From NCBI GenBank assembly GCA_017601345.1, contig JAFNIT010000010.1:1-41018 (forward strand): 41,018 nt of DNA, given 5' to 3'. A model generated the notes under the pieces. The model had not been told where the DNA came from, ran no database searches, and worked only from the letters and a program-made list of their open reading frames with translations. Of this stretch, positions 1 to 41,018 are shown in pieces. A program made the position numbers and the translations under genes. Positions within the stretch are counted from its first letter, which is position 1; every line of letters starts with the position of its first letter. Origin of the DNA: Candidatus Brockarchaeota archaeon (GTDB taxonomy: Archaea; Thermoproteota; EX4484-205; JAAOZP01).

Positions 1-441
1 CCTGAGAAAAACGATTTGATAAGGTCTACTCTGAAAACAGTTATGCTGAATCCTGACGAAGTATTGGGAAGATTTCCTCATCAATTGAGCGGAGGACAGA
101 TGCAACGCATCTTGGTGGCGAGAGCTCTTCTAGTAGGCTCCGAGTTACTGTTGGCTGACGAGCCGACTAGTATGATAGATGCCTCCACACGTGCAGGAAT
201 ATTAAACCTCTTGCTGGATTTGAAAGAAGACAGGGAATTGTCAATACTCTTCATAACCCATGACATCGGGCAAGCCCAATACCTGTCTGATAAGATACTT
301 GTTATGAATAAAGGCGAGGTTGTTGAAGAAGGTGCTAGAGATGAGATATTTTCTCATCCAAAACATCCCTACACTAAGATGTTGCTCTCCAGCGCTCCTA
401 GGCTCTACGAAAAATGGGAATGGGGACCTGAAGAGTTATAA
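1..441 (+). CDS. Oligopeptide/dipeptide ABC transporter ATP-binding protein, 3' part
   Basis: This is the C-terminal part of an ABC ATPase; the frame is open from base 1, so the start lies outside the window. The ABC signature LSGGQMQR is followed by Walker B LLLADEPTS and the switch histidine in ITHD. The tail HPKHPYTKMLLSSAP is the hallmark of the OppD/OppF (DppD/DppF) C-terminal extension of peptide importers. Family knowledge: two such ATPases power a pair of membrane permeases that import peptides delivered by a surface binding protein. The next gene on the same strand encodes such a binding protein, which supports the assignment. The substrate cannot be read from the ATPase. Signature, Walker B and switch histidine are intact, so the gene looks functional. 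Confidence 0.9.
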   Translation, partial: PEKNDLIRSTLKTVMLNPDEVLGRFPHQLSGGQMQRILVARALLVGSELLLADEPTSMIDASTRAGILNLLLDLKEDRELSILFITHDIGQAQYLSDKILVMNKGEVVEEGARDEIFSHPKHPYTKMLLSSAPRLYEKWEWGPEEL

Positions 442-501
442 AAAGAGTAGTAGTTATAGTTAAAAAGAATAGTCATTAAAAAACAAATGCTCAGAAAACT
501 T

Positions 502-509
502 TTTAAATA
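502..509 (+). promoter_or_regulatory. TATA-like box before the solute-binding protein gene
   Basis: TTTAAATA lies about 40 nt before the chosen ATG (546). An archaeal transcript would begin near 530, leaving a short leader that carries the AGGTGAT Shine-Dalgarno sequence at 535-541. The solute-binding protein therefore probably has its own promoter in addition to read-through from the ATPase gene. Confidence 0.5.
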
Positions 510-545
510 CCTATAAATTACTTAAGGCTGTAAAAGGTGATAAAG

Positions 546-2741
546 ATGGGAAATAAGAAACAGTATTTTGTGACCCTGTTGGTAGCTACAATCCTCCTTC
601 TGACAACAGCCTTTCCCACAGGTGTTCTGCAGGTGAGTGCTCAGCAAATACCTAGGAACAGGATAGTCTGGGGATGCGGCTACTGGCCTGACCAGTCTAA
701 CTTCAACCCCGTTACGCAGCTAGAGGGAGCATGCGGCTGGGACGTCGTGCTAATGTATGAGCCGATGTTCGGCGTCGATGCTGCAAGCGGTAAGCTCATA
801 AAAGAGCTTGGCGAGAGCATAGAATGGATTAATAACGGGCTTGGAATAAAGATTACCCTGAGATCCGGCATATACTGGGTTAGGATAACTGATTGGAGTG
901 CTTGGAGCGGTACAACGGAGGTAAGTACTGCCGGCATAGAGCAGTACAGGCCAATAACTACAGATGATGTTGAATACAGCTTCTTCCTCTATGGCGCTTT
1001 ACCGAACTCGCCTCCTCAAGCATGGTACATGAGCGGCCTTAAATCCAGGATAAGGGAGTTTGAAAAAGTTGATGATAGGACTTTCATAATTCATCTGAAG
1101 GACGAGTACAGGTACAGCTCAGTGGCATGGCGCACTCTAACCCGTGCCTATCCAATACTGCCCAAGGATGTTTGGGAGGAGGTCTACGCCGGCTCATGGG
1201 ACAACATTAATGCTTTTACGAACGACTGGGCCAGCAAAGACTTCCCGACAAAATGGATGGTGGCCTCAGGAATGTATCTTCCATGGTTCCATGACCCTGT
1301 TAGAAAAGCATACACTATCATGAAGAAGAACCCGCTCTGGTGGGGCAAGAATGTTCTAGGAGAGCCTGCACCAGACTTCTTCGGCTATAGGGGTGGGAAC
1401 TACTACGGTAGTAACGAGGCCATTTACGCTGACCTCCAAGCCGGAATGATAGACTGGGACGGCAACTACGTGCCCCCGGACGTGTGGCAGGCTCCAGGCT
1501 TCCTGAAAACATACTTCAAGAACCCGCCGTACTTCCCAGAGAGCAGTACTCTGTTACTAGTACCTAACCACCGCAAATACCCGCTTTGCGAACCATGGCT
1601 ACGCAAGGCTATAACCATGGTGATAGACTACGAGAAGGTTAACCTCGCTTCCTCAGGATACTTATTCGACCCAAGCCCGCTATTGCTGCCCTGGACTGAT
1701 GCTCCAGCTAGGGAGCTTGTTAACGAGACGCTCGAAAGAGAGTACATACTGAAGTACGGAACATACAGTGGTAAGAATATGTATGACTTCGCAGCTAGAG
1801 CACTGGCTATCCTGAGCGAACACTGCATTAAGGTCGGTGGCTCCTGGTATACTAAAGATGGTCCAAGCATGGACTGGGTTAGGAGGATGATGGACTACTA
1901 CGGTGACATTGAACTCGTTGTAGGCAAGGTTAAGAAACCTGCCTCCTGGTGGCTTGCAAACGGCTTCAGCATTGCAGACCAACTTCCAGACTATCCGGGT
2001 GTGAACGTGAAGCTAGGTGAATCAGATATCGGCACATGGGCTATTCTGGATATTGTTGGATGGACTGACGTTAACGCCATAGACCTTGCTATTGCAGATT
2101 CAGTCAGCAGGTACTTAGGCATACCGTTCACCGTAGACTTCAGAGATTGGGGTGGCTACACCGGTGCGATGGATGCTAACACATTCGATTTCGCAGACTA
2201 TTGTATGCATGCTGGAATGAATAACGACCTCTACGAGAGATATATGCAACTATTCGTAGGAACATACTCCGGATGCTGGAACCACTACGGCAGCTACGTT
2301 AACACCGAACTCATTGAGCTCATTGAAAGCCTTGACACGCTGACCGGCGACGCTAAGAAACGGGCAGCCCAGAGGATACAGGAGATAGTTCTCGAAGAGC
2401 TTCCGATAATACCTGCGGGAGGGCATCCCAACTGGTACATCTACAGTACGAAGTACTGGGAAGGATGGCCCAATGAGGATAATCCATTACTGCCAGCAGG
2501 ACCGTACTGCGGAAGCACACAGGCCCACGTGAGAGAGTATGTGAGGAGACTAAAGCCTGCAGGTGTTGCTCCAACACCAACTCCAACACCAACACCAACT
2601 CTAACTCCAACGCCGACTCCAACGCCCACTCCCACTCCAACACCGACTCCTGGAATTCCAACAGAGATGGTCGTGGCAATAGTGGTAATAATCATCATAG
2701 TGGTAATCATAGTGATACTCCTCCGAAGACGCAAAAAGTAA
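546..2741 (+). CDS. Extracellular solute-binding protein, family 5 (peptide/oligosaccharide type), membrane-anchored
   Basis: A 731-residue substrate receptor for the ABC importer encoded upstream. It has an N-terminal signal peptide (hydrophobic run roughly residues 8-30, small residues near VSAQQ), a long family 5 (OppA/DppA-like) periplasmic-binding fold rich in aromatic residues, a threonine-proline linker (PTPTPTP repeats, residues about 680-705), and a C-terminal transmembrane helix followed by RRRKK. This layout, with a stalk and a C-terminal anchor, is typical of archaeal surface binding proteins. I chose the ATG at 546 because AGGTGAT (535-541) sits just upstream; a GTG at 537 overlaps that site and is less likely. 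The ligand (peptide or oligosaccharide) cannot be told from sequence. Confidence 0.9.
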   Translation: MGNKKQYFVTLLVATILLLTTAFPTGVLQVSAQQIPRNRIVWGCGYWPDQSNFNPVTQLEGACGWDVVLMYEPMFGVDAASGKLIKELGESIEWINNGLGIKITLRSGIYWVRITDWSAWSGTTEVSTAGIEQYRPITTDDVEYSFFLYGALPNSPPQAWYMSGLKSRIREFEKVDDRTFIIHLKDEYRYSSVAWRTLTRAYPILPKDVWEEVYAGSWDNINAFTNDWASKDFPTKWMVASGMYLPWFHDPVRKAYTIMKKNPLWWGKNVLGEPAPDFFGYRGGNYYGSNEAIYADLQAGMIDWDGNYVPPDVWQAPGFLKTYFKNPPYFPESSTLLLVPNHRKYPLCEPWLRKAITMVIDYEKVNLASSGYLFDPSPLLLPWTDAPARELVNETLEREYILKYGTYSGKNMYDFAARALAILSEHCIKVGGSWYTKDGPSMDWVRRMMDYYGDIELVVGKVKKPASWWLANGFSIADQLPDYPGVNVKLGESDIGTWAILDIVGWTDVNAIDLAIADSVSRYLGIPFTVDFRDWGGYTGAMDANTFDFADYCMHAGMNNDLYERYMQLFVGTYSGCWNHYGSYVNTELIELIESLDTLTGDAKKRAAQRIQEIVLEELPIIPAGGHPNWYIYSTKYWEGWPNEDNPLLPAGPYCGSTQAHVREYVRRLKPAGVAPTPTPTPTPTLTPTPTPTPTPTPTPTPGIPTEMVVAIVVIIIIVVIIVILLRRRKK
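2571..2652 (+). repeat. Pro-Thr codon repeat encoding the stalk of the binding protein
   Basis: Imperfect tandem hexamers of the CCAACX/ACTCCA type encode alternating threonine-proline residues. They form the extended, probably O-glycosylated stalk between the binding domain and the membrane anchor. Such tracts vary in length by slippage. Confidence 0.85.
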
Positions 2742-2743
2742 AC

Positions 2744-2773
2744 CCTCTATTTCTTTCTATTTTTTATTTCTAC
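2744..2773 (+). terminator. T-rich termination region after the binding protein gene
   Basis: Directly after the TAA stop comes a pyrimidine-rich stretch with TTTCTTTC and a run of six T. Archaeal RNA polymerase terminates at such U-rich tracts without needing a hairpin, so this probably ends the transporter transcript. Confidence 0.45.
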
Positions 2774-2881
2774 TAATTTGTAAAATTAAAGTCTATACTC
2801 AACGCTTCTTAGCAATGAGAAGCATATTGAGCAGGTATTTTGAAAAACTTTTAAAAGAATCGGTTTTAAAGGTAAAAAGCG

Positions 2882-3706
2882 ATGCTTAACGCGGAGAGCC
2901 TGCTATTAATAAATCTGTTAATTAACGACCTTGCCTACTCCGGTATTCTTAAAGTGATTTTATTAAGTATTGTTCAAGGGATAACAGAATGGTTTCCGGT
3001 TTCTAGTACAGGACACTTGGTTTTCCTTCGAGAGCTACTCAATATTAGGGTTTCAGCAGCATTCGATATACTGCTTCACGCAGGTTCTTTGACTGGAGTA
3101 GTCTTAGTTACTAGAAAAGATTTACATGCCTTACTCAAAGCACTTCTAAAACTTGATTTTTCAAGTAGTGAGGGAAAAATGCTAGTTTATTTAATACTGG
3201 GAACAACCCCCATCGTAACGATAAGTCTATTACTGAAAGAGTTCATCGACGCGATGTTTACAAACCTCTTTTCCACAGGAGTGGCAATGTTAATCAGTGG
3301 AGCGATCCTATACTTGACAAAAAACTATAAGCCCAGGAGCAGATTAAATGCTTCGAATGCACTACTGATAGGAGTCTCCCAGGCACTGGCAATTATACCT
3401 GGTGTTTCCAGGATGGGGATAACAGTTTCAACAGCACTAATCTCTGGTTTGGAATACGACGAGGCCTATAGGTTTTCACTATTACTATCTGTTTTAAGCA
3501 TTACAGGCGGGTGTATTTTCAAACTCAGCGATTTTTGTTTTGAAAATGATCTTATCTTCATCCTTCTCGGCATTGCGATCACTGCTGCAGTAAGTGTTTT
3601 CACCTTAAAACTCTTGAAGAGACAGATGATTAAGCAAAATTTTTACAAGTTTGCATATTATTGCTTACTCGTTGGGGGAGTGATCCTAATCTTAAGCGTT
3701 TTTTAG
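2882..3706 (+). CDS. uppP: Undecaprenyl-diphosphatase family protein (UppP/BacA)
   Basis: A 274-residue polytopic membrane phosphatase. The first signature GITEWFPVSSTGHL (about residues 38-51) carries the glutamate and serines of the BacA active site. The second signature PGVSRMGITVS (about 173-183) carries the catalytic arginine region. The enzyme dephosphorylates polyprenyl diphosphate carriers at the membrane; in an archaeon this would recycle the lipid carrier used for glycan assembly and protein glycosylation. The length matches the family (about 265-280). An AT-rich TTTTAAA element lies just upstream, and the gene appears to be transcribed alone. Confident on family; the natural lipid substrate in this organism is inferred. 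Confidence 0.9.
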   Translation: MLNAESLLLINLLINDLAYSGILKVILLSIVQGITEWFPVSSTGHLVFLRELLNIRVSAAFDILLHAGSLTGVVLVTRKDLHALLKALLKLDFSSSEGKMLVYLILGTTPIVTISLLLKEFIDAMFTNLFSTGVAMLISGAILYLTKNYKPRSRLNASNALLIGVSQALAIIPGVSRMGITVSTALISGLEYDEAYRFSLLLSVLSITGGCIFKLSDFCFENDLIFILLGIAITAAVSVFTLKLLKRQMIKQNFYKFAYYCLLVGGVILILSVF

Positions 3707-3841
3707 ATTCTCATGAAGAAAATGTATGTGCTTCCTGAAATGCTATTTAGAGCATCTTAACATAGAATGTCAAAAATCAGCATATTCTCAGCAATGGGTA
3801 AAACCTAATAAATTTAGAGTCAATTTGGTTTAGCAAAATAG

Positions 3842-3849
3842 TTTAAATA
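3842..3849 (+). promoter_or_regulatory. TATA-like box before the DHH phosphoesterase gene
   Basis: TTTAAATA lies 49 nt before the TTG start at 3891. The predicted transcript start is near 3870, giving a leader of about 20 nt that contains GTGAT at 3879-3883 as a weak Shine-Dalgarno sequence. Confidence 0.4.
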
Positions 3850-3890
3850 TGGTCGATACATAAGCTCAGCTAGAATACAGTGATAATGGC

Positions 3891-4856
3891 TTGAGCTTTG
3901 AACGCGAGGAAGGAAAAAAGATGCTTTTCCAATTCGTAGAAGACCATCCAGAATACACCATATTGAGCGATCCTGATCTTGACGGGATTTTTACTGCAGC
4001 CATCCTTGCAAGAGCTTTAAAGACCGATGCTTCTAGAATCCAGTATCCTAAGCTCAGCGAAATGGGCTCGCTTAAAGTAATTAAGAGCATTTTAATAGAG
4101 CTTCCAATAACCAAGGGATTAACGTACGTGAGCAGAAATGTTCTAATAGATCATCACGAATCTCCTTCTATAGCGCTCTATAATGGCCCAACTAAAATAG
4201 GCGAAGTATTGTTCAACAGCAACTTTAGGAGCGTTTCTAGACTCGTCTATTATGTTTTCGAGGAGAATATTGAAATCGATGAGCAGGGATTAAAGCTGCT
4301 GGATGCAATAGACCAGATAGACTCCGGAAGCATAGTTTCTGAACTGGCAGACAGTTTAAACAAGGCGTTTCTTTTAAACAGTCTGAAAGAGAAGGTTAGA
4401 GAAGAACTTACTCTAATCGTGTACAGAATGGATTGGAATAGCCTATTGAGCTGGATTGACAGAGAACTCAACAAATGGAGTACAGTAGAGGAGGCAATAG
4501 AAAGGATGAAAAATTCTGTAAGAACTGTTGGTAACATCACGTACTTAACTTATGACGTTGCAAGCCAAGTGGAAGCGGCGGCGAGAAGAATACTTATGAT
4601 GAGACTTGAGGAAAGCTCTAAAGGAGTAGTTGTTTGCATAGGGCTAAGGAAGAATAAGCCTGTTTCAGCCACTATAGCCACATATTCAAACCTCGATCTA
4701 AACAGGGTTTACGAGAATCTTAGGAGAAGAGAAGGAATCCAAGCAGGAGGGAGAAAAAACATAGGCGGTATCCAATTCAAGACGGACCTTAGTCTAGAAG
4801 ATGCTTTAAGCCTTATTCAAAACGCTGTTGAAAAATCCTTAATAAATCAGGACTAG
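3891..4856 (+). CDS. DHH family phosphoesterase (RecJ-like)
   Basis: A 321-residue metal-dependent phosphoesterase. Motif I SDPDLDGI (about residues 26-33) and the name-giving DHH in LIDHHES (about 87-89) supply the metal-binding aspartates and histidines; a C-terminal DHHA1 domain is marked by AGGRKNIGG (about 286-294). Archaeal members include RecJ-like nucleases (GAN-type) and oligonucleotide phosphatases; the short length favours a stand-alone oligonucleotide or cyclic-dinucleotide phosphoesterase, but I cannot tell which. The start is a TTG at 3891 (an ATG five bases earlier runs at once into a stop); an internal ATG at 3921 is the alternative. The 3' end overlaps the convergent nucleotidyltransferase gene by four bases. 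Confidence 0.85.
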   Translation: MSFEREEGKKMLFQFVEDHPEYTILSDPDLDGIFTAAILARALKTDASRIQYPKLSEMGSLKVIKSILIELPITKGLTYVSRNVLIDHHESPSIALYNGPTKIGEVLFNSNFRSVSRLVYYVFEENIEIDEQGLKLLDAIDQIDSGSIVSELADSLNKAFLLNSLKEKVREELTLIVYRMDWNSLLSWIDRELNKWSTVEEAIERMKNSVRTVGNITYLTYDVASQVEAAARRILMMRLEESSKGVVVCIGLRKNKPVSATIATYSNLDLNRVYENLRRREGIQAGGRKNIGGIQFKTDLSLEDALSLIQNAVEKSLINQD

Positions 4857-5620
4857 ATGCCTGTCTTCTTTAAGAGATACGCTTCTGCTTCTATCCTATG
4901 CTCCATTCTTCCAATGTCCCTCCAGAAAACTTCCTTAGGTATCCTATAGGCAACCACCTTCTTTCCATCATTGATCATGAGCTTTATTGTATCCGTTATC
5001 CAGTACTCTCCGGAAGGGGAAGCCTCTGTCTTCTTTATATAGTCGAAAACTTCTTTTGTAAAGATTATCGGACCAGAGTTGACGGCGAACATGTCGTCTA
5101 CTCTAATCTTTTCAACATCTTCCCTAGCAGCTTTCTCAAGAATATTTATAACTCGATCGTTACTAACTTCTACAACACCGTAATCTTTATGATCCTTCAT
5201 CATGTAAACCCCCATGGTTACGCTAGCCTCTTCCTTTAAGTGAAACTCGATTTCGCTCTTCAAGAAATCGTAAGGATGGAAAAACGAATCGCCGTAGATC
5301 ACTATAAAATCTTCTTCTATCCAGTTTTCAGCTGTTTGAATAGCTTTGGCAGTGCCCTTGTTCTCCCCTTTTTCACCCATATCTTGATAAAGATAAGAAA
5401 TAGAAATGTTAAACCTGCTCCCATCCCTCAAATATTCCAGTACTTGCCACTTCCCCTCCCCGAGTACTATGAAAACCTTTTTCACGCCCGCGTTTGCAAG
5501 AGCCCTTACACTATACTCTATAACTGGGATTTCTCCTATTAATGACATTTCTTTGTTTATTGCATTGGAATAGGGGCGCATCCTAGTTCCCTTTCCAGCG
5601 GCCAGGATTAGGCCAAGCAT
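4853..5620 (-). CDS. Sugar-phosphate nucleotidyltransferase
   Basis: A 255-residue GT-A-fold enzyme that joins a sugar-1-phosphate to a nucleoside triphosphate to make an NDP-sugar in the cytoplasm. The N-terminal glycine-rich nucleotide loop LAAGKGTRMRPYS (about 5-17), the metal aspartate in VIYGDSFF (about 108-115) and YGVVEV are those of the RmlA/GlmU-N/GalU group. There is no left-handed beta-helix acyltransferase domain, so it is a single-domain form. Probably supplies sugar donors for surface glycans; several related functions lie nearby (UppP, a GT4 glycosyltransferase, a second nucleotidyltransferase at 11.3 kb). Sugar and base specificity cannot be read. Confidence 0.85.
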   Translation of the reverse strand: MLGLILAAGKGTRMRPYSNAINKEMSLIGEIPVIEYSVRALANAGVKKVFIVLGEGKWQVLEYLRDGSRFNISISYLYQDMGEKGENKGTAKAIQTAENWIEEDFIVIYGDSFFHPYDFLKSEIEFHLKEEASVTMGVYMMKDHKDYGVVEVSNDRVINILEKAAREDVEKIRVDDMFAVNSGPIIFTKEVFDYIKKTEASPSGEYWITDTIKLMINDGKKVVAYRIPKEVFWRDIGRMEHRIEAEAYLLKKTGI

Positions 5621-5747
5621 TTTTAACTAGGTGGAAATTGTTCATACTTAAGGCTTGTGCTTTTTGAGTTCCAAAAATACTCTACGTGTCTGTATTAGAC
5701 ACATATCCAAAAAGTTAATTAACAACTCTGACAAGTATGTTATAATA

Positions 5748-6971
5748 ATGACAGACAGTATGGAGAAGGGAGAAACATTTTTTGATAAAAGTCTAAGAGG
5801 TTTTGAAAAACTTTTTGAAGAGCTGAGCGAATATGGTTTAACTCCCAATGAGGCCAAGGTCTTCATACAACTTCTAAAGCTTGGACCAATAACTGCAAGC
5901 GAAATAGGGCGTTCACTAGGAATTTCTAGGACAGAGGTTTACAATATTTTGACCAGTCTTCAGAACAAGGGTATTATAGAGGCGAGTCTAGATCGCCCTG
6001 CTAAGTTTTCTGCAATAGGCTTCGAGAAAGCCCTGGATATTTTGATCGATGCGGAGAGAAGGAAAGTTATGGCTATGGAAAAGAGTAAGGAGGAATTACT
6101 GGAAATTTGGAAAACAGTACAAGTGCCCTCAGTATTAGAAGAGAGGGAGAAGCTTCAGCTTCTTAAAGGCATGGAGCAGATATATGCTAGGTTTTCAGAC
6201 ATGTTAAGTGGAGCTAAGGAAGAAGTTAATATCGTAGCCTTTGGAGCAGACCTCGTAAGAGCATACAATGCTGGAGTATTATACAAAGTTAGAGATCTTA
6301 ATAGGAAGAATGTTCGCGTCCAAATACTTACTCACGGAATATCTAGGGCTTCAAGCATAATATCTTACCTTAAGAAGTATGCTGAAATAATGGAGGTAGC
6401 GGCGCCAGGGCTTTCAGCACCCTATTTTATAATAGTCGACAATAAGCAACTCCTCTTGTTTACCAAGCCTCCCGGAAGCAGCAGGATGGAGAGAAAGGAG
6501 GCTACTGCACTTTGGACAAACAGCAATGCGCTTGTACAATCCCTTAAAAAACTGTTCAACGGGATGATTCAACCGGAGGAGGTTGTTGTTAAACCTCTTT
6601 CTGTAGAGCAGGAGATGAAGAAGAACGAGGAAGAACGTATCGCCTTCAGAAAGCAATTTGTAGAAAACCTTTCGATGATAGGTTTAAGGGCTGAAGAGAA
6701 TTTTAAAATCACGGGAAACTCAGGAATAACCCACGAATTCGACATAGGCGTCTTTAGTGAAGATAAGCCGATAGTGTGCGATATCATTTTCGACATATCT
6801 AGTATTACGGTCGCCCCAGTAGTAAAATTCTACACTAAAAGGAATGATGTTGCAGACATGATTAAGGATTCTACGCTGATAGTTAAGCCAAGGCTTACAA
6901 GGGACGCAAGGGAACTTGCCGAATTCTACAAAATCAGGGTGGTGGAGCTGCAGCCTCATGTTGGGGGATGA
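5748..6971 (+). CDS. TrmB-family transcriptional regulator
   Basis: A 407-residue cytoplasmic regulator. Residues about 22-95 form a TrmB winged helix (YGLTPNEAKVFIQLL, then SEIGRSLGISRTEVYNIL as the recognition helix). A helical segment and a PLD-like TrmB C-terminal domain follow (about 125-270); the last ~130 residues form an extra domain, with EFDIG, CDIIFDIS and repeated basic and acidic helices, that I do not recognise and that slightly resembles a nuclease-fold domain. I prefer the ATG at 5748 over upstream possibilities because the winged helix begins shortly after it and the preceding residues look non-coding. The stop overlaps the ATG of the next regulator (ATGA), so the two are translated together. 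Confidence 0.8.
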   Translation: MTDSMEKGETFFDKSLRGFEKLFEELSEYGLTPNEAKVFIQLLKLGPITASEIGRSLGISRTEVYNILTSLQNKGIIEASLDRPAKFSAIGFEKALDILIDAERRKVMAMEKSKEELLEIWKTVQVPSVLEEREKLQLLKGMEQIYARFSDMLSGAKEEVNIVAFGADLVRAYNAGVLYKVRDLNRKNVRVQILTHGISRASSIISYLKKYAEIMEVAAPGLSAPYFIIVDNKQLLLFTKPPGSSRMERKEATALWTNSNALVQSLKKLFNGMIQPEEVVVKPLSVEQEMKKNEEERIAFRKQFVENLSMIGLRAEENFKITGNSGITHEFDIGVFSEDKPIVCDIIFDISSITVAPVVKFYTKRNDVADMIKDSTLIVKPRLTRDARELAEFYKIRVVELQPHVGG

Positions 6972-7633
6972 TAGCCTTGGCAACGCTTGATGAAACAGAT
7001 TTGAAAATACTTGCAGCATTAAACCTAAATCCCAAAGCGTCTTATGAGGATATTGCTCACGTTGCCGACGTGTCTATTGAAGAAGTTGAAAAACGTATGA
7101 AAAGGATGATGGATGAAGGAATCATAATAAATTACGGATTAAAGCTTAGAGAAGATATCATAAGTATGCTTCCTTCTAAAGAATCTTTGAAAGAGTTTGA
7201 GAAGAAGATAGTTTTTAAGGCAAGCGATATAGCTGGATTAGCAAGCGAAGTTAATAGGGTTTTTGGAACGGGTTCCGGAATAATCCTAAACTACGCCGGG
7301 ATTGGAATTGGGCAAAGCATTGCTAATGAAAAAACGCTTTCCAGTAAAGAGGAAGCTTTTACAGTTATTAGAAAAGCCTTGGAAGAGAGGGGTTTTGGAG
7401 AAGTGTTTACTGAATTCGACCCTGCTTCTTCCTCCGGGAGAATATTGTTTAAAGACATGCCTTTTCCGAAGGATAATCAATTACATGAAATTTTAGAGAT
7501 GCTAGTAAGAGGCATTTTTCAAGGGTTTATCAGCAAAGTTCTAAAGACGAATAAGATCTCCTTGTCGAAAGAAAAATGCGTTGCTAAAGGCGATAACGTA
7601 TGCATATTTACATTCAAAATCGAAAGCCTATGA
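6968..7633 (+). CDS. Lrp/AsnC-type HTH fused to a V4R ligand-binding domain
   Basis: A 221-residue predicted transcription regulator. Residues about 6-55 form an Lrp/AsnC-like winged helix (DETDLKILAALNLNPKASYE onward). The rest is a V4R (4VR) domain, recognised by its C-terminal pattern with a cysteine in EKCVAKGDNVCIFTF and the glycine-rich GIGIGQS segment. V4R domains bind small hydrophobic ligands or metal through conserved cysteines. Translation is coupled to the upstream TrmB gene through an ATGA overlap, so the pair probably acts on the same pathway. The ligand is unknown. Confidence 0.75.
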   Translation: MIALATLDETDLKILAALNLNPKASYEDIAHVADVSIEEVEKRMKRMMDEGIIINYGLKLREDIISMLPSKESLKEFEKKIVFKASDIAGLASEVNRVFGTGSGIILNYAGIGIGQSIANEKTLSSKEEAFTVIRKALEERGFGEVFTEFDPASSSGRILFKDMPFPKDNQLHEILEMLVRGIFQGFISKVLKTNKISLSKEKCVAKGDNVCIFTFKIESL

Positions 7634-7655
7634 ATATTCTAATTGTTTTTGATAA

Positions 7656-8087
7656 ATGACGAGCAATCTGAAAGGAAGCATATTCAGGTCGTTAACAAGG
7701 AAGGAAGCGGAAGATCTGATTAACGCTGTCAAACATGATAAATACTGGAAGGTCAGTCCTGAAGACAGGGATTTCATATTCGTGGTTGTTCTTTCAAGGG
7801 CAAGAATAAAATCTAGAAGAGGAATGTACGCTAAGGCAACACACTTCAGGAGAATCGAGGTAGTTAAAGAAGCTGCTAGGTTTTGCCGAAGATGGAGGAT
7901 CCTGTTAGTGGATAAGAGGAGAATGCTAGCGGTATCCGTGTTAACCTGGAGGGCTTTCAATAAGATAGTTTCTAAAAGAGTGGGGCCCATCGTCCGCTTT
8001 ATTCTCTTACATAGCACTCTTCCTCCATACATTAACGAGAAAGCATTATCTAAGATTCTAGAAAATTACGACTTAGAACAGATTTGA
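7656..8087 (+). CDS. Hypothetical basic protein
   Basis: A 143-residue protein I do not recognise. It is rich in arginine and lysine (for example RARIKSRRGMYAK and RFCRRWRILLVDKRR), has no signal peptide or clear membrane helix, and contains one cysteine in RFCRR. The ATG at 7656 is clear. Its TGA overlaps the TTG start of the glycosyltransferase (TTGA), so the two are probably co-translated, and it lies 22 bp after the V4R regulator. The basic surface could bind nucleic acid, but this is a guess. Confidence 0.6.
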   Translation: MTSNLKGSIFRSLTRKEAEDLINAVKHDKYWKVSPEDRDFIFVVVLSRARIKSRRGMYAKATHFRRIEVVKEAARFCRRWRILLVDKRRMLAVSVLTWRAFNKIVSKRVGPIVRFILLHSTLPPYINEKALSKILENYDLEQI

Positions 8088-9238
8088 AACGTTTCAAGTT
8101 GAAAATACTGGTTTTAACAGATTATTTCCCTCCGCATGTAGGAGGAGGTGTCGAAAAAGTAGTTTTCGAAATATCTAGAAGACTCGTAAGAATGGGTGTT
8201 GACATAATAGTTGCAACGCTAAACACGGCTATGGCTAAAGGTTTTGAGATTTTGGAGGGCATTAAGGTTTATAGGTATAAGCCAATAAGCTTAACTGAGA
8301 CTACTGGAGTTCAATTAACGGTTTCACTTTCCTTGCCGCTAAAAATAGTAGAAATATGCAAATTAGAGAAGCCGGATGTAATACATGCTAACAATAGGTT
8401 TTTTTCTACGACTATTTGCGGTGCCTTGTTGAAAAAAATAGTGGGTAAGCCGCTTGTAACCACATTGCATTTAGGACCAATGCTTCTGAACAGGAAATTC
8501 TTCGACTTCTTAATCAATACGTATGAGAAAACAGTTTCCAGGTGGATTATTCAGAGCAGTGATAAGATAATAGCGGTTAGTAATTCGGTAATGAAACACG
8601 CTCTTAGCTTAGGTGCAGCCAGCAGTAAGATAAAGGTTATTCCTAACGGTGTAGATCTCGACGAGTTTAAACCAAGGAGAGAATTTAAGAAGATTGGAGT
8701 CAAGAAGATTATTTTCATCGGTCGCTTGTTTCCCAATAAAGGCATTCAATATCTTGTTAAAGCCGCACCTATAGTTCTAGCGAAACATCCCCATGTTGAA
8801 TTTGTAATTGTTGGAAGGGGGCCGATGGAAGCAGAGTTGAGAAATATGGTTAAAAGGCTGAATGTAGAGCATGCTTTCAAATTTCTAGGCATTGTCCCAA
8901 GCATTCCAGAAGTAATGAGCCAATGCGACGTTTTCGTACGTCCATCCCTGACTGAAGGGATGCCTCTAACAATTTTGGAGGCCATGGCTTGCGGTTTACC
9001 TGTGATTGCTTCTAAAATTCCCGGGTCTTCTGAAGTGGTTAAGGATGGAGAAACAGGGGTCCTCGTAGAAACTGGTAATGTTGAGCAATTAAGCAACGCT
9101 ATAATCAAGCTTCTTGAAGATGAGAACTATGCTGAAAGAATCAGGAAGAGAGCTTACGAATTCGTGAAGAACCATTACAGCTGGGACAGGGTTGCCAAAG
9201 AATACTTGAAAACCTATAATGAGATTTTAAACAAGTAA
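8084..9238 (+). CDS. Glycosyltransferase family 4 (GT-B fold)
   Basis: A 384-residue cytoplasmic or membrane-associated glycosyltransferase. The N-terminal half opens with the acceptor-side loop FPPHVGGGVEKVV (about 15-27). The C-terminal nucleotide-sugar half has GRLFPNKGIQYLVKAA (about 209-224) and the EX7E motif in SLTEGMPLTILEAMACGLPV (about 288-307), both diagnostic of GT4. It transfers a sugar from an NDP donor to a glycan or lipid acceptor, probably for surface glycans. Translation begins at a TTG that overlaps the preceding stop. Donor and acceptor cannot be assigned. Confidence 0.9.
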   Translation: MKRFKLKILVLTDYFPPHVGGGVEKVVFEISRRLVRMGVDIIVATLNTAMAKGFEILEGIKVYRYKPISLTETTGVQLTVSLSLPLKIVEICKLEKPDVIHANNRFFSTTICGALLKKIVGKPLVTTLHLGPMLLNRKFFDFLINTYEKTVSRWIIQSSDKIIAVSNSVMKHALSLGAASSKIKVIPNGVDLDEFKPRREFKKIGVKKIIFIGRLFPNKGIQYLVKAAPIVLAKHPHVEFVIVGRGPMEAELRNMVKRLNVEHAFKFLGIVPSIPEVMSQCDVFVRPSLTEGMPLTILEAMACGLPVIASKIPGSSEVVKDGETGVLVETGNVEQLSNAIIKLLEDENYAERIRKRAYEFVKNHYSWDRVAKEYLKTYNEILNK

Positions 9239-9245
9239 TCCCTAT

Positions 9246-10139
9246 TCATTTTCTTTCTTCAATAAAGCTTCTTATCTTTTTCACCCTTATGCAGAACGAG
9301 CATATAACATTAGATGATAAGAAACCACAAGAAGAACATGGCCTTAATTGCGTCTTTCCCATACCGACTTCGGTTTTCTCGAGTTTCTCTGCTATTTTCA
9401 TTAGAGAGAGTAAGTAGATGTTTTTCTGGTTTTCATTCGTTGCCAGAATATCAATTGCCCTTCTAAGCCTTTCAATATTCTTCTTCATGCCAATGGGGCA
9501 TCTTTCGGTAATGAATGAGAGGCTTTCGAAAGAAGCATATCTCAATATGAGGCTTTCCGAGACCTTCCAAAAAGGCCTGCCTTTAGCAATCAGATTACCA
9601 TTCCTGGGAAGATAAGGCTTGAACCTTATCAGTTCTTCTACTTTAGCGTTCAAAGTCGATTTCAGCATCCTTACTAGAAAATCATCCAAGTGGTGAGCTG
9701 TCAGAATAATGTCGACACCAGATTCGTATGCAATCTTGTTCAAAAGATACCTCTTAATACCTCCGCAAACACTACATATTTTCGGATAGAGTTTTTTAGC
9801 ATCCATAATGGTAAAACCGAGTTCTTTCTTCAGGTTGAAGACTGTGAGCTCCAAACCGCTTTCCTCAGCCTGCATCCTTGCAAACTCTTCAGACTTCTCT
9901 GAAAAACCATCTATTCCAAGGTTTAAGTGAACGGGCACAATATCCTTATCTGGCAGGAAGTTCTTAATAATATGGAGAAGGCTTGCACTATCCTTTCCGC
10001 CTGAGAGAGCTATTAAAACTCTCTTAAACGGAGGGTATTTTCTAATCTCTTCCATAACCCTTTTTTCAACTATCTTCTTAACATCCATTCCTGTAGAAGC
10101 GAGAATCTTAGGGGTAAAAATTTGTCGAGCTTTTTCCAT
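9246..10139 (-). CDS. tRNA 2-thiolation enzyme, TtuA/Ncs6 (CTU1)-like
   Basis: A 297-residue PP-loop ATPase of the TtuA/Ncs6 group, which adenylates tRNA uridine and replaces oxygen with sulfur. The PP-loop ALSGGKDSASLL (about 44-55), the catalytic or Fe-S cysteine pair in ICSVCGG and the downstream cysteine in ERCP are all present, as is the C-terminal zinc finger (CSSC and CSFC). The N-terminal zinc finger normally present in this family has no cysteines here: the first ~35 residues contain none. Family members usually take sulfur from a ubiquitin-like carrier. Divergent from gapA with a 49-bp shared promoter region. Confidence 0.85.
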   Translation of the reverse strand: MEKARQIFTPKILASTGMDVKKIVEKRVMEEIRKYPPFKRVLIALSGGKDSASLLHIIKNFLPDKDIVPVHLNLGIDGFSEKSEEFARMQAEESGLELTVFNLKKELGFTIMDAKKLYPKICSVCGGIKRYLLNKIAYESGVDIILTAHHLDDFLVRMLKSTLNAKVEELIRFKPYLPRNGNLIAKGRPFWKVSESLILRYASFESLSFITERCPIGMKKNIERLRRAIDILATNENQKNIYLLSLMKIAEKLEKTEVGMGKTQLRPCSSCGFLSSNVICSFCIRVKKIRSFIEERK

Positions 10140-10149
10140 AATGGAAAAC

Positions 10150-10175
10150 TAAAGTTTTTAAATGCCTTTAAAATC
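10150..10175. promoter_or_regulatory. Compact bidirectional promoter between the tRNA thiolase and GAPDH genes
   Basis: TTTTTAAAT (10155-10163) is about 28 nt before the gapA ATG, the spacing of a leaderless archaeal transcript. On the other strand the same AT-rich core lies about 20 nt from the thiolase ATG. Both genes probably use overlapping TATA elements. Confidence 0.45.
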
Positions 10176-10185
10176 CTTTCTGTGA

Positions 10186-11217
<1,032 letters not shown>

Positions 11218-11290
11218 GCACTCCCTAAAATCTTTTTATACCTTTTTCAGAAACATTTATTATCATCTAAGTTAAATTCTGAAATATGTT

Positions 11291-12277
11291 ATGAACAGTA
11301 TTGTTGGCGGAATACTGTGTGGAGGATATGGCAAGAGACTATGGCCTTTAACAAACGTTCTTCCTAAAGTATTACTAGAGATAAGCAATGGGTATACGAT
11401 AATGGACAGACAGTTAAACCAGTTAAAAAACGTAGGAATTAAAGATGTTTATCTTTTAGCCGGTTACCTTTATGAAAAGATTAAGGAGAGATACGGGGAG
11501 GAGTGGAATGGGTTAAGAATACACTATTTTGTTGAAGAAGAACCAGGAGGAACTCTTTATGCTATAAACAATCTGCTTGGAAATGTTGAATCAGACTTCT
11601 ATCTCATTATGAACGGAGATATTGTTACAGATATTAATCTCTTAAAGATGTTGAAGAATGCTGATGAAAATACTGTAAGCATGGCTGTTACAAGACTTAA
11701 ATCTCCCTACGGCATTGTTAATATTTCAGAGAGCAAGATAATCGGTTTTGAGGAGAAACCAGAGTTACCGTACTACATAAATGCAGGAATATATGTAATA
11801 AGTAAAAAGCTCAAAGACAGATTTCTAGCATTTAAGAGTGGCGATGTTGAAAAACTAGTTTTCCCCTTATTGGCTAAAGAAGGATTGTTAAAATACTATT
11901 TTGAAAAAGACGTCCTCTGGTATTCTGTAGATTCTCATAAAGACTTGGAGACAGTTAGGTCAGAATTCCTGAACAGGGAAGATATGCCATGGGGTTTCGT
12001 GAAAACGATAGTTCTTACTGAAAAATACATGGTTCAAAGGGTATACATAATGGAAGACTTCAGCACTCCCACGTATGTGCACAGGGAGAAAGATGAATCT
12101 CTACATGTAATATCGGGCAAGGGAAGAGTACTACTGGATGATAAAGAAATCCAGGTTAAAGAAGGAGATGTTTTAAGAATACGGCCAGGGCAAAAACACA
12201 GCATAACCGCCTTGGAAAACCTTACTCTAATGGAATATTCAACATCCCACCCGACTGACAGGATAGTCGTCCTTTAG
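11291..12277 (+). CDS. Sugar nucleotidyltransferase fused to a cupin domain
   Basis: A 328-residue two-domain protein. Residues 1 to about 230 form a mannose-1-phosphate guanylyltransferase/GlmU-like domain: ILCGGYGKRLWPLT (about 8-21) is the nucleotide loop, LPKVLLEI follows, and the metal aspartate is in IMNGDIV. The last ~95 residues form a cupin like that of type II mannose-6-phosphate isomerase (TYVHREKDESLHVISGKGR, then GDVLRIRPGQKHSI). The order resembles bifunctional ManC enzymes, which make GDP-mannose, but the spacing is shorter and the glycine loop differs, so sugar specificity is open. Stand-alone promoter likely. Confidence 0.8.
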   Translation: MNSIVGGILCGGYGKRLWPLTNVLPKVLLEISNGYTIMDRQLNQLKNVGIKDVYLLAGYLYEKIKERYGEEWNGLRIHYFVEEEPGGTLYAINNLLGNVESDFYLIMNGDIVTDINLLKMLKNADENTVSMAVTRLKSPYGIVNISESKIIGFEEKPELPYYINAGIYVISKKLKDRFLAFKSGDVEKLVFPLLAKEGLLKYYFEKDVLWYSVDSHKDLETVRSEFLNREDMPWGFVKTIVLTEKYMVQRVYIMEDFSTPTYVHREKDESLHVISGKGRVLLDDKEIQVKEGDVLRIRPGQKHSITALENLTLMEYSTSHPTDRIVVL

Positions 12278-12318
12278 AAGATTAAGCTTTATTAAGTGGA
12301 GGATGGGAAAAACAAGTA

Positions 12319-13494
12319 GTGGAGACTGAAGGATTAAAGGCTTGGCTCTGCATGGTGAAAACAAATCCCCATGACCATCATTTATACAGGGTTAGGATAA
12401 TGGAGCTCAAGGAATTGAGCCAAGCCGCCGGTTATCGTGCTGTAGGTTTAACAATACAGGTCAATAAGAAGGAGAACGTTGCGTTCGTAGTAGGGAGGGG
12501 TAAGCTTGAAGAAATCAGGCAGCATGTTGCTGAGAACGATGTTGACGCCGTTATTTTTTACAATGTGCTGACGAGCAAGCAAAAGTATAACTTGGAAAGA
12601 ACTCTTAATGTTGAAGTGCTTGACAGATACGATTTGACTCTTAAAATATTTGACATATCCTCTTCCGACAAAGCTTCGAAAATCCAAATAAGGCTTGCAA
12701 GACTTTTAAAAGAGATACCGTATCAGAAGCTTCTCGCCTCTATTAGGTTTAAAACTGGTAGAGAGCATCCTGGTCCTCGAAGCCTTGGGGAATACGCTTA
12801 TCACGAAACTGTTGCAAACCTATTGAAAAGAAAATCCATACTGGAAAGGGAAATAGGGAAGATGCAGAGGGATAAATTCATACAGCTTGAGAGGAGGAGG
12901 AAAACAGGTATTCCGACTGTTTGCATAACTGGTTACTACAATGCTGGTAAAACATCGTTATTCAATGCGTTAACAAACCTTAGAAAGCCAGTGGGTCCGA
13001 GACCATTCACAACACTCACAAGCAAGTATTATTTACTCCCATACGAAAATCTCAGAATATTCCTCGTTGATACAATAGGTTTTGTAATGGATCTTGATCC
13101 AAGACTAATCGAATCTTTTAGCTTAACCTTAGACGATATTAAATTCTCCGACATCGTGATTATTACCGTCGACATCAGCGATCCTCCAGAGCTGATGTTT
13201 CTCAAAGTAAAAACATGTTTAGACTGTCTTAATGCCCTAGGTATTGAGAGAAGAAGAATGATGGTTGTGTTTAACAAGTGCGACCTTATTGAGAATTTTG
13301 GCGACGCTGAACCAAGGATTAGAAAACTCTATCCCTTAATACACGGCCTAGACTATTGTATGATTTCTGCAGAGAAAAGGAAGGGATTTGAAGAGCTTTT
13401 TAAAATACTCGCCAATAAGATTTCATTTCTTCATGAAAGAGTCGGAGAACAGCTTCAGGCATGTTTTCAGAAAAACTCTCAGATGTTGCTTTAA
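12319..13494 (+). CDS. hflX: HflX-family ribosome-associated GTPase
   Basis: A 391-residue translational GTPase relative. The N-terminal HflX domain (about 10-150; GRGKLEEI is its landmark) is followed by a coiled-coil linker with the arginine-rich ERRRKTGIP, then the G domain: G1 GYYNAGKTSLFNAL, G3 DTIGF and G4 NKCD. HflX binds the 50S subunit and splits stalled ribosomes in bacteria; archaeal members bind 50S too. I use the GTG at 12319, with GGAGG about 13 nt upstream; an ATG at 12352 is the alternative. G1 has a phenylalanine and asparagine after KTSL as usual for the family. Confidence 0.9.
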   Translation: METEGLKAWLCMVKTNPHDHHLYRVRIMELKELSQAAGYRAVGLTIQVNKKENVAFVVGRGKLEEIRQHVAENDVDAVIFYNVLTSKQKYNLERTLNVEVLDRYDLTLKIFDISSSDKASKIQIRLARLLKEIPYQKLLASIRFKTGREHPGPRSLGEYAYHETVANLLKRKSILEREIGKMQRDKFIQLERRRKTGIPTVCITGYYNAGKTSLFNALTNLRKPVGPRPFTTLTSKYYLLPYENLRIFLVDTIGFVMDLDPRLIESFSLTLDDIKFSDIVIITVDISDPPELMFLKVKTCLDCLNALGIERRRMMVVFNKCDLIENFGDAEPRIRKLYPLIHGLDYCMISAEKRKGFEELFKILANKISFLHERVGEQLQACFQKNSQMLL

Positions 13495-13624
13495 ATTAAG
13501 TCTAATGCTTTCATCTGTATGATTTTTAAAACGGTTAATCGAACAACAGTATTAGTCTGAAATTAATAGGATAAGTATATTAGCCTGTTTTTAATCTAAA
13601 GACCTGAAGGAATGGGAGTTGGGG

Positions 13625-14302
13625 ATGAAAGTTAAAATCGCCCCGTCCATTTTATCCGCAGATTTCGCAAGACTGGCGGATGAAATTAGGAAGGTGGAGT
13701 CTGCAGGAGTTGACCTCATACATATCGATGTAATGGATGCCCATTTTGTTCCTAATATGACAATAGGGCCGCCTGTTGTTAAGTGCATCAGGAAGGAAAC
13801 AGAACTGCCGTTGGAAACACACTTAATGGTGGATAAGCCTGAGTGGTTTATTGAGGAAATGGCTAAGGCGGGAGCAGACATAATAACAATACATGTGGAA
13901 TCAACACAACATCCTCTTAGTCTGATTAGAAGAATAAGAGAATTGGGATTGAAGTCAGGAATCTCGCTTAATCCTGCTACTCAAGTTGATTCTATTATCA
14001 ACATGCTTGACGTAGTTGATTTAGTTTTAGTTATGACTGTCAACCCTGGTTTCGGTGCTCAGGAATTCATGCCTGAAACCCTTCCTAAGATAGCTTCCTT
14101 GAGGAAAAGTATACATTCGATGGAGTTAAACAATGTAGAAATTGCTGTAGACGGTGGGATAAATGTTAAGACCGCGCCTATCGCTGTGAAGGCCGGTGCG
14201 ACAATGTTGGTGGCTGGCTCAGCAATATATGAGGCACCAGATGTTGTAAAAGCCATTTGGGAATTAAGAAAGAGTATAGAAGGGGTCCATTGGGAGCCTT
14301 GA
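13625..14302 (+). CDS. rpe: Ribulose-phosphate 3-epimerase
   Basis: A 225-residue TIM-barrel enzyme converting ribulose-5-phosphate to xylulose-5-phosphate in the pentose phosphate pathway. The opening APSILSADFARL (about 6-17), HIDVMDAHFVPN with the metal ligands, LMVDKP, MTVNPGFGAQEF and VDGGIN are all intact. The ATG at 13625 has GGAG at the right distance (13614-13617). Its stop overlaps the TTG start of the ATP-grasp gene (TTGA), so the two form an operon. Many archaea lack the oxidative pathway; the gene's presence alongside a bacterial-type GAPDH suggests acquired sugar metabolism. Confidence 0.93.
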   Translation: MKVKIAPSILSADFARLADEIRKVESAGVDLIHIDVMDAHFVPNMTIGPPVVKCIRKETELPLETHLMVDKPEWFIEEMAKAGADIITIHVESTQHPLSLIRRIRELGLKSGISLNPATQVDSIINMLDVVDLVLVMTVNPGFGAQEFMPETLPKIASLRKSIHSMELNNVEIAVDGGINVKTAPIAVKAGATMLVAGSAIYEAPDVVKAIWELRKSIEGVHWEP

Positions 14303-15429
14303 GGCCAGCATTGTTTTACGACAATATGACATGCGATGAGATGGGCATAGTTCTGGCTGCTGAAAAAAGAGGAATAAGTCTTGAAACAGTGAATTTCTCA
14401 ACTTTCGTGAATATGCTTGGTAAGGGAAACAATTATTCTCTAGTAGTTAATAGATGTCAATCGAAATCCAGGAGGGAGAGAGCTTCCTTCCTCGTTGAAG
14501 AACAAGGAGGGAAAGCTATTAATCCATTCAATGTAGAAATGCTCTGCAATAATAAAATATTTACGATAAACAGATTTAAAAAATTTGGAGTCAAAACTGT
14601 TAAAACAGCATATGTTCCATTTGCTGCCGAGAAGGAAGGCGATAGACCATTGTATCACGCAAACACTCTTGAAAAAGTTGTTAAGAATATTGAAGACTTA
14701 TTCGAATATCCTTTTGTCATTAAGCCTGAGAGGGGAAGCCGTGGCAGAAACGTAATGATGATAAACAGTAGAAGCCAGTTTGAAACTATTCTCAGGAAAT
14801 GGGTTAGGAGCCTGGATAGTCCCGCAGGGTTTCTTATACAGGAACCTGTAAGCAAGGCATTCGACTTAAGAATTGTAGTTTCATCCTATACTGGTGGGGA
14901 ATACAATTACCTTGCCGCCTTGGCGAGAGTTCCTTCTTCAAGGGAAGCGTTTGCCACGAACACAGCCCTTGGTGCCATACCAGTGGGCGTCGAGCTTCCA
15001 AAGAATGCGCGCACCGGGGCTATTGAGGCGTCTAAAGCTGTTTCTCAAAGTGTTAGTGTATTAGGTGTGGATGCAATACCTGAAGTTGATGATAATGTTA
15101 TTATTGAGGAAATCATTTACCTTGCTGAAAGAGTCTCCCTGATTCATAATGACATTAAGAAACTTAAGGAAGAGTTCTCGAATAGCGTTAAGCTCTCTGT
15201 AGAGAAGTTTATTAAAGTCAGGGAAAAAATGGATACTGCTTTCCAGAGAATGATCAATACTTCCGAATACATAAAGCTTAAGGAAACATTAGAAAACGTT
15301 CTGGAAAATGCTGACCTATACTTTATAGAAGTCAATTCTCGCCCGGATTTCTATATTAACACTAGAAATTGTACAGGTATTGATGTTTCAGAAGAATATG
15401 TAAGATGCATTGAATCTAATTCTTTCTAA
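14299..15429 (+). CDS. RimK/LysX-like ATP-grasp ligase with a helical insertion
   Basis: A 376-residue ATP-grasp enzyme of the RimK/LysX/MptN group, which joins an amino acid to a carboxylate with ATP. It opens with RPALFYDNMTCDEMG, as LysX-type enzymes do; ATP-binding segments PFVIKPERGSRGRNV and LIQEPV follow, and the metal-binding EVNSRPDF lies near the C-terminus. About 90 residues of predicted coiled coil (LIHNDIKKLKEEFSN to LENVLENAD) are inserted between VLGVDAIPE and FIEVNSRP, where the usual enzyme has only a short link. The TTG at 14299 overlapping the rpe stop fits the domain start; TTG codons at 14290 or 14257 are alternatives. The substrate is unknown. Confidence 0.75.
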   Translation: MRPALFYDNMTCDEMGIVLAAEKRGISLETVNFSTFVNMLGKGNNYSLVVNRCQSKSRRERASFLVEEQGGKAINPFNVEMLCNNKIFTINRFKKFGVKTVKTAYVPFAAEKEGDRPLYHANTLEKVVKNIEDLFEYPFVIKPERGSRGRNVMMINSRSQFETILRKWVRSLDSPAGFLIQEPVSKAFDLRIVVSSYTGGEYNYLAALARVPSSREAFATNTALGAIPVGVELPKNARTGAIEASKAVSQSVSVLGVDAIPEVDDNVIIEEIIYLAERVSLIHNDIKKLKEEFSNSVKLSVEKFIKVREKMDTAFQRMINTSEYIKLKETLENVLENADLYFIEVNSRPDFYINTRNCTGIDVSEEYVRCIESNSF

Positions 15430-15438
15430 ATATTTTTA

Positions 15439-16668
15439 TTATATTATGAACCCGATTAGAAAATACTTTGCGATGGCATAAACGGCTACAAATATTATAG
15501 CCCTACTTATTTTAATCTCATGAATGATTTGGAAGGCAATTATCATCAAGCCAAATTGCCAAATTGATATGATTACGCTCAACGCTTGCATTACTGGATT
15601 TATCCGTTGCTCCAGTACATTGAAGAAAGGGCGTGGGTCTGGAGACTGAAATATGTTGGTAGAGAAACTCGCTGCAATATCATATGTTTTCACTTCTCTT
15701 TCCGAATCGAATACTTTCAAAGTAATGATGTAGGGTACAGAAACATTTTCCTGCATTGGGAGAATATACGTATTGTTTAAGAATAAGGTTAAATCGACTC
15801 TAATTGTATTATTAAACTTAAACACCTTTCCATTAAACACATTTCCTATTTTTATCGGAATATTGTAGCCAAACTTTGTTCCGTTAAGAAGAACTATTTG
15901 AGTAGTAGCGTTAACCCCGTTCAGAGCCCTCTCTACATATGTAGTCTTGATTTTGCCGTCGATAATTTCAGTCGTATCCATTATTGCACCGTTGTAGCTG
16001 GTTGTCGCGTTTAGAGGAATACTATAATATGCAGATACTGAAATCGTAAGGTTTGAATCGACTCCCGTATAGTTGTTTAATTCCAGTACTATATTGTCCT
16101 CAGGCTGTCCTGTTCGAGTATATCCCACGTAATTAACTATCCCAGTTTTAACAGTAGGGAACACGAGCAGTATTAGAAATATGGCAGTCAACAAACCTAG
16201 GATATTAGGAATATGAGCATGACTACTCACACATATGCTGTGTTTCAAGCCACCATAACCGCCTGCCCACTTTCCTAAAGAAAAGAATATTGAAGCAAGG
16301 ATAATACTAAACATCAGGAGAAAAACGTATTGTATTAAAAGGTACCAAATCCAACCCCAAAGAAAAGAACTTATTTGATCAGTGTAGAATCGTGATGGAA
16401 TACTCATCTTAATCATGTAGAGAATATAATATTGAATAAATGTTAATCCTGCCAGTATCAGCGGAATAACTATTATTGCAAGCAGGTTTGGAGAATCCTT
16501 TAGTTGTAAAAACCCTTTCCTGGGATTTGTAATAGTCATTATCATTGTTTTAAAAAACCTAACAATAAAAGAAGGCTCGTGTTCTTCGTTCAAAGGCTTT
16601 CCACTGTCAGACAATTCTCTAACGCTCTCGTAAGACGCATTATTAAACTTTAAGGGAACAGGCGGCAA
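15439..16668 (-). CDS. Yip1-like membrane protein with a large glycosylated outer domain
   Basis: A 409-residue membrane protein. After a cytoplasmic N-terminus containing NPRKGF (a motif of prokaryotic Yip1-family proteins) come helices at about 63-90, 104-135 and 158-176. A domain of about 180 residues follows with at least eight N-X-S/T sequons (for example NLT, NAT, NGT, NNT, NVS), consistent with an N-glycosylated outer face. Two or three more helices close the protein. The function of archaeal Yip1-like proteins is unknown. The start is a TTG at 16668; no strong Shine-Dalgarno is visible and an internal start is possible. Confidence 0.65.
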   Translation of the reverse strand: MPPVPLKFNNASYESVRELSDSGKPLNEEHEPSFIVRFFKTMIMTITNPRKGFLQLKDSPNLLAIIVIPLILAGLTFIQYYILYMIKMSIPSRFYTDQISSFLWGWIWYLLIQYVFLLMFSIILASIFFSLGKWAGGYGGLKHSICVSSHAHIPNILGLLTAIFLILLVFPTVKTGIVNYVGYTRTGQPEDNIVLELNNYTGVDSNLTISVSAYYSIPLNATTSYNGAIMDTTEIIDGKIKTTYVERALNGVNATTQIVLLNGTKFGYNIPIKIGNVFNGKVFKFNNTIRVDLTLFLNNTYILPMQENVSVPYIITLKVFDSEREVKTYDIAASFSTNIFQSPDPRPFFNVLEQRINPVMQALSVIISIWQFGLMIIAFQIIHEIKISRAIIFVAVYAIAKYFLIGFII

Positions 16669-16803
16669 GGAGTCGAATCATTAATATTGCTAAAACCGTG
16701 CTCGGTTCCTGTTAACAGATTTTTGTTAGCCCATTAAAATTAATACTCGGTATTTTTTAAGCACGGAAAGGTTTATTTTTCAAATAGACGCATTATTAGC
16801 AAT

Positions 16804-18138
16804 TTGGAAGACTATTCCCAAGTGCTCGAATACTATTCAAATCCAAAAGTAGTTGAAGAGCTTTTTAATTACGGACGGGGGAGATGGATAGCCATTGAAG
16901 GGATTTCGGATAAAAGGGTTTTTGTAAGATATGACAGGAGTAATGCTCCTCTGAGGCTTCAACATTTAGACGACGTGAAGGGATTTCTGAAAAGCTTCTG
17001 GTTTGTAAAACCAAGGTCTTTTTATGGCTCCGTAAACAAATATGAAAGACTTTCCGAAGTAAAAGATTTGGAAGATATTTCTAATATTAAATACTCAACC
17101 CCGACTTGGGATATTGATAATGATGTTGACAAGTGGCGTGAAACAATCAGGGTCTGCAAGCTTATAGTCGACGAGCTTGAGAAGGAAGGAGTTATAAAAT
17201 CTGTTTACCTCAAGTGGAGTGGAAGAGGATGTCATGTTCACATCTCTGAAGAAGCTTTTTCTGTTGATTTTCTAAGAGGGCATCATCCTCTGGACACGGC
17301 TTTTGCAATAGTTGAGCATATCATTAGGAAAGTTAAGCCGAGGCTCGCGGGACTTAATACCAGTGTCAAAATAGAGAACAAGATAGACTTGAAGAGGGTT
17401 TTCACTTTACCGCTTTCCCTCCATAGGCAGCTAGATTATTCTTGCATTTGCTTCAAGCCCGATGATATTGAGAGCTTCGATCTTTCCTGGGCCGATCCGA
17501 GAAACTTTCGACACAAGCCGGCATATACGATTTTTGAGAAGGGCGAGGCTGACGAGTTGGCCGAGAAAGCTTTATCTGAAGTAGGAGGCTATTTTAAACG
17601 AGTGGGATTAATGCCATCTCCTGTGGAAGAGAAGGAAGAGACTCCTGAACTCGGAAGGTTTCAAGTCATGGCTCTCCTACAGGCTGCGAGATGCTTCCTC
17701 TTAACAGGAGATATCGAGAAATCAAAATCATTCGGCTTGAATAGAGCAATATTTTACGCTTGGGCTAAGCGCAGGGGCGTGGAAGCAAAACCTCCAATCA
17801 GAAGAGAAGCTGCTAGACTTCGCGAGAAACCAGTTGAAGAAGAAAAGAGGGTTTTCTACCTAGGCAATGAAGCGGCATATCTTTCTGACGACGGATGGCT
17901 TATGATAGGCAATACCAAGCAGACGCCACAGGACTATGATAATCAGATAGTCAAAAGAATAAGTGGAATCGTTCCCTACGAAGAGGCTTGGAGAAGAGCT
18001 TTAGAGTATCTTAAAAAGTTCCCGCGAGAAGTTTTACTTGACCAACAGAAGTTTTTCAATCAGGTCTATAAGCCTGTAAGAGATTCATTTATTGAAACAG
18101 TGTATAAGAAAGAAACTAGACTTGGAAAATTGTATTAA
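16804..18138 (+). CDS. priS: DNA primase small subunit PriS
   Basis: A 444-residue catalytic subunit of archaeal primase, making primers for DNA replication with PriL. The polymerase aspartates are in TWDIDNDVD (about 98-106), followed by the SGRGCHVHIS motif (about 138-147) that binds nucleotide. The protein is about 90 residues longer than the commonest archaeal PriS, mainly at the C-terminus. No zinc-binding cysteine cluster stands out. The start is a TTG about 30 nt after an AT-rich TTTATTTTTCAAATA element, consistent with a leaderless message. The large subunit gene is not in the window. Confidence 0.88.
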   Translation: MEDYSQVLEYYSNPKVVEELFNYGRGRWIAIEGISDKRVFVRYDRSNAPLRLQHLDDVKGFLKSFWFVKPRSFYGSVNKYERLSEVKDLEDISNIKYSTPTWDIDNDVDKWRETIRVCKLIVDELEKEGVIKSVYLKWSGRGCHVHISEEAFSVDFLRGHHPLDTAFAIVEHIIRKVKPRLAGLNTSVKIENKIDLKRVFTLPLSLHRQLDYSCICFKPDDIESFDLSWADPRNFRHKPAYTIFEKGEADELAEKALSEVGGYFKRVGLMPSPVEEKEETPELGRFQVMALLQAARCFLLTGDIEKSKSFGLNRAIFYAWAKRRGVEAKPPIRREAARLREKPVEEEKRVFYLGNEAAYLSDDGWLMIGNTKQTPQDYDNQIVKRISGIVPYEEAWRRALEYLKKFPREVLLDQQKFFNQVYKPVRDSFIETVYKKETRLGKLY

Positions 18139-18284
18139 TAAAAAGGAATCGAGAATCTTGAAATCACGTTTTGGAGTTGCTTTTAAACACTATTAAAAAC
18201 CCATTGGATGGAATATGAGGTTTTCTCCATCATTCATATTCCTCAGAGAAACAGTTAAGTTAAGATATATTGTAGTTCAATAAG

Positions 18285-19169
18285 TTGAAAAAGACTAACA
18301 GAAGACAATTGTCGGTTTTCATTCCCAGTGTTTTAGTAAGCAGGAGTGTCAACATATTAAAATCTATACCAGGATTTGAAGAGGCTCCAGTAACCAACAA
18401 GCATGAGGCTATTAGAGGAAGGATAGGGGATAAGACTGTAATAGTATATCATTCTGGAAGTATTGTTTATGAGGAATCTCTGGAGGAGGTTAGAAGCATG
18501 CTAGAGGAGATTCTATACGAGTATCATAGGGCGGGAGGCACAGTTCTCGGATCCGATGAAGCGGGGAAAGGCGAGGCCCTTGGGCCTCTTGTTATCGCGG
18601 CAACTGCATTGACTCCTAGGCAAGCAGCATACCTTCAATCAATAGGTGTTGCAGACAGCAAGATCGTTCCGGAGGGTAGGATTCGGGAATTGGCTAGAGA
18701 AATTAAACGGTTCTCACTCGGCTATAGCGTATTAATGATTACCCCTTATAGGTTTAATGAAATATTCAAAACGAAGAAGTATGGAAATCTTAACGATATA
18801 CTTGCCAAGGGGCATATTCAGGTTTTGAAGAAAGTTGTTTCAAAGATTCGAGAGAAACCTGCCAAGGTAATTATAGACAAGTTCGACTCGAGTAAAAGCG
18901 GTTCGAGAATAAGAATCATTAAAGAAGTTTTACAAGGGCTTAAAGTCGAGGCTGTTGAAAAAGGAGAGGTTTTCCCAGCAGTCGCGGCAGCCAGTATACT
19001 AGCTAGAGACAGCTACTTAAAATGGATAAGTAGAAACATTGATAAAGAAGTGTTAGAGAAGATGCAAAAGAAGGATTACAGTACAATAGGTAAAGAAAAA
19101 CTTCTACGTTCTTTCAAGATTTGTTATTTGAACCTTGAGGCTGGGAAAAATTTAAAAGCTAATTCATAA
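18285..19169 (+). CDS. rnhC: Ribonuclease HIII-type protein
   Basis: A 294-residue RNase H2-fold enzyme. The active-site opening GSDEAGKGEALGPLV (about 88-102) resembles RNase HIII (GSDE, then G and GPL) more than archaeal RNase HII (usually GIDEAGRG). The N-terminal ~80 residues match the TBP-like substrate-binding domain of HIII, ending in VIVYHSGSIVYEES. Further acidic residues are in ADSK, IIDKFD and SILARDSYL. It would degrade RNA in RNA-DNA hybrids. The start is a TTG at 18285; AlaX follows closely. An RNase HIII in an archaeon is uncommon. Confidence 0.8.
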   Translation: MKKTNRRQLSVFIPSVLVSRSVNILKSIPGFEEAPVTNKHEAIRGRIGDKTVIVYHSGSIVYEESLEEVRSMLEEILYEYHRAGGTVLGSDEAGKGEALGPLVIAATALTPRQAAYLQSIGVADSKIVPEGRIRELAREIKRFSLGYSVLMITPYRFNEIFKTKKYGNLNDILAKGHIQVLKKVVSKIREKPAKVIIDKFDSSKSGSRIRIIKEVLQGLKVEAVEKGEVFPAVAAASILARDSYLKWISRNIDKEVLEKMQKKDYSTIGKEKLLRSFKICYLNLEAGKNLKANS

Positions 19170-19182
19170 CTTGTTACATACG

Positions 19183-19887
19183 TTGACAGAACTCCTTTAC
19201 ATGGATGATTCTTACTTGAGAGATTTTGAAGCCAAAGTAGTTGAGGTTTTGGGAGACAATGTGGTGCTTGATAAAACAGCATTCCACCCGAGGGGAGGAG
19301 GTCTACCAGAGGATACTGGAGTCCTCGTTAAAGAGGGTAAAGAATTCCAGGTTGTTCAAGTCTTTATTGAGAACGGAAAAGTGTTGCATAACGTTCCTGA
19401 GCATGAGTTGAAAACAGGAGATGCTGTGAAAGGAGTTTTAAACTGGGAGAAGAGGTATATGATTATGAGAATGCATACAGCTATTCACGCACTTGCAGCC
19501 GTCTTTAACAAAAGAACAGGCGCATTGATAACAGGAAACCAGGTTAATATCGACAAGTCTAGGCTTGACATGAGCCTTGAAAAGATGGATAGGGTTTTGA
19601 TAGATGAGGTTTTTAAAGAAACTAATAAAGAGCTTGCGGTGGGAAGACCTGTTAAGATATATTATCTTCCTAGAGAAGAGGCTTTAAAAATACCTGGAGT
19701 AATTAAGCTTGCTGAAGCCGCGCCGCCTACGGTTGAAAAACTAAGAATAGTTGAAATCGAAGGACTAGATATTCAAGCAGATGGCGGGCCACATGTCTCC
19801 AACACGAAAGAAGTAGGAGAGCTGGTTCTCTTAAAAATAGAGAATAAGGGGAGGAACAATAGAAGAGTCTATTTCACATTAAAATGA
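19183..19887 (+). CDS. alaX: AlaX-type alanyl-tRNA editing protein
   Basis: A 234-residue stand-alone editing hydrolase that removes serine or glycine from mischarged tRNA-Ala. The start region TELLYMDDSYLRDFEAKV, the FHPRGGGLPEDTG segment, the zinc-binding MHTAIHAL (HxxxH, about 100-107) and the downstream ADGGPHV element are those of AlaX. The position usually occupied by a metal-binding cysteine (CGGTH) is aspartate here (DGGPH). I chose the TTG at 19183 because homologues usually begin at the TELLY segment; an in-frame TTG lies at 19171. It closely follows the RNase HIII gene and is probably co-transcribed. Confidence 0.85.
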   Translation: MTELLYMDDSYLRDFEAKVVEVLGDNVVLDKTAFHPRGGGLPEDTGVLVKEGKEFQVVQVFIENGKVLHNVPEHELKTGDAVKGVLNWEKRYMIMRMHTAIHALAAVFNKRTGALITGNQVNIDKSRLDMSLEKMDRVLIDEVFKETNKELAVGRPVKIYYLPREEALKIPGVIKLAEAAPPTVEKLRIVEIEGLDIQADGGPHVSNTKEVGELVLLKIENKGRNNRRVYFTLK

Positions 19888-20078
19888 TTCCAAAAAGATT
19901 ATTGAATAAATTGTAAGGGACCTTTTTCTACATCAGAGCCTCCTAAAGCCGCTTTAATACTGCTTTCCTTAAACTCTCAACAGGACTCAATTCGAAACGT
20001 CTAAACGAATCATTGAGAGGGCGATTAAATGGATTTGAGTCAAAATCTTTTTACTTTGTGTCAAACCTATTTTTCTCT

Positions 20079-20633
20079 ATGAAAACGGAGGTTGATTTAA
20101 GCGAATCATATAAGCTTCTGCACCCCAGGCCCGTAGTCCTAGTTTGTGCAAAGGGTAAAGACGGTAAGGTTAACGTTATGAGTTGCTCCTGGATAACCCC
20201 AGTAAGCGATGATCCCCCACTGATAGCAATATCCTTATGGAAGGAAGGCTACACGCATAAGCTAATAGACGAAACTGGAGAATTTACTGTAAACATTCCT
20301 TCTTCAAAACTGCTTGAACAAGTTTGGCTCGCAGGAATCAAAAGCGGCAGTAAAACAGACAAGATTAGGCTCTTAAAATTCAATTTAACCCCTTCTAAGA
20401 TGGTTGAAGCACCCGGAATAGAGGAATGTCTTGGAGCATTAGAGTGCAAAGTTAAGAATAGAATGGAAGTTGAAGAGCAAATACTCTACATAGCAGAAGT
20501 TAAAAGAGCACTTGCAGACAAGACCTATTTTAAGAAGGACGTTTGGACTGACGAAGCAGAACTCTTGCTTCATTGCGCCGGAAAAACGTTCTCAATTCCG
20601 AAACTGATAAAACATAAGAGTCAAATATTCTAG
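20079..20633 (+). CDS. Flavin reductase-like (FMN-binding split barrel) protein
   Basis: A 184-residue protein of the flavin reductase/FlaRed family, binding FMN in a split-barrel fold. Landmarks are LLHPRPVVLVCA near the start, NVMSCSWITPVSDDPPLIAISL (FMN-phosphate region; serine and threonine cluster) and the C-terminal LLHCAGKTFSIP. Such proteins serve as NAD(P)H:flavin reductases or as stress-related flavoproteins; the exact role is open. I use the ATG at 20079 because the ~22 residues before it are hydrophobic, lysine/phenylalanine rich and unlike the family. Confidence 0.83.
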   Translation: MKTEVDLSESYKLLHPRPVVLVCAKGKDGKVNVMSCSWITPVSDDPPLIAISLWKEGYTHKLIDETGEFTVNIPSSKLLEQVWLAGIKSGSKTDKIRLLKFNLTPSKMVEAPGIEECLGALECKVKNRMEVEEQILYIAEVKRALADKTYFKKDVWTDEAELLLHCAGKTFSIPKLIKHKSQIF

Positions 20634-21043
20634 ATTTCATCGATAAGCGGAAATCTGGGCCATGTCTTAAACCCATATTTTTTCTTCATCTTCTCTATCA
20701 AATCTCTTCAATCTTACTGAAATAAATAATGCTTCCGGTTTCATATTTTTAATCAAATACTTTTTGTATAATAATTTCTATAATAAAGAAATCAGAAAAA
20801 GATAGCGATAGAAGTTAGTTAGAGTTTTCCAAAAATAGAAAATAAGAAAAAGACGTTTTTAGATCGATTAAGCATTTGTAAACAATACTTATGCTTAAGT
20901 TTTTACAGGACCAGCAGAACGCGCTTCTATTCTTAGACAATACTTATAGGAACACATTGTAGTAATGAATCACCATTCACTGCTCAAAGTTTTTCAAGAC
21001 CTTGTTCTTAAATACAACAATACTAATAGGATGCAAACATAGA

Positions 21044-21113
21044 GGCGAGGATCCAGGTGTTTAATTCTCAGTAAAAAGCATTTTTCTATTTTTAGAAAAG
21101 ATAAAATCTCGCC
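21044..21113. other. Potential structured RNA: closing stem with inner hairpin
   Basis: GGCGAG (21044-21049) pairs with CTCGCC (21108-21113), and inside lies a perfect 7-bp hairpin TTTTCTA-TTTT-TAGAAAA (21082-21099). A GC closing stem around an AU hairpin in a very AT-rich spacer is unusual. It may be a small RNA or a decayed repeat. Confidence 0.3.
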
Positions 21114-21141
21114 GTGTTTATGTTATTGCAATTCTTTATTC

Positions 21142-21180
21142 TTTTCTTATGAAAATTGATTTAGAATTTCTATAAGAAAA
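21142..21180. repeat. Long inverted repeat (16-position stem, 7-nt loop)
   Basis: Arms at 21142-21157 and 21165-21180 pair over 16 positions with one mismatch and one G-U wobble; the loop is GATTTAG. The outer nine pairs TTTTCTTAT/ATAAGAAAA are perfect. The 10-bp sequence TAGAATTTCT overlaps the right arm and recurs at 21184-21193. It could be an operator, a small RNA hairpin or the end of a miniature inverted-repeat element. Confidence 0.4.
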
Positions 21181-21496
21181 AACTAGAATTTCTCTTATTC
21201 ATGGAAGATGGAAGGGTAAAATGAAAAGAAATTTTGTAGGGGCTGGTTCTGAAAGGGTTTTTAAAAAGAATACTAAATTAGCCTCATCCAATATTTTATT
21301 AGCGGCCTAAACGCTCAATAATCAGCGCATCTGTTAAGCTAATACTGGCGAGCATAGCTTGAGTGTGGAAATTATGATAGTAGGTTGGGAGAATAGTTTA
21401 TTTGGTATTTATAAAGCTTGAGCAAAGATATGATTGTTAAAACCATAAATCCTTATAAAAACAAGTTAAACACATTGTTTCTTCAGTCGAATACTA

Positions 21497-22783
21497 TTGG
21501 AAACCGGGCAAATCAAACCTATGCTTAAGAGAAAACTTGGACTGTGGGACGCAGTTTCAATAGGGCTTGGCGCCATAATCGGGGCAGGCATATTCGTTTT
21601 AATAGGGATTGCAAGCGGCATGGCTGGTCCCGCAGTTATTTTTTCCATCATGGTTTCAGGCGTGAGCGCAACGTTTACCGCACTAAGCTTCGCCATGCTC
21701 GGAGCAGCATTCCCAAAGGCGGGAGGAGTATATGAGTATGGCCATGAATTGCTTTCCCGTCCTCTGGGCTTTGTTCTAGGTTGGATGTGGATCTTTGGAA
21801 ATATCGTCATGGGCGCAACTGCCAGCCTTGGGTTCGGCTATTATCTTTCATCAGTCTTTAGCATAATACACTTTAAAATTGGAGCTTTGATAGTAGTGTT
21901 CATAGTTGTTCTTCTCAACATAACGGGAATAAAGCAAGCAGCCATTGTAAACAACCTGATAGTGACTATGAAGATAGGAGTACTTCTGCTTTTTATACTT
22001 ATAGGATTACCTAAGATGCGGTTTTCCAATTTTGAAGATTTTCTTCCTAATGGTATTCTACCGGTTTTTCAAGCAGCAGGACTCTTCTATTTTGCTTACA
22101 TAGGTTTTCCAAGAATAAGCACGATGGCTGAAGAAGTCAAAGACCCTGAAAGAAACATACCGCTTGCAATAATGCTCTCCCTCTCCATTTCCACTATTAT
22201 TTACTTATTGACTTCCATAACTGCATTAGGATTAATGGGATACGAAGCCCTTGGCAGCTCAACTACGCCTATCGGGGACGCTGCTAAATCACTAGGTTTA
22301 AGCTACGTAGTTGAAATAGGTGCACTTCTCGCAATATTCAGCGTTGTGTTAACATCAATCATGGGGCAGTCAAGAGTATTTTTCGCAATGGCAAGAAACG
22401 AAGAAATCCCTCCAATTCTTTCAAAGGTTCATGAAAAGTTGGAAACTCCCGTGTATTCTATTCTCCTATCCGGAACCATAATGGCAACACTCGTTTTGAC
22501 TATCGATATATCCAGCTTAGCTTCACTGGGAAGCCTTTGCATACTTTTCACGCATATCTTTGTAAATTGCTCGGCTTTGAAATTATATAATTCTACAGGA
22601 AGAAGAAAATCATACTTCCAACCTTTTTCCAGTATTCTCGGATTATTAACTAGCATTGTTTTGACACTTAGCTTGGGAATAAGCATAATAGCATGGGGGA
22701 TTTTTGTATGCAATATAGGATTTCTGTGGTACTTTACTTATAAGAAACTACGTAAAAAGGAGTCAAAACCTCGGGAACTCTAA
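21497..22783 (+). CDS. APC-family amino acid/polyamine permease
   Basis: A 428-residue transporter of the APC superfamily with about 11-12 membrane helices. The first helix has GLGAIIGAGIFVLIG (about 23-37), the unwound substrate-binding segment of APC transporters; FAYIGFPRISTMAEEVKDPERNIP (helix 6 and its loop) is also characteristic. It moves amino acids or amines by proton- or exchange-coupled transport. I kept the TTG at 21497, about 37 nt after TTATAAAA; an ATG at 21521 is an equally plausible start. Its 3' end overlaps the opposite-strand winged-helix pseudogene. The substrate is unknown. Confidence 0.88.
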   Translation: METGQIKPMLKRKLGLWDAVSIGLGAIIGAGIFVLIGIASGMAGPAVIFSIMVSGVSATFTALSFAMLGAAFPKAGGVYEYGHELLSRPLGFVLGWMWIFGNIVMGATASLGFGYYLSSVFSIIHFKIGALIVVFIVVLLNITGIKQAAIVNNLIVTMKIGVLLLFILIGLPKMRFSNFEDFLPNGILPVFQAAGLFYFAYIGFPRISTMAEEVKDPERNIPLAIMLSLSISTIIYLLTSITALGLMGYEALGSSTTPIGDAAKSLGLSYVVEIGALLAIFSVVLTSIMGQSRVFFAMARNEEIPPILSKVHEKLETPVYSILLSGTIMATLVLTIDISSLASLGSLCILFTHIFVNCSALKLYNSTGRRKSYFQPFSSILGLLTSIVLTLSLGISIIAWGIFVCNIGFLWYFTYKKLRKKESKPREL

Positions 22784-23000
22784 TCTGCCAATATGTTCTA
22801 GAATCCACCTTACTAGTTCTTCGTATGCCTTATTACCATTACTCGTCAAACAGACGGATCTTCAGAATCCACTTCTACAAGGTCTTTTTCTATCATCCTT
22901 TAAATACTTTGAAAAAAATACTTAGGGAAAACAGCAAGACGAGCCTTGCAACAGCCTCTGGTTTAACATATGATAAGTAATGATTCTCGCAACTACGTAA
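22763..23000 (-). pseudogene. Frameshifted winged-helix DNA-binding protein remnant
   Basis: Reading the minus strand between the APC and moeA genes, one frame gives MIEKDLVEVDSEDPS and a second frame, entered about one base away, continues with VCLTSNGNKAYEELVRWILE and ends at a TGA at 22763-22765. Joined, these form the recognition-helix end, wing and last helix of an archaeal winged-helix regulator (LTSNGNKAYEEL is the usual LTxxGxxxxEEL). Farther upstream a third frame gives PEAVARLVLLFSLS, so at least two frameshifts are present. The 5' limit is approximate. It is most likely a decayed regulator; sequence error is possible but would need several errors. Confidence 0.6.
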
Positions 23001-23136
23001 AGATCAGGCTTCAAACCTTATTCCCTTGACCCATTGGAAAAGAGTTTACAATACGGTTCTTTAGAATCTTGATTCCTGAAACCAACTATTTCTAATGCCC
23101 TAAAGTTTATTATAGGAAGCTTCTAATCATTTTTGA

Positions 23137-24345
23137 ATGAAAACATTCCGTTTATTGGTATCGCTTGAGGAAGCCCTTCAGCTAATTTATAACAGGATAA
23201 GACAGGTTGAAGCTGTTGAAGAAGTCGATTTAGATGAAGCAGTGAGACGGGTTTCTGCAGAAAGTGTAAAAGCATCTTTCAACGTGCCTCTTTTTGATAG
23301 GTCTGCAATGGATGGTTATTGTGTAAGAGCTGAAGATGTTTATAGTGCTAATCAATTTAATCCGGTTAGATTGAAAGTTATTGGAAGCGTTGGAGTAGAC
23401 GAAGAACCAAAGATAACCATTAGATCCGGAGAATGCGTGCAAGTGGCTACTGGAAGCATAATCCCAGAAGGTGGTAATGCTGTGGTAATGTATGAGCATA
23501 CGGAACGCGTTGAAGATGAAATACTCGTGTATAAGCCCGTATATCCCGGTGAGAATATTTCTAAAAAGGGTTCAGACATACCTGAGGGAAAAGAGGTTGT
23601 AAAAGACGGGGATTACCTCAACGCTTCTAAAATAGGCGTCCTAGCAGCATTGGGAATATGTAGAGTTAAGGTCTATAAGAAGCCTAGTGTTCTAATAATT
23701 CCAACTGGAAACGAGCTTGCTAAAGTAGGGGAAAGAAAATCTCCCACGCAGGTTTACGACATAAACTCCCACACTCTTGCCGCAATAGTAAAGGAGAACG
23801 GTGGAATACCCGTTATACACGATATTGTCCCAGATGATGAGAGAGAAATAGAGAAAGCTCTAGAAAAAGGTTCTGAAAAAGACTTGATTGTAATAACTGG
23901 AGGAAGCTCTATAGGTACTAGAGACATCATTTACGATGTTTTAAACAAGAGAGGTGAGGTCCTTTTCCATGGTGTTCAAGTAAAGCCGGGTAAGCCAACC
24001 ATAGGAGCAGTATTTAATGGGAAAATTGTTCTAGCAATGCCTGGGCACCCTACTTCATGTTTAAGCAATGCATACTTGTTTCTTAGACCTGTTTTAAGAA
24101 AATTGGCCAGACTTCCAGAAATAAACCCAAGAGTTATCAGAGCCAGACTGTGCAGAAGAGTGGTTGCTACACTTGGAAGAAGGTTTTTTCTCACGGTTAA
24201 GCTGAGGAATGGAGAAGTAGACCCTGTTTTTAAAGAGTCCTCAGCTATAACGAGCATGGCTGAGGCAGACGGGTATGTTGTAATACCTGAGAACGTCGAT
24301 ACTATTGAAAAAGGAGACTGGGTGGATGTTTACTTATTTGAATAA
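23137..24345 (+). CDS. moeA: Molybdopterin molybdenumtransferase MoeA
   Basis: A 402-residue enzyme that inserts molybdate (or tungstate) into adenylylated molybdopterin. Landmarks: PLFDRSAMDGYCVRAED (about 49-65, substrate binding), QVATGSIIPEGGNAVVMYE (about 106-124), the MogA-like domain with PTGNELAKVG, ITGGSSIGTRDI and HGVQVKPGKPT, then the C-terminal domain IV. All key regions are intact. It implies Mo/W enzymes in the cell. It is transcribed rightward and 51 bp before the next gene. Confidence 0.95.
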   Translation: MKTFRLLVSLEEALQLIYNRIRQVEAVEEVDLDEAVRRVSAESVKASFNVPLFDRSAMDGYCVRAEDVYSANQFNPVRLKVIGSVGVDEEPKITIRSGECVQVATGSIIPEGGNAVVMYEHTERVEDEILVYKPVYPGENISKKGSDIPEGKEVVKDGDYLNASKIGVLAALGICRVKVYKKPSVLIIPTGNELAKVGERKSPTQVYDINSHTLAAIVKENGGIPVIHDIVPDDEREIEKALEKGSEKDLIVITGGSSIGTRDIIYDVLNKRGEVLFHGVQVKPGKPTIGAVFNGKIVLAMPGHPTSCLSNAYLFLRPVLRKLARLPEINPRVIRARLCRRVVATLGRRFFLTVKLRNGEVDPVFKESSAITSMAEADGYVVIPENVDTIEKGDWVDVYLFE

Positions 24346-24396
24346 GTGAAGAGGTTAAGCGTCAAGTTTATATTCTCAATAAACAGGAGAAACTAA

Positions 24397-25665
24397 ATGA
24401 TTAGGAAGAAAGAGGGAACGCTTTTAGTGACAGTAACAACAATTATTCTAACTATGGCGATTTCTGTAAGGGTTAATGCTCAGGAAGAAGTGAAGGTTAA
24501 CTGGGTTGTTGAAAACAATCCTAGTTTCTTTAACGATATTCCGTTCTCCGTCTGCGAGAAAGATGCTTACATATACGTGGTTGGCTTCGACTATTCCATA
24601 GAAGCAGGCGTATTTCAACCCCGTATTGAAAAGAGGCTTAAAAACGATGGTTCGCTAATTAAGAATTGGACATATAGGCCTTCGAGTTATGGAGGTCTGT
24701 TGTATGATTGCATAATCGTCGGAGAAGAACTCTATGCAGTCGGTGCATCCTACTCGCTTATCGGCAGTAATTGGATGCTCTTAGTTCTCGACCTCGACTT
24801 TAACTTGCTTAATTATTTTAATTTCACAGGAATATCTGGAGCAGCAACCTCAATAATTTCGGATCAGGATTTTCTCTATATTGCCGGCTTAGTTGTAAAC
24901 GAGACTGAATCGAAAATTCGAGTTGAAAAAATCAGGCTTACCGATCTAAGTGTATCTAAAGAATATGTTTCAGACTTGCCTGGGTTCCAAGAAGCATATA
25001 GTATAGAGATAAATCCGGTTAGTGGCCAGATATGGGTCGTTGGCACTACCGACTTTGAAAAATGGAGGATTGAAATGCTGGATAAGGATTTGTCACGGAT
25101 TAAGACTGTAGAGAAAGAGATAGGAGCTTCAGCATTTTCAATAGGATTCGATGATGAAGGCTTCTCCTATGTAGTCGGTGAAGGAGGAATCATCAAACTA
25201 GATAGAAATGGAGAGGAGATTAAAAACTACGCCAAAGAAGGGTTTTTTACAAAAACACGGTTCTTAGGTAACCGTCTATATGTAGCCGGTATGGAAAATG
25301 TCGAAAATCGTGTCAGACAAACCCTATATGTTTTTGACAATGAGCTAAGCTTGCTTAACAAAACTATTGTAAGCAGAGGAATAAATGCAGATGCAATATT
25401 CCTAACAGGAAGAATGATATCTGACAAAGAGAACTTATATATCTCAGGCCTCGCTTACTTAGGATATGGTGATTACGAATGGATTATTTGCTCGATTAAG
25501 ACAAGCAGCGTCCCAAGATATCTGGAAAACCGGTATTTAATAGCAATACTCATAATTGTAATGTTCATTATTCTAGTAGCATACTTCATTTTTAGAGTTA
25601 AGAAAACAAGGTTCCAACGGCCAGTTGAGACTCAGCAACATTCAAATGCTGGGGAAGAACAATAA
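24397..25665 (+). CDS. Secreted, C-terminally anchored beta-propeller-like protein
   Basis: A 422-residue protein with an N-terminal signal sequence (hydrophobic residues about 8-25, then VNAQEE), a surface domain made of repeated strands with recurring motifs such as YVVGFD, YAVGAS, YIAGLV, WVVGTT, YVVGEGG and YVAGME every ~45-50 residues, and one C-terminal membrane helix (about 382-402) followed by basic residues. The regular spacing suggests a beta-propeller of six or seven blades. I do not recognise the family. It would sit outside the cytoplasmic membrane, anchored at its C-terminus, and may bind ligands or other surface proteins. Confidence 0.6.
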   Translation: MIRKKEGTLLVTVTTIILTMAISVRVNAQEEVKVNWVVENNPSFFNDIPFSVCEKDAYIYVVGFDYSIEAGVFQPRIEKRLKNDGSLIKNWTYRPSSYGGLLYDCIIVGEELYAVGASYSLIGSNWMLLVLDLDFNLLNYFNFTGISGAATSIISDQDFLYIAGLVVNETESKIRVEKIRLTDLSVSKEYVSDLPGFQEAYSIEINPVSGQIWVVGTTDFEKWRIEMLDKDLSRIKTVEKEIGASAFSIGFDDEGFSYVVGEGGIIKLDRNGEEIKNYAKEGFFTKTRFLGNRLYVAGMENVENRVRQTLYVFDNELSLLNKTIVSRGINADAIFLTGRMISDKENLYISGLAYLGYGDYEWIICSIKTSSVPRYLENRYLIAILIIVMFIILVAYFIFRVKKTRFQRPVETQQHSNAGEEQ

Positions 25666-25712
25666 CCTTCCGAGACTGTTGAACATGCTGAAAAACAAGT
25701 GGAAAATTAAGG

Positions 25713-26705
25713 CTAATATTCAACGAGGATTTCTCTTCCCTCTTCAGCAGATTTCCTGACTGAAAGAACAAGGTTTAGGCTTTTAACTCCCTCTTCTATG
25801 GGAGCTCTTGTAGGATCATTATTTTTCACAGTATTGAGAAAATCCAGTGTTACCGCTTCATGAAGATTCTGGAGGAGGATACTGTTAGGCTTTCTCCCCC
25901 TCCCCTATCTGTTCTTGTGAAAACAGCATTGTTAGCATCAGTGAAGTATGCAGTCAGACTATCCGTTACTGCTTCGAACTCGTATAACCAGCGGTCAGGT
26001 ATCGCAAAGTTTGTAGCAGATATAGACCCTAAGCAACCATCCTTAAATTTAATTAGGGCGATACTAACATCCTCAGAAGTGTATCCTTCTACATTCTTAT
26101 GAAAAAGGTTATCCATTACACAATATACGCTCTTAGGTTCTCCAATTAAGAACCTTGAAAGGTCGTAAAGGTGTATAATTTGCTCAACAACTTGTCCCCC
26201 GCTTTTAGACTTGTCTCTCCACCATGGAGAATGAAGAGAATTACAATAGTACTTGGCTAGAAAAAGACCTGCTTGCCCAGCCTCCCCATTGTTCATCAAT
26301 CTCAAAAAATTCTACAGCTGTTCCAAACCTTAGTTGGAAGCCGACTTGTGTCTTCACGTTATACTTCTCAACTGCAGCAACCATACTTTTGGCTTTTTCC
26401 ATATTTAACGCTATCGGTTTTTCTAAAGATGTGAATTCCCTTTTCAGCAGCAAGCTCTACTTCATTACTGTGCGCAAAGGGAGGTAGGCAAATATAGACG
26501 ATGTCAAGCTCTTCTTTTTCAAACATTTCTTCAAAGTTACTATAAACCTTACCCCCTCTCCTGCATACCTAGAATTAAAAAGCCTTGCTTTTTCCTCAAC
26601 CACATCGCAAAATGAAACTAGTTGAATCTCCTTGATTCGGGAGAGAACTTGCATATGGGTTTCTGCAATACCTCCGCAGCCTATAAAACCTACTTTAAGA
26701 ACCAT
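25713..26705 (-). pseudogene. Frameshifted Gfo/Idh/MocA-family oxidoreductase
   Basis: A broken NAD(P)-dependent sugar or inositol dehydrogenase. Start ATG at 26705. The first piece has the Rossmann loop VGFIGCGGIAETHM (about 26660-26700); a second frame holds the catalytic EKPIALNMEKA and QVGFQLRFGTAVE; a third has WWRDKSKSGGQVVEQIIHLYDL and EGYTSEDVS; a fourth resumes at the C-terminus (HEAVTLDFLNTVKNND to REILVEY) and ends with a TAG at 25713-25715. Every expected region is present in order but spread over four frames, so at least three frameshifts exist. The gene is dead or nearly so. Confidence 0.85.
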
Positions 26706-26746
26706 GAGCACATTTTTCCAATCGGAAGTAATAAACCTAACGACTA

Positions 26747-27790
26747 TTACTTATACCAATCCAGACTATTCTCTATATAATTGATTAAATGGTTGAAGAA
26801 GTTTTTAACATCGTTTTCCATACTAGTCTTAGAAATCAATCTCTTAGCTTCCTCGGCATACGTTTTTAAATCTCTTTTAGCATTATCCAACCCACCTGAA
26901 AGCCTAACGATTTTCCTAATCTTTTCTATATCCTCCGGACTAAGTCTATTCATGTTTTTCAGGTTTTTAAGCGTTCTCACTTCCGGTTCCTGCGCTTCAA
27001 GAGTGTAAACAATATGAAGCGGTTTCTTGCCAAGAATTACATCTCTACATGGAGGCCTCCCATACTGTTCTTCGGAAGCAAAAGTATCTATTATGTCGTC
27101 TTGAATATCGAAAGCATACCCTATTCTCACCGCAGCTTCTTTCAGCAATTCTAAATCTTCTCTAGGGGCTTCTCCAAGTATTCCTCCCATCAACATTGTG
27201 ACTTTAAAAAGTGAAGCAGCCCTCTTAGAAGCCATAATACGCCATTCCTCTACATTAACATCCTTGTATTCGAAAAGCAAGTCTAGAATCTGGCTTTCAT
27301 TAACCTCCCTATAACCCTCTGATAAAAGCCGCACAGCATCGTTAACCTTATTCCTTGGGAAACCGGAGTCCATTATGGTTTGAACAGCCAGAGAGTAGGC
27401 AATATCCCCTAGGAAAATAGCAACCCCCTCTCCAAGCCTCTTGTCAAATCCTTCTGCAAAAACCCTATGAATCGTTTTTCCTCCCCTTCTCATCTCCTCC
27501 ATATCCACAAGGTCGTCATGAATTAAAATACTCTGACGATAAAGCTCTATTCCACTACACACGGAGAGTATTCTTTCATCTATTACTCCAGCATATCCCT
27601 TATATGTTAAAAGAGTACTGCATGAAGCGAGACGCTTTCCCTTTCTAAAAGAAAACTCCCTCAGGCTAGAATATGCTTTGCTTATAAACGGATGGTATTT
27701 GTCGGCATAGTTGATAACATTATTGAAGACTTCCTCCAGTTTCTTCTCAATTAGCAAACCGTATTCATCAATAATACTCTCCCAATTCAT
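26747..27790 (-). CDS. Geranylgeranyl diphosphate synthase-type polyprenyl synthetase
   Basis: A 347-residue trans-prenyltransferase that adds isopentenyl units to allylic diphosphates to build the isoprenoid chains of archaeal lipids. The first aspartate-rich motif is HDDLVDMEEMRRG (about 92-104) and the second is IQDDIIDTF (about 229-237); KGKRLAS and the GKKPLHIV segment bind diphosphate. Length and motifs fit. Chain length (C20 versus longer) depends on residues before the first motif and cannot be fixed here. ATG start at 27790. Confidence 0.92.
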   Translation of the reverse strand: MNWESIIDEYGLLIEKKLEEVFNNVINYADKYHPFISKAYSSLREFSFRKGKRLASCSTLLTYKGYAGVIDERILSVCSGIELYRQSILIHDDLVDMEEMRRGGKTIHRVFAEGFDKRLGEGVAIFLGDIAYSLAVQTIMDSGFPRNKVNDAVRLLSEGYREVNESQILDLLFEYKDVNVEEWRIMASKRAASLFKVTMLMGGILGEAPREDLELLKEAAVRIGYAFDIQDDIIDTFASEEQYGRPPCRDVILGKKPLHIVYTLEAQEPEVRTLKNLKNMNRLSPEDIEKIRKIVRLSGGLDNAKRDLKTYAEEAKRLISKTSMENDVKNFFNHLINYIENSLDWYK

Positions 27791-28205
27791 ACCATAACAA
27801 TTAATTATGTATTCATAAATCTTTTAGAAAATTCTACTGTCTTTTCATCGGTAATTGTATAAGTGTGCATGGAGCAAGTTAAATCAATGGTTAGAAATTC
27901 CTAAAGGATTTTAAGCGAAATCAGGGTCTAATAGGTTCACTAAAAATAACTCCAGAGAACGGAATAAGAAATATCCATGATGAGTTACTTTTATGCAGCT
28001 TAGAGAAATGGGTTTAAATATGAGTTTTTGCATTGCATTGTCTGGTTAAAATGGAGAATATGAAATTGATGAAATAATGCCGTTGACTTCTAAACATTTG
28101 TCCAAAAATGACTTAAAATTTTGTTATTTTTTTCAATAACTGGCGCTCTTAGAAAAACAATGTTAATAAAGTTTATATACTGATCTTTACAGCCGCACTT
28201 CGAAA
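27791..28205. other. Intergenic region before glnA
   Basis: About 415 bp with no gene that I can support, lying between the divergently oriented GGPP synthase and glutamine synthetase genes. Apart from the glnA TATA element near its right end, I see only AT-rich sequence with no repeats, strong hairpins or clear coding remains. Confidence 0.5.
28172..28179 (+). promoter_or_regulatory. TATA box of glutamine synthetase
   Basis: TTTATATA is 34 nt before the ATG at 28206, predicting a transcript start near 28200 and a nearly leaderless message. No obvious palindromic operator is seen next to it. Confidence 0.6.
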
Positions 28206-29672
28206 ATGACACAAGAGAAAGAGGGGATTTCAAAAGTAATGCAGAAAATAGTTGAAGAGGGAGTTAAATTCATAGACCTACAATTCACAGACGTCCCCGG
28301 ACGTTTACAGCACATTACACTACCAGCAATAAGGTTTAAGAGCAGTTATTTCATAGAGGGCGTTCCCAAACTCGACGGCTCCTCCATTAGAGGATTCGTA
28401 GAAATTTTCGAATCAGACCTCGTTTTAAAACCAGACTCTTCTACTTTTGCCATAATTCCTTGGTCGAGCCCCGAGAATAGGGCTGCAAGGCTTCTATGCG
28501 ACGTCTATAAGGGATACGGTGGTGGAAGGCTTTTAAAAGACCCGAGGTATGTTGCTCAAAAAGCTGAAGAATATGCGTTGGAAGAAGGATTCCATTCCTA
28601 TTGGGGGCCTGAATTAGAGTTTTTTGTTTTCAGGAAAGTTACTTGGGACGTTTTAAACCCCTACAGAGGCCAGTCCTATAGCATAGAGTCTCCGGAAGCA
28701 GCATGGTCTTCTGGAGAAGGATATCCGATCAGGTTTAAAGAAGGCTATTTCCCGGTTCCACCGCACGATACTTTAATGGAGTACCGTTCTACAATCACAA
28801 GGATAATGGAGGATTATTTTGGAGTAGCGTGTGAAGCTCATCATCATGAAGTTGCTACAGCAGGCCAGTGTGAAATAGACATCGTTAAAGATAAGCTTGT
28901 TAAAACGGCTGATAGTATTATGACCTTGAAGTATGTTATTAAGAACACTGCTATTCAGCAGGGAATGGTTGCAACGATGATGCCGAAGCCAATATTTGGA
29001 GACAATGCGAGCGGAATGCACGTGCATGTAAGCCTCTGGGGGGCGAACCCGTCTTCGGCAAGGCTTAAAGAGGAAAAGCTTGTGAACCTATTTTACGATG
29101 CTGAAGACGAATATGCAGAGCTAAGCCAGCTCGGAAGATACTTCGTGGGAGGCCTGCTTGAGCACAGTAGAGCGCTCACTGCAATAACGAACCCTACTAC
29201 GAACTCTTACAGGAGGCTTATACCGGGATATGAGGCACCGGTATTCGTAGCTTGGAGTAGGAGCAACAGGTCTGCGAACATTAGAATCCCGGTCTACCAG
29301 AAGGGAGCCGCTAGTGCTGAAAGCAAGAGGGTAGAATATAGAACTCCAGACCCATCTTGCAACCCTTACCTTTGCTTCGCTGCGATAATGAGCGCAGGAT
29401 TAGACGGTATAAAGAAGAAAATCGATCCTGGAGACCCCATTGACGAAAACATTTACCATTTAACCATTGAAAGAAGAAAGCAACTAGGCATAAAGGAGCT
29501 TCCGGGAAGCCTTAAAGAGGCTGTTGAATGTTTGAAGAGCGACAGCGAGTTTCTGAAGCCAGTTTTCTCAAGCGAGCTTTTAGATAGCATTATAGAAAAT
29601 GCTTTAAACGAATACTTGCAGGTTTCTGCAAGACCGCATCCCTATGAATTTTACTTATACTTCGACATCTAG
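28206..29672 (+). CDS. glnA: Glutamine synthetase, type I
   Basis: A 488-residue ammonium-assimilating enzyme (glutamate + NH3 + ATP to glutamine). The beta-grasp N-terminus has FTDVPGRLQ; GSSIRGF precedes the catalytic domain, which has the metal-binding GPELEFFVF, the ammonium pocket region GQCEID and HHHEVATAGQ, MHVHVSLW, and NPTTNSYRRLIPGYEAP, then RSANIRIP. The length is slightly above the usual ~440-470 of the alpha type. I do not see the typical adenylylation loop motif of bacterial beta-type enzymes. Preceded by a strong TATA box. It is the last chromosomal gene before the integrase. Confidence 0.95.
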   Translation: MTQEKEGISKVMQKIVEEGVKFIDLQFTDVPGRLQHITLPAIRFKSSYFIEGVPKLDGSSIRGFVEIFESDLVLKPDSSTFAIIPWSSPENRAARLLCDVYKGYGGGRLLKDPRYVAQKAEEYALEEGFHSYWGPELEFFVFRKVTWDVLNPYRGQSYSIESPEAAWSSGEGYPIRFKEGYFPVPPHDTLMEYRSTITRIMEDYFGVACEAHHHEVATAGQCEIDIVKDKLVKTADSIMTLKYVIKNTAIQQGMVATMMPKPIFGDNASGMHVHVSLWGANPSSARLKEEKLVNLFYDAEDEYAELSQLGRYFVGGLLEHSRALTAITNPTTNSYRRLIPGYEAPVFVAWSRSNRSANIRIPVYQKGAASAESKRVEYRTPDPSCNPYLCFAAIMSAGLDGIKKKIDPGDPIDENIYHLTIERRKQLGIKELPGSLKEAVECLKSDSEFLKPVFSSELLDSIIENALNEYLQVSARPHPYEFYLYFDI

Positions 29673-29699
29673 AAGTTTTCTTTGACATCGTATAAAAAA

Positions 29700-29707
29700 T
29701 TTAAATA
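29700..29707 (+). promoter_or_regulatory. TATA-like box of the integrase gene
   Basis: TTTAAATA lies 31 nt before the GTG at 29731, which fits a leaderless archaeal transcript. The element thus has its own promoter, only 28 bp after the glnA stop. Confidence 0.5.
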
Positions 29708-29730
29708 GCGCTTCCCAGCCTGTTTATGGC

Positions 29731-31020
29731 GTGAAGATATACGATAAAGAGGCTTTCGAGTGGAGGAGGAAGCATAGGGCTGAGATAGAGGCCCAGGCCT
29801 CAGCCTTCTTGGATAAGGCTTATCGCAGGTCTAGGAGCCTCAAGTCTAGGGAGGCTAAGCTCACAGCATTATGCGTTTTCTGCGGCTTCCTGAGGAAGCT
29901 TCCACAGGAGGCCATTAGCGAGATAAAATCCAACAGGGCTGACCCCTATGAGATGCTGGATGGCTTCGTCACGTACTTGACTAAGATAGGCGTTGCTCCG
30001 CACAGCATCAAGGATTACGTTTCGGGCGTGAAGAAGTGGCTTCTGTTTAATGAGATTAACGTTGAGAGCGCTAAGCTTAGTGAAAGGGTTGAATTACCTA
30101 GGCAGTATGCCATAACGAGGGATGCTGCGCCAACTAGGGAGGAGCTTAGAAGGATCGTGATGAGCACAAACCTGAGGGGTAAGGCTCTGATCCTCGTGCT
30201 CGCCTCAAGCGGTATGAGGATTGGTGAAGCGTTAAGCCTGAGGGTTAAGGATATTGATTTCAACAAGCACCCTGTAACGATACACATAAGGGCTGAAGTA
30301 GCTAAGGACAGGCAAGCAAGGTTTTGCTTCATAAGCGACGAGGCTGCAGGCGTTTTAAAAGCCTATCTTGCTGAGAGGATTAACGAGCCTGAGAGCCATG
30401 TTTTCCAGGGGAGGCATCAAGGCGTTAAGCCTGATGGAACGAAGTACCTGAGGGGTAAATGGAGGAATGAGCCGATGACTTATTGGAACGCAGACTTCAT
30501 ATTCACAAACGCTTTAAGGAAGGCAGGCCTCTACAAGAAGGATGAACACGGTAGGGATATCCTGCATATTCACTCTCTCAGAAAATTCTTCTTCACTCAA
30601 CTGCTTCCAGTCTTGGGGAGAGAAGTTGTGGAGGCTTTGATGGGGCATAGGCAGTTCCTCGACTCAGCGTACAGGAGGTTCACGCTCGAGCAGCTTGGAG
30701 AATACTATTTGAAGGGAATGAGGAATTTAACCATCTTAGGCGAGCAGGTTGGAGAAGAAAGGGTTAGGGAGGAGTTTAGGAGGCAGTTATTGCTGGTGGC
30801 AGGGTTTAAGCCTGAAGAAATAAACAAGATGGACATTTTAAGCATCGGGGACGAGGAGTTTCAGGAGATGGTTAGGAGGAGGCTGCTGGGAAACATGGTT
30901 AAAAACGGTGCGACCCAAAGGGTTGTCGACGTGAACGAGCTGGAGAGCTTCCTAGCCCAAGGGTGGGAGTTCGTGGCGGCGCTGCCGAACAACAAGGCCA
31001 TAATAAGGGTTTCGGCCTAA
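29731..31020 (+). CDS. Tyrosine recombinase/integrase
   Basis: A 429-residue site-specific recombinase. An N-terminal SAM-like DNA-binding domain (about 20-125) is followed by the catalytic domain: arginine I in SSGMRIGEALSLR, the HxxR box in HSLRKFFF, LMGHRQ, and the catalytic tyrosine in SAYRRFT. The ~110 C-terminal residues after the tyrosine (EQVGEERVREE and onward to FVAALPNNKAIIRVSA) form an extra helical and beta unit. The gene is uninterrupted, so it is not of the SSV type that splits on integration. Start GTG at 29731; an ATG five bases before ends at once. It would catalyse integration and excision at a short attachment site. Confidence 0.9.
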   Translation: MKIYDKEAFEWRRKHRAEIEAQASAFLDKAYRRSRSLKSREAKLTALCVFCGFLRKLPQEAISEIKSNRADPYEMLDGFVTYLTKIGVAPHSIKDYVSGVKKWLLFNEINVESAKLSERVELPRQYAITRDAAPTREELRRIVMSTNLRGKALILVLASSGMRIGEALSLRVKDIDFNKHPVTIHIRAEVAKDRQARFCFISDEAAGVLKAYLAERINEPESHVFQGRHQGVKPDGTKYLRGKWRNEPMTYWNADFIFTNALRKAGLYKKDEHGRDILHIHSLRKFFFTQLLPVLGREVVEALMGHRQFLDSAYRRFTLEQLGEYYLKGMRNLTILGEQVGEERVREEFRRQLLLVAGFKPEEINKMDILSIGDEEFQEMVRRRLLGNMVKNGATQRVVDVNELESFLAQGWEFVAALPNNKAIIRVSA

Positions 31021-31071
31021 CTATGGTAAAGCTTAAATCGATTTCCAATCAGTAAAATAATCATTGATAGC

Positions 31072-33354
31072 ATGGCTTTGGGCTTGCAAGGCTTAGGCAA
31101 AGAGCTTTATCCAAAGACAACTCTTGAGCTTGGAGCTGAGAAGGAAATAGCTGATGCCTATGCTAAGGCTTTTGCTCTCTCTGTTTTGAATGATGTTAAG
31201 GTTGAGGAAAGAGAAGGTTTCTTGAGGAGAAAAAAGGTTGAGGTTGAGAATTACGAAGATATTGTTGAAAGGCTGGAAAGCTACGCTAGGCAGTATAGCC
31301 AAGCGATTACTCCTTTTCAGCTCTACAATGCTTTGAAGGATTTGGAGAAAGAAGCTGAAGGAGAGCTGAAGGAGAAGATAAGAGCTTTGAGGAAAGAAGT
31401 TGACAGAAGAGAAGGGATAAGTAGAAAGAAAGCTGTTGGAGCTGCTTTGGCTGCCATTATGCTAGGTACAACTGCCTCCGCTTTGTATTATCAGTTCGTT
31501 TTTAAGCCTGAGCAAGAGAAGAAGCCTTACAAGCAGGCTGGCCTTACTGATGAAGAGGCTAATAATTTTATCAATAAATATCCTAACCAGAATGGCAATT
31601 CAACCTGGGTCAGCTTTGCTAAATATTGGGCTAAGAATTCAAGCTTAGCAGATTTAGCTTTTCAAAATTTTAAGGATTTGAATAAAACTTTAAGCTACTT
31701 GAGCTTTTCAAACAATCAGCAATTCTTAGCTAAAGCCTTGAATGAGCTTGGAAGTAGCTCTTACGATTTCGTTAAGTGTGTTAAGGATGGTAAGCTGAAT
31801 GAAGATTTGGCCTTACAGATGTTTGATTCAAACTTCTTCAAGGATTTGGCTAGAAGGGATTTGGAGATTGCTAAAAGCGTTGTTAAAGTTGCAAGCTTGA
31901 ATAGCTCGTCTATACCTAAGAACTTAGCTTACCAAGTCTTAGACCAAATTGAAAGGGATAATAGGGTTGAAGATAAGCTCAACGTTGCGAGAAATGCTTT
32001 CAGCTTGTTAAATGAGCTTAATATTCATGATTTGAAGAATAAAGGTAGCGTTTACATACCTGGAAATTATTCTTTAGCTTTAGCTCAAGGCTTGCCTAAG
32101 CACTCTGGTAGCGAGATAAAAAGATTGTTTAATGCGAGCGAGAATTGCAGCGACATAGTTGACTTCGAGCCGATAATAATTAAAGATGTGACTGGGCAAA
32201 CGATAAAAATCGAGAGCAAGAATTTAGCTAGAGACTATTGGCTTATAGCAGAGCTTTTGAAGAACAGGCCTGAAATAGCTTCGCAGCATGAGAAATTTGA
32301 GTGGATAAATCGCATGGTTCAGCAAATAGCTTGGAACATTTTTGAAGATAGGTATGGACCGAGCTTTTACGATGAAAAGGGCTATAGGCCAGATGATGGA
32401 GAAGTTTGGAAAGTGATTTTGGGATTTCACGATTACATGGATTCCCTGCCATCTAAGCTTCAGAGAGATAACATCCCTATAGCCTTCCCATACTGGGACT
32501 CTGAGCTGTTAAGGCAAGCTATAGGTGACAAAGCGAACAGGACAATAGCTTTATTTTATTTAGCCAACTTGCCCGCTATGAGTGTAGATAAAGCTAAGAG
32601 CGCTGAGCTCGATAGGCTAATTGAAGAAGGAAAGATATCAAGCAAGGATTACTGGAAGCTCTTCGAAGAGAAAGTAGTAGTAAAAGGGATTGAAGGGATG
32701 AAGAAGTTTATAGAGCAGATGCCGGGAGAATATGAAGAGATAGCTAACGGATTCAAAGATGCTAACCAAAAGGAAAATGCACTAATGTGGTTCACTGGCT
32801 GGTTAGCAGATAGGGGAAATCATGGCCTAGCCAACACAGTCAGTCAATTCATTGGTGTTAAATATCCGGAAGGTATTCAGCCACCAACCATGGACGAAAT
32901 GAAAAGGATAATTGAAGACACAAACGTTCATGGCATAACACAAGCTCTCAAAAAATATTGGAATCCTTGGGACTTCATCAAGTTCATATACGGCTATGAA
33001 AGCCTTGTATGTGGTAGGTGGGGAGGAGAATGGGGGATGTATACACATGGTTTAACAACAGCTTACAAAGCATTTGGAATACCGTTTATATGGATTGGTA
33101 TGAACCATGATCCCTATCTCGTTAATCAAGGCGCACCCGCAGGAGAATGGGCCGTACCAATACCAGATGCTATTTTAACACAGCTTAAATCAGCGTTCTC
33201 TTCTCAAAGGATAGTAAATAGTTATGGTAATGGTATTGGTTTGATGTCTTGCATAGACGGATTGGTTAAAGATAGTAATGGAGTGGAGTGGTTAGGAATA
33301 GCGATCAGGGAGCATAATACAGTACCAGATATTGTTTATCTTTGGAAAAAGTGA
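31072..33354 (+). CDS. Large membrane-anchored protein of unknown function
   Basis: A 760-residue protein I do not recognise. Residues 1-115 are highly charged helices (KVEEREGFLRRKK, LEKEAEGELKEKIRALRKEV), then one hydrophobic segment (about 120-143) preceded by RRKK-type basic residues, then about 615 mainly helical residues with several possible N-glycosylation sequons, predicted to lie outside the cell. The last ~150 residues contain GEWGMYTHGLTTAYKAFGIP, which resembles the transglutaminase-like core with tryptophan where the catalytic cysteine would be; this is tentative. It could be a surface or virion-like protein of the element. Start ATG at 31072; its stop overlaps the convergent cysteine-rich frame by 19 bp. 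Confidence 0.6.
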   Translation: MALGLQGLGKELYPKTTLELGAEKEIADAYAKAFALSVLNDVKVEEREGFLRRKKVEVENYEDIVERLESYARQYSQAITPFQLYNALKDLEKEAEGELKEKIRALRKEVDRREGISRKKAVGAALAAIMLGTTASALYYQFVFKPEQEKKPYKQAGLTDEEANNFINKYPNQNGNSTWVSFAKYWAKNSSLADLAFQNFKDLNKTLSYLSFSNNQQFLAKALNELGSSSYDFVKCVKDGKLNEDLALQMFDSNFFKDLARRDLEIAKSVVKVASLNSSSIPKNLAYQVLDQIERDNRVEDKLNVARNAFSLLNELNIHDLKNKGSVYIPGNYSLALAQGLPKHSGSEIKRLFNASENCSDIVDFEPIIIKDVTGQTIKIESKNLARDYWLIAELLKNRPEIASQHEKFEWINRMVQQIAWNIFEDRYGPSFYDEKGYRPDDGEVWKVILGFHDYMDSLPSKLQRDNIPIAFPYWDSELLRQAIGDKANRTIALFYLANLPAMSVDKAKSAELDRLIEEGKISSKDYWKLFEEKVVVKGIEGMKKFIEQMPGEYEEIANGFKDANQKENALMWFTGWLADRGNHGLANTVSQFIGVKYPEGIQPPTMDEMKRIIEDTNVHGITQALKKYWNPWDFIKFIYGYESLVCGRWGGEWGMYTHGLTTAYKAFGIPFIWIGMNHDPYLVNQGAPAGEWAVPIPDAILTQLKSAFSSQRIVNSYGNGIGLMSCIDGLVKDSNGVEWLGIAIREHNTVPDIVYLWKK

Positions 33355-34160
33355 GAGAAGAAATTCAAGACTAATTCAAAAACACTTTGGCTTGAAGTTC
33401 TCTGTGTTTCGTCTTTAACATTCCATCCTGGCGGGTCGCAAAGATATTTTGGATTTGGCGAATAAATGCCTCTACCAACACATTTATATAGGTTTGCTGG
33501 GTTTGGATCTATAGTAGTAGAATTTACACAGCAAGCTCCGTCCACACAATCTTTTTTAGTATCTGCACAAGGTGGCCATTTACAAGTGTAATCATAAGGT
33601 CCACCTATGCATCCACTTCCTTGAGGGGGAGGACTACAACATTTTCCAACCACAAGGTTATCAGTCCCGCCAGGAGGACAGTCTGAATCAGTTAAGCATT
33701 CAACACATCTTCCATCATAACAGCAGCCTGCTTGCCCGTTTTTGCAATAGCAAGCACCAAGTGAAGTTTTCAAATCTGCTCCTGAGATGTAATACTCTAG
33801 AAGTGTAGATGCTCCCAAGCAGTAATCTGTCTTCTCCTCCTCACATCTTTGCGTGGTTGTGTTGAAGCCTCTTGCTGTTCCTTTAACATTGTAATTTATC
33901 CCGCCATCAGAATCGCTTGCCTCGCAGCACGAGCAATCAAAAGTGCATCTCCCATTGTTTCCACAAGTATAGCCAGGCCATTTTTCATCGCAACTAGCAT
34001 CAGCACCGCAAGCCTGCTCGCATGCACCATCTCCAGCTTTACTGTTTGGGCATAGGTCTGCAACTCCTTGCGTTGTGCTTTCTCTCCTATTCACAGTGCA
34101 ACCTCCTGTTTCTCCTTCTCCACTAGTTATTAGGCAATAGCCATCATCAGCCAAATGCAA
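33336..34160 (-). CDS. Cysteine-rich protein or fragment without a clear start
   Basis: A 274-residue frame with about 36 cysteines, many as CC or CxC in small disulfide-like repeats (CSCCEAS, GCCYDGRC, KCCSPPP, ACCVNST), glycine and proline rich, typical of extracellular domains. There is no signal peptide and no ATG near the beginning: the listed start is a TTG at 34160 and the frame stays open to about 34184, just inside the preceding gene. It resembles the interior of a surface adhesin rather than a complete protein. It may be a truncated gene, a silent cassette or part of a frameshifted larger gene. Domain family not recognised. Confidence 0.45.
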   Translation of the reverse strand: MHLADDGYCLITSGEGETGGCTVNRRESTTQGVADLCPNSKAGDGACEQACGADASCDEKWPGYTCGNNGRCTFDCSCCEASDSDGGINYNVKGTARGFNTTTQRCEEEKTDYCLGASTLLEYYISGADLKTSLGACYCKNGQAGCCYDGRCVECLTDSDCPPGGTDNLVVGKCCSPPPQGSGCIGGPYDYTCKWPPCADTKKDCVDGACCVNSTTIDPNPANLYKCVGRGIYSPNPKYLCDPPGWNVKDETQRTSSQSVFELVLNFFSHFFQR

Positions 34161-34162
34161 TG

Positions 34163-34417
34163 TTAAGACTCCAGCGCGAGCAGTTTAAGCCAAACGCTCA
34201 TCTTAGCTAGAAACTCCTCTACGCTAATCTCATCCTTCTCGCTCAATATTAACGCCTTCAGCTTAGAGTCCTCCGGTAGGGATTTCAAAGCAAAATCCTT
34301 CAGCCTCCTCATGTCAAGCTTATTGGCTTTCGGAATAGCTTTTGTTATCTCAAGCCCTTTCGACTCTTCCAGCGTCGCTTTTAGAGCCTCCTCCAAAAGC
34401 TTCTGAAGCCGGCTCAT
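34163..34417 (-). CDS. Small helical protein of unknown function
   Basis: An 84-residue charged protein with no cysteine and no signal peptide (RLQKLLEEALKATLEESKG, then a second amphipathic helix region ending WLKLLALES). The ATG at 34417 overlaps the stop of the ribbon-helix-helix gene (ATGA). Because RHH proteins often act with a partner, it may be a toxin, antitoxin or accessory helix, but nothing in the sequence proves it. Confidence 0.55.
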   Translation of the reverse strand: MSRLQKLLEEALKATLEESKGLEITKAIPKANKLDMRRLKDFALKSLPEDSKLKALILSEKDEISVEEFLAKMSVWLKLLALES

Positions 34418-34590
34418 TCCTTAATCCCTGTTAAAACCATCCTCCTTTTCTCAACCCTTTCCACAACAAGGAGGGTAAAATGGGCTGAGAACCTCAACGC
34501 TTCCTCCAAATTCTTAAGCCCATATTTTTCAGCCAACTGCATAAGCTTCTTCTCCGTTTGCTCTGAAAGCCTAACCCTTACCTCCCTCAT
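34414..34590 (-). CDS. Small ribbon-helix-helix DNA-binding protein
   Basis: A 58-residue protein, one of the smallest in the window. The first strand REVRVRLSEQTEKKL followed by two helices (MQLAEKYGLKNLEEALRFS) matches the MetJ/Arc/CopG ribbon-helix-helix fold, where strand residues contact DNA. It starts at an ATG at 34590, three bases after the stop of the charge-segregated protein, and its TGA overlaps the ATG of the next gene. It is probably the local transcription regulator or an antitoxin-like repressor of the operon. Confidence 0.7.
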   Translation of the reverse strand: MREVRVRLSEQTEKKLMQLAEKYGLKNLEEALRFSAHFTLLVVERVEKRRMVLTGIKE

Positions 34591-34593
34591 TTA

Positions 34594-35505
34594 TCACACC
34601 TCTGCCTTGCCCTCATCTTCATATTCAGCGTCCACTTCGCCCTCAAGCGTAGAATCAATTTCAACAGATTCTATGTCTGTTTCCTCCAGAGCCTGCTCGA
34701 CCAAGCCCTCTATTTCCGTATTGCTCATCTCCAGAGCTTGGTCAGCAAGTTCCTCGGCTTTAACCTCGGTTTGCTCTAGACTTTCATTGAACAGCTCACC
34801 CTCAAGTCGACTTAAGATTTCCTCAGCCTCCTCTTGGCTTAGCTCCTCCACATTTGACACATATTCCTCAACAGGTTGCTCATTCAGCCTCTCTGATAGG
34901 TTTGTTTCCTCATTGGAGTTTTCCACCTCCTTTTTATACTCATCCTCAAGCCTGTTGATCTCAGTATGTTGAATCCTTAGCAGCTCTTCATATGCAGCCT
35001 TGCCCTCCTGGCTATCTATGCCTTTCTCCCCAATTATTTCAAGCAATCTATCCTGAGGATCCTGCTCAAACTCAATGCTTTCTTCTTTCAGATTTTCCTT
35101 ACTTTTCTCCTCCTCTTTTTTCTCAGCCTGAGGCTCCTTCAACCCTTCGCTTAAGGCCCTCCAGCTCATGAAGTCAACATACCTCTCATACATCCTGTTC
35201 ATAATTTCCCTTCTAAACTCCTCGCTCCAATGTTCGGGAAAGGTTGGGGGATAACGCTCGAAAAACTCCTCCCTGCTGAGCACCTTTTGCCCTATCTCAA
35301 GCTTACCCTCATTACCCTTAGAGTAACTTGGCTCTGGGCTATATGACGCCTGCTCAGGCTCAACCTCATACCCACGCCTCAAATAGGGCGATCTATATCT
35401 ACCAGGCCTAAGCCTGTAGGGGCTGTATCTTAAACTCTTGTATGGATTGTGATGCTTATACTTCGAACCATACCTACCCCTATACTTGACCAACTTCCTC
35501 CTCAC
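34594..35505 (-). CDS. Charge-segregated protein next to the HerA-type ATPase
   Basis: A 303-residue protein with a very basic, tyrosine/arginine-rich N-terminus (repeats of YR, RY, YRSPY up to about residue 50), a short structured middle (LSREEFFERYPPTFPEHWSEEF, about 76-98) and an extremely acidic, helical C-terminal half (EEEKSKE, EEILSRLEGEL, DQALEMSN). Such charge segregation is common in proteins that hold DNA with one end and a partner with the other. The GTG start overlaps the end of the ATPase gene by 26 bp, so it is very likely made with it. Function unknown; it is not a relaxase or nuclease as far as I can see. Confidence 0.6.
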   Translation of the reverse strand: MRRKLVKYRGRYGSKYKHHNPYKSLRYSPYRLRPGRYRSPYLRRGYEVEPEQASYSPEPSYSKGNEGKLEIGQKVLSREEFFERYPPTFPEHWSEEFRREIMNRMYERYVDFMSWRALSEGLKEPQAEKKEEEKSKENLKEESIEFEQDPQDRLLEIIGEKGIDSQEGKAAYEELLRIQHTEINRLEDEYKKEVENSNEETNLSERLNEQPVEEYVSNVEELSQEEAEEILSRLEGELFNESLEQTEVKAEELADQALEMSNTEIEGLVEQALEETDIESVEIDSTLEGEVDAEYEDEGKAEV

Positions 35506-37564
35506 CAGGCTTTTCTCCAGCTTTCCTCCAAGAAGAGCTTGAAACCTGTTTTCTCCTCATAACCGGCTTTTCTTCGAGGAGATTTGCCTCGTTGTAAAGT
35601 AGCTTCGCATATTGGCCTAGTGTGTAAACCTTAACCCTTGGCTTCCAAGGGCTTATTTCCGACATAGCAATCTCAAGGGAGCCGAGGTCTCTAACAACTA
35701 TTACAAGCTCATCCAGTTCCCCCAATTCTTCAAACTTCTCTCCAGCCCTTATTCCCTTAAGCTGTACTTCAACCCCTATTTTCCTACCGTTTTTAAGGAG
35801 AAGCAGGTCAACCCTTTTCCCGTTCACGAGTTTTTCAATTTGAACCTGGTAGCCTGCCCTGATGGCGAGGTTCCTTAGGAACACTATGTGGAGCCTATGC
35901 TCGAAGCCTCCTCCTGAGTGCGTAATGTAGCTCCAGAAGCGCGTATCATATCCACGTCTTCGAAGCAGCGAGAGAGCGAAGGACGTTGGAATCAAATACT
36001 TGACGGGCCTATAATTTCCGAGCACAACTTCGCTTTCCTTAAGCAGCTCTTTCCCCAATAACTCGGCTTTAGCCTGCTCTAGTCTTCTCCATGAGAGCTT
36101 AAGCTCTTTATTTCTTGTTGAAAGCTGCCTGAAAGGATGCTGATTCACGTCAAGCAGCAAGCTCCAAGCATCCTCAGAAATCTCAAATATTTCCCTCTCT
36201 TGCAGGTACTGCTTCTTCTGAAGAGATTGTCCGAAAATCGATTCAAGCCTTTCCTCAACCTCTTCATCGCTCACGTCTTTATCAGCCTGAAACGGTGAGC
36301 TTTCCATCAAGAAAGGCTCTGTGTATATGTCTGACATTCTAACTATCCACTGACCACGCTTCAGCTTATGAATGCACTCTTTAGTCTCTTCATCAAGACC
36401 CATAGCATTAGAAACAGCCTCTATATCGTTTCCGTTTGAAAGGTTCCCAACTATCTTAACAAGAGTGTTAGCGTGAACAGCCTCCATCATGAAGCTTGGT
36501 GTTTGTGAGGTTAGTATTAGAGAAGTACCGAAGTCTCTGAACTGAGTTGGGAAAATGGATATCATAGGAATACCCATCTCCTGTGCTGTTTCACGATACT
36601 CCTTGCTCCTGTCGAAAATCCTGTGAGCCTCATCAATTATAATCACATGTCTCAATCTCTCTCCTCTTTGAGCATTGTAAAGCCTGTAGAAATATATCCA
36701 GGAGAGCAGGACTTCTATAAGCCAGTTTGCTTCAGCAGGCCTTAAGCCAGAGAGCTCCACCACAACAGGAAGCTCAAGAAGCTTCTCGATCCGAATACCC
36801 TCCTCAACAGAAAAGTTCTCCCTGAATATGGAGACAATTGCCCTAACTCTATTCTCAACAACATCGTGATACTCCGACCTCCTCCTTGTTGTTTCTTCAG
36901 TGTTGACAATTGAGTTGAAAAGGTCTCGTATCGTAGGCTTCTCTTTCTCTCTAAGCCTTTCAAGATGCTCAAGCATGTAGTTCGAGCTTGCGACAAACCA
37001 GCCGAAGGAGTAAGCACATATTTGAGAGAAGTTCGCCCACCATTCTTCCCTACTCATTCCAGGAGGAGCTCTAAGAGGATTCCACGCAAACCTTTTCCAA
37101 GGAATCACAACAAGCTTCTCACTTTTCCTTAACAAAGCCCTTCCATCATTCTTCAAGTCGAAGAGGATGAACGGAATATTTTTCTCAATAAGCTGCGAGA
37201 TCAAATTATAAAGCAGAGTTGACTTGCCGTGACCTGTTTGAGCATAGATGGCAACATGCCTCACAAGCTCAGATTCATCAAGCTTGAATTCTCCAACTGC
37301 TTTATCACCCAACATGATCTCACCTATAGCGATTCCGTTGAACTCCTGCTCTAGAGGAGCGGGTAGCACAGGCCTCTCAGAGTAAACAAGGCTTGGAAGA
37401 CCAAGCTCGATTAAAGACTCAAGCTCCTCTCTGACTTCTTTCCTCTCCTGACCCTCTGAAAGGAAGAAAATGTTCAGCAAGCCTTCGAGAGCGCTCTTGC
37501 TTAAAACACCTGTTTTCCCAGCAAGCTGCTTCAGCTCTTCCACCCACTCCATCTCCTCACTCAT
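35480..37564 (-). CDS. HerA/VirB4-type ATPase fused to a PD-(D/E)XK-like nuclease domain
   Basis: A 694-residue hexameric-type DNA translocase. After an N-terminal helical and beta-barrel-like region (about 1-95) come Walker A YAQTGHGKSTLL (about 107-118), FDLKNDGRALL, and Walker B HVIIIDEAHRIFD (about 306-318) with SQTP as sensor; this is the FtsK-HerA superfamily. The C-terminal region (about 540-660) has FEHRLH, KRVDLLLL and IGVEVQLK, a D...ExQ pattern of restriction-endonuclease-fold enzymes. The ATG at 37564 has GAGGGA upstream; a TTG at 37570 overlapping the previous stop is possible. It could pump DNA for conjugation, packaging or defence. NurA, the usual partner, is absent. Confidence 0.8.
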   Translation of the reverse strand: MSEEMEWVEELKQLAGKTGVLSKSALEGLLNIFFLSEGQERKEVREELESLIELGLPSLVYSERPVLPAPLEQEFNGIAIGEIMLGDKAVGEFKLDESELVRHVAIYAQTGHGKSTLLYNLISQLIEKNIPFILFDLKNDGRALLRKSEKLVVIPWKRFAWNPLRAPPGMSREEWWANFSQICAYSFGWFVASSNYMLEHLERLREKEKPTIRDLFNSIVNTEETTRRRSEYHDVVENRVRAIVSIFRENFSVEEGIRIEKLLELPVVVELSGLRPAEANWLIEVLLSWIYFYRLYNAQRGERLRHVIIIDEAHRIFDRSKEYRETAQEMGIPMISIFPTQFRDFGTSLILTSQTPSFMMEAVHANTLVKIVGNLSNGNDIEAVSNAMGLDEETKECIHKLKRGQWIVRMSDIYTEPFLMESSPFQADKDVSDEEVEERLESIFGQSLQKKQYLQEREIFEISEDAWSLLLDVNQHPFRQLSTRNKELKLSWRRLEQAKAELLGKELLKESEVVLGNYRPVKYLIPTSFALSLLRRRGYDTRFWSYITHSGGGFEHRLHIVFLRNLAIRAGYQVQIEKLVNGKRVDLLLLKNGRKIGVEVQLKGIRAGEKFEELGELDELVIVVRDLGSLEIAMSEISPWKPRVKVYTLGQYAKLLYNEANLLEEKPVMRRKQVSSSSWRKAGEKPGEEEVGQV

Positions 37565-37566
37565 CT

Positions 37567-37761
37567 TCAATCCCTCGACAAAATCTTGGCAGCAGCTATG
37601 CCAAGGAAGAAGATAAGAAGGCCTATGAATGCTAGCTTCAACTCAACCTCAACACCGTATGCTGACAAAAGCTTCAGTATCCAGGCTGAGGAAGCTAAGC
37701 CGAAGATCGAAAGCCCGAGCAGTATTATTAGCGTTAAAACCGAGCTTAAGCTTCTACCCAT
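37567..37761 (-). CDS. Small two-helix membrane protein
   Basis: A 64-residue protein with two transmembrane helices (about 7-30 and 38-57) and a short basic N-terminus (MGRS). The ATG at 37761 is preceded by GGGGG at good spacing and overlaps the end of the zinc-finger gene; its own stop touches the ATPase start. No cysteines. A holin-like, channel-like or membrane-docking role is possible. The tight placement next to the HerA-type ATPase suggests that it anchors or opens the membrane for it. Confidence 0.6.
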   Translation of the reverse strand: MGRSLSSVLTLIILLGLSIFGLASSAWILKLLSAYGVEVELKLAFIGLLIFFLGIAAAKILSRD

Positions 37762-38392
37762 TTTCAAACCCCCAGCCAAGCTTATCTTTAAGCATTCTCA
37801 CATCAGCCTCGCCCTCAAACACCTTAGTATAAGCAGATATTGCCTCAAGCCCTTTATCAGCCACGTAAATTCGGGAAAATATTGAAAGGCCCTTCTCACC
37901 AATAAGCTCAAGGCTCTGAAGCTCCTCTAAGCATTCTTCAACATCCTCCCTCTTCACCTGAACGATTTGCGATATTTCTCTTAAGCTCTCCATCCCATTA
38001 GCAAGAGCGAGCAAAACCTTGAAGCTTCTCTTGCTCAAAGGCAACTGCTGCTTCAAGCAGTCCAAGCAAACCTTTTGCCCTGAAAAGTGAATTGCGCAAT
38101 TCGAGCAAAGCTTCTTCCCGCAATTCTTACATATTGAAAATCTTTCGGCCAAGGCTTCGCCACACACATCGCAAACCGGTATACGAATAACCTTCTCTAT
38201 TCCCCCTGAGCGGTTGGTTGAAAAGCTTCTTCCCCCTAAGCTTCCTTGAAAATCAGGAATCTTCCTCTCCTCCATTATCAAGCTTGAATTCTGGTTCAGC
38301 CTATTCTCAAGCTCGGTAAGCCTGCTGTTAAACCTAGAAAGACTCTGGCTTATTTCCCTTAACGTCCTGCGAATATCTTCTTCCCTTCTCAT
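37754..38392 (-). CDS. FYVE/RING-like zinc protein with coiled coil and winged helix
   Basis: A 212-residue protein with three parts. Residues about 3-40 are a predicted coiled coil (RREEDIRRTLREISQSLSR). Residues 74-112 hold eight cysteines as C-x2-C-x10-C-x2-C-x4-C-x2-C-x9-C-x2-C, the cross-brace spacing of FYVE/RING/treble-clef zinc domains (CKNCGKKLCSNC is very FYVE-like). Residues about 120-200 form a winged helix (REISQIVQVKREDVEECLEEL). I chose the ATG at 38392, which overlaps the upstream stop (ATGA); a longer version starting MCSIC is possible. In an operon with UBL, E2 and E1, a RING-like zinc protein is a candidate E3 or substrate adaptor; this is inference. Confidence 0.65.
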   Translation of the reverse strand: MRREEDIRRTLREISQSLSRFNSRLTELENRLNQNSSLIMEERKIPDFQGSLGGRSFSTNRSGGIEKVIRIPVCDVCGEALAERFSICKNCGKKLCSNCAIHFSGQKVCLDCLKQQLPLSKRSFKVLLALANGMESLREISQIVQVKREDVEECLEELQSLELIGEKGLSIFSRIYVADKGLEAISAYTKVFEGEADVRMLKDKLGWGFENG

Positions 38393-38826
38393 CTCAAAAA
38401 CCTCCTCATAACAAATACTGCACATTCTACGCCTATGATTATCGGTAGAAGAAAAGGAGAGAGGAAGATTAGAGAGGGTATGAAGAGCAGGAGGAGCACG
38501 CTTCCCCCTTTAAAATCTCTGGTGAATTCTTCCACGGTTTCCCTGAAAGCATCAATACTCATTATCGCAACAGCTCCTATTATCCCGATGATAAGAGAAG
38601 CATAGGGGAAAGTGTTGTAAGCCCATAAGATCAGTAAAGCACTTATTGCAGCAGGCAGGATGAAAGAAGACAGAGCTGCTATTAACAAACCCTTAGAAAA
38701 CCTTGGAGCAATTCTAGCAGGCTGGGCGGGAACTTGAATAGGCCTTACGCTACTCCTCCTTCTGCTTCTTCTACCCAAATAGTTTATTAGCTCTTCATCG
38801 GGACGCGTTTCTCGCTCATGAGACAA
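38389..38826 (-). CDS. Four-helix membrane protein with an N-terminal DEELINY motif
   Basis: A 145-residue membrane protein. The cytoplasmic N-terminus has PDEELINYLGRRSRRR (about 9-24), then a basic proline-rich linker and about four hydrophobic helices (about 45-68, 76-95, 110-130 and the C-terminus). Its N-terminal motif is shared with the neighbouring 74-residue protein. The start is a TTG with GGTGA eight bases upstream. No enzyme motif. Likely part of a membrane complex with its neighbours. Confidence 0.6.
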   Translation of the reverse strand: MSHERETRPDEELINYLGRRSRRRSSVRPIQVPAQPARIAPRFSKGLLIAALSSFILPAAISALLILWAYNTFPYASLIIGIIGAVAIMSIDAFRETVEEFTRDFKGGSVLLLLFIPSLIFLSPFLLPIIIGVECAVFVMRRFLR

Positions 38827-38835
38827 TCCTGTCCT

Positions 38836-39060
38836 TCACCTCACGAAGAATGGAAAGAAGTGGGCAGACATGAACATCAAAACTATGAACAATAAGAAGA
38901 GCAGAAGGCTTCTAGGCATTCCAAGATCTTCTAAAAAGCTCTTTCTAGCATGAAAACTCCTGCGAACATTTCCGTCATAACCATTAACTGCTCTGCGGCG
39001 AGAAATATAATTTATCAATTCTTCATCTGAGTGCCTCTCATCCTTCCTCAACTTTTCCAC
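38836..39060 (-). CDS. Single-helix membrane protein sharing the DEELINY motif
   Basis: A 74-residue protein with the N-terminal motif SDEELINYISRRR (about 11-23), then a charged linker (RSFHARKSF) and one C-terminal hydrophobic helix (about 50-70). The GTG start lies inside the end of the JAB-E1 gene (13-bp overlap), so it is co-translated with the conjugation genes. The shared motif with the next gene suggests duplication of a docking segment. Confidence 0.6.
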   Translation of the reverse strand: MEKLRKDERHSDEELINYISRRRAVNGYDGNVRRSFHARKSFLEDLGMPRSLLLFLLFIVLMFMSAHFFPFFVR

Positions 39061-40367
39061 CTCTCGACCGAAAGTACTTCTTCCTCGCTTTTTGTCTCAA
39101 CTTTGTCATGCAGTTTTTCAGGGGAGCATGCTGGACAATTTGGGTTTACGTCTGCGTGAAGAACATCTATCTTACATTCCAAAGCATCGTAGCTTTGATA
39201 TTCAACTATTGGCATCACTCCAGTTATCAGCTTGATTATCTCCCACAAAGCCATGCCAGCTATCACATCGTTCAGCGAAGCTATTGCTGGCGCAACGGGT
39301 ATCTCAAGCTCATCTCCAAGCCCATATCTTTCAGCAAGCCTCTTCTTCCTCACGGGATCAATGGTTTCCCTGTCCAAATCAAGCTGTGTTACTGGATTAA
39401 CGCACTCGTAGCATGGTGTTTTTCCAGGAACAACTACTTGAACCGAGCCTCCCATCGAGCTGAGCTTACCCTCCTTAGAGTCTATCCCGGCTGCTGGAAA
39501 CACAGCAGGCTTTTTCAAACGCAAAGCAAGCCTGTTTCCGAATATTCTAGTGCTGAAGGTATCTGGGCCAACAACGAGCAGATCAGCCTGCTTATAGACT
39601 TCATCAGGCACTTCCTCAGCCCTAAGCGGGAAAGCTTCGACCTCAACGTCATCATAGTTAAACTCTATAAGGTTTTTAATCGACTCAGCCTTATTCCTTC
39701 CGCATAGGTTGGACGGTATAAATACTCTATTCCTATTATGCTCCTCCCATTTATCCGGGTCTATTAATATCAGCTTTCCTACTCCAAGGCTTGCAAGGTC
39801 AAAGGCTATCTTAGTGTTTCCTCCCCCAACTCCAATCATGGCTATTGTTGAAGAGGATATTAGCAGCTGACCCTCGATCCCAAAAGCCCTAACTTGCCTA
39901 TCAAACCTTCTCAAGTCAACAACTTGATATGGAGTTAGCTTAATTCCGTCTTCGTATCTGTAGAAGAAGAACCTACCGGAATTGTATACTCCAGAGAGCT
40001 GGTACGGATATATTTGAATCACCTTCATGTGCGTATCGACATCTCCAGAACTGAGGGTATTCAGAGGATGACTATGCACGGTAGCAAGCTGGGTCTTACC
40101 CTCCTTCTCCAGCTTTGAAAACTTCTCGGCCACAAACTCAGGCTTAACGCTCACATGCCCAAAGCTCCTTGCATCGTAATCTTGATCTGAGGGGATTAAA
40201 ATGTCGCTAACCAGAAGCTTTCCGTCTTTAGCTTTTCCGAAGAAAAAGACGACGCTTTCAAGCTCAGAAGCTCTTAAAGCTTTTTCAGCCTCCTCCATTA
40301 AATTTTTTGGAATCAAAATGCTGTTAATGCTTTGGTTTAAGCGTTGTCTAGGGAACTCCATTTTCAC
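39048..40367 (-). CDS. JAB (JAMM) protease-E1 (ThiF-like) fusion
   Basis: A 439-residue two-domain protein. The N-terminal JAMM domain (about 15-150) has a candidate catalytic glutamate (residue 37), then HSHP (98-101) and SSGD (106-109), the zinc ligands of a deubiquitinase-type metalloprotease. The E1/ThiF domain (about 153-420) has IGVGGGNTK (178-186, ATP loop), LIDPDKWEEHNRNR (201-214), a zinc pair of CxxC motifs (319/322 and 411/414) and typical VAPAIASLND. It should adenylate the UBL C-terminus and also cleave the UBL. No cysteine stands out as the E1 thiolester residue (222 and 398 are the only spare ones). GTG start at 40367 overlaps the E2 stop. Confidence 0.82.
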   Translation of the reverse strand: MKMEFPRQRLNQSINSILIPKNLMEEAEKALRASELESVVFFFGKAKDGKLLVSDILIPSDQDYDARSFGHVSVKPEFVAEKFSKLEKEGKTQLATVHSHPLNTLSSGDVDTHMKVIQIYPYQLSGVYNSGRFFFYRYEDGIKLTPYQVVDLRRFDRQVRAFGIEGQLLISSSTIAMIGVGGGNTKIAFDLASLGVGKLILIDPDKWEEHNRNRVFIPSNLCGRNKAESIKNLIEFNYDDVEVEAFPLRAEEVPDEVYKQADLLVVGPDTFSTRIFGNRLALRLKKPAVFPAAGIDSKEGKLSSMGGSVQVVVPGKTPCYECVNPVTQLDLDRETIDPVRKKRLAERYGLGDELEIPVAPAIASLNDVIAGMALWEIIKLITGVMPIVEYQSYDALECKIDVLHADVNPNCPACSPEKLHDKVETKSEEEVLSVERWKS

Positions 40368-40738
40368 TCATTTAACCCCCTCAAGTAGTCGATGATCATC
40401 AGAACATAATCTACAAGAGTATTATTGCTGCTCCAGTTGACTTGGTGACAGAGCTTGACCCATCCTCTTTCAAGCATGTAATCTTCAGTAAGGCTTTCGG
40501 CTAAGTGATTGCTTCTATTACCATTAACGCGAAGCTCCCTGTCAACGTAAGTCTCAGGAGCTTGATAATCAGAGTTTATTTTTATCAGTAAAGGGGTGAA
40601 AGGCTTATTGAACTGCCTTGGCAGTGGAAAGCGCGGTATCAAGATATACTTGTAGGAATCTGAAAGCACGGCATCCGGAAAGGCTCGCCTTATCTCTTCG
40701 AATCCCAAAATCACTTTATCTTCCCTCATCTCTTTCAC
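40364..40738 (-). CDS. E2-like (UBC-fold) protein, Prok-E2_E type
   Basis: A 124-residue protein with a UBC-like layout: helix (GFEEIRRAF), strands YILIPRFPLP and FTPLLIKINSDYQAPETYV, then WVKLCHQVNWSSNNTLVDYVL. The sole cysteine (97) is followed by histidine 98 and tryptophan 102; this C-H-x3-W region and the following helices match the prokaryotic E2 family E. Cysteine 97 is the candidate thioester residue that accepts the UBL from the E1. It overlaps both neighbours by four bases, start and stop. The GTG at 40738 is listed; an ATG at 40729, with GGTGA five bases upstream, may be the true start (121 aa). Confidence 0.7.
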   Translation of the reverse strand: MKEMREDKVILGFEEIRRAFPDAVLSDSYKYILIPRFPLPRQFNKPFTPLLIKINSDYQAPETYVDRELRVNGNRSNHLAESLTEDYMLERGWVKLCHQVNWSSNNTLVDYVLMIIDYLRGLNE

Positions 40739-40950
40739 CAGTATTGGTACCTCGGGCGGACGGCAATCTCCTCTCCGTCCCTCACTTTATTGCCAATCCT
40801 CTCATTATCAGCAATTATCTGATTCCTTGCGTTCGTAAGAATTGAATCATTAGAAACGCCAAGGGCCTGCTTCACCTGAGCTCCTGTTATATTTTCGTCG
40901 AACGTTAAAACGCGATCATCTCCCGCCCTTTTTATCCTAATACTCCCCAT
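40735..40950 (-). CDS. Ubiquitin-like beta-grasp protein
   Basis: A 71-residue protein predicted to have the ubiquitin fold: strand SIRIKRAG, strand RVLTFD, helix GAQVKQALG, then the ILTNARNQI and GNKVRDGEEIAVRP strands. The GEEI segment before the last strand is typical of small beta-grasp proteins. Its C-terminus is PRYQYW, with no GG or single G, unusual for a modifier. The start is an ATG at 40950 with a perfect GGAGGTGAT nine bases upstream; a GTG at 40959 overlapping the previous stop is the alternative. It is the predicted substrate of the E1, E2 and JAB encoded downstream. Confidence 0.7.
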   Translation of the reverse strand: MGSIRIKRAGDDRVLTFDENITGAQVKQALGVSNDSILTNARNQIIADNERIGNKVRDGEEIAVRPRYQYW

Positions 40951-40955
40951 CCATA

Positions 40956-41018
40956 TCACCTCCTTCCCACATATGAGGGGTTGTTAGCCGGACCCCTCTC
41001 CCGGCTCGCCTTCCACTT
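40956..41018 (-). CDS. 3' end of a further operon gene (partial, uncertain frame)
   Basis: The strand upstream of the UBL is open to the window edge; one frame ends ANNPSYVGRR with a TGA that overlaps the UBL Shine-Dalgarno region and the possible GTG start. This overlap is the same style as at the other junctions of this operon, which favours this frame. Too little is present to name the product, and other frames are also open here, so this may not be coding. Confidence 0.3.
   Translation of the reverse strand, partial: KWKASRERGPANNPSYVGRR

What the first reader, a model, noticed from the sequence alone, without database searches (positions are those of the whole stretch)
37754..40950. Complete ubiquitin-like cascade (UBL, E2, JAB-E1, candidate RING/FYVE-like protein) on an archaeal mobile element
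Seen: four adjacent minus-strand genes for a beta-grasp protein, a UBC-fold protein with one cysteine, a JAMM-E1 fusion, and (after two membrane genes) an eight-cysteine cross-brace zinc protein, with four-base overlaps at the UBL-E2 and E2-E1 junctions. Known: bacterial E1/E2/UBL/JAB clusters (Bil/Prok-E2 type and type II CBASS) are antiviral or modify conjugation targets, and Caldiarchaeum has a chromosomal Ub system with a RING. Inference: this is a distinct archaeal form with fused JAB-E1 on an integrated element. It may mark DNA-translocation or membrane partners, or act in defence or element competition.
Basis: partly seen in the sequence, partly recalled or inferred. Interest (0 to 1): 0.92.

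Follow-up and report, generated by a model that had tools for sequence, protein, structure and literature searches.

The report
Archaeal ubiquitin-like tagging operon, cysteine type
A mobile element in an uncultured archaeon carries a small protein-tagging kit related to ubiquitin that belongs to a family (called Bub) known from bacteria, but its transfer protein has a cysteine where nearly all relatives have a serine, so the two can be compared to learn how this chemistry changes.

Summary
The three core genes are real and translationally coupled: a beta-grasp protein (40735-40950), a UBC-like protein (40364-40738) and a JAB-E1 fusion (39048-40367). They are not a new archaeal form: order, fusion and sequence place them in operon type 6e (Iyer 2006), now called Bub. 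Solved Citrobacter BubCD and BubB are the best profile matches. Bub loci also occur in 10 other sampled Thermoproteota genomes and on haloarchaeal plasmids; no paper I could search describes archaeal ones.

Two points go further. (1) 31 of 35 aligned BubB proteins have Ser at the E2 active-site position; the window and three haloarchaeal plasmids have Cys, in a W-x-K-x-C-(I)-H motif. (2) In these Cys loci bubCD tends to end in, or be followed by, a membrane segment. Thermoproteota Ser-type loci often neighbour TIR genes and CARF-wHTH regulators, pointing to conflict functions.

The proposed RING/FYVE E3 is not supported: it is a zinc-ribbon/winged-helix protein absent from other Bub loci. The window also departs at the UBL C-terminus (Trp for Gly) and the E1 GxGGxG motif (Asn), so a damaged or altered system is not excluded.

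The parts
40735..40950 (-). bubA-like gene: single beta-grasp protein, 71 aa, C-terminus RPRYQYW
   Evidence: GGAGG 8 nt before ATG; weak ThiS match; aligns with single-domain multiubiquitin proteins (PF14452) of other Bub loci, motif T-G-x-x-[IV] and with haloarchaeal Cys-type BubA. AF2 model uninformative (pLDDT 49).
40364..40738 (-). bubB-like gene: UBC/RWD-like protein, 124 aa, single Cys97 in W-V-K-L-C-H-Q-V-N-W
   Evidence: Prok-E2_E E=0.0076; profile of other BubB 24.2 bits vs 7.0 best of 2000 shuffles; low-confidence AF2 model (pLDDT 56) has order a-b-b-b-b-a and its highest-probability PDB match is Citrobacter BubB 9eae_C, prob 0.82, not significant by E-value.
39048..40367 (-). bubCD-like gene: N-terminal JAB/JAMM domain fused to ThiF/E1 adenylation domain, 439 aa
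   Evidence: ThiF 3.5e-34; profile including it finds Citrobacter BubCD at 1.2e-90 over JAB and E1; JAMM ligands, both CxxC pairs, D.D, N.NR, K and Asp269 retained, GxGGxG altered to GVGGGN.
38836..39060 (-). 74-aa protein with one C-terminal transmembrane segment, overlaps bubCD by 13 nt; N-terminal motif DEELINYISRR
   Evidence: hydropathy and overlap; membrane segments also follow or end bubCD in G037, G452, Salinigranum, Natrinema.
38389..38826 (-). 145-aa membrane protein, N-terminal motif DEELINYLGRR shared with the previous gene
   Evidence: no relatives in 40 other genomes.
37754..38392 (-). zinc-ribbon plus winged-helix protein (four CxxC), candidate regulator; probably not part of the conjugation machinery
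   Evidence: weak DZR/zinc-ribbon and wHTH matches; no counterpart at other Bub loci; only weak partial matches in 40 other genomes.
37567..37779 (-). 70-aa membrane protein
   Evidence: ORF with hydrophobic stretches.
35480..37570 (-). HerA/CedD-like DNA-translocating ATPase with C-terminal nuclease-like domain, last large gene of the overlapping run
   Evidence: DUF87 5e-12, CedD 4e-19, weak PD-(D/E)XK; 4-nt overlap.
29731..31020 (+). tyrosine integrase next to glnA, marks the element
   Evidence: PF00589 1.4e-18; 97% identical integrase after glnA in same-genus G002.

Best explanation
An archaeal Bub (type 6e) protein-conjugation module of a cysteine-type subfamily, carried by an integrative element and placed at the membrane. 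Proposed steps: the JAB domain trims or removes BubA; the E1 domain adenylates the BubA C-terminus; BubB, docked on BubCD, accepts BubA on Cys97 and hands it to a nearby amine or hydroxyl on a target; JAB can reverse this. The small membrane proteins encoded directly downstream anchor the reaction or receive the tag, so it is directed to the membrane, most likely in conflicts with other elements or viruses. Family membership and the membrane-gene neighbourhood are shown by sequence; adenylation, Cys97 chemistry, membrane targeting and a conflict role are inferred.
For: Family: gene order A-B-CD and JAB-E1 fusion identical to bacterial plasmid loci annotated multiubiquitin, E2/UBC, ThiF and to operon 6e in PMC1779556; BubCD and BubB as best PDB profile hits. 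Cys type: Cys97 falls in the otherwise invariant Ser column; Cys also in Natribaculum, Salinigranum and Natrinema plasmids, 4 Cys vs 31 Ser. Membrane: TM genes after bubCD in window, G037, G452 and Natrinema; TM tail on Salinigranum BubCD. Conflict: TIR genes after bubCD in four Thermoproteota genomes and divergent CARF-wHTH regulators in five; many bacterial Bub operons carry DNA-damage regulators of immune operons (PMC13373217). Intact ORFs, coupled starts, retained JAMM and zinc ligands.
Against: Window BubA ends in Trp where 15 of 17 aligned relatives have Gly; its E1 has Asn at the last Gly of GxGGxG where 22 of 22 have Gly; it lies on the longest branch of the E1 tree (2.8 changes per site): activity may be lost or altered. 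Cys97 falls in the Ser column for most rows in 135 of 200 resampled alignments, so the exact register is not certain. The membrane proteins of different loci are not homologous by BLAST where compared. Bub has not been shown to protect against phage (PMC13373217).
Confidence: 0.5

Rival explanations
1. A decaying Bub operon: captured by the element and losing conjugation activity, with the UBL or JAB domain perhaps kept for a non-covalent role.
For: Unusual residues at two otherwise conserved positions (BubA C-terminal Gly, E1 GxGGxG) and the longest branch.
Against: Three intact overlapping ORFs, all JAMM and zinc ligands kept, E1 D.D/N.NR/K/D kept; the BubB Cys is shared with three plasmid systems whose BubA keeps a C-terminal FG.
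Confidence: 0.2
2. Element-internal regulation: the module modifies proteins of the element's own transfer or packaging apparatus (HerA/CedD-like ATPase and membrane proteins in the same operon), not invaders.
For: bubA to the HerA-like gene form one run with overlaps or gaps of at most 9 nt; a HerA-like ATPase lies near one other Bub locus, G550.
Against: Among the other Thermoproteota loci viewed such an ATPase was seen near only one, while TIR/CARF genes are commoner.
Confidence: 0.22
3. One reading: a full E1-E2-RING ubiquitylation cascade like Caldiarchaeum or Bil, with the zinc protein as E3.
For: Eight cysteines in four CxxC pairs in a nearby gene.
Against: Best matches are zinc ribbon and wHTH, not RING; gene absent from the other Bub loci viewed; no Cys at the usual E1 catalytic position.
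Confidence: 0.04

Closest known systems
Bub (bacterial ubiquitination-like) operons, type 6e of Iyer et al. 2006; Citrobacter BubA-BubB-BubCD structures 9ea4, 9ea5, 9ea8, 9eae, 9eav
   Same: Gene order UBL, RWD-like E2, JAB-E1 fusion; no catalytic Cys in the E1 linker; shortened E2 active-site loop; carried on mobile elements.
   Different: BubB has Cys instead of the invariant Ser; single-domain BubA without C-terminal Gly; no DUF6527 (BubE) gene; membrane genes follow; host is an archaeon.
Cys-type Bub loci on haloarchaeal plasmids (Natribaculum, Salinigranum, Natrinema; L114-L117, found here)
   Same: Cys in W/Y-x-K-x-C-I-H of BubB, similar single-domain BubA, membrane segment on or after BubCD in at least two of three.
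   Different: BubA keeps a C-terminal FG; Natribaculum E1 keeps GxGGxG; Natribaculum has two BubA and two BubB copies; window BubB lacks one residue after the Cys.
Bil (BilA-D) and type II CBASS Cap2/Cap3
   Same: Conjugation by E1/E2 relatives plus a JAB protease; conflict context.
   Different: JAB separate from E1 (Bil) or E2-E1 fused (CBASS), catalytic cysteines (general knowledge); no CD-NTase seen here.
Caldiarchaeum ubiquitin operon (PMC5654768)
   Same: Archaeal UBL, E1, E2 and JAMM genes together.
   Different: Separate JAMM and E1, RING E3, canonical E1/E2 cysteines (general knowledge of that system).

Membership tests
Bub / operon type 6e | JAB domain fused to the N-terminus of an E1-like domain | tested here: met
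Bub / operon type 6e | Gene order UBL - RWD/UBC-like - JAB-E1 | tested here: met
Bub / operon type 6e | UBL of the multiubiquitin type (PF14452) | tested here: inconclusive
   Window BubA only reaches ThiS E=0.053; aligns with PF14452 members and with haloarchaeal BubA
Bub / operon type 6e | E2-like protein of Prok-E2_E/BubB type | tested here: met
   PF14462 E=0.0076, below cut-off; BubB profile far above shuffles
Bub / operon type 6e | BubB without Cys at the active-site position, as described in 2006 | tested here: not met
   Cys97 at or next to the Ser column in the window, Cys also in three plasmid loci; hence filed as a Cys-type variant, not a standard member
Bub / operon type 6e | Metal-binding DUF6527 (BubE) gene | tested here: not met
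   No PF20137 match among the 10 genes scanned; also missing at several bacterial and archaeal loci, so not a strict requirement
Bub / operon type 6e | Conjugation activity by the Bub mechanism | not testable with these tools
   needs biochemistry; the mechanistic paper (Ye et al. 2026) was not held
Type II CBASS | CD-NTase gene and E2-E1 fusion | tested here: not met
   E1 fused to JAB, separate E2-like gene; no CD-NTase among neighbours scanned; contig ends 68 bp upstream of bubA
Bil | Separate JAB (BilC) and E1 (BilD) | tested here: not met
   single fused protein, only a weak BilC match 5e-4
Caldiarchaeum-type ubiquitin system | RING E3 in the operon | tested here: not met
   zinc protein matches zinc ribbon and wHTH, not RING
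Integrative element | Integrase and host-gene junction, both ends | tested here: inconclusive
   integrase after glnA, other end beyond the contig

The most novel reading that the evidence does not exclude
Within one ubiquitin-like family the E2 nucleophile exists in two natural states: Ser in nearly all members and Cys in an archaeal, membrane-linked branch found on a Thermoproteota element and haloarchaeal plasmids. The Cys branch would be either a relic or a re-invention of thioester-type ubiquitin transfer that works with a cysteine-free E1, and would tag membrane targets in conflicts between archaeal mobile elements.
Probability: 0.33. Interest if true: 0.82.

Novelty: new variant of a known kind. 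Interest (0 to 1): 0.65.

Why it matters
It extends the Bub family to archaea in several lineages, ties archaeal Bub loci to TIR and CARF genes (a testable hint of immune function, which bacterial work has not yet shown), and offers paired Ser- and Cys-type E2-like proteins for asking how ubiquitin transfer chemistry changed. Swapping Cys97 to Ser in the window protein, and Ser to Cys in Citrobacter BubB, would test this directly.

Tried and rejected
RING/FYVE E3: rejected. Relatives of the window E1 and of the HerA-like ATPase by peptide pattern in IMG/VR: none; one Bub locus in IMG/VR with another query, none with a third. Phage records: no Bub-type JAB-E1, only partial ThiF matches. My first idea that the BubB Cys is irrelevant (6e described as inactive) was dropped after the haloarchaeal Cys loci appeared. 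A frameshift at the BubA 3' end was considered: the +1 frame reads SARGTNTGERDEGR, but the in-frame stop overlaps the bubB start exactly, so there is no ground to prefer it. Archaea-specific loss of DUF6527 was rejected, since bacterial loci lack it too.
Full report
1. What is there. The window is the whole of contig 26 (41,018 bp) of a 1.18 Mb, 77% complete archaeal genome. On the minus strand at its right end lie a 71-aa beta-grasp-like gene (40735-40950), a 124-aa UBC-like gene (40364-40738) and a 439-aa JAB-E1 fusion gene (39048-40367). The two junctions are 4-base GTGA overlaps and the first gene starts 8 nt after GGAGG. The run continues through a 74-aa and a 145-aa membrane protein, a zinc-ribbon/winged-helix protein, a 70-aa membrane protein and a HerA/CedD-like ATPase, with overlaps or gaps of at most 9 nt. 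The contig ends 68 bp upstream of the first gene, so anything before it is unknown. A tyrosine integrase lies at 29731-31020 next to glnA.

2. Family. The E1 domain is clear (ThiF 3.5e-34). A related locus with the same order, UBL-E2-JAB/E1 followed by two membrane genes, was found in G037, where the E2 scores Prok-E2_E 8e-17 and the UBL matches Multi_ubiq below its cut-off. From there 347 plasmid records were reached, and bacterial loci are annotated multiubiquitin, E2/UBC, ThiF and often DUF6527. A profile of seven JAB-E1 proteins finds Citrobacter BubCD at 1.2e-90, and a profile of five E2-like proteins finds Citrobacter BubB at 5e-8 as the only significant hit. Iyer et al. 2006 (PMC1779556) described this as operon type 6e, with an RWD-like E2 that lacked the conserved cysteine, a JAB fused to the E1 and a metal-binding protein. 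PMC13373217 calls the family Bub, reports 544 Bub operons and says they have not been shown to protect against phage. Thus the JAB-E1 fusion is a hallmark of a known bacterial family, not a new archaeal form.

3. Is the window protein really BubB? Pfam alone is weak (0.0076). A profile of the other BubB proteins (bacteria and Thermoproteota) gives it 24.2 bits, the best of 2000 shuffles 7.0. A low-confidence model has the E2/RWD element order, and its highest-probability PDB match is Citrobacter BubB, with human UbcH7 chains next (no match is significant by E-value).

4. Distribution in archaea. A full JAB-E1 of this type occurs in 2 of 398 genomes sampled across the phylum (G000, G037), 9 of 300 in the class of G037, including G037, and 1 of 251 in another class. 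Haloarchaeal plasmids carry it in 12 of 13 records found with one query and in further Natribaculum, Salinigranum and Natrinema records. None of the papers I could search mentions Bub in archaea; two key Bub papers were not held, so prior mention is possible.

5. Serine versus cysteine. Across aligned BubB proteins one Ser is shared in (F/W)-S-(Y/W/R)-H...W-x-P, mostly six or seven residues before the Trp, which is where canonical E2s have C-L-x-x-L...W-x-P (general knowledge of the E2 fold). The window has Cys97 there: R-G-W-V-K-L-C-H-Q-V-N-W against R-Q-W-G-Q-F-S-Y-H-L-D-G-E-W in G037. In 200 alignments of random subsets, 135 put Cys97 in the Ser column for most rows. Independent support came from haloarchaeal plasmids: Natribaculum (P-G-Y-I-K-Y-C-I-H), Salinigranum (R-R-W-T-K-Y-C-I-H) and Natrinema (D-D-W-A-Q-H-C-I-H) also have Cys; the tally is 31 Ser and 4 Cys, all four Cys in archaea. 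I recall, unverified, that the Bub mechanism paper reports oxyester rather than thioester intermediates; if so, the Ser is the likely nucleophile and these four proteins would be thioester variants. That step is inference.

6. Departures that argue for caution. BubA of the window ends RPRYQYW, while 15 of 17 aligned relatives have Gly at that column and the haloarchaeal Cys-type BubA end in FG plus 0-8 residues; other bacterial BubA end in Ser or Ala as well. The E1 has GVGGGN where 22 of 22 relatives have a final Gly. The E1 is on the longest branch, with no well supported placement. On the other side, JAMM ligands, both CxxC pairs and the remaining E1 residues are kept, and all ORFs are intact.

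7. Membrane and conflict context. In window, G037 and one G452 locus small membrane proteins follow bubCD; Natrinema has a membrane protein overlapping bubCD by 4 nt and Salinigranum BubCD ends in a predicted TM segment, with a weaker hydrophobic tail in Natribaculum below my threshold. The membrane proteins are not recognisably homologous where compared, so this is a repeated neighbourhood, not a conserved gene. In other Thermoproteota loci the next gene is a TIR protein (PF13676 over cut-off in G566, G550, the second G452 locus, G676) and the divergent gene upstream is a CARF-wHTH regulator (PF19810/PF22665 in G560, G550, the second G452 locus, G616, G676). TIR effectors and CARF regulators are typical of prokaryotic immunity (general knowledge), which supports a conflict role for the family in archaea, though not directly for the window.

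8. The zinc protein. It has four CxxC pairs, weak matches to double zinc ribbons and winged helices, no meaningful PDB relative, no full-length relative in 40 related genomes and no counterpart at other Bub loci. A regulator is likelier than an E3.

9. Verdict. An archaeal Bub operon of a cysteine-type, probably membrane-directed variant on an integrative element: new variant of a known kind. Most likely mechanism: BubCD adenylates BubA, BubB Cys97 carries it to a membrane-associated target, JAB trims and reverses; conflict between elements or with viruses is the likeliest context. Shown: family, order, residues, neighbourhoods. Inferred: activity, chemistry, targets, role.

Noticed in passing
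L091, L093-L096, L099 (Thermoproteota Bub loci): Several Bub operons are followed by TIR-domain genes and preceded by divergent HFX_2341-type CARF-wHTH regulators; a candidate immune system in its own right.
   Followed up: partly
L114:2510-5797 (Natribaculum luteum plasmid): Cys-type Bub operon with two BubA and two BubB copies; the second BubB (2737-3171) seems to have neither Ser nor Cys at the active-site position.
   Followed up: partly
window 29657-31020 and L066:7723-8075: Integrase next to glnA; a decayed integrase copy elsewhere in the same genome shares homology that stops inside the glnA 3' end (about 29657), a candidate attachment site. Same-genus G002 has a 97% identical integrase after glnA at a contig edge (L065).
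   Followed up: partly
L067:10162-14351 (G004:C19): Related integrase followed by an 816-aa homologue of window 31072-33354 and a Cys-rich gene like window 33336-34160: a family of elements in this genus.
   Followed up: partly
window 38836-39060 and 38389-38826: Two different membrane proteins share the N-terminal motif DEELINY(I/L)(S/G)RR, perhaps a common docking tag.
   Followed up: no
window 35480-37570: HerA/CedD-like ATPase with a weak C-terminal PD-(D/E)XK nuclease match.
   Followed up: no
L032, L075, L077, L079 (bacterial plasmids): A phosphotransferase (APH-like) gene is inserted between bubCD and DUF6527 in single-domain Bub operons.
   Followed up: no
window 31072-33354: 760-aa protein with no family match, conserved next to the integrase in G004.
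   Followed up: no
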